Shown here: in pieces, positions 1 through 48,934 of the stretch
Layout of the letters: every line of letters starts with the position of its first letter
Position numbering within the stretch: position 1 is the first letter of the stretch
Assembly (NCBI GenBank): GCA_028287285.1
Contig: JAQBPY010000399.1
Span: forward strand, 1 to 48,934
Direction: 5' to 3'
Length of the DNA stretch: 48,934 nucleotides
DNA from: Gemmatimonadota bacterium
GTDB lineage: Bacteria > Gemmatimonadota > Gemmatimonadetes > Gemmatimonadales > Gemmatimonadaceae
Translations under genes and position numbers: made by a program
Notes under the pieces: generated by a model
Seen by the model: the letters and a program-made list of their open reading frames with translations, nothing else
Database searches by the model: none
Told to the model about the DNA's origin: nothing

Positions 1-873
1 CTCGACGTGGGGCAGGGCGACGCGATCCTCATCCAGAACGGAGCGTCCACGGTGCTCGTGGATGGAGGACCCACCGCCAAGGTTCTCGGCCAGCACCTCG
101 ATGCACTCGGGCTCAATGGCCGTACGATTGACGCCGTGATCCTCACGCACGCACACGCCGACCACTACCAGGGTCTGCGCGAGCTGTTTGCGAGCCACCG
201 CCACATCACGGTTCGCTACTTCTGGGAAAACCAGGACCCGTCGCCGAACATCACGCTCGGCATGTTGCGCGATTCCATTGCCGCGCGTGTCCGCGCCGGT
301 TCGCTCATTTACCGTGACACAGATGATCCGTGCGCGAATGGCCAGCCCGTTTGCACGGTGACGCTCAAGGGCGGCGCAAAGTTGCACATCATGCGGCCGA
401 ACCCCGATGGCGAGGGCCCGAACAATCGCTCACCGGCCGTCAAGCTGGTGGGAGCGGATTCGGCGTCGTTCACCATGTGGCTTGCAGGTGATGCGGAGCG
501 CGCCGAAACCGATTGGTTCGCGCAGCAGGGGTATTCCATGCACGTCGATGTGCTCAAGGCCAATCATCACGGCAGCTGCAATGGCGTGTCCGAGACGTAT
601 CTCGATCTCCTGTCGCCGTCGCTCGCGGTCGTGTCGGTAGGCGCGATCAACGACTACGGCCACATGCATGCACAGGCCAAGGCGATGTTCGCGGCGCATC
701 ACATTCCGTGGTACCGCACCGACCAGAACGGGACCATCACGCTCCGCTCCGCCGGGATACCTGGTTCCAAATTCACCGTCTCGGTCGAGCACGACGGAAA
801 GAATCGCTCGGGGCCGAGCGATCGCCCGGCGTCACAAATGAGCTGCCGGGCACAAACCACGGCTGCGCCCTGA
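1..873 (+). CDS. ComEC/Rec2-type MBL-fold hydrolase, 5' end missing
   Basis: Metallo-beta-lactamase-fold protein related to the C-terminal domain of ComEC/Rec2 competence proteins. The reading frame is open from the first base (L-D-V-G-Q-G-D-A), which is the family's opening motif, so the true start lies upstream. The metal-binding signature LTHAHADHYQGL follows at about residues 45-56. Later motifs are LAGDAE (about 160) and ANHHGS (about 187), which supply further metal ligands. No membrane segments are present in the visible part. Stand-alone ComEC-like MBL proteins are often secreted or lipoprotein hydrolases, possibly nucleases or phosphodiesterases; the substrate here is unknown. The gene ends just before a bidirectional hairpin and converges on the metalloprotease gene. 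Family is certain from the motifs; function is inferred. Confidence 0.85.
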   Translation, partial: LDVGQGDAILIQNGASTVLVDGGPTAKVLGQHLDALGLNGRTIDAVILTHAHADHYQGLRELFASHRHITVRYFWENQDPSPNITLGMLRDSIAARVRAGSLIYRDTDDPCANGQPVCTVTLKGGAKLHIMRPNPDGEGPNNRSPAVKLVGADSASFTMWLAGDAERAETDWFAQQGYSMHVDVLKANHHGSCNGVSETYLDLLSPSLAVVSVGAINDYGHMHAQAKAMFAAHHIPWYRTDQNGTITLRSAGIPGSKFTVSVEHDGKNRSGPSDRPASQMSCRAQTTAAP

Positions 874-880
874 ACGAAGG

Positions 881-912
881 AAAGGGCCTGCTTTGGTAAA
901 AGCAGGTCCTTT
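881..912. terminator. Bidirectional hairpin terminator built from the dispersed repeat
   Basis: Stem AAAGGGCCTGCTTT pairs with AAAGCAGGTCCTTT across a 4-base loop, with one G-T wobble. It sits between two convergent genes. The right arm and the following bases to 933 match the dispersed repeat seen again at 5917, 19431, 40241 and 40284. Confidence 0.75.
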
Positions 913-936
913 ACTTCGTGTCAGGACGACAGGCTC

Positions 937-3462
937 CTACTTGCTCTTCGGATCCAGGATATCGTCGATCCGCTTCATTGCTCCAGCCACGTGCAGCTGC
1001 GTGCTCCGATCGCCCTTGCCCGACGCGGCACGGAGATCGTTCTTCAGCGTCACGAGCGTACCACGAAGCTCGGACTTCGCATCATCGCTCAGGACCGTGC
1101 GGGCACCGGCGCCCGCACCGCCGCCACGGCCACCCGCAGCCGCGGCAGTTGCCGGCTCCGGCTTGAGCTTCCGCTCGATCGTCGTGAGGTAGTCATTCTG
1201 CAGATCGCGACGGAATGCGTCGACAGACTTGCCGGCGTAGATCTCCGACCACAGCCCTTTGCGAAGATCGTCGAGCAGACCGGACAGCGTATATACGCTG
1301 TTCTTGTCCTTCGCGATGGCCTCGCCCTCGAGGAGGCGATTCATGCGACCGTCATCCAGCGCGCTGGTGAGGATGCGATTCTGTGCGTTGTTGATGCGGT
1401 TGAGCATGCCCGTGGGCTCCACGCGCGCCGCAATATCCGGCTGGAGGATGAGCCACGTAGGCGCATGGAACACGTCGTCGTTGAGGAACTTTACCGCCTC
1501 CTGCTGACGAGCCTTGGAGAGTGCGACATATACAGGACCAGACTGGCCACCCGCCTTGTACTGCACGGTGCCGCCGCCAATCATCGTCGCAACATGTCCC
1601 GCTTCGGTCGCCCACTGGCCAACCGTGCGGTTGTAGACCTCGAGCAGGTCGCTATTGTCCTCGCCGGGCTGCGTCGTCGCACCGACCACGTAACCCATCA
1701 CGCGCTGCAGGTTCCTGTGTCCCAGCCGCGTGGACTTGACCGGATCCGCATCGCCGACGGCTTCGTTCAGTGTACCGTAGCCACCAAAGTCATTGTTCGC
1801 CGAGAAGCGGAACCAGGGCGTGTTGTCCTGCTGGCGCGTCCACTGCTCCAGCGTCGCTCGCTCGGCATCGGATGTTCTGGCGCCGGGGATCGGCTTGTAA
1901 CCCCACATGATGGCGTACTTGTCGTACGGGCCAACGCGCGGGATGATGTCCTCGAGCGGCAGCTTGTCTTCGGGCTGCGCCACGTAGTTGTAGCGCGAGT
2001 AGTCCATGATGCTCGGGCTGTGTCCCATCTTGTGGACCCAGCTGGCGGAGCGCACGGAATCGGCGGGATAGGTGGAGCTGCCGATCTGGTCGTGCTGCAG
2101 GCCGATGGTATGTCCGATCTCGTGGGCGACCACGAATTCGAGCAGCCGGCCCGTGAGCGAATCCGGGAACGGGAACGTGCGGGCGCGCGGATCAACCTGC
2201 GCAGCCTGCGTGAAGTACCAGTCGCGGTTCAGGTTGAGCACGTTCTGGAAGATGCGTACCGAACCGTTGAGGATCTCACCCGTGCGCGGATCGCTCACAT
2301 GCGGGCCCACGGCATTCTCCGTCGTCGACGGCAGCCAGCGGATGACCGTGTGACGAATGTCTTCCGGCGACCAGTCAGGGTCGTTGGCCGGTGCATCCAT
2401 CGCGACGATACCATCGCGGAAACCAGCCGCTTCGTACGCCGGCTTCCAGTCGTTGATCGCCTTGCGGATCCACGGCTTCCACTGCTCCGGCGTGTTCGGG
2501 TCGACGTAGTAGACGATCGGCTTCTTTGGCGTGCAGAGGCCGCTCGCGTCGGCTGGTCCGGCGCACTCGAGACGATACTTGGTGATGTAGGTGCGACGTG
2601 CCGCGCGCGACTCGGCGCCGAAGTCCACGAAGCGGTTGGAGAAGAATCCGACGCGCTCGTCGAAGCGGCGCGGCATCATGGGCTGCTCGGGGAGACGCAC
2701 GATGCTCCAGTGCGCCAGCACCGACTGTGCCGCCGCGGCACCGCCGCCTGCGCCGCCGCGGCCACCTGCTGCCGCACCCGCGGCTGGTGCCGCCGTGCCC
2801 GTCTGCGTGGCTTCGATTTCCACGTTGTCCGGGAATGCCAGCGCGCGCTCGACGTAAGAGCGCGTTGCGTCGATCGTGCCACGAATGGCGGCGATTTCCG
2901 GAATGGACGTGGTGAACAGGCGCGTAACGTTGATGACTGCCGCGCTGTCCGGACCGTACGACTCCACGTTGAAAATTGCGACGATGGGCGCGTAATTCGA
3001 GTTCTGCACCGCGCGATACACGGAGAGACTCGTGTCCGCCGTAATGGCGAACGACGGCGAGCGCAGGATCACGCGATTGCCGTTGCGCTCCCAGCGGAGC
3101 GCCCGCTCGCCAAACTGGTCGCCGCCATACAGGGCGCCGCCAACGCCGGGCAGGTTGGGATCGGAGGCCGGTGCACGCGTATAGCGCCCGACCACGAGCA
3201 TGTCCTTGTTGAGCTCCCCGGACGGAATCTCGAAGTAGAGCACATCGCCCACGCGATGCGTGCTGAACAAGCCCTTGCGGCTCTTGGCTTCCGCCGTGAT
3301 GACACGGCTATACGGGCGCGGAGCCGCCGGAGCGGCCGCTTGGCCACCACCACGACCGCCAACGCCGCCGGCGGGCACGCCGGTGGAATCCGGATTCTGG
3401 GCGCCGGCCTGCTGGACCGAGATTGCGGCCACAGCCGCAATCAGGAGAAAACGAATCGTCAT
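937..3462 (-). CDS. Secreted zinc-dependent metalloprotease (DUF5117/DUF4953 type)
   Basis: An 841-residue protein with a signal peptide (about residues 1-21, ending AGA-Q), so it is secreted to the periplasm or beyond. The metzincin-like motif [12 protein letters not shown] begins at His447, giving the three zinc ligands His447, His451 and His457 and the catalytic Glu448. The upstream DUF5117/5118-like region and the downstream DUF4953-like region make it a large zinc-dependent metalloprotease common in Gemmatimonadota and Bacteroidota. Two Gly/Ala/Arg-rich low-complexity stretches are present, one near residues 220-245 and one near the C-terminus, with GRGG repeats; a third GGRGG stretch lies right after the signal peptide. 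Natural substrate unknown. A long open frame on the opposite strand is a codon-usage shadow. Confidence 0.88.
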
Positions 3463-3585
3463 GATGTGTTGGATACGCTACGAGGGGAACTGCTCCGGCG
3501 TCGCCGGGCTCCGCGCAATGGCGGAAGGAACCGTCAATATCATCCAATATAATGATACGTGCGTTCCTCGTAGACGACAGTCCGT

Positions 3586-4344
3586 TCATGGCAAGCGCGC
3601 CATCGTTTTCCCGAGTGTATCCACGAACTCGATGCGGGCGCCACCCAGTGAGTCCACGATCATCCTGATCCGCTCGCGGCCCTTCATGTCGCGCATTTGA
3701 AGCGCGGCCGTCTGGCCGCGTTCCCCAACGAACACTCGCGGAATCTCCCACTTGCCCTGGTTGTAGAACCGACGGCGCAACGCCTGGAGGGCCGCGGCCT
3801 GCTGTCCCTCCGGGAGGTGATCGATCGAATCGCGCGCCGCCACCCATTCGGCCACATTGTGCAGCGGATAGTGTGAAACCTGGAGACCGGCCACCCAGCC
3901 CTCGCGCGGATCCTCGATGTAGCGCAGTGCGGCAACCTGGTCGCTCTCGTAGCGATCCACCGATAGTTGCCCACTGGCGCGGATGATCGTGTCGCGCCCC
4001 ACCACCTTCATCGTGCCACCGTAGATCAGTCCACCCGCCTCGTTGCCGTCTTCATCGTAGAAGATGATTCCGTTGCCCCGGTCACCGCCGGCACGCTGCA
4101 TCCCGCGAACGAGGTTCCCTGGGCTCTTCTCGGTGGACGAGATCACCAGCGCGAGCTTTCCATCGGGACGGCGCACGTTGATCCGCTCGACGTCGAGCTC
4201 GGGCACTGCGCCGCGGCCACGCCATCCGAGCGACGAGAGCACGAGAAGACCGCCGAGTGCAAGACCGCTTACCCACTGCAGGCGGCGCACCTGGCGGGTG
4301 AGTGCTCGCATCTCGTCTCCATTGGGGATGGGTGTCGTCGTCAT
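3586..4344 (-). CDS. Membrane-anchored protein of unknown function
   Basis: A 252-residue protein not assigned to a named family. A short basic cytoplasmic N-terminus (with R-Q-V-R-R) precedes one hydrophobic segment at about residues 29-42. The rest should be extracytoplasmic. It contains repeated beta-type segments of the pattern IN-V-R-R-P-D-G-K-L-A-L-V-I, I-I-F-Y-D-E-D-G-N-E-A-G-G and a C-terminal R-I-E-F-V-D-T-L-G, like repeat units built around 'DG' turns. The start is supported by a GGAG-containing ribosome binding site in the minus-strand leader. It may share a transcript with the upstream DUF3006 gene, but 129 bases separate them. Confidence 0.7.
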   Translation of the reverse strand: MTTTPIPNGDEMRALTRQVRRLQWVSGLALGGLLVLSSLGWRGRGAVPELDVERINVRRPDGKLALVISSTEKSPGNLVRGMQRAGGDRGNGIIFYDEDGNEAGGLIYGGTMKVVGRDTIIRASGQLSVDRYESDQVAALRYIEDPREGWVAGLQVSHYPLHNVAEWVAARDSIDHLPEGQQAAALQALRRRFYNQGKWEIPRVFVGERGQTAALQMRDMKGRERIRMIVDSLGGARIEFVDTLGKTMARLP

Positions 4345-4473
4345 CGCAACCTCTCCTTGAGTAGTGGTCGAGGGAAACCGGAGCCGAACACGTGGCCGGC
4401 GCCGTTTCAGATGATGCTTCGACAGTCGAATCTTTGGAACGGTTTTGATAAACGCTGGCAGGCCCCTTCCACC

Positions 4474-4755
4474 TTAGAGCGAGACGTCGCCCCCGATATC
4501 CCGGTGTTTCGATTCCGTCATCGCCGCATCCATCACAGCCCTGGACTTTGCAAGTACGTCACGCGTGCCGGCTTCGTCGAGCTCAACCGTAAACGACGTG
4601 GCCGTGCGCACGGCCTTGAGCACCTGCCCCGCTGTCACCGTGCCCGGGAGCACGGTAAGGGGCACGGTGATCATTCGCTTTCCGTCGTCCTCGATTCGGG
4701 CGACGTCTTCTTCAATGCTCTCGACGGCCCAGCGGTGCTCGATGCGTTCACTCAT
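4474..4755 (-). CDS. DUF3006 domain protein
   Basis: A 93-residue soluble protein whose first half (W-A-V-E-S-I-E-E-D-V-A-R-I-E-D-D-G) matches the DUF3006 pattern, a small domain of unknown function that often sits beside ComEC-like MBL hydrolases. Here the MBL gene lies 3.6 kb away on the other strand, so any partnership is indirect. A GAGGAG sequence lies upstream of the chosen ATG. An ATG a few codons further upstream is followed at once by a stop, which fixes this start. Confidence 0.7.
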   Translation of the reverse strand: MSERIEHRWAVESIEEDVARIEDDGKRMITVPLTVLPGTVTAGQVLKAVRTATSFTVELDEAGTRDVLAKSRAVMDAAMTESKHRDIGGDVSL

Positions 4756-4823
4756 GAATTAATGCATCTCCTCTTGTCGTCCTCGGCAACGCGAATAACC
4801 CAGCTTCGGGTCGTCACCAAAAA

Positions 4824-5912
4824 TCAGGACGATAATTCCGTGGATTGCGGCGCCCTCGTCCGTGATTCGACCGGCGAAAGCGGTTCGATGTCAAGCTGGT
4901 CTGCCGCGACACCCAGCTCGCGAAAGCGCCGCGCCGTCACCAGAACGCGCGATTCGAGCGAGCCCACGGCCCGGTTGTAGCTCAGCACTGCCTTGTCCAG
5001 CGATGTGCCGAGCTCGCCCATATATCCGCCAAGGTTCGCGAGGCGCTCGTACAACGTTGCGCCCAGGGTGCTGATCTCGCGCGCACTGTCCGCCATACGT
5101 GACTCGCGCCAGCCAAATGACACCGCACGCAGCAGCGCAATGAGCGTGGTTGGCGTGGCGAGGATCACCGAGCGCGTCGCCGCATCGTCGAGCAACGACG
5201 GGTCATGCTCGAGCGCGGCGGAGAAGAATGCCTCGCCAGGGAGAAACAGCACCACGAACTCCGGCGTGGTGAGTGGGCCAAGCTGTTCCCAGTAGGCCTT
5301 CCTGCTCAGCGCGTCGACGTGAGCACGCAGCTGCGTGGCATGGAGCCGCATGAGGCGCAGCCGATCGCGCTCGTCCGTGGCCTGCGCGGCGTCCAGGTAC
5401 GCGGCGAGCGGCGCCTTCGCATCCACCACCACGGCACGGCCGCCGGGCAGCCGAAGCACCATGTCGGGGCGACGCCGGCGCACGTCGCCGTCCGCATCTT
5501 CATGCGACGTCGTCACCTGCGTCTCGAAATCACAGTGCTCCGCCATGCCCGCGAGCTCGACGACGCGCTTCAGCTGCACCTCGCCCCAGCGTCCACGCAC
5601 GTTGGGTGAGCGGAGCGCCGACGACAGCTGCTGCGTCTGGTCGCGCAACCCTTCGCTTGCCGCGGCGACGATGTGCATCTGCTCCGACAACGCGCCAAAC
5701 TGCATGGCGCGCTCGCGATCGAAGCTGCTCAGGCGCTTGTCGTAGCGTTCCAGCTCATCCTGCAACGGGGCAAGCAGCTCGCCAATTCTGTCCTCCGCGG
5801 CAGCGTGCGTGTCATTCGCCAAGCGTCGCGTGAAATGCAACGCGGCCAGGACGAGCGCGGCACCGGCCACGAGGCCGAATATGAAGACGAGGAGCGCTGC
5901 GCCAGCCGTCAC
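4824..5912 (-). CDS. rmuC: DNA recombination protein RmuC
   Basis: A 362-residue protein. An N-terminal membrane segment (about residues 2-24) is followed by a helical, coiled-coil-like region (about 35-90) and the RmuC nuclease-like domain. Conserved stretches visible are V-V-D-A-K-A-P-L (about 165), [12 protein letters not shown] (about 222) and [12 protein letters not shown] (about 253). RmuC limits recombination at inverted or short repeats; the mechanism is thought to involve DNA cleavage at unusual structures. The start is GTG. A copy of the dispersed repeat begins four bases upstream, between this gene and the histidine phosphatase gene. Confidence 0.9.
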
Positions 5913-5916
5913 GAAC

Positions 5917-5949
5917 GAGCAGGTCCTTCGCTACGCGCAGCACGACAGG
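5917..5949 (+). repeat. Dispersed repeat, single copy
   Basis: Begins GAGCAGGTCCTTCGCT and ends with CACGACAGG. It matches the right arm of the terminator at 40284 over its first 16 bases. It lies in the short gap between rmuC and the histidine phosphatase gene. Confidence 0.7.
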
Positions 5950-5955
5950 AGACCA

Positions 5956-6483
5956 TTACGGACAGGCGGTTGCAACACCGTAGTGCAATCGAACGACACT
6001 CGCGGGTCCCGATGCGGGCACCGTCACGACGAAGACATTGTCGTAGCCGTCGTCGCAGATGTCCGCCGGCTTTGGTGCGCCAAGTGCGGCCACGATGGCC
6101 GGCACGGTGTTGCTGTGACCGATCACCAGTACCGTGTGGCCGCGATGCTTCGCGAGGATGCTGTCTGCAACGAGCTTTGGATGCTGCGGCAGGCGCGCAT
6201 CCACCGTTTCCACGGAAAGGCCAAGCTTTGCGGCAATTGGTGCCGCGGTGCCCTTTGTGCGCAGGAACTGGGTGCTGATGATTGCCTGGATGCCTGCGTC
6301 CCTTACCAGCTCGGCAAAGGCGGCGGCGCGTGCTTCGCCGGCGGCATTGAGCGGAGGATCAGCGGCAGGTGCCGCGGCCTTCTCGGCGTGACGGACGACG
6401 ATGACGGTTGTCGCCTGCGCGCCGGCAACGGACGTGGTGACGACGAGCGCAGCAAGTGCGCGGAGAACGAGTGAGCGGATCAT
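5956..6483 (-). CDS. Exported histidine phosphatase family protein
   Basis: Histidine phosphatase (phosphoglycerate-mutase-like) protein of about 175 residues with an N-terminal signal peptide (M-I-R-S-L-V-L-R-A to V-A-G-A-Q). The catalytic motif is V-R-H-A-E-K, in which the His takes the phosphate (the usual form is RHG or RHA-E). The second active-site His is in V-I-G-H-S-N-T, followed by a proline- and alanine-containing helix as usual. Export and the short length resemble SixA-like or Ais-like periplasmic phosphatases; substrate unknown. An ATG four codons upstream (6495) is possible, but the start at 6483 gives a cleaner signal peptide. Confidence 0.8.
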   Translation of the reverse strand: MIRSLVLRALAALVVTTSVAGAQATTVIVVRHAEKAAAPAADPPLNAAGEARAAAFAELVRDAGIQAIISTQFLRTKGTAAPIAAKLGLSVETVDARLPQHPKLVADSILAKHRGHTVLVIGHSNTVPAIVAALGAPKPADICDDGYDNVFVVTVPASGPASVVRLHYGVATACP

Positions 6484-6655
6484 GCATCGAAACAACGATG
6501 GGGCATGCCGTTCGTCAATGTATGCCGACGTCCTGGGCGACGTTCGCGTGCCACCACACCGGGCAAGTGGACCGTCTTTCAGGTTGCGGATCAGGGCAGA
6601 TACACCAACTGCGATAGGGCGATTTTTTTTGGAAATGTTGTATGGCGGTTATCGC

Positions 6656-6847
6656 CTACGCCGCGTGCGACGTCTCCCCACGATCGTCATTCGTCTCCGT
6701 CGCCGGCGATGGCCTGCCACCAAATACGCGCGCCGCAACCTGCGACGGCATGTACACGGTGGCTTTGGCGACTGCCGGTGACGCAGCAAACGTGGGAAGC
6801 GAGATGCCGTAAACGGCGAGCTGTCGGAGTGCTTTGGGATTGATCAT
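6656..6847 (-). CDS. Possible small protein, 63 residues, unknown
   Basis: Short reading frame with a good ribosome binding site: GAGGA on the minus strand, eight bases before the ATG. The protein starts M-I-N-P-K-A-L-R-Q-L-A-V-Y-G and has a mildly hydrophobic stretch rich in Ala, Ser and Pro (about residues 13-38). It ends in a charged tail. No family recognised. It is divergent to the 31-residue precursor gene and could be a second small peptide of that locus or unrelated. The in-frame GTG/ATG candidates upstream (to 6889) lack a ribosome binding site. Confidence 0.35.
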   Translation of the reverse strand: MINPKALRQLAVYGISLPTFAASPAVAKATVYMPSQVAARVFGGRPSPATETNDDRGETSHAA

Positions 6848-7162
6848 CTGTGGAGTCCTCAATTCGGTGTTCACTCCATCAGACACCATGTCACCGTTAA
6901 AGGTTGGCTCGCGACCTCATCGCCACCACTTCGCTGCGCATCACACTCAATGCATCCAGCTCAGATCCAGATCGCCGATGCCGCGGCGGCGTTCATTCAG
7001 CGCGGAGCCGGTGATCTCCATGGAATGGAAAAGTCGCCGGTATTCGCAATGCGAACATCGGTCCGTCGCCTTGGTGACGGCCGACACAAATGTGAGAAAT
7101 GTGATGGAACGGCCCAACAAGAACATGTAGCAGGCACGCAACAAAGATAGCGGACTCGACTC

Positions 7163-7200
7163 TTTAACTCGTTAAACCACAACAACTTATGAATTAGATG
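7163..7200 (+). promoter_or_regulatory. AT-rich dyad and possible promoter for the RiPP operon
   Basis: A perfect dyad TTTAAC-TC-GTTAAA (7163-7176) overlaps a weak -35-like TTAACT. A weak -10-like TATGAA follows 18 bases later. This is the most AT-rich stretch before the precursor gene, about 80 bases upstream of its start. The assignment is tentative. Confidence 0.35.
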
Positions 7201-7272
7201 TTTTGGCCCGTATTCTGCTTCTCCGGTCTGCCAGCGGAACCACCGCCGCACGCACACACTCTGGAGATTTCG

Positions 7273-7368
7273 ATGACGAAAAAGCCCTTTGTTGCACCCG
7301 TGTTGAAGCCGGAAGCCAGCTTGGTCACCCTCCAGGGTTCTGGAGAACAGCAGCCGTCTCCTGCCTGA
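7273..7368 (+). CDS. RiPP precursor peptide with lasso-type leader (31 residues)
   Basis: A 31-codon gene with a GGAG ribosome binding site six bases before its ATG. The N-terminal part K-K-P-F-V-A-P-V-L fits the lasso-precursor leader pattern YxxPxL, with Phe6 in the Tyr position, Pro9 and Leu11. Thr19 fits the conserved leader Thr that normally lies two residues before the cleavage site. The likely core is therefore Q-G-S-G-E-Q-Q-P-S-P-A, or the same less its Gln. The only acidic core residue is Glu25, at core position 4 or 5, so a normal 7-9-residue lasso ring cannot form. Ser23 and Ser29 are possible phosphate acceptors for the adjacent HPr-kinase-like protein. The gene is directly followed by kinase, PqqD-like and B2 protease genes, which strongly supports its role as their substrate. 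Confidence 0.75.
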   Translation: MTKKPFVAPVLKPEASLVTLQGSGEQQPSPA

Positions 7369-7381
7369 TTTACTGGCAGCC

Positions 7382-7400
7382 TCGGCGCATTGCGCGCCGA
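7382..7400 (+). promoter_or_regulatory. Small hairpin after the precursor gene
   Basis: TCGGCGC pairs with GCGCCGA across a five-base loop, 14 bases after the precursor stop codon. Together with the larger palindrome at 7413 it could protect the short precursor message or attenuate transcription into the enzyme genes. Confidence 0.4.
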
Positions 7401-7412
7401 ACTCCCGATGTC

Positions 7413-7442
7413 GAATCGCCAGCCCAATTGGGCTGGCGATTC
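7413..7442. promoter_or_regulatory. Perfect 30-bp palindrome between precursor and enzyme genes
   Basis: GAATCGCCAGCCC and GGGCTGGCGATTC form a perfect 13-bp stem with an AATT centre, so the whole 30 bp is self-complementary. It lies 26 bases before the kinase start and has no T-tract, so it is more likely an attenuator, mRNA-stabilising stem or protein-binding site than a full terminator. Hairpins between a RiPP precursor gene and its modification genes are a known way to make more precursor than enzyme. Confidence 0.75.
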
Positions 7443-7468
7443 TGCCATGCGAGCCACACCTTGCGCAC

Positions 7469-8395
7469 ATGTCTCACGAAATCACTCTGCGGACCGCACA
7501 TCCCGCAGTTGAACAGCTGGTCAGCGAATGGCTGCACGTGTCCCGCATCGCCCTCCCCAGGCCCGTCACGCTGGACATCGACGTCGGGCCCCTCCCTCCA
7601 CTTCCCTCCGGCTCCAAATTCAATTTCCGGCAGGGAAACGTGGCGGTGAGCAGTGCCGGACCGGGTATGCCGCTGGCCATTGAATGGGGGCCTGGCATGG
7701 GGCGCTGCGTCCTCGACACCAGCAGCACCACGGCCAAGGTCATCATGGAGGAGCGCGCGCTCGAGCGGCCAAACGAGATGCTGCGGCTGTTTCTCATGCT
7801 GGTGTGCACGTTCCTGCTCCGGCGCGTGGGATTTCACCACATCCATGGCGCCGTTCTCCTCTCTCCCCAGAACAAGGGTCTCCTGCTGGTTGGCGTGAGC
7901 GGTTCCGGCAAGTCCACGACCACCGCCCTGCTCGCCAGGCGCGGGTGGCAGGTAGGTACCGACGACATCGCCTTCATGTGCGCCGGAGAACAACCCGGCA
8001 CGACCGACATCGTGCCGTGGCGCGAACGTCTCGCGCTTCACGCCGACTCGGCCTCTGCCATTGGTCATCACGGCGGGGCAGACCTCGAGGCCCGCCAGAA
8101 GATTGGCTGGTTCGTGGAGGACTTGGGCACGACGTGGGTGCAACGGGTCAGGCCGGAGCTGATTGTCCTTCCCACCGCGAGTGCCGATGCTCCTACGAGC
8201 GTCCGTCCGCTGCGCGCGCAGCAGTCGCTCGCGCGCATCATGCCGTCGTCCCCATGGGTGTCGCTCGAAGCGGAGTATGCGGATGAACACCTCGACCTGC
8301 TCACGCGGCTGGTGAAACAGTCACGCTCCTTCGAGGCAACTGTGGGCCGAGACCTGTTTGATCGTCCTGACATCCTGCCGGAGCTGCTTGCATGA
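7469..8395 (+). CDS. HPr-kinase-like protein (RiPP-associated kinase)
   Basis: A 308-residue protein with a C-terminal HPr-kinase-like P-loop domain. The Walker A motif GVSGSGKST spans about residues 142-150. It is preceded by H-G-A at 126-128, as in HPr kinases, and followed by the acidic pair Asp165-Asp166. The N-terminal 110 residues match nothing recognised. In lasso clusters, kinases of this type phosphorylate the C-terminal Ser of the precursor, and similar kinases recur in PqqD-containing 'HprK-related' systems. Here the probable target is Ser23 or Ser29 of the precursor encoded 100 bases upstream. The stop codon overlaps the next start (ATGA), implying translational coupling. Confidence 0.8.
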   Translation: MSHEITLRTAHPAVEQLVSEWLHVSRIALPRPVTLDIDVGPLPPLPSGSKFNFRQGNVAVSSAGPGMPLAIEWGPGMGRCVLDTSSTTAKVIMEERALERPNEMLRLFLMLVCTFLLRRVGFHHIHGAVLLSPQNKGLLLVGVSGSGKSTTTALLARRGWQVGTDDIAFMCAGEQPGTTDIVPWRERLALHADSASAIGHHGGADLEARQKIGWFVEDLGTTWVQRVRPELIVLPTASADAPTSVRPLRAQQSLARIMPSSPWVSLEAEYADEHLDLLTRLVKQSRSFEATVGRDLFDRPDILPELLA

Positions 8396-8664
8396 ATACC
8401 ACGTACTCACGCCATCCCGAGCTGCGGCTGACCGCGGTGGACGGTGAAGGTGTCGTCCTCCACCTGGGTTCACTCACATACTTCACGGTGAATGAAACGG
8501 GGCTGACCATTCTGGACGCGCTGCTGAAGCCCAGGACGCTTGGCGAACTGGTAACGGCCGTGACTGACGAGTACGACGTCAGCGACGCCGAGGCGACGAC
8601 GACGGTGCGCGATTTCATCGGCCGGTGCGTGGAGTCGAAGCTGCTGATCACGGAAGATCGCTGA
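8392..8664 (+). CDS. PqqD-like peptide recognition protein (lasso B1 type)
   Basis: A 90-residue PqqD-family protein, the RiPP recognition element that binds the leader peptide and presents it to the processing enzymes. Typical features are the beta strand V-V-L-H-L-G-S-L-T-Y-F-T-V-N, the N-E-T-G turn, and the C-terminal helical half with a T-L-G-E-L-V and Y-D-V-S pattern ending in L-L-I. Its expected ligand is the FVAPVL segment of the precursor. The start overlaps the kinase stop by four bases, and the following B2 gene overlaps its 3' end. Confidence 0.85.
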   Translation: MNTTYSRHPELRLTAVDGEGVVLHLGSLTYFTVNETGLTILDALLKPRTLGELVTAVTDEYDVSDAEATTTVRDFIGRCVESKLLITEDR

Positions 8665-9086
8665 GCGCAACCGTTCCCATCGGCTGGCGCGTGCGCGCCA
8701 TTCTCGCGACGGCCGTGGTGCCGCCGCTGCTCACGTTCACGTCGTTCGCCCGCCTGGAGCGTGCGCTGTCCACCGCGGCGCGCTGGAGCCGTGCCGGCGC
8801 GCCTGACGACCAGTACGCCGCCAACTGGGTGGACGGTGTGCTGGACCGGCTGCCAAATCCGTGGCTCCGCACCTGCCTCCGGCGCGCATCGGTGCTGTAC
8901 TACCTGCTCCTCTCCGCAGGCAGGTCGGTGGAGCTCTGTATTGGTGTGCGAAAAGACACCAGGGGCGAGCTGCATGCGCATGCGTGGCTGCTGCTGGACG
9001 GGGCCATCTACCTGGAGCCGGCGAATACCCGCGATGTGGCGTCGCAGTTTCAGGAGATTGCGCGCTTTCCGAGCGTGGCAAAGTGA
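8625..9086 (+). CDS. Lasso-peptide B2-type leader protease (transglutaminase-like)
   Basis: A protein of up to 153 residues matching the lasso biosynthesis B2 family, a transglutaminase-fold Cys protease that removes the leader. The probable catalytic Cys is in L-R-T-C-L-R-R-A, the His in H-A-H-A-W-L, and an Asp in L-L-D-G. The pattern of R-C-L-x-R-A followed by I-G-V and A-H-A-W is typical. The start is uncertain: GTG at 8625 overlaps pqqD by 40 bases, while GTG at 8694 would give about 130 residues; neither has a clear ribosome binding site. The gene overlaps the nucleotidyltransferase start by four bases (GTGA). Confidence 0.83.
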   Translation: MRGVEAADHGRSLSATVPIGWRVRAILATAVVPPLLTFTSFARLERALSTAARWSRAGAPDDQYAANWVDGVLDRLPNPWLRTCLRRASVLYYLLLSAGRSVELCIGVRKDTRGELHAHAWLLLDGAIYLEPANTRDVASQFQEIARFPSVAK

Positions 9087-10189
9087 CGTCTGCGAGTCTG
9101 CTCGTGGAAACGCTGCGGATCATACCTGCCGCAAGCGCCCGCGTACTCGCCGATGGCTGGGCACATGCAGACACGGACGCGTTGTTAGCTCTTGCGGAAC
9201 ATGAGGGCGCGGCCATATGGCTGCAGCAGCGGTTGAAGGCGTTGAATATTCGGCTCCCTGATGCCGCTCAAGACCGGCTCAAGGCCAGCACGCGCCCTGC
9301 CCTAGTGAACACGCTGCGCGTAGACGCCGAGGCGAGCGCTTGCCTGGCGAGGTTGTCGGGGGCGGGCATTCCTGCGGTGCCGCTCAAAGGGGCGGCGGTG
9401 CGGCGTCTCGCGGCGCGGGTGCCGCTCATCGACGCGCGGGCGGTGAGCGACGTGGACATTCTGGTGGAAGAGCAGCAGGCCGAACGCGCGTGGAGCATAC
9501 TGTGCTCACAGGGCTACACGGCGCTCAAGGCCACTGGCCCGGAGGATGGCCATCACCTGGCGGCTCTCTCGAGTCCGCTCGGTGTGCCGGTGGAGCTTCA
9601 TGTTTCCACGGTGGCGGCCGTTGCGCCGGCCGAGGCGTGGAGAAGGGCTACCCGTGATGGGACGATGGCGAGCTTTGATGGGACGATGCGGCCCATTCCC
9701 GGCGACACCGAGCTGTTGTGGCACGTGATGTCGCACGCGCTCGTCACGGGCTCGGAACTCGCGCGTGAGGGGCTGCGGCTGCGGTACTGGCTCGATGCGG
9801 CCGCGCTCCTTGCAACGGGTGTGGCAATTGACTGGGAGCGCATTCGGCAGCGGCTGACGTCGGCGGAGGCGCCGCGGCCGGTGCTGTTTCGTGCCTGGCT
9901 CCGCACTGCGGCGCTGTTGGCGGGTGTCGAGCTGCCGTCCGCGGCGCTGGGTGCTCCAGGGCGGCCACTCCATCTCGAGCGTATGCTGGCGTGGCGGCTT
10001 CGGCTCCTGCCAACGTTTCGGCACGACCGCTGGGCGGCAACGCTGTTCGAGGAAGGAACGCGCGGTGAAGCGGGCCTGCCCCTTCATGCCGGGGACGCAG
10101 GCGATACACTTGGTGAGCGCGTGCGACATGCGGCGGCAGGGTGCGCCGCACGAGCATGGTGGATCATCAGGCGACAGGAGAGACCGTGA
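9083..10189 (+). CDS. NTP_transf_5-type nucleotidyltransferase of the RiPP operon
   Basis: A protein of about 368 residues. The GTG start overlaps the B2 stop (GTGA), which is why the longer upstream frame was rejected. It contains P-L-K-G-A-A-V-R-R-L followed by V-S-D-V-D-I-L-V, the Asp-containing core of the NTP_transf_5 nucleotidyltransferase family. These proteins are frequent in lasso and HprK/PqqD clusters, and some act on the peptide or its phosphate. Its exact reaction here is unknown; transfer of a nucleotide or sugar-phosphate to a phosphorylated Ser is a guess. The 3' end overlaps the TonB receptor start by four bases. Confidence 0.8.
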   Translation: MTSASLLVETLRIIPAASARVLADGWAHADTDALLALAEHEGAAIWLQQRLKALNIRLPDAAQDRLKASTRPALVNTLRVDAEASACLARLSGAGIPAVPLKGAAVRRLAARVPLIDARAVSDVDILVEEQQAERAWSILCSQGYTALKATGPEDGHHLAALSSPLGVPVELHVSTVAAVAPAEAWRRATRDGTMASFDGTMRPIPGDTELLWHVMSHALVTGSELAREGLRLRYWLDAAALLATGVAIDWERIRQRLTSAEAPRPVLFRAWLRTAALLAGVELPSAALGAPGRPLHLERMLAWRLRLLPTFRHDRWAATLFEEGTRGEAGLPLHAGDAGDTLGERVRHAAAGCAARAWWIIRRQERP

Positions 10190-12270
10190 AGCATTTTCCA
10201 CGAAGCTGGCGAGTGCTGGCAATGGCCGCTCCCGTGTGGGCGCATGCGCAGGATTCGGTGCGCGTCGCGCTGCCCACGGTTCGGGTCACGGGCACGCGTG
10301 AAGGCCCTCGCGCGCCGCTCGAGCTGCCGTATGCGGTCACGCTCCACCGCCCCGATTCGCTCGCGGCGCTCCGGCGCACCGGGGTCGACGAGCTCCTGTT
10401 TGGCGTGCCTGGCGTGGCGCTGGCCAACCGCCAGAATCCGGCGCAGGATCCTCGCGTGAGCATCCGTGGATTTGGCGCACGATCGGCGTTTGGCGTGCGG
10501 GGCGTGCGGGTGCTGCAGGATGGTGTTCCCGTCACGCTGCCTGATGGACAAACGCCTGTTGATGCGCTCGATCTCGAGGGCACGGACCGCGTGGAAGTGG
10601 TGCGCGGGAGTGCGTCATCGCTGTACGGCAATGCGGCCGGCGGCGTGATCGACCTGCGGTCGGCCCTCGCGTCGCGGCTGTTCACTCCGTATGCGCGCAT
10701 CGTTGCCGGTGCTAACACGCCAACCGTTTCTGCCGCCGGTGCCTCTGGAACGGTGCGTGATGTTGGCATCACGTCGTCGTTAACGCGCATTGTTGGGCGC
10801 GGCTATCGCGACTACTCGGACCAGCGTGTCACCCGCGCGGCCATGCGAATGGTGCTCGCCGGTTCCGACGGTGATGGACCGGCGCCACTCGCACTTTCCG
10901 CACGCATCTCGGACGTGTCGCGCGCGGAAAGTCCGGGCGCGTTGACACGCGCGCAGTTCGACGCGAATCCGCAGCAGTATGACCCGCAGTCGTACCTGAA
11001 GGGGGCGAGCAAGACCGTTCAGCAGGAGGATGTGTCACTCGTGGCAGCACGCGCGCTGGGCGCGGGTGCACGCATCGATGCGTCGGTATTTGGTGGCGCG
11101 CGGGTGCTCAACAACCCCACGACCCAGGCGATCATCGACGTGAAGCGCGCGAGTGGCGGTGCATCGATGAAGGTGAGCGAGCACGGAGCGCTCGACGGGC
11201 ACGACGCGCGCATCTCGGCCGGTGTGGACGCGCAGTGGTTGAATGATGACCGCCAGGAATACACCAACTGCATTGGTGTTACCACGTGTGCCGGCGGCGT
11301 TACCGTACGGGGCACGCAGAACAAGAACCAGCGCGAGCTGGTGGGCAGTGTGGGGCCGTACGCGCGCGCGGAGCTTGCGCTGCTGCCAACGGTGCTGGCG
11401 TCGGCGGGGGTGCGCAGCGACGCGGTGAATTTTCGCCTGCGCGACCGCCTGATCACGGCCACCAATCCGGATGATTCCGGCGAGCGAACGTTGAATGCGG
11501 TGAGTCCGTCTGCGGGGCTCGTGTGGCGTGCAACGCCGTTGTGGTCGGTGTATGGCAGTGTTTCGTCGAGCTTCGATACGCCGACTACCACGGAGCTGGG
11601 CAACAAGGAAGACGGGTCATCGGGCATCAATCCGAGTCTGCAGCCGCAGCGTGCCACGAATCTCGAGGTGGGGAGCAAGGGATTCTTCGTGGGCACGGGG
11701 GTGCGGTGGGATATCGCCGTCTTCGAGGCGAACGTGCACGACGAGCTCGTGCCCTTCGACATTCCCAACGGCAACGGGCGCCGGTTCTATCGGAACGCGG
11801 GACGCACGGTACGCCGCGGTGGTGAGCTTGGCGTGGATGCGGAATCGGGGCCTGTGGCACTGCATGCGGCGTACGAGTACTCGCACTATCGCTACGTGAG
11901 CTACGTGGTGGGCACCACCTCGTATGCCGGCCGCCGCATTCCGGGCATTCCGGAGCAGGCGTTGATGACGTCCGCCTCGTTGAACGCGCTCGACATGCGA
12001 TTTTCCGCAACGGCCGATCTGGCAGGGCCGGCAGACGTGGACGACGCGAATACCGCGCAGGCGCCGGGCCGAGCGGTGTTTGGGCTGGCCGTGTCGCGGG
12101 AGGTGAGTGTTGGCGGCGCGCGGTTCTCCCCGCTGGTGGCGCTGCAGAATGTGGGCGGCGTTCGCTACGCAGGGAGCCTGAGCGTGAATGCCACGGCGGG
12201 CAAGTTCTATGAGCCCGCGCCGGGCCGGACGTTGCTCGTTCGGGTGACCGTGGGGGCGATGGGCAGGTGA
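10186..12270 (+). CDS. TonB-dependent outer-membrane receptor
   Basis: A 694-residue TonB-dependent receptor. The GTG start has an AGGAG ribosome binding site five bases upstream and overlaps the nucleotidyltransferase stop (GTGA). The N-terminal 22 residues form a signal peptide ending in A-H-A-Q. A TonB-box-like stretch (T-V-R-V-T-G-T-R) precedes the plug domain with R-V-S-I-R-G-F-G-A-R and V-E-V-V-R-G-S-A-S-S-L-Y-G-N; the rest is a 22-strand-type barrel. The plug segment V-T-L-P-D-G-Q-T resembles ferric citrate receptors, so siderophore import is possible. Its tight coupling to RiPP enzymes suggests uptake or export of the modified peptide, or of a metal complex of it. Confidence 0.88.
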   Translation: MKHFPRSWRVLAMAAPVWAHAQDSVRVALPTVRVTGTREGPRAPLELPYAVTLHRPDSLAALRRTGVDELLFGVPGVALANRQNPAQDPRVSIRGFGARSAFGVRGVRVLQDGVPVTLPDGQTPVDALDLEGTDRVEVVRGSASSLYGNAAGGVIDLRSALASRLFTPYARIVAGANTPTVSAAGASGTVRDVGITSSLTRIVGRGYRDYSDQRVTRAAMRMVLAGSDGDGPAPLALSARISDVSRAESPGALTRAQFDANPQQYDPQSYLKGASKTVQQEDVSLVAARALGAGARIDASVFGGARVLNNPTTQAIIDVKRASGGASMKVSEHGALDGHDARISAGVDAQWLNDDRQEYTNCIGVTTCAGGVTVRGTQNKNQRELVGSVGPYARAELALLPTVLASAGVRSDAVNFRLRDRLITATNPDDSGERTLNAVSPSAGLVWRATPLWSVYGSVSSSFDTPTTTELGNKEDGSSGINPSLQPQRATNLEVGSKGFFVGTGVRWDIAVFEANVHDELVPFDIPNGNGRRFYRNAGRTVRRGGELGVDAESGPVALHAAYEYSHYRYVSYVVGTTSYAGRRIPGIPEQALMTSASLNALDMRFSATADLAGPADVDDANTAQAPGRAVFGLAVSREVSVGGARFSPLVALQNVGGVRYAGSLSVNATAGKFYEPAPGRTLLVRVTVGAMGR

Positions 12271-12281
12271 ATTAGGTACTA

Positions 12282-12294
12282 CCCCCCCCACCCC
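12282..12294 (+). repeat. C8 homopolymer tract before the protease lipoprotein gene
   Basis: Eight consecutive C residues (12282-12289), then A and four more C, lie where a ribosome binding site would be expected, 6-18 bases before the ATG at 12300. Such tracts can change length by slippage. No other ribosome binding site is evident. Confidence 0.6.
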
Positions 12295-12299
12295 ACCGC

Positions 12300-13724
12300 A
12301 TGCGGCTCGCGTCGCTGTTGTTCGTCGTCTGTGCCGGTGTCGTCATCGCGTCGTGCAGGACCGGCGCGCCCCTCCCTCCCGCAGACGAGATCGTGGAAGG
12401 ACGCACGCTGCTGCCGGTCGTCGTCGACACGGTGGACGGCCCGGAAGCGATCTCCGTCAACCCCGGCAAGTGGACTGTCCGTCATAACGCGGACGAGGTG
12501 CTCGACTTCTGGAGTGCCATCTCCATCCTCGACCTGCCTGGCGCGGAGCACTCGGCCAGGTCGGTGGAAGAGCGCACGTTTGCCCTTGCGTTGCGCACGC
12601 TGATGCGGAGCAACCCGGAGGATGCGGCCATCGCGTTTCGTGCACTGCACCTGCAGGCACTCGATCCCATGGTGCGCAGCCGCTCGCGCGTGGGGCTGAC
12701 GATGGCGCTCTCCTGGCAATCGGACTGGCCGTCGCTCGCGGGCATCGGTGTGGATCCTGATACAGCCGACGGCTCCGATCCACTGGCCGTGCAGGCAGGC
12801 GTTGAGCGGTGGGGGCGCGCGCTGTCCGCAGTGCCTGCGCCCGTGATCGACATTCCGGAACTGCCAACCACGATCCCCATGCGCCGCAGCGCGTTCGGGA
12901 CGCCCGTGGTCACCGTGGAGATCAATGGCCAGCCGCACGAATTCTGGCTCGATACCGGCGCCAGCATGACCCTGTTGTCCGATGAGGTTGCGGTGAAGGC
13001 GGGCGTCAAGCTCGCCGCACGTGATACGCTCGCGCTGAGTGTGGTGGCGGGACACATCCCGGCGCGCGCGGTCTTCGTCGATTCACTCAGGATGGGTCCC
13101 GTGCTCGCGCACGGACTTGGCGCCGCATTGGTGAACAAAGGTGCACTCCGCCTGGATCATCGCATGGTCAACGGCGTGCGTGAAGCCGTGGACATCGACG
13201 GCGTGATTGGCACGGATCTCATCAGGAAGCTCGATCTCGTGATCGATGCACGAGCCGGCACGATCACCGTGCGCAAGCCGCGCCGCGACCCGCAGATCGT
13301 GCCGAATTTGTTCTGGGTGGGCTACCCGGTCGTGCGCCTCGTGACCAAGGATGGGCGGCCGGTGCTATTGGGTCTCGATACCGGTGCCGAAGTCACGTAC
13401 ATCACCACGGCATTGCTCAAGAAGCAGCCGAGGACGTCGGTCGCGGTGCGACATGGCTCGATAGGCGGACTCGGGACGCAGGAGCACACCACCGAGTGGG
13501 TGGCGCGGCAGATCTCGCTCAGCGATGGCGGTTATGCCATCGGGCTCACGAACGTGCCGGTGGCACCCGAGCGACGGTGGACGTTCGTGAACTTCGATGG
13601 CGTGATTGGATCGGACGTGGCGCTGGCGTCGCGGCTGCACCTGGATTTCGTGAACGGGGTGTTCGACGTGCGGCGCAGCGCGACCAATCCGCTGGGAGGA
13701 ATCAACGTCACCATCGCTCACTGA
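12300..13724 (+). CDS. Lipoprotein with two retropepsin-like aspartic protease domains
   Basis: A 474-residue protein. The signal V-V-I-A-S-C gives a lipobox Cys at residue 19, predicting a lipid-anchored protein. A helical N-terminal region runs to about residue 180. Two retropepsin-like domains follow: W-L-D-T-G-A-S at Asp218 and G-L-D-T-G-A-E at Asp360, each with its D-T-G-A flap-type motif. Each domain later carries a G-V-I-G-(T/S)-D strand (about 300 and 435). A single chain can thus supply both catalytic Asp residues, as in pepsin, unlike dimeric retroviral proteases. It begins 29 bases after the TonB receptor and probably belongs to the same operon, where it could trim or destroy the peptide. 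It ends nine bases from the convergent M28 peptidase gene. Confidence 0.82.
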   Translation: MRLASLLFVVCAGVVIASCRTGAPLPPADEIVEGRTLLPVVVDTVDGPEAISVNPGKWTVRHNADEVLDFWSAISILDLPGAEHSARSVEERTFALALRTLMRSNPEDAAIAFRALHLQALDPMVRSRSRVGLTMALSWQSDWPSLAGIGVDPDTADGSDPLAVQAGVERWGRALSAVPAPVIDIPELPTTIPMRRSAFGTPVVTVEINGQPHEFWLDTGASMTLLSDEVAVKAGVKLAARDTLALSVVAGHIPARAVFVDSLRMGPVLAHGLGAALVNKGALRLDHRMVNGVREAVDIDGVIGTDLIRKLDLVIDARAGTITVRKPRRDPQIVPNLFWVGYPVVRLVTKDGRPVLLGLDTGAEVTYITTALLKKQPRTSVAVRHGSIGGLGTQEHTTEWVARQISLSDGGYAIGLTNVPVAPERRWTFVNFDGVIGSDVALASRLHLDFVNGVFDVRRSATNPLGGINVTIAH

Positions 13725-13733
13725 CCGCTCGGA

Positions 13734-15110
13734 TTACCGGGCCAGCGGCGTGCGTGGCAAGCGCTCCGGCATCTCCGCAAGCACGTAGGCGTAAATTGCC
13801 ATCACGGCAACACACTGGGCAACTTCGCGTGGATTGAGCTTGTCGGGCGTGTCGCCGTTGGTGTGATGGAACCAGAAATATCGGCTGCCGTCCACCTCGA
13901 GCCCGGCGCCCGGAACTCCCGCAGCGAGCAGTGGACCGATGTCGGCCTCGCCTCCGCCCTTCACCACGGAATCCGCGCCGATGCGCGACAGCAGCGGCGC
14001 AATGCGCTTGAGCATCGCGATGGCCTCGTCCGTTCCAACGGCAGCGATGCCCGACGGCCGAAACACACCGTTGTCCGACTCGAGCGCGAACACGTGCTTG
14101 TCGACGTCGGCTTTGTGCGCGGCAAGATATCCCAGCCCGCCGCGCGTGCCGTTTTCTTCATTCGTCCATCCGACTACACGGATGGTACGCCGTGGCCTGA
14201 TGCCGAGTGTCTTCATGAGGCGAATGGCTTCCCACGCCGCCACGACTCCGCCGGCGTCATCCATCGCGCCCTGGCCCACGTCCCAGGAATCGATGTGACC
14301 GCCCATCACGACCACTTCATCCGGCAGCTCGCGTCCACGAATCTCGGCAACGAGGTTGCGCGATGGTGCATCGGGCAGCTGCTTCGCACTCATCTTGAGT
14401 GTGACCGTGATGGCTTGCCCGCGATCCTGCATGCGGTGCAGCAGCATGGCATCCTCGAGGGTGACGGCTGCCGCGGGAATCTTCTTGACGGTGCTGTCGT
14501 AGCGGAGCGCGCCGGTGTGCGGTGAGTTGATGGAGAATGGGCCGATGGTGCGAACGAGCATCGCGACGGCGCCAACTTTTGCCGCCGCTGAGGCACCGAG
14601 CCCGCGGTACGCAACGGTCTGGCCATACTCGGTGAAGGGAACGTCGAACAGCACGATCTTGCCCTTGGCCGCAGCCGCGTGCTTCGTGAGATCGTCGAAG
14701 CTGTTGACGACCAGCACCGGCGCGGTGATTCCGGCCGCCGGTGTCGCGACACTCATGCCGAGACCGAGGATGGTCATCGGTTTCCGCCGTGGCGTGATGA
14801 GGTCGAGCGATTCCGCGCCGCGGACCCAGTGCGGCACCATGACCGGCTCGCCGCGCACGTTCTCCAGGCCGTCGGCCTTCATCTTTGCGAGCACCCAGTC
14901 AATGGCGCGCTCGAGGTTGTCGGTGCCGCTGAGGCGGTTGCCGAAGGTGTCCGTGAACTCCGCGATGCGGTTCCACGCCGCGCTGTCCTTCAGCGCGGCG
15001 TCGATGAGCCGGTCGGTGGTCGCTCGGTAGGTGGCGGCGTTCTGTGCGTGCGCGGTGAGCGGTGCAAGGAGGAAACCGCCAATGGCGGCAATGCGTAGGG
15101 CTGTTCGCAT
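13734..15110 (-). CDS. Secreted M28 family aminopeptidase with PA domain
   Basis: A 458-residue zinc peptidase of the M28 family. The signal peptide (about 1-23) ends in A-H-A-Q. A protease-associated region lies at about 130-240. The catalytic metal motifs are visible: G-G-H-I-D-S-W-D, then G-A-M-D-D-A-G-G, then N-E-E-N-G and E-S-D-N-G, and finally H-T-N-G-D near the C-terminus. These supply two His, two Asp and the general-base Glu. The longer frame beginning at 15209 was rejected because the signal peptide starts at 15110. The gene converges on the lipoprotein protease with a nine-base gap. Confidence 0.9.
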   Translation of the reverse strand: MRTALRIAAIGGFLLAPLTAHAQNAATYRATTDRLIDAALKDSAAWNRIAEFTDTFGNRLSGTDNLERAIDWVLAKMKADGLENVRGEPVMVPHWVRGAESLDLITPRRKPMTILGLGMSVATPAAGITAPVLVVNSFDDLTKHAAAAKGKIVLFDVPFTEYGQTVAYRGLGASAAAKVGAVAMLVRTIGPFSINSPHTGALRYDSTVKKIPAAAVTLEDAMLLHRMQDRGQAITVTLKMSAKQLPDAPSRNLVAEIRGRELPDEVVVMGGHIDSWDVGQGAMDDAGGVVAAWEAIRLMKTLGIRPRRTIRVVGWTNEENGTRGGLGYLAAHKADVDKHVFALESDNGVFRPSGIAAVGTDEAIAMLKRIAPLLSRIGADSVVKGGGEADIGPLLAAGVPGAGLEVDGSRYFWFHHTNGDTPDKLNPREVAQCVAVMAIYAYVLAEMPERLPRTPLAR

Positions 15111-15214
15111 AGTGGTGGGCGAGTATGAAATGTGCCTTGGCAAGGTATCGCCGGTTTCAGGTATCGAGTAAGTACGGAGCAGCAATTGGCAGGACCAACC
15201 CTTCCGCACCCGCC

Positions 15215-15811
15215 ATGCTCGAGTTTCTGCAGCACGCCGTGGAGCGATACGGCTATTTCGCTATTGCACTGATCGTCACGCTCGAGGGATTCGGGCTTCC
15301 GCTGCCCGGCGAGACGGCGGTGGTGTCGGCGGCGGCGTTTGCCTCGCGCGGCTCGATGAGTGTTGTGGGGGTCGCCATTGCGGCAGCGGTTGGTGCGTTG
15401 CTTGGCGGTTCGGGAGGCTACTGGATCGGGCGCATTGGCGGACGTCCGCTGCTGCTGCGCTACCAGCACCTGATCCACATTGACGGAAAGCGCATCGCCA
15501 GGGCCGAGGCATACTTCAAGCGGCATGGGGTGAAGACTGTCTTCTTCGCGCGGTTCATTGCCCTGCTGCGAATTTTCGGCTCGCTCTTCGCCGGCGTCGC
15601 GCACATGCCCTTTGTCACCTTCACGCTCGTGAATCTCGCAGGTGGCGTACTCTGGGCCGCAACCTTCAGTGCACTTGGCTACTCCTTTGGCCGCAATCTT
15701 CCCCTGCTCGAGGACTGGCTCGGTGAGATCAGCCTTGCGCTCTCGGTGATGGTGGTGATCGCGATTGTGTGGTTCTGGCGCAGGAACAGGACACAGCAGC
15801 GGGCCGATTGA
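15215..15811 (+). CDS. DedA family membrane protein
   Basis: A 198-residue integral membrane protein of the DedA/SNARE-associated family. The pattern E-G-F-G-L-P-L-P-G-E-T begins at about residue 28 and is a family hallmark. It is followed by G-G-S-G-G-Y-W-I-G-R and F-F-A-R-F-I-A-L-L-R-I-F-G, then two further hydrophobic segments and a basic tail. DedA proteins are implicated in envelope stability and undecaprenyl-phosphate or lipid flipping. The ATG at 15215 gives the usual family length. The next gene is convergent with no spacer. Confidence 0.88.
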   Translation: MLEFLQHAVERYGYFAIALIVTLEGFGLPLPGETAVVSAAAFASRGSMSVVGVAIAAAVGALLGGSGGYWIGRIGGRPLLLRYQHLIHIDGKRIARAEAYFKRHGVKTVFFARFIALLRIFGSLFAGVAHMPFVTFTLVNLAGGVLWAATFSALGYSFGRNLPLLEDWLGEISLALSVMVVIAIVWFWRRNRTQQRAD

Positions 15812-16975
15812 TCAGAACTTGTGCATGAGCTCCCGATCGAGGAAATCCGCGATCACCTTGAATGCGAGCTGGCCACCGAGCCCCGCCGGCGCGAGGTCGA
15901 ATCCATGCTCGGCCCATGGCAGCTCCACGGCGACAACAGGCACGTTCGCTGAACGGAGGTCAGCCGCCGCGGTACGATTGAATTCCGGCTTTACGACATG
16001 GTCCCGTCCAGCATAGACCAGCAGCGTTGGCGGCAGGCCGCGGTGCACCCAGCTCGAGGGTGATGCCATGCGGTAGTTTCGCGGCTTCTCCTCTGGCGTT
16101 CCATTCATGAAATCGTGGAGCACCGCGCGCACGTCGATGGGATTCGGGAATGGAAGATTGCGATAGCCTTCCACGAGGTTGTAGGGCGCGTAGAGTGCGA
16201 CAACGGCCTTTACCGGCAGTGCGCCTTCGGCATAAGAGCTCAACTCGGCGAGATGCCCGCCGGAGGAGCGGCCCAGCACCGCTACGCGATCACGGTCAAT
16301 GCCCCATGCGTCTGCGGAGTCGCGCAGGATGAGCATGGCGAGCCGGATATCGTCGAGCTGTGCGGGGAAGTGCGATTGCGGAGCATGCCGGTAGTCGATG
16401 GCGGCAACCGCATACCCGCGTGCCGCGAGGGCACGACTCACGTTGGCAGCCTGTGACGGGTCGCCGCCGCGCCACGCACCGCCGTAAATCACGATGACCA
16501 CAGGACGCGTCATGTGCGGCGTGGGGGTGTAGAAGCGCATGCTCAGCCGCGTGAGATCGGCGGCCGGATAGTTGATGGTCCGTTCGTCGACATTGCGGCT
16601 CGACGGCAAGCCGCGAATGGCGGTCCACAGCGAAAATGAAGCGGGGCCGTCCACATTTCCGATCTGCTCGGCGGCGGCCGCCGCGACGCGGGTGTACTGC
16701 GTGAGAGGCCGTACGGCAACGAGTGCCGCAATGACCAGGAGCGTGAGCATCGCGCCACGCACCGCACCGCGCCCGCGCAGCGCGCGGTTCACGGGCAGGC
16801 ACCACAGCAGGTCGAAAATGGCGAGAAAGGGAGAGTATTCGCGTGCGCCCACCGCGAGCGCAAACAGCGCCATCGTAAAGGGCGGGATGATCACCATCGC
16901 GGAAAGGAAGATCAGCAGCGCGGCGACGGCCAGCGTTGCAACAACGGCGGTTCGGGAGCTGCTCAGGTGCGGCAT
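15812..16975 (-). CDS. Membrane-anchored alpha/beta hydrolase (esterase-like)
   Basis: A 387-residue protein with several N-terminal membrane segments (about residues 11-60 and 76-90) and a C-terminal alpha/beta-hydrolase domain. The oxyanion region is I-Y-G-G-A-W-R-G-G (about 163-171). The nucleophile motif G-R-S-S-G places Ser237. The acid is in Y-A-G-R-D-H-V and the His in A-E-H-G-F-D. The fold is like BD-FAE or hormone-sensitive-lipase-type esterases. A mature secreted or membrane-tethered esterase is likely; substrate unknown. Divergent to the DUF983 gene. Confidence 0.82.
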   Translation of the reverse strand: MPHLSSSRTAVVATLAVAALLIFLSAMVIIPPFTMALFALAVGAREYSPFLAIFDLLWCLPVNRALRGRGAVRGAMLTLLVIAALVAVRPLTQYTRVAAAAAEQIGNVDGPASFSLWTAIRGLPSSRNVDERTINYPAADLTRLSMRFYTPTPHMTRPVVIVIYGGAWRGGDPSQAANVSRALAARGYAVAAIDYRHAPQSHFPAQLDDIRLAMLILRDSADAWGIDRDRVAVLGRSSGGHLAELSSYAEGALPVKAVVALYAPYNLVEGYRNLPFPNPIDVRAVLHDFMNGTPEEKPRNYRMASPSSWVHRGLPPTLLVYAGRDHVVKPEFNRTAAADLRSANVPVVAVELPWAEHGFDLAPAGLGGQLAFKVIADFLDRELMHKF

Positions 16976-17065
16976 GGGTCGAATGTGGTCGTTCGAGACT
17001 GCCGAGGCAACGGTTCAGGGAAAGCCGGACTGACGCTGCACGGCAATTGCCTTACGTTTCGTCCT

Positions 17066-17494
17066 ATGCCGGCACGCCCGTCGAACTTCGTGATGCTCGT
17101 ACGCTCGATCTTGCGGCGATGTCCGAATTGTGGGGGACGCAACATCTTCGCGACGTACACGGAGTTGCGTGAGAGCTGTCCGCGCTGCGGGTTGCGTCTG
17201 CACCGCGGCGAGAGCGACTACTTCATTGGTGCGTACCTGCTCAACCTGGTGGCGGTGGAGCTGCTGTTCGCCCTGTTGCTCGGTATCGTGATCGTCGTGA
17301 CGTATCCGGACACGCCGTGGGTATTTCTGCAATGGGGCGGCGTTGCCCTCATGGCGGTGGGTGCGGTGCTCTGCTATCCGTTTGCGAAAAGCATCTGGCT
17401 TGCGGCTGACCTGATCTTTCGTCCCATGACGGAAGAAGAGCTCGCCTGGCATCGTACCGGTGGGGCCGCGGATCGGGAGCTGCCGCATCTGTAG
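17066..17494 (+). CDS. DUF983 family zinc-ribbon membrane protein
   Basis: A 142-residue protein with two CPxCG-type zinc knuckles (C-P-N-C-G near residue 18 and C-P-R-C-G near residue 36) and two predicted membrane segments (about 52-74 and 85-103). This is the DUF983 layout. The start at 17066 is preferred over the in-frame start upstream, which overlaps the divergent hydrolase gene. Function unknown. Some members lie near cytochrome oxidase genes, but none is present here. Confidence 0.8.
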   Translation: MPARPSNFVMLVRSILRRCPNCGGRNIFATYTELRESCPRCGLRLHRGESDYFIGAYLLNLVAVELLFALLLGIVIVVTYPDTPWVFLQWGGVALMAVGAVLCYPFAKSIWLAADLIFRPMTEEELAWHRTGGAADRELPHL

Positions 17495-17516
17495 GGCAGG
17501 ACGACAAAGCGCTCCG

Positions 17517-19370
17517 TCACCTGCGTGCCGGTGCGAGCGGCAGCACGATATGGGATGGATAGGCAGCGCTATGGTGGATGGTGTTGTCCGCTGTGATCAT
17601 CCGGCGGTTCCTGCCTAGCGGCTCTCCCGTGTTCGGGTTTACATCGAAGCGCGGAAAGTTGCTGCTCGAGATGTCCACACGAATGCGATGCCCTTTCTTG
17701 AAGACGTTGGCCGTGGGAAACGGATCGATGCTGAAGGGATAGACCTTTCCCGGCTGGAGCATCACGGCATGGTCGCGCGTGGCACGATATCGGCCCCGAA
17801 TGATCGCATCCGTGATGTTGAGGTCGAAGCCGCCGGGCCACGCGTCGCTCGGCGGGTAGACGTCAATGAGCTTGGCGGTAAAGTCCGTGTCCGTGCGGTT
17901 GGAGGATGCATGGAGGACCAGGTGAATGGGTCCGATGACTTCCATGTCTTCGGTGAGCGGCTCCGTCTGGAAGACGACGATGTCGGCACGGGAGCGCAGT
18001 GGCAGGTATGGCACCTGCGACGGCGGAAAGCGCACGCCCTCCCGCTGGTCGTATGCACCGTCCTTCAGCCGTGCCGAGGCGCCGCCTCCAATGGTGGGGA
18101 CGGGGTGGCGAGGATCGAAGGTGAAAGTGGTGCTCGACGATTTTTCCGTAGGCTTCTCGCGCGCGAGTGATCCGTTCGCGTGGAAGTAGTACGGCACGTT
18201 CGTTGTGCCGGCGAGCGGCCATTCGTTGGCGCTACGCCAGTAGCCGCCGTGAAAGAGGCGGCCCGCGCTATCCTTGTGCCCGTCACCCGTACCCATGACG
18301 AAAAGCTTGACGGCGGCATCCTTTTCAACGGGCGTGGAAAGCCCCTTCAGGTAATGATCGAACCAGCGAAGATGGAAGTCGCCGTCGAAGTCGGTAATGG
18401 CGGCGTCTGCGCCGTAGGACACGTCGCCCGCGTACGATAGTGTGTCGCCGTGATGGACCCACGGACCCACGAGAAGCCGCTGCGGTGACTTCTTGATCTT
18501 CGCGAGGCCGGCGTAGTTCTGGAAGGTGCCGGCGAGGAAGATGTCGTACCACCCGCCAATCTGGAGCATGGGGATGTCGGACGTCTGCACGTAATGCTCC
18601 GACCAGTTCATCATTGGCTCCTTCCAGAATGCGTCGTAGTCCGCGTGCTCGAAGAAGTCGATGTACCATCCCTCGTACAACGGTGCGACCGAGAGTGGAT
18701 TCAAGCCGCGGCGCATGGGCTGGCGGTCGTACCACGTTTCAACCTTCTCCTGCTCCAGCAGCAGCTTTCGCACGCTCGGGTTTGGTGCATCGGCCGCAAG
18801 CTGGCTCCAGGCCCAGGTGAGCTGGCGACCCATCTCATAGGCGCCGCGATAGCGAACACCATGATCCCAGGCGTTGGACATGCCGCCCATGTTGATGACC
18901 GCCGTTTTGAGCGCCGGCGGATGGAGCTGCGCGGCGCCGGCTTCCATGTGGGCCGCGAATGACGTGCCCCACATGCCGATGGAGCCATTGGAGTATGGCT
19001 GCGTCGCGAGCCATTCAATGACGTCGTAGCCATCGGTGGCGTCGAGAGGCTGCACCTTCAGAAAATTGCCGTCGGACTTGTAGCGGCCGCGGATGTCCTG
19101 CACTGCCACCACATATCCATGTCTCGCCAGGTATTCCGCCTGGGTCCTGGCGGTGGTTTTGTCGTACGGGGTGCGCTGGAGCAGCACGGGCAATTTCTCG
19201 CTCACGGCAACGCCATTGCGCGCGGGCCGGTACACGTCCGTCGCCATGCGTTTTCCGTCGCGCGTGGGAATCATGAGATTCCGCTCGGCGAGTACGACGT
19301 CGTAGCCCTGGGACCGAGCTGGTACGGCGCACGAGACCAGAAGCACGGCAGCGATGAGGCGTGGTTTCAT
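17517..19370 (-). CDS. CocE/NonD family hydrolase (S15 peptidase-like)
   Basis: A 617-residue protein with an N-terminal signal peptide (M-K-P-R-L-I-A-A to A-R-S-Q). It matches the CocE/NonD hydrolase family, which includes cocaine esterase and X-Pro dipeptidyl-peptidases. The nucleophile is in W-G-T-S-F-A-A; the usual motif is G-x-S-Y, so Phe here is a small change. A catalytic His-bearing G-P-W-V-H-H-G-D stretch lies at about residues 335-345. The C-terminal third is the jelly-roll domain with D-I-V-V-F-Q-T-E and L-D-L-N-type strands. The longer start at 19481 was rejected because the signal peptide begins at 19370. Confidence 0.85.
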   Translation of the reverse strand: MKPRLIAAVLLVSCAVPARSQGYDVVLAERNLMIPTRDGKRMATDVYRPARNGVAVSEKLPVLLQRTPYDKTTARTQAEYLARHGYVVAVQDIRGRYKSDGNFLKVQPLDATDGYDVIEWLATQPYSNGSIGMWGTSFAAHMEAGAAQLHPPALKTAVINMGGMSNAWDHGVRYRGAYEMGRQLTWAWSQLAADAPNPSVRKLLLEQEKVETWYDRQPMRRGLNPLSVAPLYEGWYIDFFEHADYDAFWKEPMMNWSEHYVQTSDIPMLQIGGWYDIFLAGTFQNYAGLAKIKKSPQRLLVGPWVHHGDTLSYAGDVSYGADAAITDFDGDFHLRWFDHYLKGLSTPVEKDAAVKLFVMGTGDGHKDSAGRLFHGGYWRSANEWPLAGTTNVPYYFHANGSLAREKPTEKSSSTTFTFDPRHPVPTIGGGASARLKDGAYDQREGVRFPPSQVPYLPLRSRADIVVFQTEPLTEDMEVIGPIHLVLHASSNRTDTDFTAKLIDVYPPSDAWPGGFDLNITDAIIRGRYRATRDHAVMLQPGKVYPFSIDPFPTANVFKKGHRIRVDISSSNFPRFDVNPNTGEPLGRNRRMITADNTIHHSAAYPSHIVLPLAPARR

Positions 19371-19430
19371 GGGTCGAAAGTGTGGCGGTCCTGGCTGGGC
19401 GACAAGAGCGCGGCGAAGGGCCTGCCTTCC

Positions 19431-19463
19431 CTGGTCGTCATGAACGTAGCGAAAGACCTGCTC
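19431..19463 (-). repeat. Dispersed repeat overlapping the GNAT 5' end
   Basis: On the minus strand it reads GAGCAGGTCTTTCGCT then ACGTTCATGACGACCAG, one base different from the consensus core. The apparent ATG at 19440 in the GNAT reading frame lies inside this repeat, so that start is suspect. Confidence 0.7.
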
Positions 19464-19481
19464 TTGCCTGACATTACCCAC

Positions 19482-20015
19482 GTGCTAGTCAGACCGCTGT
19501 CCGGCCTGCGCGCCATCCGCCTGCACTTCGCCATTGCGAAGCCGGGTGACGCTGCCGCAATCGCATCGCTCCGCAACGCGGCGGCGGCGGCGCTCACCGA
19601 TTTGTTCGGGCGTGGGCACTGGTCCGGCGAAACAACCGAGCGTGGTGTCACATTCAACATGCGCCACGCACAGCTCTGGACCGCCTGGCGCGGCCGTTCC
19701 ATCGTCGGCACCTTCCGCTTAACGACGAAAAAGCCATGGGCAATTGACCGGGCCTACTTTGCCAGGTCGCACTGCCCGCTGTATCTCACCGACATGGCGA
19801 TAAGTCCCCCACTTCAGGGGCAAGGCATCGGACGTCGATGTCTCGCCAGAGCTGCAGAGATCGGGCGCGGCTGGCCCGCAGACGCCATTCGCCTGGACGC
19901 ATACGATGCCGAAGCCGGCGCGGGAGCGTTTTATTCCAGATGTGGATTCGAGGAAGTGGGCCGAGTATCCTATCGCGGCACACCGCTGGTGTACTACGAG
20001 CAGTTGATTGGTTAA
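19482..20015 (+). CDS. GNAT family N-acetyltransferase
   Basis: A protein of about 177 residues with the GNAT acetyl-CoA-binding motif (Q-G-Q-G-I-G-R-R) preceded by M-A-I-S-P and followed by the C-terminal D-A-Y-D-A-E-A-G-A-G-A-F-Y-S-R-C-G-F motif. N-terminal A-I-A-K-P-G-D-A-A-A-I-A-S-L-R resembles the first GNAT strand and helix. The start is uncertain: ATG at 19440 lies inside a dispersed repeat and would add about 14 repeat-encoded residues, so GTG at 19482 is preferred. Acceptor substrate unknown. Confidence 0.75.
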   Translation: MLVRPLSGLRAIRLHFAIAKPGDAAAIASLRNAAAAALTDLFGRGHWSGETTERGVTFNMRHAQLWTAWRGRSIVGTFRLTTKKPWAIDRAYFARSHCPLYLTDMAISPPLQGQGIGRRCLARAAEIGRGWPADAIRLDAYDAEAGAGAFYSRCGFEEVGRVSYRGTPLVYYEQLIG

Positions 20016-20039
20016 CCATCCGCCTTCCGGAGAATCGGC

Positions 20040-20246
20040 ATGACGTACTCAGGTCCCATCAACGATCCAGGCGTGCCCCGGCAGACTGCCATGGGGCGGT
20101 CCGTCAGGGCGGCCAAAGCCGGTGCGAGCTTCGGCTCCGCACTCGCCATCGCGATCTCGTGGAGCGAGCATCACTCCATTCTGTGGGCGATCTTCCAGGG
20201 CTTCTGTTCCTGGGTTTACGTACTCTACTACGCGCTCACGCGGTAG
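20040..20246 (+). CDS. Small membrane protein, 68 residues
   Basis: Short protein with a GGAG ribosome binding site seven bases before its ATG, which supports it as a real gene. The first half is polar and basic (R-S-V-R-A-A-K-A-G-A). The second half is one hydrophobic segment with the aromatic pattern S-W-S-E-H-H-S-I-L-W-A-I-F-Q-G-F-C-S-W-V-Y. No family named. It follows the GNAT gene by 24 bases and may be co-transcribed with it. Confidence 0.6.
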   Translation: MTYSGPINDPGVPRQTAMGRSVRAAKAGASFGSALAIAISWSEHHSILWAIFQGFCSWVYVLYYALTR

Positions 20247-20255
20247 GGCGCTCCG

Positions 20256-21707
20256 CTAGGGCACCAGCACCGGCCGTCCTTCAACGTCCACTATCTGGAC
20301 GGGCGCGATGCCCGTGGCCTTGAGCGGCCCTTCGATGGACGCGCGATCACCCACGATCACCAGGTTGATGTGATCGAGGTCGATGTACTTCTTTGCCACG
20401 CGAACGAGGTCATCGCGCGTGATCGCATCGATGTTCTTCGCGTAATCCCTGAAGTAATTCTCACCGAGGTCCTGCGCGTAGAGGCTCGATACCGATGCCG
20501 CGAGCCCGTTGACGGATGCAAACCGGCCCGGCAGCGATTGCATGAGTGACTCCTTGCCCTGCTTCATCTCGTCGTCCGTGAACGGGATGTCGCCCTGCAC
20601 GCCCTTGAGCTCCTTCATGAAGGCAATGAGTGCACTGTCGGACTTGGCACTCACCATGCCGCCGCCGGCACGGAACGCACCAGGGCCGCGGCCAAAGGCA
20701 AAGCCTGAACGCACGCCATAGCTGTATCCCTTGGCCTCGCGCAGGTCTGCGTTGAGCCGCGACATGAAGAGTACGCCGAGGATGTTGTTCATGACCTCGA
20801 GGGCGTAGTAGTCGGGCGTGTTGCGCGGCGGTCCCACGCCGCCGAACGCGAACACCGACTGCGCCGCCTTGGGCTTGTCCACGAGATAGATCATCCGGCT
20901 CTTCGGGGCCGGCGGCGCGGGATACGAGAAGGTGGGGCGCTCACCACCCGCGGGCCATGCGGCCAGCTCCTTCTCGACGATGCCGCGCACGGTCCGTGGA
21001 TTCACGTCACCGGTCACGGTGATGACCGCGCGGCCGGGCCGAAAATACATGCTCGCAAAGGCCACGACGTCCGCGCGCGTGACGGCCTTCGCGGACCGCT
21101 CCGTCAGCACCCGTCCGTACGGATGATCGTCGCCGTAAACCACCATGGAGAACACGTTGTTCGCGATCGTATTGGGCTGATCACGCTGCTGCGTAAGACT
21201 GACAACGGCTCGGCTGCGCAGCCGCTCGAGTGCGGAATCCGGGAACGTGGAGTTGAGCATCATGTCGGCAAGCAAGGCAAGCGACGGCTGCAGCTTGTCC
21301 TTGAGCGCCGTGAAGCCAATGGTGCCCGTCTCCTGTCCGACGCCCGCACCAATCGAGATGCCGAGCATCTGTTGGGCGTCCGACAGCTGGTCGGCTGATC
21401 TTGTCTTCGTGCCCTCGCTCATCATCGATGCCGTGAAGGCGGCGACGCCGGTTTTGTCGGCCGGCTCGTAACTGGAGGTGCCACCCACGAACTCGATGGT
21501 GAGCGCGACGAGCGGCAGGTCGTGCTTTTCCACCACGATCAGCTCCGCGCCGTTCGCCAGCTTCGAGTGCGTCCACGCTGGAACGTGCAGGGCCGGCGAC
21601 TTGCCGGGTGTCGGAATTCTTGTGCGGTCGAGCCTGGCCTGCGCACTCGACTGGCTCGCGGCGGCAAGGGTCAGGAGGAGCGCGACAGAAAATGTGCGGG
21701 CCATCAT
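20256..21707 (-). CDS. M16 family peptidase-like protein, inactive subunit
   Basis: A 483-residue M16 (insulinase/pitrilysin) fold protein with a signal peptide ending about residue 22. The zinc-binding motif H-x-x-E-H is missing; at the matching place it has A-F-T-A-S-M-M-S-E-G, so it should not hydrolyse. The C-terminal M16 half retains V-D-K-P-K-A-A-Q-S-V-F-A-F-G and Y-S-Y-G-V-R. Two ATG codons directly follow the stop of the upstream gene, so the pair is probably translated from one message. Inactive partners combine with active M16 subunits in mitochondrial and bacterial heterodimers. Confidence 0.87.
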   Translation of the reverse strand: MMARTFSVALLLTLAAASQSSAQARLDRTRIPTPGKSPALHVPAWTHSKLANGAELIVVEKHDLPLVALTIEFVGGTSSYEPADKTGVAAFTASMMSEGTKTRSADQLSDAQQMLGISIGAGVGQETGTIGFTALKDKLQPSLALLADMMLNSTFPDSALERLRSRAVVSLTQQRDQPNTIANNVFSMVVYGDDHPYGRVLTERSAKAVTRADVVAFASMYFRPGRAVITVTGDVNPRTVRGIVEKELAAWPAGGERPTFSYPAPPAPKSRMIYLVDKPKAAQSVFAFGGVGPPRNTPDYYALEVMNNILGVLFMSRLNADLREAKGYSYGVRSGFAFGRGPGAFRAGGGMVSAKSDSALIAFMKELKGVQGDIPFTDDEMKQGKESLMQSLPGRFASVNGLAASVSSLYAQDLGENYFRDYAKNIDAITRDDLVRVAKKYIDLDHINLVIVGDRASIEGPLKATGIAPVQIVDVEGRPVLVP

Positions 21708-23114
21708 CTACTTGGTCCCCAGGATGTAGTGTGCGCCATCCGGCGCGACGGTGACGATGGAGCTCGCGGCAGCCTTCGATGCCTGATCCGCCTTGCCCAT
21801 GGGCACGACACTCAGCACCACTCGACCTGCGGTGAGATACTTGTTGGCGACCCGCTTGACGTCGGCCGCCGTGACGGCTTTGAGCTTTGCGTAATCCTTC
21901 TTGAAGCGTGCGGCGTCGCCATGAAAGACGAGGCCGTCATTGAGGATGTTGGCGCGTCCATTGTTGGCCTGCAGGCGCGACACGTAGATGAACTCAAGTC
22001 CGGCACGGGTCTTTGCGAGCTCCTCTTCCGTGGGCCCTTCGCGCTTGATGCGCGCGAGGATGTCGTCCGTCGCTGCTTCGATCTCGGACAGCGAATGTCC
22101 GGGGCGCGGCGTGACGTTGATGCTGAACTCGCCGCTGTTCTCGTTGGTGTTCACGAACGCGCCCACACTGGCCGCGAGCGGCGTGTCGTAGACCAGCGCC
22201 TTGGTCAGCCGCGCCGTGCGTGAGCCCGCCACGACCTGGGCCAGGTAGCGGAGTGCATATGTGTCATCGTTGTCCGAGCCGACCCCCGGATACTGCAGGT
22301 AGAGACGCGGCACCTGGACACGATCTTCGTAGGTGTAACGCTTTTCCGCCGTGAGCACCGGCGCAGCAACTTTGGGACGCGTAATGGACGTGCCGCGCTT
22401 GATGTCGTCGAAATACCTGTGGATCCACGCCTTCGTCTGCGCAACGTCGAAGTCCCCGACGATGGCCATGGTCGCGTTGGATGGCGCATAGTAGATCCTG
22501 AAGAAATCCTTCACATCATTCACGGTGGCGCTCTGGAGATCAGGCAGGTAGCCGACCACGGGCCACGAATAGGGATTCGACTCCGGATAGATGGCGGCGT
22601 CGAGAATCTCCCCGACACGTCCATACGGCTGGTTGTCGACTCCCTGCCGCCGCTCGTTCTGCACGATGTCGCGCTGCGCCTTGAACTTTGCCTCGTCGAG
22701 GCTGTCCAGGAGAAAGCCCATGCGATCGGCTTCTAGCCAGAGCGCGCTCTCGAGGTAGTTCGTGGGGATGATCTCGTAATAATTGGTGCGGTCGTTGGTG
22801 GTGGAGCCGTTGTTGGATCCGCCAACGCCCTGCGTGAGCCGGTCGTGCATGCCGTACGGCACGTGCCCCGAGCCGGTGAACATCACGTGCTCGAACATGT
22901 GTGCAAAGCCGGTGCGGCCCTTCACCTCGTTCTTCGAGCCCACGTGATACCAGAGATTGACCGCGACTTGCGGAACGGTATGGTCCGGGGAGAGAATCAC
23001 TTCGAGCCCGTTGGCAAGCGTCATGCGCTCGAACGGAATGTTGACCGTGTTCTGCGCCGCGAGGGGCGCGGCGGCAAGGCTCGCGACGAGGCAGAGACTG
23101 CGTGTGTGGCGCAT
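21708..23114 (-). CDS. M16 family zinc peptidase, catalytic subunit
   Basis: A 468-residue M16 peptidase with signal peptide (M-R-H-T-R-S-L to P-L-A-A-Q). The inverted zinc motif H-M-F-E-H supplies two His ligands and the catalytic Glu; a downstream Glu in N-E-R-R-Q fits the third-ligand region. The C-terminal half has the R-x-x-x-Y region Y-L-Q-Y-P-G. Immediately followed by the inactive M16 gene, so both likely form a periplasmic alpha-beta heterodimer. The start at 23195 was rejected because the signal peptide begins at 23114. Confidence 0.9.
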   Translation of the reverse strand: MRHTRSLCLVASLAAAPLAAQNTVNIPFERMTLANGLEVILSPDHTVPQVAVNLWYHVGSKNEVKGRTGFAHMFEHVMFTGSGHVPYGMHDRLTQGVGGSNNGSTTNDRTNYYEIIPTNYLESALWLEADRMGFLLDSLDEAKFKAQRDIVQNERRQGVDNQPYGRVGEILDAAIYPESNPYSWPVVGYLPDLQSATVNDVKDFFRIYYAPSNATMAIVGDFDVAQTKAWIHRYFDDIKRGTSITRPKVAAPVLTAEKRYTYEDRVQVPRLYLQYPGVGSDNDDTYALRYLAQVVAGSRTARLTKALVYDTPLAASVGAFVNTNENSGEFSINVTPRPGHSLSEIEAATDDILARIKREGPTEEELAKTRAGLEFIYVSRLQANNGRANILNDGLVFHGDAARFKKDYAKLKAVTAADVKRVANKYLTAGRVVLSVVPMGKADQASKAAASSIVTVAPDGAHYILGTK

Positions 23115-23236
23115 GGAATGCGGGTGGGGAAAGCGTGAACGACGACAGCTGCTGACGACTTCCTGAATAGTGGGTCCGTCGGCCGCGGTAAACAACCTTC
23201 AATGAGACACCCGGCGTCCGGGTGACGTTGCACACT

Positions 23237-23890
23237 ATGGTTCAAGGCACATGGACTGACGTCGATGCGTACATCGCCGAACAGATGATTCCCGCCGACG
23301 CGGCGCTTGGCGCGGCACTCGAGGCGAGCACCGCGGCCGGCCTGCCCGCCATCGCAGTATCGCCCCCGCAGGGCAAAATGTTGAACATCCTCGCACGAGC
23401 CACCGGGGCGAAATCAATACTCGAGATCGGTACGCTGGGCGGCTATTCCACCATCTGGCTGGCTCGCGCACTGCCCGCTGGCGGACGGCTCGTCACCCTG
23501 GAGTGTGATCCGCGCCATGCCGAGGTCGCGGCGGCCAATATTGCACGCGCCGGCCTCGCAGACCGTGTCGATATCCGCATTGGCCGCGCGATCGATACGC
23601 TGCCCACGCTTGCGGGTCCGTTCGATTTCATCTTCATCGACGCGGACAAGCAGAGCATTCCGGAGTATTTCGAGTGGGCGGTAAAGCTGACGGAGCCGGG
23701 AGCGCTGATCATCGTGGACAATGTCATCCGCAACGGCGCGGTTGCGGATTCCACGTCGACGGACGCCATGGTGCTCGGCGTACGGCGATTCAATGCGCTC
23801 GTCGCCAGGGACCCGCGCGTTACGGGCACGACGATTCAGACGGTGGGCGGCAAAGGGTATGACGGGCTGTGTTTCCTGCTGCGGGTCTAG
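23237..23890 (+). CDS. O-methyltransferase, class I SAM-dependent (CCoAMT/catechol type)
   Basis: A 217-residue SAM-dependent methyltransferase of the caffeoyl-CoA or catechol O-methyltransferase class. It has P-P-Q-G-K-M-L-N-I-L-A, the SAM-binding E-I-G-T-L-G-G-Y-S-T (about 60), F-D-F-I-F-I-D-A-D-K (about 133) and I-I-V-D-N-V-I-R-N-G (about 156), in which Asp and Asn ligate the divalent metal. ATG at 23237 is chosen over GTG at 23222. It is divergent to the M16 genes. Acceptor unknown. Confidence 0.87.
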   Translation: MVQGTWTDVDAYIAEQMIPADAALGAALEASTAAGLPAIAVSPPQGKMLNILARATGAKSILEIGTLGGYSTIWLARALPAGGRLVTLECDPRHAEVAAANIARAGLADRVDIRIGRAIDTLPTLAGPFDFIFIDADKQSIPEYFEWAVKLTEPGALIIVDNVIRNGAVADSTSTDAMVLGVRRFNALVARDPRVTGTTIQTVGGKGYDGLCFLLRV

Positions 23891-23895
23891 CGTGG

Positions 23896-25218
23896 TTATG
23901 GACGTGGCGTTGCGCCCTCGCCATTGGTGAGACGGTGCAGCAGCAGCGCCGCCCGCTTTGTCTGCGAAGGCAGCATGCGAAGGTCCGCAGTTTCCTTGTC
24001 ACTGTGATCGTCATGGCCCGAGAGACCGATGCCGTCGATCTTCATGGGGACAATGCTCGCAATGAACGAGACGTCGGCGGCGCCGGCACGTGAGGGATCG
24101 ACACCCGCGACTGGTCCACTTCCAACATCGCGGCTCGCACGATCATACAGCGCCAGCAGGCGACGGTTGCCGTCGCTCGGCGCCATCGGTGGATAGCCGT
24201 CGTCGAACGTGATGGTTGCGGTGGTGAGCGGCAGGTGTTTCGCGACGATGTCACGCATGGCCTGACTCACACGTGCGAGCTGCTCGGGCGAGATGGTGCG
24301 CATGTCGCCGGTGACGACGACTTCCTTGCTGATCACGTTGTGTTTGCCGGATGCCGTGCCGTCGTCTCCGCTGCTGTCGATGGAGATGGCCGAGCCACCA
24401 AGGACAAGGCCCGGGCTGAAAGCGAGGAGCGGCTCGGCCGAGAGCTTTGTGTAGAACTCGTTGAGGATGCGCGACGCCTCGAACACCGCGCCCGCACCCA
24501 TGTCGTCATGGAAGATCTGGGAAGCATGTCCAGCCTTGCCGCCGGTAGTGAGCTTCCACGAGGTGGCGCCGCGGCGTGACACCACCGCCGACGCGGGATC
24601 GCCGGCACCATCCTCGAAGCCCATGGCCACGGCGGCACCCTGCGCCGCGTCGATGAGCGTCTTTCGCGCAAGACTCACCGGCGTGCCGGCGTCCTCTTCG
24701 TCGCCGTTCATGACGACGGTCACGTTCATGGGCGCGAGGGCGTTGGCATCTTTCAGCGCACGCAGTGCGGCAAGGATAATCACGTCACCGCCCTTCATGT
24801 CGATCACGCCAGGACCGCGTGCGGTGGAGTCGTTCAGCTTCTCGTATTTCTGGAATGGGCTGTTGGGCTCGAACACGGTATCGAGATGCCCGATCAGCAG
24901 GATCTTCGGACCAGTGCCGGCATGCTCGGCCACGAGGTGTCCGGCACGCTTGAATGGCGCGCCATCCACCCAGCGCGTGCTGAAGCCGAGTGAATCGAAC
25001 TGCGCGCGAAGCACGTCGCCGACGTTGCGAACGCCGGCAAAGTTGTTCGTGCCGCTGTTGATGTTGACGATGCGCTCGAGGAGCGCGAGCGACGCGGCGT
25101 TGTGCGCGTCCACGGCGCGGACGATGGTCCGTTCCGTGGCCGAGAGGCCGGGCGATTGTGCCGTCGCGATGTGTGCCGACGCGGCGAGTGCGAGTGCTGC
25201 CGGATAGTTGAGGCGCAT
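23896..25218 (-). CDS. Secreted M20 family metallopeptidase
   Basis: A 440-residue peptidase with signal peptide (about 1-20). The di-zinc motifs are G-H-L-D-T-V (about 109), G-P-G-V-I-D-M-K-G-G (about 134) and N-G-D-E-E (about 170), as in carboxypeptidase G2-like M20 enzymes; a dimerisation lid domain (about 205-320) contains R-R-G-A-T-S-W. A C-terminal G-H-D-D-H-S-D-K-E supplies the last metal ligand. It converges on the methyltransferase gene with six bases between. Probably releases C-terminal residues from peptides. Confidence 0.88.
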   Translation of the reverse strand: MRLNYPAALALAASAHIATAQSPGLSATERTIVRAVDAHNAASLALLERIVNINSGTNNFAGVRNVGDVLRAQFDSLGFSTRWVDGAPFKRAGHLVAEHAGTGPKILLIGHLDTVFEPNSPFQKYEKLNDSTARGPGVIDMKGGDVIILAALRALKDANALAPMNVTVVMNGDEEDAGTPVSLARKTLIDAAQGAAVAMGFEDGAGDPASAVVSRRGATSWKLTTGGKAGHASQIFHDDMGAGAVFEASRILNEFYTKLSAEPLLAFSPGLVLGGSAISIDSSGDDGTASGKHNVISKEVVVTGDMRTISPEQLARVSQAMRDIVAKHLPLTTATITFDDGYPPMAPSDGNRRLLALYDRASRDVGSGPVAGVDPSRAGAADVSFIASIVPMKIDGIGLSGHDDHSDKETADLRMLPSQTKRAALLLHRLTNGEGATPRP

Positions 25219-25262
25219 GCTGAAATAGTAGCGCCTCGGCTACCGGCACGGACAGGAGGTGG

Positions 25263-25643
25263 CTAGACCTGGGTGCGCCTCGCCGCCAGCGTTGCAGCCA
25301 CGATCGCCAGGAAATCCTTGTAGTCGAGCGGCTTGGCGATGTAGCCGTCGCATCCTGCGGCAAGGATGCGTTCCTCGTCGCCCTTCATGGCCAGTGCCGT
25401 GAGTGCTATGACGGGTATGTCCCGCGTGGCCTCGTCGGCCTTGAGCAGCGCCGTTGCCTGGAGTCCGTCCATCCCGGGCAGTTGAATATCCATCAGAATG
25501 AGGTCGGGATGACCTTCGCGCGCCAACGTCAAACCGATTTCCGCATTCACCGCCGCGAGCACGGTATAGTCTGCCGACTCGAGAAGGAACGTGGACAACT
25601 TCATGTTGGTTGCGTTGTCCTCGACGATCAGGATTCTCGGCAT
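25263..25643 (-). CDS. Single-domain response regulator (CheY/DivK-like)
   Basis: A 126-residue receiver protein. The acidic pair is in V-E-D-N, the phosphoacceptor Asp in L-M-D-I-Q-L-P-G-M-D-G (about residue 53), the Thr in A-L-T-A-L-A-M and the Lys in I-A-K-P-L-D. The pattern is DivK-like with no output domain. It starts one base after the stop of the hybrid kinase and probably receives phosphate from it. The longer start at 25709 overlaps the kinase and was rejected. Confidence 0.9.
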   Translation of the reverse strand: MPRILIVEDNATNMKLSTFLLESADYTVLAAVNAEIGLTLAREGHPDLILMDIQLPGMDGLQATALLKADEATRDIPVIALTALAMKGDEERILAAGCDGYIAKPLDYKDFLAIVAATLAARRTQV

Positions 25644-25644
25644 G

Positions 25645-28554
<2,910 letters not shown>

Positions 28555-28683
28555 GATGCGTCCTTGTTCGGCGAGCCGAGGTACATCGGACCGCGCGCTC
28601 AGGCGTGAACGGGCTGAGCTGGTAGGGCTTGCAGGGGTGCAAGTGTACGATTTGATGCAATTAACCGGCCACAGCCGTTGATC

Positions 28684-28731
28684 CGTGCATTACTGCGTGC
28701 ATTACTGCGTGCATAACTGCGTGCATTGCTG
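28684..28731. repeat. Four tandem copies of a 12-bp unit
   Basis: Unit CGTGCATTACTG occurs four times in a row at a 12-base period; copies one and two are exact, copy three has one change and copy four has one change. It lies in the gap between the divergently transcribed hybrid kinase and diguanylate cyclase genes, so it is in or near both promoters. Confidence 0.85.
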
Positions 28732-28830
28732 CGCAGTGGTGAGCGCAGGACTCACCTGCTCAAGCTCGCGGTGTTACCTGCCGACACTCAGGGTGATCAC
28801 CCCAGCCCTTCACGGACCGCCACTACGCTC

Positions 28831-29955
28831 GTGTTGTCATTCAAGCGCGCCCAGAAGTCCAATCCGCGTCCCGTCGCAGCCGCGACCGACGTTTCGCCAG
28901 CCGATCGCGAAGCGGCGGAGGTCATGCTCGTGCTGGACTGCGTGGGTGGCCTGCTGCAGGCGTATGCACAGCATACCTTCGACACGGATCTTCGTTCCCG
29001 GGATGCCGCCCGCATGTTGCTGCAACAGTGGCGCATGCACGCGCTCATGGGCGCGGCACAGCCCGGCGCGGTTGGCGACGCTCGCGGCGGCACGATCTCG
29101 GATCGCAACTGGCATGGCCTGCTTCGCTTCTTCGACGACGCGCGGCGCGACGAGGTGGCATTCGTGGGGCGCTCGCACGGAAGCCTGCGTGAGAGCATCT
29201 GGGCATTCGTCAACACGATTCACGAGATCATGCTCCAGGAGCATGACGACGACGGCACCGCGCGCGAGCACATTGGCCGGGTGCGGGACGCGGTGGACAG
29301 CAACGACACCGAGCGGCTCAAGCGCGAGACCATTGCGGCCATGTCCATGATCGAATCACTCATGGACAAACGCCGCGCGCGCCAGCAGGAAAAGTTCTCG
29401 GCGCTGGCCGACCGGCTCAAGGCGCTCGGGCGCGAGATCGAGGATTCCCGCCGAGAAAGCTGCATCGACGCGCTCACCGGCCTGCCCAACCGGCGCGACT
29501 TCGACACGTACATGCAGCAGTGTGTCGAGCTGAGCACGATCACCGGGCGTCATGCGTCGCTGCTGATGGTCGATGTCGACGACTTCAAGCGCATCAACGA
29601 CACGCATGGCCATCCGCTCGGAGACGAAGCGCTCAAGCAGGTTGCCACTGCGTTGTCGCGCACGATACTCCGGAAGATCGACTTCGTGTGCCGCTTTGGC
29701 GGCGACGAATTTGCCGTCATCGTCCGGGAGACGGATGGTCCGAGCGCGAAAGTCATTGCCGACAAGATTCGCCGCGCCCTGCGCGATGTGCTCGATACAC
29801 CGCGTGCGAACGAACAGGATCTCGACTATACGATATCCATTGGCGTCACCGAGCTCGTCATCGGTGACAATGCGGCCTCATGGATGAAGCGGGCGGATGC
29901 GGCGCTCTATGACGCCAAGCGCGACGGCAAGAATCGGGTGGTGCTCGGCGTTTGA
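28831..29955 (+). CDS. Diguanylate cyclase (GGDEF) with N-terminal helical region
   Basis: A protein of about 374 residues with a C-terminal GGDEF domain that makes cyclic di-GMP from two GTP. The active site is F-G-G-D-E-F. Upstream are A-L-T-G-L-P-N-R-R-D-F at the start of the domain and V-D-V-D-D-F-K-R-I-N-D with the metal-binding Asp. No inhibitory R-x-x-D was found at the expected place before GGDEF. The N-terminal 200 residues are mostly helical, ending in a coiled-coil-like stretch, and may sense a signal or mediate dimerisation. The start is unclear: GTG at 28831 is chosen; GTG at 28771 or TTG at 28726 are alternatives. Confidence 0.85.
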   Translation: MLSFKRAQKSNPRPVAAATDVSPADREAAEVMLVLDCVGGLLQAYAQHTFDTDLRSRDAARMLLQQWRMHALMGAAQPGAVGDARGGTISDRNWHGLLRFFDDARRDEVAFVGRSHGSLRESIWAFVNTIHEIMLQEHDDDGTAREHIGRVRDAVDSNDTERLKRETIAAMSMIESLMDKRRARQQEKFSALADRLKALGREIEDSRRESCIDALTGLPNRRDFDTYMQQCVELSTITGRHASLLMVDVDDFKRINDTHGHPLGDEALKQVATALSRTILRKIDFVCRFGGDEFAVIVRETDGPSAKVIADKIRRALRDVLDTPRANEQDLDYTISIGVTELVIGDNAASWMKRADAALYDAKRDGKNRVVLGV

Positions 29956-30052
29956 GCCACCGTCGGCATGGGGGAGTGGCGTCCCCGTGCACGGTGATTA
30001 GCGTTGTGCGATTGCATGTCGCTGCGAACCCGCCGACCCGCACCGGATCTGA

Positions 30053-31471
30053 ATGCAACGCGCACCCAACACGCTGCTCGAAGGGCCGATACTCCGGTCG
30101 TTGATGGCGCTGGCCATCCCAATTGCGCTTGCGAACATCCTGCAGGCCGCCTACCAGCTCATCGACGCCTTCTGGGTGGGGCGGCTGGGCGGAAGCGCCG
30201 TAGCCGCGGTGTCCGTGTCCACCCCGGTAATGTTCCTGAGCATCGGCCTTGGCGTGGGCCTCGCGATCGCGGGCTCGACGCTGGTGGCGCAGTATTTTGG
30301 CGCGCGCAATCAGGAAATGGTGGATCACGTGGCCGCGCAGACACTGCTCATGGTGGTGCTGGTGTCCGTGGTGCTCGGCACGGCCGGCTATGTCGCTGCG
30401 CCGTCGTTGCTGCACGTCATGGGCGTGGCACCCGACGTCTACGACGGCGCCATCGGTTTCCTGCGGGTGTCGTTCGTGGGACTCGTGTTCAATTTCTTCT
30501 TCTTCATGTTCCAGTCGCTGATGCGCGGTGTCGGTGAAGCCAAGCTGCCGGTGTACATCGTGCTCGGGACGGTCATCCTCAACTTCATTCTCGATCCGTT
30601 GTTCATCTTCGGCTGGGGACCCATTCCGCCAATGGGCGTGATGGGTGCGGCGCTGGCGACGGTGGGAACGCAGAGTATTGCTGCCGCCATTGGCCTCGCG
30701 GTGTTGTTCAGCGGGCGATACGGCATTCATCTCGCCTGGCGCGACTTCATTCCGGATCGCGCCTACATCAAGCGCGCGTTCCTTCTGGGTTTCCCTGCAT
30801 CGATCGAACAGTCGGCCCGAGCGCTCGGCCTCACCGTCCTCACATTTCTCATCACAAGCTTTGGAACGCTCACCGTGGCGGCCTATGGGGTGGGCTCTAC
30901 CATCCTCCAGGTCGTGATGATTCCCGCGATGGGCTTGTCGATGTCGGTATCCACGCTCGTTGGGCAGAACATCGGCGCCGGCAACATCGATCGCGCTGCA
31001 CGCATTGGACGACTGGGGAGCTGGCTGGGCTTCGGCATTCTCTCGGGTCTCGGCGTCATTGCGTTCTTCACCGCGTCGCAGCTCGTTGCGTTTTTCGTCC
31101 CCAATGATCCGGACGTCATAGCGGCGGGCGCCACCTACCTGCGCATCATGTCCCTGTCCTGGGGCCTGCTCGGCGCGCAGTTCTGCATGACCGGCGTACT
31201 GCGCGCCTCGGGCAACATGGTGATGACGATGATGCTCACGCTCGTCTCCCAGTGGGTACTGCAATTTCCATTGGCGTACGTGTTGTCGATGCACACATCG
31301 CTTCACCAGATGGGAATCTGGTGGGCATTTCCGATCTCCAATTTCCTCATCGTGATGATCACTGTTGCGGTGTATGCGAAAGGCGATTGGAAGACGAAGC
31401 GCCTGACGACGCCGGACGAGGCACTCGTGGAGCGGATCGCCGAAGAGGTGATCCAGGAGGAAGGGCGATGA
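30053..31471 (+). CDS. MATE family efflux transporter
   Basis: A 472-residue integral membrane protein with about 12 hydrophobic segments in two similar halves, typical of MATE (NorM/DinF) drug or metabolite:cation antiporters. The N-terminus L-L-E-G-P-I-L-R-S-L is a usual opening, followed by A-A-Y-Q-L-I-D-A-F-W-V-G-R-L-G. The second half begins near residue 240 with F-L-L-G-F-P-A-S-I-E-Q. Substrate not predictable from sequence. It precedes, but is transcribed opposite to, a TetR-family regulator gene. Confidence 0.9.
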   Translation: MQRAPNTLLEGPILRSLMALAIPIALANILQAAYQLIDAFWVGRLGGSAVAAVSVSTPVMFLSIGLGVGLAIAGSTLVAQYFGARNQEMVDHVAAQTLLMVVLVSVVLGTAGYVAAPSLLHVMGVAPDVYDGAIGFLRVSFVGLVFNFFFFMFQSLMRGVGEAKLPVYIVLGTVILNFILDPLFIFGWGPIPPMGVMGAALATVGTQSIAAAIGLAVLFSGRYGIHLAWRDFIPDRAYIKRAFLLGFPASIEQSARALGLTVLTFLITSFGTLTVAAYGVGSTILQVVMIPAMGLSMSVSTLVGQNIGAGNIDRAARIGRLGSWLGFGILSGLGVIAFFTASQLVAFFVPNDPDVIAAGATYLRIMSLSWGLLGAQFCMTGVLRASGNMVMTMMLTLVSQWVLQFPLAYVLSMHTSLHQMGIWWAFPISNFLIVMITVAVYAKGDWKTKRLTTPDEALVERIAEEVIQEEGR

Positions 31472-31489
31472 TGCCTGGTGGCGCTTCCA

Positions 31490-32149
31490 TTAGTCTACGG
31501 ATGAGTATGCAATAGGTGGGGCGGATGACCTGAGCCCCGCGAGAAACAGCTCCACCGTTGAATCGATCAGGCGATCCTCGTCAATGGCCAACGCCGGCAC
31601 CGCGGCCGCGTGCTGCTGCCAGATGAGTTGCAGCATCAAGCCGGACACGAGCAACCGCGCACCGGCATCGCCGTCCGCGTCGGGCCGGAACTCGCCGCGG
31701 TCCTTGCCCTCTTCGACCAGCTGTGCAATGAGCCCCCAGAGTTTTACCGGCCCGTCGCGCAGCCACGTGTCGTGCACGCGCCGAACCTCGTGCGCCGCAG
31801 CGCGCACGAGCAAGGCGAGCAGGTATCGGCTGCTTGGTGCCCTCACGGAAAACATCTTCCGGACGAGCAGCCGGATGCGCGTGGAGGCCGGGAGGTGCAC
31901 GTCCTGGAGCACCCCTTCCACCCGGCCAAAGGCAAGCGCTTGGTAGTGCTCGATGGCACTCAGGAGCAGCTCTTCCTTCGTGTCGAAGTAATGATAGATC
32001 GTCCCTTTGGTTACTCCAGCGGCCTCGGCCACATCGTCAAGGCGCGTGTTTCGGTACCCGTTCTCCGCAAACACCTTGAGCGCAGCTTCGAGCAGCTCAT
32101 GAGGCCGGTCATCCGGCCGACGCTCCCACCGTAGCGCTTTTCCTGCCAT
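31490..32149 (-). CDS. TetR/AcrR family transcriptional repressor
   Basis: A 219-residue regulator. The DNA-binding domain is at about residues 15-60: A-A-L-K-V-F-A-E-N-G-Y-R-N-T-R, then V-A-E-A-A-G-V-T-K-G-T-I-Y-H-Y-F. The C-terminal ligand-binding domain has no named match. It is divergent to the MFS exporter gene, and a dyad in the shared promoter fits TetR binding, so self-repression and repression of the exporter are likely. The longer start at 32329 overlaps the exporter gene and was rejected. Confidence 0.9.
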   Translation of the reverse strand: MAGKALRWERRPDDRPHELLEAALKVFAENGYRNTRLDDVAEAAGVTKGTIYHYFDTKEELLLSAIEHYQALAFGRVEGVLQDVHLPASTRIRLLVRKMFSVRAPSSRYLLALLVRAAAHEVRRVHDTWLRDGPVKLWGLIAQLVEEGKDRGEFRPDADGDAGARLLVSGLMLQLIWQQHAAAVPALAIDEDRLIDSTVELFLAGLRSSAPPIAYSSVD

Positions 32150-32171
32150 CCTCACCGGCCCGGTCGAGGTC

Positions 32172-32203
32172 TTGAATAGTATTATACTCGCTGGTATGCT
32201 ACT
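32172..32203 (+). promoter_or_regulatory. Exporter promoter with embedded TetR operator
   Basis: -35 TTGAAT (32172-32177) and -10 TATGCT (32195-32200) are 17 bases apart. Inside and across them is an inverted repeat: AGTATTATAC (32178-32187), six-base spacer, GTATGCTACT (32194-32203), with eight of ten positions symmetric. On the minus strand TATAAT (32181-32186) could be a -10 for the regulator gene. Repressor binding would cover both. Confidence 0.65.
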
Positions 32204-32247
32204 TTCATGAGGTTTGCCCGTCAAGAGAATTTTCCGGCCTTCGCCCC

Positions 32248-33819
32248 ATGAGTGCCCCCGCCGTCGTGGAGGTGCGCAAGGGAGCGGAGCACAAGTACCT
32301 GATCGCCATTGCGGTGGTGCTTGCGGCACTCATGCAGGTCATCGATTCGTCCATCGTCAACGTCGCGCTCCCGGACATGATGGGCAATCTTGGCGCCAAC
32401 CTGGACGAGATCGCGTGGGTATCCACCGGCTACATCCTGGCCAGCGTCATCGTCATTCCGCTCACCGGATTCCTGGGCGACCTGTTCGGACGCAAACGCT
32501 ACTTCGTGGGCTCGATCATCCTCTTCACGTTGTCGAGCTTCTTCTGCGGCGCCGCGCATTCCCTCGGTGCGCTCATCATGTGGCGCATCATCCAGGGCAT
32601 TGGCGGCGGCGCCCTGATGACCGTGTCGCAGGCCGTGCTGCTCGAGTCGTTCCCGCCGGAAGAAGCCGGCACCGCGATGGCGCTGTTCGGACTCGGTGTC
32701 ATGGTGGGCCCCACCATCGGCCCAACACTGGGCGGATATCTCGTGGACACGTCCGGCTGGCCGTGGATTTTCTACATCAACATTCCGGTGGGCATCCTCG
32801 CGGCCGTGATGATCGCCGCATACGTACACGATCCTGCACACCAGAAGAAGCCATCCGCCATCGATTATCTCGGCATCGCGCTGCTTACCGCCAGCGTGGG
32901 CTCGCTGCAGTTCGTGCTCGAGCACGGCCAGCGCGAGGATTGGTTCGAGTCGCGGCAGATCCTGTGGCTCACCGTCACGGGTGTCGTTGGATGGTGCGCG
33001 CTGATGTGGCGCGAGCTCACGACGGATCATCCGGCCATCGACTTCCGCGTGCTCCGGTATCGGCAGATGTGGGTGGGCACGCTGCTTGGCGTGGTGATGG
33101 GCGTTGGCCTCTATGCCATGTCGTTCACACTGCCGGTGTTCCTGCAAACGAACCTGCGCATGTCCGCGCAGCAGACCGGCATCGTGCTCCTGCCGGGCGC
33201 GGTGGCAACCGCCATCTCGATGGCCGTCGTGGGCCGGCTCACCAACAAGTTCGATCCGCGGCTCATCATCACCGGCGGCGCATTGCTGTTCGCGTGGGCC
33301 GCGTGGGACCTGTCGAAGATCACCAGCGAAAGCGGCGCGCATGACTTTTTCTGGCCGCTCATCGCCCGCGGTGTGGGACTTGGCATGATGTTCGTGCCGC
33401 TCACCACGATTACGCTCGCACAGCTGTCGTCGCAGGAATTGCCGCAGGGTGTGGGGCTGTACAGCTTCTTCCGCCAGCTCGGTGGCTCGTTTGGCATTGC
33501 CGGCATCGCCACGCTCGTTGCGCGCTACACGGCGCAGTTTCGCGCCGTGCTCGGAGAGCACCTCGCCATGAACGACCCCATGGCACTGGGCCGCATCGAG
33601 ACATTGACCCGTGGAATGATCTCGCGCGGAGCGGATCAATGGACAGCACGTGCGCGCGCATTCCAGCTGCTCGAAGGCCAGCTCTTTGGCCAGGCGAGCG
33701 TGATTGCATATTCCAAGATCTACACACTCGCCGCGGGACTCATCCTGCTCCTCATTCCCTTGTTGTTGCTCGTACGGCAGACGAAGTCGGCCAGCGGTGA
33801 GCACATCATGGTGGAGTAA
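32248..33819 (+). CDS. MFS drug exporter, DHA2/EmrB-QacA type
   Basis: A 523-residue membrane protein with about 14 hydrophobic segments, the DHA2 layout. Motif V-D-S-S-I-V-N-V-A-L-P (about 32-42, as I-D-S-S-I-V-N-V-A) marks the first helix. Motif A (G-F-L-G-D-L-F-G-R-K-R) lies near residue 75, and A-L-F-G-L-G-V-M-V-G-P-T-I-G-P-T-L-G-G (motif C, antiporter type) near residue 150. It expels drugs or other compounds in exchange for protons. Control by the adjacent TetR regulator is inferred from the operator. It is usually partnered with a membrane fusion protein, but none is adjacent. Confidence 0.9.
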   Translation: MSAPAVVEVRKGAEHKYLIAIAVVLAALMQVIDSSIVNVALPDMMGNLGANLDEIAWVSTGYILASVIVIPLTGFLGDLFGRKRYFVGSIILFTLSSFFCGAAHSLGALIMWRIIQGIGGGALMTVSQAVLLESFPPEEAGTAMALFGLGVMVGPTIGPTLGGYLVDTSGWPWIFYINIPVGILAAVMIAAYVHDPAHQKKPSAIDYLGIALLTASVGSLQFVLEHGQREDWFESRQILWLTVTGVVGWCALMWRELTTDHPAIDFRVLRYRQMWVGTLLGVVMGVGLYAMSFTLPVFLQTNLRMSAQQTGIVLLPGAVATAISMAVVGRLTNKFDPRLIITGGALLFAWAAWDLSKITSESGAHDFFWPLIARGVGLGMMFVPLTTITLAQLSSQELPQGVGLYSFFRQLGGSFGIAGIATLVARYTAQFRAVLGEHLAMNDPMALGRIETLTRGMISRGADQWTARARAFQLLEGQLFGQASVIAYSKIYTLAAGLILLLIPLLLLVRQTKSASGEHIMVE

Positions 33820-33903
33820 CATCCACCACCGTCACCCACGGTTCGGGTGCGGAGAGGATTGTTAGTGGTCGCTCTCCTGCTGCGCAGGTCGTACTTTGTG
33901 CGG

Positions 33904-35370
33904 ATGCGTGTCTTACTTCTCCTCGCGGCAATGGCATTGAGCTCATGCAGCGCTCCGCCAAAGGCGACCCCCGTCGCGAAGGACTTCCGATGGGGCGGCG
34001 ACGCGGAGGGAGGCGCACCATTCGTCGAAGCTGATCCAGCGGACCCCGCAAAGGTCCGCGGCTTCGACGTCGAGATCGCAGGCATGATCGCGAAAGGTCT
34101 CGGACGCAGGCCGACGTTCGTCCAGGTCGCCTGGGCATCCATCGAGCAGTCCGTGGAGCGCGGAGATTTCGACGTCGGCATGTCGGGTCTCGAAGACCGG
34201 CCGGAGCTGCGCGCACGCCACGCCGTGACCATTCCCTACTTCGAGTTTCGCGAAGTGCTGGCCGTGCGAATCGCGGACAGCGCACGCTTCCACACGCTCG
34301 CGGATCTCGCCCGGCGCCGAGTCGGCACCCTTGGCGCCACGCAGGCATATCAGCTGCTGCTCGATGAAAAGGCGCGCACCGGCCTCGAGCCGGTGTCCTA
34401 TGATGACGACGTCCATCCGTACTCCGACCTGGTTGCCGGCCGCGTGGATGCCGTACTGCTCGACCACATCATCGCCGAGCGGTCGCTGAGGCGCGTGGGT
34501 GGGTTCGTGATCGTGCGTGCCCCGGTGGCCACGGGGCACTACGTCGCGGTATTCGCCCATGATCGCACCGCCCTTCGCGATTCGGCGAATGCAATTCTGC
34601 TCGCGCGCATGCACGACGGTACGCTCGAGACGACATTGCGTGCATGGAATGTGTGGGACGACACACAGGCGGCGTACTTCGCTCGCGCCACACGCGCCGT
34701 TGCGCCGAGCGCGACCGAAGGGGCAGCGTCGCCCCGTTCAGTGGCGGCGTACCTGCCGGGATTGTTGCGCGCCGCGGTAGTCAGCCTCGCGCTGTCGGTG
34801 TTGGCGATGGCGCTTGCGGTAATGATCGGAGCACTCATTGCCGCGGGCCGCGTGTATGGATCGAACGTCGTGCGTGTCGCGCTCACCGCATACGTGGAAA
34901 TCATTCGCGGCACACCGGTGCTGCTCCAGCTGTTCGTGTTGTATTACGGATTGTCCAGCATCATCCGGCTTCCGGCGTTTGCTGCCGCCGTGCTTGGGCT
35001 TGGGCTCAACTACGCGGCGTATGAATCCGAGATCTATCGTGCGGCGCTCGAGGCCATCGCACGGCCGCAGCTCGAGGCGGCGCGCACGCTCGGGCTTTCG
35101 GAGCTCCAGATTCTTCGCCTCATCAGGGGGCCCCAGGCATTGCGACTCGCGCTCGCTCCCATGACGAATGACTTCGTTGCGCTCATCAAGGATTCGTCAC
35201 TGGTATCGGTCATCACCGTGGTGGAGCTCACCAAGGAAACGGCGATCTACGCCACGAACGTGGGCAGTTGGGTCGTGCCGGGATTATTGTGCGGCGCCAT
35301 CTATCTCGCGATGTCGCTGCCTCTGTCGCGATTCGCGCGACGTCTGGAGCGCACGTGGAGCATGGCGTGA
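33904..35370 (+). CDS. Amino-acid ABC importer: binding protein fused to permease
   Basis: A 488-residue fusion. A lipoprotein signal ends in L-S-S-C, followed by an SBP_bac_3 binding domain (about residues 25-260) with R-G-F-D-V-E-I-A, D-F-D-V-G-M-S-G and D-L-V-A-G-R-V-D-A-V. A HisM-type permease domain fills about 275-488, containing E-I-I-R-G-T-P-V-L-L-Q-L and E-I-Y-R-A-A-L-E-A-I, plus the EAA-like helix Q-L-E-A-A-R-T-L-G-L-S. Such fusions are known for glutamine importers (GlnPH, GlnPQ). It pairs with the ATPase gene overlapping its stop. Polar amino-acid uptake is likely. The start at 33904 is preferred because it begins the signal. Confidence 0.9.
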   Translation: MRVLLLLAAMALSSCSAPPKATPVAKDFRWGGDAEGGAPFVEADPADPAKVRGFDVEIAGMIAKGLGRRPTFVQVAWASIEQSVERGDFDVGMSGLEDRPELRARHAVTIPYFEFREVLAVRIADSARFHTLADLARRRVGTLGATQAYQLLLDEKARTGLEPVSYDDDVHPYSDLVAGRVDAVLLDHIIAERSLRRVGGFVIVRAPVATGHYVAVFAHDRTALRDSANAILLARMHDGTLETTLRAWNVWDDTQAAYFARATRAVAPSATEGAASPRSVAAYLPGLLRAAVVSLALSVLAMALAVMIGALIAAGRVYGSNVVRVALTAYVEIIRGTPVLLQLFVLYYGLSSIIRLPAFAAAVLGLGLNYAAYESEIYRAALEAIARPQLEAARTLGLSELQILRLIRGPQALRLALAPMTNDFVALIKDSSLVSVITVVELTKETAIYATNVGSWVVPGLLCGAIYLAMSLPLSRFARRLERTWSMA

Positions 35371-36038
35371 GCAACGCGCTCGTCGTTCGTGGCCTGCACG
35401 TTTCGCGCTCGGAAACGCCTGTACTGCGCGGTATCGATCTCGACATCGCGCCAGGTGAAATTTGCGCGTTGATGGGGGCGTCCGGTGCCGGGAAATCGAC
35501 CGTTCTCCGTGCGGCGGTGGCCCTTCAACCATTCAACGCAGGCAGCATCACGCTCGGTGACGTGAGCCTCGTGCCGGGAGCGCTTCCGCCGGAATCGCGG
35601 CTCAAGGCACTCCGTCGCAACGTCGGCATGGTGTTCCAGGCACATGCACTCTTCGAGCACCTGAGCGCACTCGAGAATGTTACCCTCGGGCCGGTGCATG
35701 CACTCGGCTGGGCGCGTGAGAAAGCTGATGTCGTGGCCGTTCGGCTACTCACTGAGCTGGGCGTCGCACATCGAGCCAGCGCCCTGCCGCGCCAGCTGTC
35801 TGGCGGCGAGGCGCAGCGGGTCGCCATTGCGCGCGCGTTGGCGTGCGACCCCGGACTCCTGCTGATGGATGAGCCGACATCTGCGCTCGATCCCGCGCGA
35901 CGAGAGGCATTGGGGGAAACGCTGCGGGCGCTCACGCGTAATGGGCGATCACTTCTGATCGCGACACACGACGTCGATTTTGCCCGTACGTTCGCGGATC
36001 GAGTCCTCATGCTTTCCGACGGGCGCATCGTGGATTAA
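35367..36038 (+). CDS. Amino-acid ABC transporter ATP-binding protein
   Basis: A 223-residue ATPase. The GTG start overlaps the permease stop (GTGA). It contains Walker A G-A-S-G-A-G-K-S-T, Q-loop V-F-Q-A-H-A-L-F, signature L-S-G-G-E-A-Q-R, Walker B L-L-L-M-D-E-P and the switch His in T-H-D. It powers the fused binding protein-permease encoded just upstream. The longer upstream frame is a shadow of the permease. Confidence 0.92.
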   Translation: MSNALVVRGLHVSRSETPVLRGIDLDIAPGEICALMGASGAGKSTVLRAAVALQPFNAGSITLGDVSLVPGALPPESRLKALRRNVGMVFQAHALFEHLSALENVTLGPVHALGWAREKADVVAVRLLTELGVAHRASALPRQLSGGEAQRVAIARALACDPGLLLMDEPTSALDPARREALGETLRALTRNGRSLLIATHDVDFARTFADRVLMLSDGRIVD

Positions 36039-36120
36039 GCGCGACTGCCGGGAGATTGCGGACGGAAGTGCCACACTTTTCCCGACGGCAGCCCTCCTGC
36101 CTCGACGCGATCATCCGTCA

Positions 36121-37557
36121 ATGAATGAAGCGACAAGTCCGCCGCGCATCATCCAGGGGGGCATGGGCATCGGTGTTTCCCACTGGAAGCTCGCGCGAGC
36201 CGTTTCGCGCCTGGGGCACCTGGGCGTGGTATCGGGAACCGCGGTGGACACGGTGTTCGTGCGCCGCCTGCAGGATGGCGATCCGGGTGGCCACATGCGC
36301 CGAGCGATGCGCCAGTTTCCCATTCGCGACGTATGCGAGTCAGTCCTGGCACAGTACTACCTGCCGCTCGGCGCGCGTGGCGCGACGCCATACAAGTTGC
36401 TGCCTCTGTATCGGCGAGTGGTGGGCCGCGCCCGCGAGCAGACGACGATCCTCGCGAATTTCGTGGAGGTCTGGCTCGCCAAGGAAGGGCACAACGGCGT
36501 TGTGGGCATCAACCTGCTGACGAAGGTGCAGATGCCCAACCTTGCCTCACTCTATGGAGCGATGCTCGCCGGCGTGGACTACGTCCTCATGGGTGCGGGT
36601 ATTCCGCGAGACATTCCCGCAGTGCTGGATGCCCTGGCGGAGCATCGCGCTGCGGAGCTCAAGCTCGACGTGGAGGGGCCCGCCGATTCCGCAACCGAAC
36701 AGTTGCTCTTCGTGCCGCGCGCGCACGAGCGAAATGACTGGCGTGTGCTCAAACGTCCCCGCTTCATCCCGATTGTTTCAGCGAGCTCACTTGCCACCAC
36801 GCTTGCACGCAAGGCGTCGGGAAGCGTCGAGGGATTTGTCGTTGAAGGTCCCACGGCGGGTGGTCACAATGCGCCTCCGCGCGGGGCGCCGAGCTTCAGT
36901 GCTGAGGGTGAGCCCTTGTATGGGGATCGCGATATCGTTGATCTCGGGAGGATCCGGGAGCTTGGCCTTCCCTTCTGGCTGGCCGGCGGGTGCGGGACCC
37001 CCGAGGGATTGCGCTCCGCACTCGCGGCAGGCGCGGCGGGGGTGCAGGTCGGGACGCTGTTCGCGTACTGCGACGAATCCGGTCTCGACGCTGGCATCAA
37101 GCGGGGGGTGCTCGCGGGCCTTGTCACGGGAGGCGTGCGTGTTCGCACCGACGCTCGGGCATCACCCACGGGATACCCGTTCAAGGTGGTACATGCGGAC
37201 GGGCTGGAGCGTCAGGACGATGAACGGGTGCGCCACTGCGACCTTGGATACCTGCGCACGGCATATCGAACGCCGGCAGGCACGCTGGGGTACCGGTGTG
37301 CGTCGGAGCCGGTTGACCAGTACGTGTCCAAGGGTGGCAATATTGCGGACACGGCAGGGCGGCGGTGCCTGTGCAACGGCCTCACGGCGAACATCGGCCA
37401 GGCGCAGATCCGGGGAACTTCAGTCGAGCTTCCGCTCCTCACGAGTGGGGATGATCTTGTGTCGCTGCAGTGTTTCGCGCGCGGCCGTGAGCACTATTCG
37501 GCCGCCGATGTGGTTGGGTTTATTGATTCAGGAGCGCCCGTTGTCGTGCAAGGCTGA
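36121..37557 (+). CDS. Nitronate monooxygenase-like FMN enzyme (2-nitropropane dioxygenase family)
   Basis: A 478-residue TIM-barrel flavoprotein of the nitronate monooxygenase family. The opening I-I-Q-G-G-M-G-I-G-V and a G-P-T-A-G-G-H-N-A-P stretch near residue 245, with the catalytic His, are visible. The FMN phosphate-binding region is A-A-G-A-A-G-V-Q-V-G-T-L-F (about 302-314). The protein is longer than usual for the family (about 330-360), with additional C-terminal Cys residues (C-D-L-G-Y, Y-R-C-A, C-L-C-N). It resembles PfaD-like or longer NMO relatives. Native substrate unknown. Starts with ATG at 36121, without a clear ribosome binding site. Confidence 0.83.
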   Translation: MNEATSPPRIIQGGMGIGVSHWKLARAVSRLGHLGVVSGTAVDTVFVRRLQDGDPGGHMRRAMRQFPIRDVCESVLAQYYLPLGARGATPYKLLPLYRRVVGRAREQTTILANFVEVWLAKEGHNGVVGINLLTKVQMPNLASLYGAMLAGVDYVLMGAGIPRDIPAVLDALAEHRAAELKLDVEGPADSATEQLLFVPRAHERNDWRVLKRPRFIPIVSASSLATTLARKASGSVEGFVVEGPTAGGHNAPPRGAPSFSAEGEPLYGDRDIVDLGRIRELGLPFWLAGGCGTPEGLRSALAAGAAGVQVGTLFAYCDESGLDAGIKRGVLAGLVTGGVRVRTDARASPTGYPFKVVHADGLERQDDERVRHCDLGYLRTAYRTPAGTLGYRCASEPVDQYVSKGGNIADTAGRRCLCNGLTANIGQAQIRGTSVELPLLTSGDDLVSLQCFARGREHYSAADVVGFIDSGAPVVVQG

Positions 37558-37602
37558 GTTCGCTTGATGCAAGAGCGCCCAGTCTTGCAAGTGGAGTCAG
37601 CA

Positions 37603-38757
37603 ATGATCAATGCATCCAAAGCTGCCCAGCGCGCCTCCATGAACCGGGCTCTTCCGCCCGCGCTCTTTTCCGGACTCCTCGCGATCGCGGCAGATGCCGT
37701 CATTGCCGTGGATGAGGAGCAGCACATCATCTTTTTCAACGAGGGAGCCGAGCGGATCTTTGGGTGGCGTGCGGAAGAACTGGATGGACAGCCGCTCGAG
37801 CTACTGCTGCCCCAGCGGTTTCGCGCCATGCATCGCGGACACGTACAGGGGTTCGATGCCGCGCATGGACAGGCGCGGCTCATGGGTGAGCGGCAGGAGA
37901 TCTCCGGCCAGCGCAAATCGGGAGAGGAATTCCCGTGTGAAGCGGCCATCGAGCGCATAGTGATGGACGGCAGCACGGTTTACGCAGCCGTGCTGCGCGA
38001 CATCAGTGCGCGGGTGCGAGCAGAGAAGCTGCTCCATCAGGCCATCAAGGCGCGCGACGACATGATGGGTATTGTTTCGCACGACCTTCGCAACCCCGCC
38101 AACGCGGTCAGGATGCTCGCGCGCAGCATCATTGAAGGCGAGGAGACGCCACCCCTGAGTGCGGATGTGCTCGAGCGGGTGTCCGTCATCCGCATGGCGG
38201 CGGAGCAGATCGACGCCCTCATCCAGGATCTGCTCGATATCACGCGGCTGGAGGCCGGTCGCCTCTCGGTCGACCGCCGTGCTGTTGACGTCTCTTCTCT
38301 GGTGTACCGAAGTGTGGAAGCAATGCGACCCCTGGCCAAGTCGAGTGGCGTGCGCCTGACTGCAGAACTGCCGGAAGACGTCGTGCGGGCGATGGCTGAT
38401 GCGGATCGTCTTCAGCAGTTGCTTTCGAACATCATTGGCAACGCGATCAAGTTCACGTCGGCAAGCGGCTCGGTGGCGCTGAAGCTCAGGACGACAGACG
38501 CCGACGTCCTGTTCGAGATCGCGGACACTGGTGAGGGCATTGACGCGGCGCAGCTGCCACATGTATTCGAGCGGTTCTTCCAGGCCGGCACGTCCAATCA
38601 CCAGGGCGCGCGCAACGGCGCGGGACTGGGTCTTCCAATAGCACATGGGATCGTGGAAGCACACGGCGGCCGAATCTGGATCGAAAGCTCACCGGGTAAT
38701 GGCACCACCGTGCGCTTCACGCTGCCTCGCGTGGACTCGGCGCCAACGCTGCCATAG
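37603..38757 (+). CDS. PAS sensor histidine kinase
   Basis: A 384-residue soluble kinase. The ATG at 37603 has GGAG six bases upstream, so it is preferred over the earlier TTG/ATG candidates at 37564-37567. A PAS domain covers about 20-140, with a PAC-like end (V-L-R-D-I-S-A-R). The phospho-His is in I-V-S-H-D-L-R-N-P, and the ATPase has N-A-I-K-F, D-T-G-E-G-I and G-L-G-L-P-I-A. The cognate regulator is not adjacent; the LuxR regulator at 40781 is a candidate partner. Confidence 0.9.
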   Translation: MINASKAAQRASMNRALPPALFSGLLAIAADAVIAVDEEQHIIFFNEGAERIFGWRAEELDGQPLELLLPQRFRAMHRGHVQGFDAAHGQARLMGERQEISGQRKSGEEFPCEAAIERIVMDGSTVYAAVLRDISARVRAEKLLHQAIKARDDMMGIVSHDLRNPANAVRMLARSIIEGEETPPLSADVLERVSVIRMAAEQIDALIQDLLDITRLEAGRLSVDRRAVDVSSLVYRSVEAMRPLAKSSGVRLTAELPEDVVRAMADADRLQQLLSNIIGNAIKFTSASGSVALKLRTTDADVLFEIADTGEGIDAAQLPHVFERFFQAGTSNHQGARNGAGLGLPIAHGIVEAHGGRIWIESSPGNGTTVRFTLPRVDSAPTLP

Positions 38758-38911
38758 GCAGGCGGGTACGGGGGCCTGCCCCCGTGTCGGGAGTTGTCAC
38801 GGCGGAACACCAGGATATTCCGGCTACATTCCGCAATTCTCCCGGCAGTACGGTTCTGCCATGCGTCGTATCCTCCAGACACGTCTCACTGCCGTCTCAT
38901 GGAGAATCATC

Positions 38912-40222
38912 ATGGCCGCCACAGAACCCCTGCATCCTTCGCCCTATCCTGCGTCGCCGTATCTCGTCGCGCTCCCGGTTCCGTGGAATGCCGGGAGACA
39001 TGCAGCGAGGGTGCTCCTTGCCACGGACGGGAACGAACGGTCTGACGGGGCTGTCCGTGTGGCAGTCGATCGTGCGCTTGCGACGGGCGCGCTCCTCGAG
39101 GTCCTCACCGTCGTCCAGACGGAGCCCGTCCTGTCGCCGGAAAGCGGCTTCTTCGACGAGCGCGCGACGCTCATCCGGCGCACCGCGCTCAGACAGGTGG
39201 TCGAGGAACAACTGGCGCGAGTGCTTGGCGAACATGATCCCATCTCCATTTCCGTGCTTGAAGGGAGCCCGGCCTATACCATCTCGCGAATTGCCGTGGA
39301 GCGGCACCCCGCCATGGTCGTCGTGGGCCTTGGGCGCCATCACATGTCGAACCGGCTCTTCAGCGAAGAAACGGCGCTGCAACTCGCGCGTATCTCACGC
39401 GTGCCCATACTGGCAGTTCCCGCTTCGGTGAGGGAGACGCCGCGATACGCGGTCGTCGCAGTGGACTTCAGCGACCTGTCGACGCGCGCCGCGCAGTCGG
39501 CCGTGGAGGCGGTTGCCGACACGGGCCGGGTGGACCTTGTGCACGTGCTGCCCTTCGCGGCGGACGGCGGGGCCAAAGAGGCGCACCTGACCTACCAGGC
39601 GTGGGCCGCCATTCGCCTGACCGCGCTACGTGCAGAGCTGGTGGTACCCGCGGGCGTGGATGTATGCGAGGTGACCTTGCACGGAGATCCTGCCGCAACG
39701 CTCCTTGAATATGCGACTCGGGTGGGTGCCACGCTTGTCGCGACGGGAACGCATGGGCGCGGATTCATTTCTCGCGCGATGCTTGGCAGCGTGACGACGA
39801 AGCTGCTCCGTGGCGCATCCTGCGCCCTCCTGACCGTGCCGCGCGATCCCCTGCCGGCACTTGCGCGCCAGCCCGACGACCGAAAGGACACGCGCGCGGG
39901 CGATACCCCCCTCAGCTGGAGCGCATTGCTGAACGACTTCACCAAGCGAAACGCCGGACGTCGCACGATTCTCGAGATAGATGACCTGGAGATCGGGGCG
40001 CAGGCCCAGGAATACAATTACCCGCTGCTCGGGGTTTCGTACAGCGACCGGGATGGGCGGCTGGATCTCATGCTGGGGGATCCCACGGCGAACGGGCGCC
40101 ACCTTGCACGCATGATGCGGAGCATCGTAGCCGTCGACGTGCTGAGCGACGCGCAGGGCCGGGATACCGCACTTCGCATCCAGAGCGGGGCGAGCCAACT
40201 GCTGCTGACGTTTGCTCCGTAG
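38912..40222 (+). CDS. Universal stress protein, two Usp domains plus DUF5335-like tail
   Basis: A 436-residue protein with GGAG seven bases before the ATG at 38912. The first Usp domain (about 23-165) begins R-V-L-L-A-T-D-G. The second (about 170-310) ends in the ATP-binding pattern G-T-H-G-R-G-F-I-S-R-A-M-L-G-S-V-T. The last 110 residues (from W-S-A-L-L-N-D-F-T-K-R-N-A-G-R) resemble DUF5335, a small domain of unknown role. Double Usp proteins bind ATP and mark dormancy, hypoxia or redox stress. It is followed by a strong terminator. Confidence 0.85.
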   Translation: MAATEPLHPSPYPASPYLVALPVPWNAGRHAARVLLATDGNERSDGAVRVAVDRALATGALLEVLTVVQTEPVLSPESGFFDERATLIRRTALRQVVEEQLARVLGEHDPISISVLEGSPAYTISRIAVERHPAMVVVGLGRHHMSNRLFSEETALQLARISRVPILAVPASVRETPRYAVVAVDFSDLSTRAAQSAVEAVADTGRVDLVHVLPFAADGGAKEAHLTYQAWAAIRLTALRAELVVPAGVDVCEVTLHGDPAATLLEYATRVGATLVATGTHGRGFISRAMLGSVTTKLLRGASCALLTVPRDPLPALARQPDDRKDTRAGDTPLSWSALLNDFTKRNAGRRTILEIDDLEIGAQAQEYNYPLLGVSYSDRDGRLDLMLGDPTANGRHLARMMRSIVAVDVLSDAQGRDTALRIQSGASQLLLTFAP

Positions 40223-40240
40223 CCGGGTGGAACATGGTAC

Positions 40241-40317
40241 GGTTGTCGTCTGAACGCAGCGAAGGACCTGCTCTTCCACCATGGAGCAGGTCCTTCGCTT
40301 TTGCTCGGGACGACACC
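40241..40317. terminator. Strong terminator made of two head-to-head dispersed repeats
   Basis: AGCGAAGGACCTGCTC (40258-40273) pairs perfectly with GAGCAGGTCCTTCGCT (40284-40299) across a 10-base loop and is followed by TTTTG. Farther out, GTCGTC at 40245 pairs with GACGAC near 40309. It ends the stress-protein gene and faces the convergent flavin-protein gene. Confidence 0.85.
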
Positions 40318-40328
40318 TTTCCCTGCGC

Positions 40329-40778
40329 TCAGGCGCGCGGCTGCGCGCACCGCCCGCTCATCTCATCGATGTGGATGCCGATGAGCATGGTGCGATGCGG
40401 CACCGGATCAGCGAGGGTGAATGTTCCCGGAACGAGCTGGCCAAGGAGCTCAGCGGCGCGTGCGTAGGTGTCGGTGCCGGTCATGGGGTCGAGCAGCGTG
40501 AGGCTGCCTTTGACGACCACGCTCATCCAGTCGAAGTCCCCGCGCACTTCATCCACCTCGAACGCGCACCATGGGTGATGTGCAAGGCTGGACAGCTTGC
40601 TGCCGATGCTCGTCCGTGCAAATATCCAGCCGGCATCGAAGACATACGAGATGGGCTCGATGTCGACGTGGTCGTGAAACGAGTACGCAATCCTTCCAAC
40701 GCGCAGACGCGCGAGAAGCGCCTGACATTCCGTCGCGTCGAGTTTGCGAAACAGGGGTGTCGTGTTCTTCATGTGCAT
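40329..40778 (-). CDS. PNPOx-like FMN-binding split-barrel protein
   Basis: A 149-residue protein of the pyridoxamine 5'-phosphate oxidase-like split-barrel family, with V-G-R-I-A-Y-S-F and P-I-S-Y-V-F-D, then S-S-L-A-H-H-P-W-C-A-F-E-V-D-E-V. It likely binds FMN, F420 or haem. The next gene's (minus-strand upstream) stop is two bases away, so these share a transcript. Either ATG (40778 or 40772) is possible. Confidence 0.8.
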   Translation of the reverse strand: MHMKNTTPLFRKLDATECQALLARLRVGRIAYSFHDHVDIEPISYVFDAGWIFARTSIGSKLSSLAHHPWCAFEVDEVRGDFDWMSVVVKGSLTLLDPMTGTDTYARAAELLGQLVPGTFTLADPVPHRTMLIGIHIDEMSGRCAQPRA

Positions 40779-40780
40779 GT

Positions 40781-41449
40781 TTAGTCGGCTTGGAGGAGAC
40801 CGAGACGCAGGCAGAACTGCACGTACTCGGGCCGGTGCGAGAGACCGAGCTTCTCGGTGATACGCTGCTTGTACGTCTCGACTGTCTTTGGGCTGATGAA
40901 CAACTTCTCCCCGATCTCCGACGCAGAATGCCCGCCCGCGACGAGCACGAGGACGTCCCGCTCACGCTCACTGAGCTGCAGGTACTTCTCCCGTTCGTCG
41001 GCATGGCCCGCGCGACGCGCCACCGCGCGCGCGAGTGTCAACGACGCCGATGGCTGCACATAGATTCCACCGGCCGCAACGGTACGCACCGCATCTGCAA
41101 GCTCGCGATCCGCCGCATTCTTCACGAGGTAGCCGGATGCACCCGCTTCGAGCGCGGTAACGAGGTACTCGTCCTCCGTGTGCATCGTGAGAATGAGCAC
41201 CTTGGTCTGCGAGTTGCGCGCGACGAGGTCCTTTGTCGCCGTAAGGCCGTCCATCTGCGGCATGTCCAGATCGAACACCGCGATGTGCGGATGCAAACGC
41301 TCCACCAGCGCCAGCGCATCGCGGCCATTGGTCGCCTCGCCCACGACCTCGATGTCTTTCGACACGCCGAGGAGCGCCTTGAGGCCCGCACGCACGACGA
41401 GGTGGTCGTCGGCGAGGATGACACGAATGACGTCGGGTTTTGCGCTCAT
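40781..41449 (-). CDS. NarL/LuxR-type response regulator
   Basis: A 222-residue regulator. Receiver domain: V-I-L-A-D-D-H at the start, phospho-Asp in F-D-L-D-M-P-Q-M-D-G, and Lys in L-V-K-N-A. C-terminal LuxR HTH: L-S-E-R-E-R-D-V-L and I-S-P-K-T-V-E-T-Y-K-Q-R. The longer start at 41491 would extend to two bases from the multicopper oxidase stop; the ATG at 41449 gives a normal N-terminus. It is probably co-transcribed with the oxidase upstream and the flavin protein downstream, and may regulate them. Confidence 0.9.
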   Translation of the reverse strand: MSAKPDVIRVILADDHLVVRAGLKALLGVSKDIEVVGEATNGRDALALVERLHPHIAVFDLDMPQMDGLTATKDLVARNSQTKVLILTMHTEDEYLVTALEAGASGYLVKNAADRELADAVRTVAAGGIYVQPSASLTLARAVARRAGHADEREKYLQLSERERDVLVLVAGGHSASEIGEKLFISPKTVETYKQRITEKLGLSHRPEYVQFCLRLGLLQAD

Positions 41450-41492
41450 GCGGGGTTCCAGCGAGTGATCGTTCGTGACGGTGTGGCCCATG

Positions 41493-42560
41493 CTACTTTG
41501 CCACGACCAGTGCCGTCACCATCCCAAGCATACCATGCTCGCTCTCGGCATGCGGGAGAATGTGGCAATGGAAGGCCCACGTACCGGGATTGTTGCAGTT
41601 GACGATCACATCATAGCGCTCGCCGGGCGCGATGTTGAGTGTGTCGCACCTGAATGGGTAGGGCAGCGGCCATCCATCCTTGTCGATGACCGTCATGTGC
41701 ATGCCATGCAGGTGCATGGGGTGAATCATCATCCCTTCGTTCATGAAACGAATGCGGATCTTCTGGCTGAGCTTCGCAGTGAGGGGTGCGGTCGCCGGAA
41801 AGCTCTTTCCGTTCAACGTGTAGCCCTGCATGCCGTCATTGAGAATCATGACGTAATCTTCCGACACCTTCTCGATGGGCCGCGGCTGCTTCGGCTCCAC
41901 GATGAATGCACCAAGCAGCCCCATGCCCACCTGCGTGGCCGAATTGTGGTGGGAGTGGTACATGTTCGATCCCACGTTGCCGTCGGGGATCGTGAATTCG
42001 TAGGTGAACGTGTCGCCGGGCTTCACGGGCGCCTGCGTGATGAACGGTACGCCGTCCATGTCGTTGGGCAGCTCCATGCCGTGAAAATGGATTGCCGTGG
42101 ATTGCGTGAGCTCGTTCCTGAGGTTCACGCGTACCCGGTCGCCTTCACGAACACGAATCTGCGGGCCCGGCACCTGGCCGTTGTACGCCATGGCCTTCAC
42201 CAGGAGACCAGGCGAGACTTCCCACTGGATCTCGCGAGCGGTGAGGTCGAATACCTTCACACCGGCGACAACCGTGGGCGCGAGCAACTGGTTGCCCAGT
42301 CCGGCGGTTTTTGCCGGAAATGACTTGAGGCCTTTCTCATGCATTGCGTCCATCGCGTCGGCGGCAGCCTTGATCGTCGCTGGTGTGGCGACGGGCGGCG
42401 CGACCGGCACGGTGGGCTGCTCAGAGGGTGCATTGCCGCCCTTTCCGCAGGCCGCGAGCGCGCCGGCTCCCACCGCCGTAAAGCCGGCTGTCCGGAGAAA
42501 CGAGCGGCGCGACGTCGACGTCTGCGCGAGTGCTTCGAGCGTATCTGCTGGTGTAATCAC
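41493..42560 (-). CDS. Two-domain multicopper oxidase, Tat-exported
   Basis: A 355-residue copper oxidase. The Tat signal has S-R-R-S-F-L-R-T-A-G followed by A-L-A-A-C. The copper-binding pairs are I-H-F-H-G and Y-H-S-H-H-N in domain 1, M-H-L-H-G and F-H-C-H-I-L-P-H in domain 2, with an axial Met in E-H-G-M. Domain 1 has H-S-H with no Cys, so it should lack a type 1 centre; the blue copper is only in domain 2. This is a small-laccase-like or nitrite-reductase-like layout. Its signal region also contains a possible lipobox (L-A-A-C), so it may be anchored. Confidence 0.88.
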   Translation of the reverse strand: MITPADTLEALAQTSTSRRSFLRTAGFTAVGAGALAACGKGGNAPSEQPTVPVAPPVATPATIKAAADAMDAMHEKGLKSFPAKTAGLGNQLLAPTVVAGVKVFDLTAREIQWEVSPGLLVKAMAYNGQVPGPQIRVREGDRVRVNLRNELTQSTAIHFHGMELPNDMDGVPFITQAPVKPGDTFTYEFTIPDGNVGSNMYHSHHNSATQVGMGLLGAFIVEPKQPRPIEKVSEDYVMILNDGMQGYTLNGKSFPATAPLTAKLSQKIRIRFMNEGMMIHPMHLHGMHMTVIDKDGWPLPYPFRCDTLNIAPGERYDVIVNCNNPGTWAFHCHILPHAESEHGMLGMVTALVVAK

Positions 42561-42714
42561 GGTATTTCCCGTCGTGTGTGAGAGACGAAGGGAATGTCAT
42601 GATTTCCAGGTTCCGTCTCTGTCGGGCAATGGATGAAGTTTCCGTTGTTCCTCCTGACAGCTGAATAGGGGAATTCCCGACACGGTAACGCATCCCGCCG
42701 CGCGACACTTCGGC

Positions 42715-43464
42715 ATGACTCGTATCGTCCTGTTTTTCCTGATCCTCACGCTCCGCTCTGCCGGCGCCCAGGCCGCGCTCCCATTCGCTCCAGGCGAGCG
42801 GCTCGAGTACACCGGCAAGGTGCGCGGGGGAATATCCGGCCGCGGTACCCTGTGGATTGAAGGAGGCGCCGAGTTGCGCGGGGTCGCGACGTGGATACTG
42901 CACTCGGACATGCAGGGCTCCGTCGGCTTCATTCACGCCGGCGACAAGAATGCATCGTGGCTCGACCCCGTGCGCATGGCGTCGCTGCGCTATTCGTCGC
43001 ACGAGCGGCACCTGCTGAAGCGGACCGATGACGAGGTCGACATGTTCGCCGACGAAAAGCGGTGGACGTCGCAAAGTGGCGCCGCCGGCGTGCTCACCAG
43101 CGATGCACCGCTCGACGAGCTGTCATTTCTCTACCTGCTTCGCACCATCGCGCTTCCCACCGACAGCACCCTGACGCTCAATCGCCACTTCGATGTGGCG
43201 CGCAATCCAACTACAGTTGTAGTTTTGGGCCGCGAAGAGGTGGATATTCCCGCCGGCCACTTTCGCGCCGTGATCGTCGAGATGCACGTGCGTGACACGA
43301 AGCACTATCGCGGCGAAGGCATCATTCGCATCACACTCTCCGATGACAGGTGCCGGCTGCTGCTGCGCCTCGAGAGTGACGTGCCCGATGCCGGAAAGGC
43401 GACGCTGTCGCTCGCGTCATATGCCGGTACGTCGTGTCAGGAGAAGTCCGCGAACGTTCGGTAG
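42715..43464 (+). CDS. DUF3108 domain protein, exported
   Basis: A 249-residue protein with a signal peptide (about 1-20). The body begins L-P-F-A-P-G-E-R-L-E-Y-T-G-K-V-R-G-G, the usual DUF3108 opening, and contains D-V-A-R-N-P-T-T-V-V-V-L-G and E-V-D-I-P-A-G-H-F-R-A-V. Role unknown; a periplasmic beta-structured protein is expected. It begins 154 bases from the divergent multicopper oxidase start and may be linked to YceI downstream (85 bases). Confidence 0.82.
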   Translation: MTRIVLFFLILTLRSAGAQAALPFAPGERLEYTGKVRGGISGRGTLWIEGGAELRGVATWILHSDMQGSVGFIHAGDKNASWLDPVRMASLRYSSHERHLLKRTDDEVDMFADEKRWTSQSGAAGVLTSDAPLDELSFLYLLRTIALPTDSTLTLNRHFDVARNPTTVVVLGREEVDIPAGHFRAVIVEMHVRDTKHYRGEGIIRITLSDDRCRLLLRLESDVPDAGKATLSLASYAGTSCQEKSANVR

Positions 43465-43548
43465 AACGCCCCCCGTTGACGAACGCCACGACGCTCTAAT
43501 CTCAATTCACGACGGCGATACACGCCGCCCTGATACCGGGACAGAGAC

Positions 43549-44139
43549 ATGCGCCTTAACATCACGCACGCGTTCGCCGCCATGGTTGCCCTGACACCGC
43601 TGCACGGGTCGCCGGAACTTCTTGCGACCCAGCCAGAGAGCAGGATCTGGGTGGAAGGCACCTCCACCATCAAGGCGTTCAAGTGCACGCTGCCCGAGTT
43701 CGACCTGAAGGTCAACGCAGACGGCACGGGCGCCATTCCTGCCGTGCTCAACGCGCAGAAGCCGGTCAAGTCCCTGGCACTCACCATTGATGCGGCAAAG
43801 CTCGATTGCGGGGGCGGCACGATGAACGATCACATGCGCGAAGCCATCAAGCTCGACAGGAATCCCACGATCCTCTTCAAGCTCTCCGGCTATGACGTGG
43901 CGAAGGCCGGCGCCGGCGTCGAAGGCACCGTGCACGGCTCGCTCGCCCTTGGCGGCGTTGAACACCCCATCGACGTGAGCGCCGTTGCGAGCGACGCCGG
44001 CAATGGTGCGCTTCGCGTGGTGGGCTCCTACGAGCTCGCACTCAGCGCCTTCGACCTCAAGCGCCCCAGCCTGATGTTCGGCCGCATCAAGGTCGGTGAC
44101 AAGGTACAGGTGAAGTTCGATCTCGTTTTCAAGAATTGA
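43549..44139 (+). CDS. YceI family periplasmic protein
   Basis: A 196-residue lipocalin-like protein of the YceI family, which binds polyisoprenoids or other lipids in the periplasm. An N-terminal signal (about 1-25) is followed by W-V-E-G-T-S-T-I-K-A-F-K-C. The tail has S-A-F-D-L-K-R-P-S-L-M-F-G-R-I-K-V-G-D-K. It is followed by a probable outer-membrane barrel gene 24 bases downstream. Confidence 0.88.
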   Translation: MRLNITHAFAAMVALTPLHGSPELLATQPESRIWVEGTSTIKAFKCTLPEFDLKVNADGTGAIPAVLNAQKPVKSLALTIDAAKLDCGGGTMNDHMREAIKLDRNPTILFKLSGYDVAKAGAGVEGTVHGSLALGGVEHPIDVSAVASDAGNGALRVVGSYELALSAFDLKRPSLMFGRIKVGDKVQVKFDLVFKN

Positions 44140-44163
44140 TCTCTTCAACTCCCGGAATATTCC

Positions 44164-45594
44164 ATGACCAGACTTCATACCATCGCCACTGCGGCGCTCA
44201 TCGCTGTCGCTCCTGCCCTCGCTGCGGCGCAGGGCGCACAGTCGCGCGCCAGGCCGCTTCGCAGCACGATCTCCGCCGATACCATTGCTGCGACACCAAC
44301 GCCGAATGTGCCCCTCACCAGGGAAGATTCCATCCTCCTGGCCAAGGCAAAAAAGCAGCGGCTGCTGTACCGGCAGATCGAGCTGCAGCACATCCGGCCC
44401 GCCGATCAACGCGGTAACAACGTGTTTGAATCACCCAAGGCGGACAACGTGCCATTCGACGGCATGACGCTCTCCTGGGGCGGTGCCTTCATGCAGGAGT
44501 TTCAGGGGCTTGGCCACAGCAATACTGCCGCACCGAACATCGTTGGCGGCGTGAACACGAATCAGCTCATCGTCATCGGGCATGGCTTCAACAATGCCGT
44601 GGCCAATCTCGACCTTGGCGTGCAGCTCGCGCAGGGCATTCGCCTCGCGGTCACGACGTACGCGTCCGCACGTCATCATCAGGAAACGTGGGTCAAGGAC
44701 GGCTACATCCTGATGGACGCCTCCCCGATCGACAATCCGCTCCTCAACACGATCATGGAAAACGTGACGGTAAAGGTCGGACACTTCGAGCTCAACTACG
44801 GCGACCAGCACTTTCGGCGCAGCGACAATGGCAACGCGATCCACAATCCATTCGTCGGCAACCTGATGATGGATGCCTTCACCACCGAGATCGGCGCGGA
44901 AGTCTACTATCGCAAGAGCGGGCTGCTCGCGATGGGCGCCGTGACCGCCGGCGAGATTCACGGCCAACTCACCGCCGCGGACAAGCGCTCGCCCGCGGTC
45001 ATCGGAAAGCTCGGATACGACACCGGTCTCGATTCAACGATGCGATTTCGCCTGACGGGCTCGATCTTCCGGCAGGCGCATGCGGCCAGCCAGACGCTGT
45101 TCACAGGCGACCGCGGCGGCTCGCACTATTACGACGTCCTCGAGAACTCGGCCTCCACGGAGCTCGCCAACGCATGGTCGGGCAACATTCGTCCCGGCCA
45201 GAGCGACAACCTCACCGCGATGGTCATCAACCCATTCGTGAAGCTCGGCGGCTTCGAGCTGTTCGGCAACGTGGAGACGGTCACCGGCAAGGCGGCGACG
45301 GAAACCGCAAACCGTACCTGGAATCAGTACGATGGCGACCTGCTGTACCGCTTTGGCCCTCGTGAACAGCTGTATGTGGGCGGACGCTACAACGTGGTCA
45401 ACGGAGCGCTGGCCGGTGTCGCGAACAGCGTGTCCGTGAACCGAACCGCCTTCGCCCTGGGATGGTTCGTGACCCCCGCGCTGCTCACGAAGATCGAGTA
45501 CGTGACGCAGGTCTACAACGACTTTCCAACCAGCGACATTCGCCACGGTGGAAAGTTCAATGGCTTCATGATCCAGGGCGCCGTCGCGTTCTGA
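44164..45594 (+). CDS. Outer-membrane beta-barrel protein, porin-like
   Basis: A 476-residue protein with a signal peptide (ends A-L-A-A-A-Q). The body is rich in alternating hydrophobic and aromatic strands, and it ends in A-V-A-F, the terminal aromatic expected for barrel insertion. N-terminal Q-R-L-L-Y-R-Q-I-E-L-Q-H may be a periplasmic helix. No specific porin family is assigned. It follows YceI by 24 bases and ends at a hairpin terminator, so YceI and barrel probably form one transcript. Confidence 0.75.
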   Translation: MTRLHTIATAALIAVAPALAAAQGAQSRARPLRSTISADTIAATPTPNVPLTREDSILLAKAKKQRLLYRQIELQHIRPADQRGNNVFESPKADNVPFDGMTLSWGGAFMQEFQGLGHSNTAAPNIVGGVNTNQLIVIGHGFNNAVANLDLGVQLAQGIRLAVTTYASARHHQETWVKDGYILMDASPIDNPLLNTIMENVTVKVGHFELNYGDQHFRRSDNGNAIHNPFVGNLMMDAFTTEIGAEVYYRKSGLLAMGAVTAGEIHGQLTAADKRSPAVIGKLGYDTGLDSTMRFRLTGSIFRQAHAASQTLFTGDRGGSHYYDVLENSASTELANAWSGNIRPGQSDNLTAMVINPFVKLGGFELFGNVETVTGKAATETANRTWNQYDGDLLYRFGPREQLYVGGRYNVVNGALAGVANSVSVNRTAFALGWFVTPALLTKIEYVTQVYNDFPTSDIRHGGKFNGFMIQGAVAF

Positions 45595-45612
45595 CGCACA
45601 GCAGAGGTCGCC

Positions 45613-45644
45613 ATAAGGCACCGCTGCTGAGCTCGGTGCCTTAT
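45613..45644 (+). terminator. Rho-independent-like terminator after barrel gene
   Basis: ATAAGGCACCG and CGGTGCCTTAT form a perfect 11-bp stem around a 10-base loop; the following CGAATTTG is only moderately T-rich. It lies 19 bases after the barrel stop codon. Confidence 0.75.
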
Positions 45645-45820
45645 CGAATTTGTTGCCGCCTGACCAGAAATCGCGAATACAGACCGGCTCTATGAGAGCC
45701 CTTTCATATAGAAAGCATTGTCTATTTCCCTGTCAAAAACACATATGGTTAAATGCGGGGATCCCCTCATAGCATGCGGGTGGGGATTTGTCTTGAATGT
45801 AGAGGACCGCATAAAGGCGC
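45645..45820 (+). promoter_or_regulatory. AT-rich leader upstream of the LuxR-type regulator
   Basis: A locally AT-rich stretch (about 45700-45760) with GGGGATCCCC, a perfect 10-bp palindrome, and a TTGTCT that could serve as -35. The promoter cannot be assigned with certainty, but this region is compositionally unlike the neighbouring genes. Confidence 0.35.
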
Positions 45821-46483
45821 ATGGCTGTGCGGTGGCGTACACTGACTTCACACGTCTTCACAGGCAGTCCGCTAGTGCAGCTTACCCCGTCGAAAGATGT
45901 TCGCGTGCTCTATCTGGACGATATTGCAGCGGACGTGGACCCGATCACGCGCGAATTGGAGCATGCGGGACTCGCGATCAGCACCCAGCGCGTCGCATCG
46001 GAGCTCGAATTCCGCGATGCCCTGAAATCGTTCGCACCCGATATCGTGCTCGGAGAGCATTCGCTGAGTGACCTCAGCGCATTCACTGCGATGAAGATCC
46101 TGGCGAGCGACCGGCCCACGGCGCCAATGATCATCGTCACGCGGTCGGTGGAAGTCCCTACCTCGGTGGCATTGATGCGCGCCGGCGTAGAAGACATCGT
46201 CCTCAAGAACGACGCGTTCCGCCTCGCCCCAGCCATCGAGGCGGCGATCGTCGTGCGACGTCCGCTCCGGTCATTGAGTCCCCGGCAGCTGGAAGTCCTT
46301 CGCCTCGTCGCCGACGGCGAGACCTCCCCGGAGATCTCGAAGCACCTCAACATCAGCGTCAAGACGGTGGAGACGCATCGCACCGAGTTGATGCGGCGCA
46401 TCGGGGTACACGACGTGGTCGCGCTGGTCCGCTATGCCATGCGCGTGGGCCTGTGGTCACCGAACACAGTCATGGCGAACTAG
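45821..46483 (+). CDS. LuxR-type regulator with Glu at the receiver phosphosite
   Basis: A 220-residue protein with an N-terminal receiver and C-terminal LuxR HTH (L-S-P-R-Q-L-E-V-L-R and I-S-V-K-T-V-E-T-H-R-T-E). In the receiver, the acidic pair Asp33-Asp34, Thr107 and Lys129 are kept, but the phosphoacceptor position has Glu79 (in P-D-I-V-L-G-E-H-S-L-S-D; the usual sequence has Asp there). This Glu may mimic phosphorylation and lock the protein active. Start ATG at 45821. The 3' end overlaps the stop of the convergent BlaI-type gene. Confidence 0.85.
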   Translation: MAVRWRTLTSHVFTGSPLVQLTPSKDVRVLYLDDIAADVDPITRELEHAGLAISTQRVASELEFRDALKSFAPDIVLGEHSLSDLSAFTAMKILASDRPTAPMIIVTRSVEVPTSVALMRAGVEDIVLKNDAFRLAPAIEAAIVVRRPLRSLSPRQLEVLRLVADGETSPEISKHLNISVKTVETHRTELMRRIGVHDVVALVRYAMRVGLWSPNTVMAN

Positions 46484-46902
46484 CGGACGTTGCCGTCCCG
46501 GGGCGCCGCGATCCAGGCGCGATCCTTCGCATCATTGATGAGCTGGCTCATTCGATCCAGCTCGGCGCCCGACATCTTCTCGGCCCTGAGGGCCAGCAGC
46601 GCCGCCACGGCCTGTTCGGCAGAGTTGTCGAAGAAGGTCTTGAGCAGGTGCGAAAGGGCGCTCTGCCGGACATCGACGCGGCGCGCAATGGGCATGTAGA
46701 TGTACATGCGCCCCTCTTCCTCGTGCCGCACATGTCCCTTTGTTTCCAGGATCTTCAACAGCGCCCGCACCGCCGAATAACTTGGCGCATCAGGAAGTCC
46801 CTCGAGCACCTGCGCGACGGACAGCCGGCCGAAGCGGTAAAGGAGATCCATGATCTGTCGCTCCCGGCGGGAGAGATCGCGTTCGCGATGGGATGTCGAC
46901 AT
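46480..46902 (-). CDS. BlaI/MecI/CopY-type repressor
   Basis: A 140-residue winged-helix repressor: L-S-R-R-E-R-Q-I-M-D-L-L-Y-R-F-G at the start, then A-P-S-Y-S-A-V-R-A-L-L-K-I-L-E-T-K-G-H-V. BlaI-type repressors usually pair with a BlaR1/M56 sensor protease that releases them, but no such gene is nearby. The longer start at 47004 was rejected because its N-terminus runs through the operator. A palindromic operator in its own promoter suggests self-control. Confidence 0.87.
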   Translation of the reverse strand: MSTSHRERDLSRRERQIMDLLYRFGRLSVAQVLEGLPDAPSYSAVRALLKILETKGHVRHEEEGRMYIYMPIARRVDVRQSALSHLLKTFFDNSAEQAVAALLALRAEKMSGAELDRMSQLINDAKDRAWIAAPRDGNVR

Positions 46903-46936
46903 TGTGGCGTGCGTGTGAAGGTCCGTGAATGCTAGA

Positions 46937-46964
46937 AAGATAGCATATGCTATAAAATTAGCAA
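46937..46964 (-). promoter_or_regulatory. BlaI-type gene promoter with palindromic operator
   Basis: On the minus strand -35 TTGCTA (46959-46964) and -10 TATCTT (46937-46942) are 16 bases apart. Between and across them lies the perfect palindrome ATAGCATATGCTAT (46940-46953), a good operator for a BlaI-like dimer. Confidence 0.65.
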
Positions 46965-47003
46965 TATGGACGCTGGTGGACCCCTCACGAGCGAAACCGG
47001 ACA

Positions 47004-48934
47004 TTATTTCTTCTTCTTCGTTGATTTCACGTCGCCTTTTTCTTCGCGGTCGTCGTCCGCAATGTCGAGCGACATGGGGAAAAACAGCGAGTGCCTGATT
47101 GCGGGATATGCGACCGTGAACCCCCGCGCGTCCTGCCAGAGAATGCGATTCAACGCCTCACTGGGCGCCTCATCCGGCGCGTCAAAACGCATCTTCGACG
47201 ACGCCACTGCCGCCTTCCGGCGCTCCGCGGCATTTGCACCGGTGATGTCGCCCACTCGGGTGTTCTTCTCGAGCAGTGACTGTCGGGGCTCGAGTGCCGC
47301 GTATGGCCGAAGATCGGGTTTCTGAGCGGCATCGATGAAGCTTGCGCGCATGTCCGTGGCCACGAGATCGAACAGCGACATCGCGGGCAGGCCAAGCATC
47401 AACTCGACCGTCTTCACCATGCTCGGCTGCGAGTAGAACGTCGAGTCGATGCTGCCGCGCTTCGAGTACGGCGAGATCGCGAGCGCGACGGTGCGATGAC
47501 CATCGATGTGATCCACGCCGTCCTGCGCATCGTCCTCTACCACCAGGACGGCCATGTCCTTCCAGAAGCTCGCGTGCGAAAGTCCATCAACGATCTTGCC
47601 CAGCGCAAAGTCGTTGTCAGCCACGCACGCCTTTGGCGTGCACCAATTGGCCGACGTGCCCACCGTATGATCGCTGGGCAGGATGACCATGACGAGATTG
47701 GGCATCCTGCCTGCTTTCTCCCACTCCGCGAGGTGAAAGAGAATGTCACTCGCCTTGACGACGTCCGGCGTCTCTACCGTCCAACCGGGATACTCGCGCA
47801 CGAGGGCCTTGTCGAGTGACGGAATGTCGGATTTCGTGTTATAGCGCTTGCTCAGCATGCTGCGATGCGCCGCGTAGTTCGCTGGATCCTTGACGTATGC
47901 GTCGAGCATTGTGGATCGCACGGCTGCCGACGAACGTGGAACCGAGGGAGCATACTCGCCGAATATCGCGACGGTCTTGTTCTTCGACTGCGCGTTCTCC
48001 CAGAGAAACCCGCCCGACGAATACGCCATCGCATCTTCGCCCTCGGAGGGATAGCTGCGACCGAAGTACAGCGGCCACATGGGATATTCGGTTTCGTTCG
48101 CCTGCGTGATCCACTGATGTCCGTCGGCGGAGTTGCCGCCCGAGGCAAAGAAATGATCGAGCGTGACGAACTGCTCCGAGAGCGCGTGCGCATTGGGTGT
48201 GACGTCGCGCCCGAAGATCACGAGTGTGCTGTCACCCGCGCCCCGGCCGAGATCGCCGAGCACCTGGTCGTACGTGCGGTTTTCGCGAATGATGAAGACG
48301 ACGTGATTGATGAGCGAGGGATCACCCGGCCGCGCCGGCACGGCCCGAGGAACGGTGCTCGCCGCCACGGCCGCGACACCGGGCGTGGAGGCCAGCGTCA
48401 ACCGATTGTTCTGCGCAACGGCTGTCGTGAACGCACTCAGCTCGGCCGCGGTGGGAATGGTGATCACATTGACCGCACCGCGGACGGCATGAACGTAGCG
48501 CGCACGTTTTCCTTGTGAGCCTCCGGCCGTGCCCTCACCCGATCCAACGCCGAGCAGGGAGCCGACGGCAAGTAGCGTCCCGTCGCTGCTCACGTCCAAG
48601 CTGGACGGATACCACGACGTGGGAATCAGTCCTTTGAGCGTTGCGGACTTTGTACTTACATCGTACACGGCAACGGCATTCGCTCCGCCTAGCGCGACGA
48701 AGAGTGTCTTGCTGTCCGGCGAAAGTGCGAGCGCGGTGGGGGCCAATCCAGGCAGTCGCTGGTGAAACGGCGCAATGGCGATGCTCGTTGCCACCGTGCC
48801 CGATCTTGTATCGATCACAGTGACCGAATCGGAGTTGCCCGCGGCAACGAAAAGCCGGTTGTTCGGCTCGTCCAACACCATCGCCGTGGGATGACGGCCG
48901 GCGCTGATGTTGTTCTTCACGACGCCGTCAGCGA
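47004..48934 (-). CDS. YncE-like beta-propeller plus phosphoesterase, 5' end off window
   Basis: A bifunctional protein; the reading frame is open to the window edge, so the N-terminus (signal peptide and first propeller blades) is missing. The N-terminal part has beta-propeller repeats with N-N-R-L-F-V-A-A-G-N-S-D-S-V-T-V-I-D (YncE/surface-layer type). From about residue 205, V-V-F-I-I-R-E-N-R-T-Y-D-Q-V-L-G marks a phosphoesterase domain with similarity to phospholipase C and alkaline phosphatase folds. Further motifs are G-H-Q-W, L-P-S-D-H-T-V-G and V-V-E-D-D-A-Q-D-G-V-D-H-I-D-G-H-R. The C-terminus is Lys-rich. It may be a periplasmic phosphodiesterase for phosphate scavenging. Confidence 0.85.
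   Translation of the reverse strand, partial: ADGVVKNNISAGRHPTAMVLDEPNNRLFVAAGNSDSVTVIDTRSGTVATSIAIAPFHQRLPGLAPTALALSPDSKTLFVALGGANAVAVYDVSTKSATLKGLIPTSWYPSSLDVSSDGTLLAVGSLLGVGSGEGTAGGSQGKRARYVHAVRGAVNVITIPTAAELSAFTTAVAQNNRLTLASTPGVAAVAASTVPRAVPARPGDPSLINHVVFIIRENRTYDQVLGDLGRGAGDSTLVIFGRDVTPNAHALSEQFVTLDHFFASGGNSADGHQWITQANETEYPMWPLYFGRSYPSEGEDAMAYSSGGFLWENAQSKNKTVAIFGEYAPSVPRSSAAVRSTMLDAYVKDPANYAAHRSMLSKRYNTKSDIPSLDKALVREYPGWTVETPDVVKASDILFHLAEWEKAGRMPNLVMVILPSDHTVGTSANWCTPKACVADNDFALGKIVDGLSHASFWKDMAVLVVEDDAQDGVDHIDGHRTVALAISPYSKRGSIDSTFYSQPSMVKTVELMLGLPAMSLFDLVATDMRASFIDAAQKPDLRPYAALEPRQSLLEKNTRVGDITGANAAERRKAAVASSKMRFDAPDEAPSEALNRILWQDARGFTVAYPAIRHSLFFPMSLDIADDDREEKGDVKSTKKKK

What the first reader, a model, noticed from the sequence alone, without database searches (positions are those of the whole stretch)
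7273..13724. Lasso-type RiPP operon without a lasso cyclase
Seen: a 31-codon gene with a YxxPxL-type leader (F-V-A-P-V-L) and a Thr before the core, followed by HPr-kinase-like, PqqD-like, B2 protease, nucleotidyltransferase, TonB receptor and aspartic protease genes, with four-base overlaps joining kinase to PqqD, B2 to NTase and NTase to receptor. Known: lasso peptides need an Asn-synthetase-like cyclase (C) plus B1 and B2. No such gene or ABC exporter is in 49 kb, and the core lacks Asp/Glu at position 7-9. Inference: the peptide is a linear, kinase- and nucleotidyl-modified product, possibly a metallophore-like or signalling molecule taken up by the TonB receptor.
Basis: partly seen in the sequence, partly recalled or inferred. 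Interest (0 to 1): 0.9.

Follow-up and report, generated by a model that had tools for sequence, protein, structure and literature searches.

The report
Lasso-like peptide operon lacking cyclase
Some bacteria of the Gemmatimonadota group carry a conserved gene set that looks like the machinery for making knotted lasso peptides but without the knot-forming enzyme, so it probably makes very short, straight, phosphate-tagged peptides instead.

Summary
Window 7273-10189 is a cassette: 31-aa precursor, HPrK-like kinase, PqqD/B1-type RRE, lasso B2 peptidase, nucleotidyltransferase. It recurs in 13 of 288 genomes of the order, with precursors found in 12; the 13th contig is cut. The 18 precursors share one leader (F(-17) and L(-6) 18/18, T(-2) 16/18). 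Their cores vary, are 4-12 aa in 14 of 18, and all have Ser within the first six residues.
The window genome has a separate lasso cluster, but each of the 12 other cassette genomes has one lasso B2, the cassette's own, and four have no full-length Asn-synthetase match. Most cores could not form a threaded ring.
Most likely product: a short linear peptide, phosphorylated on a core Ser, perhaps further modified on that phosphate, and released by B2; the chemistry is inferred. The closest known kind is the Bacillota "linear polyphosphorylated peptides" (PMC13381572), which use a SipW-like peptidase; none of 13 genomes has one over cut-off.
The TonB receptor and aspartic protease also occur in congeners without the cassette, so uptake by that receptor is not supported.

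The parts
7273..7368 (+). precursor peptide (31 aa); leader F-V-A-P-V-L; core about QGSGEQQPSPA or SGEQQPSPA
   Evidence: homologous leader in 17 further peptides of 11 other genomes
7413..7442 (+). GC-rich hairpin between precursor and kinase (13-bp stem); possible attenuator or mRNA-stabilising stem favouring precursor expression
   Evidence: z = -6.2 for 7369-7468; near-identical stem at the same place in L084, L025, L026, L076
7469..8395 (+). HPrK-like peptide Ser kinase (308 aa); H126, K148, D165, D166 conserved
8392..8664 (+). PqqD-family discrete RRE (lasso B1 type, 90 aa)
   Evidence: profile matches TbiB1 and TfuB1 structures
8625..9086 (+). lasso B2-type cysteine leader peptidase (start GTG 8625, or CTG 8661); Cys72 and His107 (counted from 8661) invariant
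9083..10189 (+). NTP_transf_5 nucleotidyltransferase (368 aa); K102 and D123-x-D125 invariant in 13 of 13
10186..12270 (+). TonB-dependent receptor (PqqU-like, below cut-off); neighbour shared with cassette-free congeners, not a core part
12300..13724 (+). aspartic protease (Asp_protease_2); goes with the receptor rather than with the cassette

Best explanation
This is a dedicated, cyclase-free RiPP pathway built from lasso-peptide parts. The PqqD/B1 protein binds the F(-17)xxPxL(-12) leader. The HPrK-like kinase phosphorylates, perhaps several times, a Ser near the start of the core. The nucleotidyltransferase then probably modifies that phosphate (a nucleotide or a sugar), and the B2 cysteine peptidase cuts after the T(-2)-L(-1) pair. 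The result is a linear modified peptide, usually of 4-12 residues. Shown here: the conserved cassette, leader, spacing, catalytic residues, core Ser and lack of a linked cyclase. Inferred from characterised homologues (BsfK/B1/B2, PadeK, LppK, PsmN): every chemical step. The export route and biological role are unknown.
For: 13 of 288 order genomes carry the kinase clade (E <= 2.1e-71; the next match is a fragment of the same G005 gene at 9.4e-46, then 1.4e-24). Kinase-PqqD-B2-NTase follow one another in 12 of 13; in G108 the kinase with its precursor lies about 26 kb from the other three. Precursors were found in 12 of 13 (18 peptides). Mean pairwise identity is 57% in the leader and 13% (ungapped) in the core; F(-17) 18/18, P(-14) 15/18, L(-12) 17/18, L(-6) 18/18, T(-2) 16/18; Ser in core positions 1-6 in 18/18. 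The register -17 to -12 with T, I or V at -2 is that of lasso leaders (passages of PMC10368454). One lasso B2 per genome in 12 of 12; no full-length Asn_synthase match in G126, G108, G130, G131. Active-site residues are invariant. Precedent: BsfK phosphorylates core Ser3 with B1's help; LppK phosphorylates Ser3 of a linear peptide without a cyclase; PsmN adds hexose to the phospho-Ser.
Against: No product is known. The window's own precursor is an outlier: by register its -2/-1 residues are Gln-Gly, or else its leader is two residues shorter; its congener G005 has Val-Ala there. A 4-aa core (STII, G009) is extremely short for a B2 product. Three longer cores (G108, G072, G088a; 27, 40 and 19 aa) have Asp/Glu at position 8, 9 or 7 and so could in principle form a ring. 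In the LPP study deletion of the nucleotidyltransferase LppN changed nothing in the heterologous host. No dedicated exporter was found in the window. The assemblies are 80-98% complete, and the cassette contigs of G130, G131 and G197 are only 3.5-5.3 kb, so a linked cyclase beyond the contig end cannot be excluded in those three. The B2 tree is poorly resolved and does not separate the cassette from a lasso B2 (L029), so a single cyclase-free ancestor is not shown.
Confidence: 0.75

Rival explanations
1. A lasso cyclase encoded elsewhere acts in trans, so the product is a lasso peptide.
For: The window genome carries a B2 and an Asn-synthetase-type cyclase side by side on contig C276; 8 of the 12 other cassette genomes have some long Asn-synthetase match; 3 of 18 cores have Asp/Glu at 7-9 with a tail behind it.
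Against: Four cassette genomes (93, 93, 86 and 80% complete) have only partial Asn_synthase matches of at most 29.1 bits and 76 of 354 positions. None of the 12 has a second lasso B2. 14 of 18 cores are 4-12 aa; 13 of 18 lack Asp/Glu at 7-9 and in 2 more it is the last residue.
Confidence: 0.04
2. A decaying lasso cluster that lost its cyclase and no longer makes anything.
For: The genes resemble the kinase-and-nucleotidyltransferase type of lasso cluster minus C; the window's leader is slightly aberrant.
Against: Open frames and invariant catalytic residues in B2 (14 of 14 rows), nucleotidyltransferase (13 of 13) and kinase (16 of 16) across two families; leaders conserved while cores vary; four tandem precursors in G040, each with its own ribosome-site-like sequence.
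Confidence: 0.05
3. The short ORF is not a precursor but an attenuator leader peptide: ORF plus hairpin control the kinase operon.
For: A strong hairpin follows the ORF in the window and several other loci.
Against: The conserved part is the lasso-type RRE-binding motif in lasso register; G040 has four tandem copies, and neither of the two inter-precursor spacers tested there, nor the one tested in G088, has a significant hairpin; in G126 the two ORFs lie 2.1-2.2 kb from the kinase.
Confidence: 0.06
4. A TonB-imported metallophore or signalling peptide.
For: Receptor and cassette overlap by GTGA in the window; the receptor is PqqU-like (350 bits vs a cut-off of 1200); one distant precursor (G072) has a His/Gly-rich core.
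Against: Receptor and protease lie together in 5 of 6 cassette-free congeners that have the receptor, and were not found beside the 10 cassettes outside the genus, 6 of which hold 2.7 kb or more downstream.
Confidence: 0.06

Closest known systems
Linear polyphosphorylated peptides (LPP; Popov et al. 2026, PMC13381572; Bacillota)
   Same: Discrete RRE, HprK-like kinase, NTP transferase, lasso-like leader, no macrolactam cyclase, Ser near the core N terminus
   Different: LPPs use a SipW-like signal peptidase (none of 13 genomes over cut-off), a YxxPxVLxHQxIxFETxxS leader, 35-200 aa precursors and an MsbA-like exporter; here a lasso B2, an F..P.L..EASL..TL leader and mostly 4-12 aa cores, in Gemmatimonadota
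Phosphorylated lasso peptides: Bsf (PMC10368454) and paeninodin/pseudomycoidin type
   Same: Precursor, kinase, B1, B2 and (Bsf, pseudomycoidin) nucleotidyltransferase; leader register -17 to -12; T, I or V at -2
   Different: They have cyclase C, and cores with Asp/Glu at 7-9 and a threaded tail (general features recalled; Bsf cyclase, ABC transporter and Asp8 seen)
HPr-rel-A system (NCBIfam TIGR04352, TIGR04353; name from the library; one search found no paper using these names)
   Same: HPrK-related kinase plus PqqD-like protein
   Different: Both window proteins score far below the cut-offs (41.6 vs 200; 22.2 vs 35)

Membership tests
Lasso peptide cluster | B1 (RRE) and B2 (cysteine leader peptidase) | tested here: met
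Lasso peptide cluster | Asn-synthetase-like macrolactam cyclase in the cluster | tested here: not met
   none beside the cassette in 13 genomes (contigs of G130, G131, G197 are short)
Lasso peptide cluster | Core with Asp/Glu at 7-9 and a tail to thread | tested here: not met
   met by 3 of 18 cores (G108, G072, G088a); the window's core lacks it
Lasso peptide cluster | [Y/W]xxPx[L/V/I] leader motif with T(-2) | tested here: inconclusive
   register and T(-2) kept (16/18), but the aromatic is Phe in 18/18; in the window T(-2) fits only if the leader is two residues shorter
LPP | RRE, HprK-like kinase and NTP transferase without cyclase | tested here: met
LPP | SipW-like archaeal-type signal peptidase I | tested here: not met
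   0 of 13 genomes over cut-off (one weak match, 27 bits vs 51.85, in G088)
LPP | YxxPxVLxHQxIxFETxxS precursor motif | tested here: not met
   against the motif quoted
LPP | MsbA-like exporter in the cluster | tested here: inconclusive
   none among 37 scanned window ORFs; not scanned in the other loci
LPP | (Poly)phosphorylation of core Ser | not testable with these tools
   Ser present in core 1-6 in 18 of 18
Lasso-tailoring HprK-like kinases | His-Lys-Asp-Asp catalytic motif and HPrK-like fold | tested here: met
   H126, K148, D165, D166 invariant in 16 rows (equated with the published motif by position in the P-loop kinase, not by alignment to ThcoK); fold matches to PEPCK and HPrK
HPr-rel-A system | TIGR04352 and TIGR04353 above cut-off | tested here: not met

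The most novel reading that the evidence does not exclude
A new class of 'micro-RiPPs': ribosomal peptides of only 4-12 residues in which the lasso B2 peptidase has been repurposed for linear products, and in which a Ser-phosphate is extended by a nucleotide or sugar, giving a peptidyl-phospho-nucleotide or glycan comparable in size to microcin C (recalled comparison). F(-17) would be a third RRE address label, beside the Tyr and Trp labels known to keep LPP and paeninodin pathways apart, letting the host run a lasso pathway in parallel.
Probability: 0.25. Interest if true: 0.85.

Novelty: new variant of a known kind. Interest (0 to 1): 0.68.

Why it matters
It would show that cyclase-free relatives of lasso machinery exist in at least two forms: in Bacillota with a signal-peptidase-like leader peptidase, and in Gemmatimonadota with the lasso B2 peptidase kept. 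That would make the kinase-plus-nucleotidyltransferase step, not the knot, the common denominator of these systems. The very short cores are cheap to synthesise, so the open question of what the NTP_transf_5 enzymes of phosphorylated lasso clusters do becomes directly testable on peptides of 4-12 residues. Genome-mining rules that require a cyclase would miss such systems.

Tried and rejected
TonB uptake as part of the system: rejected after finding receptor plus protease in cassette-free congeners.

Cyclase in trans: judged unlikely.

The first nucleotidyltransferase scan of genome contigs gave nothing; the PqqD profile gave 11 loci, 9 of them this cassette. These nine are contigs also reached through unnamed handles and were not counted twice; the other two (Acidobacteria, Proteobacteria; 28 and 34% identity) were not pursued.

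The B2 tree was too weakly supported: 3 of 21 inner branches are starred. One of these holds six rows of the window's family, including the second B2 of the window genome. The other cassette rows fall in a weak fork together with a lasso B2 (L029), L028 and L109.

B2 profile against PDB: no match. Nucleotidyltransferase profile against PDB: none, but its model matches minimal nucleotidyltransferases. PADLOC: nothing convincing for the cassette.

Hairpins are not significant in every spacer: of 200 shuffles, L082 7, L080 12, L079 20 and L083a 88 reached the observed energy, and two inter-precursor spacers in L027 183 and 184.

Precursor not testable in G131, whose contig starts 122 bp before the kinase.

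A flaw: of the nine Asn-synthetase query rows, reused as a profile, one (L002) was translated on the wrong strand. The absence claims rest on PF00733, not on it.

The leader regexes were written after seeing the peptides. The expectation for Ser (2.5e-9) assumes independent peptides, which they are not.

Full report
What is there. The window is contig C36 of a 6.1 Mb, 84% complete genome. Named records holding the same cassette are Gemmatimonadota MAGs. At 7273-10189 lie, on the plus strand, a 31-aa ORF, an HPrK-like kinase, a PqqD-type RRE, a lasso B2 peptidase and an NTP_transf_5 nucleotidyltransferase. A TonB receptor and an aspartic protease follow. The PqqD-B2 junction would need a CTG start to be of that kind, so GTG 8625 is likelier.

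Conservation. A profile of five kinases found matches at E <= 1e-3 in 92 of 288 genomes of the order. They split sharply: 13 genomes at E <= 2.1e-71 (seven genera, two families), then a further fragment of the G005 gene (9.4e-46), then 1.4e-24 and weaker. In 395 genomes drawn across the phylum, overlapping with the first set, no further member of the clade appeared; the best other match was 1.0e-25. In 12 of the 13 genomes the order kinase-PqqD-B2-nucleotidyltransferase is kept without interruption; in G130 the contig ends inside the nucleotidyltransferase. In G108 the kinase with its precursor sits at 56 kb and PqqD-B2-nucleotidyltransferase at about 29.5 kb of the same contig. In G005 the cassette is split over two contigs whose ends overlap by 126 identical bases.

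Precursors. Eighteen short ORFs with the same leader lie upstream of the kinase in 12 of the 13 genomes: one in eight genomes, two in G130, G126 and G088, four in G040. In G126 they lie 2.1-2.2 kb from it. The thirteenth contig (G131) begins 122 bp before the kinase. Counting from F as -17, all 18 have F(-17) and L(-6), 17 have L(-12), 15 have P(-14), 16 have E(-9) and 16 have T(-2). The two without T(-2) are the window (Gln-Gly by register; T(-2) if two residues are missing from its leader) and its congener G005 (Val-Ala). Mean pairwise identity is 57% in the leader against 13% in the core. Core lengths are 4, 6, 7, 7, 8, 8, 8, 9, 9, 9, 9, 9, 10, 12, 17, 19, 27 and 40. Ser occurs within core positions 1-6 in 18 of 18. 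With the Ser share of the operon's proteins (6.5%) a single peptide would have it with probability 0.33; the peptides are related, so this is a hint and not a test. Over 802 kb of partly redundant fetched loci the strict leader pattern, written after the fact, has 18 distinct hits, all cassette precursors.

No lasso ring. None of the 15 Asn_synthase matches of the window's genome is on C36; one (C276) lies beside a different B2 and PqqD-like gene and is a separate lasso cluster. In the 12 other cassette genomes there is exactly one lasso B2, the cassette's. No Asn_synthase match lies near it; the nearest long ones on the same contig are about 79 kb (G072) and 105 kb (G040) away. G126, G108, G130 and G131 have only partial matches, at most 29.1 bits and 76 of 354 positions; they are 93, 93, 80 and 86% complete. 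The contigs of G130, G131 and G197 are short (3.5-5.3 kb), so linkage beyond their ends is unseen. Five of 18 cores have Asp/Glu at 7-9: in two it is the last residue, in three (G108, G072, G088a) a tail follows, so a ring is not excluded by sequence there.

Intact enzymes. B2: Cys72, His107 and Glu119 are invariant in 14 of 14 rows, 13 cassette genomes plus the second B2 of the window genome (the role of the third residue is recalled by spacing, not tested). Nucleotidyltransferase: K102, D123 and D125 are invariant in 13 of 13 rows; its model (mean pLDDT 87.7) matches minimal nucleotidyltransferases such as MenT1 (6.9e-4) and, more weakly, ANT(2''). Kinase: H126, K148, D165 and D166 are invariant in 16 of 16 rows, which fits the His-Lys-Asp-Asp set reported for lasso kinases (passage of PMC9266682); its model (pLDDT 91.3) matches PEP carboxykinases best and HPr kinases next. 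PqqD: its profile matches the lasso B1 structures TbiB1 and TfuB1.

Hairpin. A strong hairpin separates precursor and kinase (z = -6.2 in the window, 0 of 200 shuffles as stable), with near-identical stems in L084, L025, L026 and L076. It is weaker in L082, L080 and L079, and absent from the three inter-precursor spacers tested (one in L083, two in L027). It may raise precursor over enzyme expression, or be read as an attenuator.

Receptor and protease. The receptor has relatives of 65-74% identity in 8 of the 9 other genomes of its genus (the ninth has only a 35% match), and in the six of these without the cassette it sits next to the aspartic protease in five. Beside the 10 cassettes outside the genus neither was found, but only six of those loci hold 2.7 kb or more downstream. 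In the two congeners with the cassette both follow it in the same order, but the receptor does not overlap the nucleotidyltransferase. So the two genes look like neighbours, not members.

Mechanism. Characterised homologues give the steps. In Bsf, B1 speeds phosphorylation of core Ser3 by BsfK and is needed for B2 cleavage; the natural residue at -2 is Ile (passages of PMC10368454). In LPP, LppK polyphosphorylates Ser3 of a peptide that stays linear, and deleting LppN changed nothing (sections of PMC13381572 read: introduction, two results sections and discussion, plus passages). In pseudomycoidin, PsmN adds hexoses to the phospho-Ser (passage of PMC9266682). Applied here: RRE binding, Ser phosphorylation, extension of the phosphate, B2 release. 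None of these steps was tested.

Compared with what is known. The cassette is not a lasso cluster (no linked cyclase, mostly unsuitable cores) and not an LPP cluster as defined (no SipW-like peptidase over cut-off in 13 of 13 genomes; other leader motif; B2 instead). The LPP paper describes LPPs and paeninodins as restricted to Bacillota, and its main text does not mention Gemmatimonadota. Eight searches of the open-access library listed no paper whose title or shown abstract describes a cyclase-free B2 cassette or this family; only four papers were opened (PMC13381572, PMC10368454, PMC9266682, PMC7298704), and most subscription journals and preprints are not held. I therefore call it a new variant of a known kind.

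Noticed in passing
L022:8454-10709 (G000 contig C276): The window's genome has a separate lasso-type cluster: PqqD-like, B2 (93 bits to NF033537) and an Asn-synthetase-type cyclase running to the contig end; no precursor was identified there.
   Followed up: partly
L023 (G000 contig C160): A second B2 of the cassette's type (about 55% identical) stands next to a diverged HPrK-like kinase on the other strand, a weak NTP_transf_5 protein and a MacB/FtsX permease; no precursor with the cassette leader was found there.
   Followed up: partly
L065, L068, L069, L071-L075, L089, L094: A second family of leaders, mostly W..P.L..HASLT.LTQ followed by varied cores, lies near more distant HPrK-like kinases, with PqqD detected in 7 of these 10 loci. 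For 4 of the 10 the genome was searched for Asn_synthase (G149, G029, G208, G000) and none lay on the kinase contig. Of 12 genomes with distant kinases or B2, 11 had none on the best-kinase contig (G284 did; Asn_synthase also beside a kinase on G011 C255 and beside the B2 on G028 C50). Several contigs are short. It may be another cyclase-free family.
   Followed up: partly
L081:1858-2058: The precursor of G072 has a 40-aa core rich in Gly-His repeats, which suggests metal binding.
   Followed up: no
window 13734-25218: A run of minus-strand hydrolase genes downstream: M28, BD-FAE esterase, S15, two M16 and an M20 peptidase.
   Followed up: no
window 10186-12270: The receptor is most similar to PqqU (PQQ receptor; 350 bits, cut-off 1200) and is present in 9 of 10 genomes of the genus, the window's included.
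   Followed up: partly
window 12300-13724: The aspartic protease matches PADLOC candidate PDC-M08B (2.3e-10) over a short stretch only.
   Followed up: no
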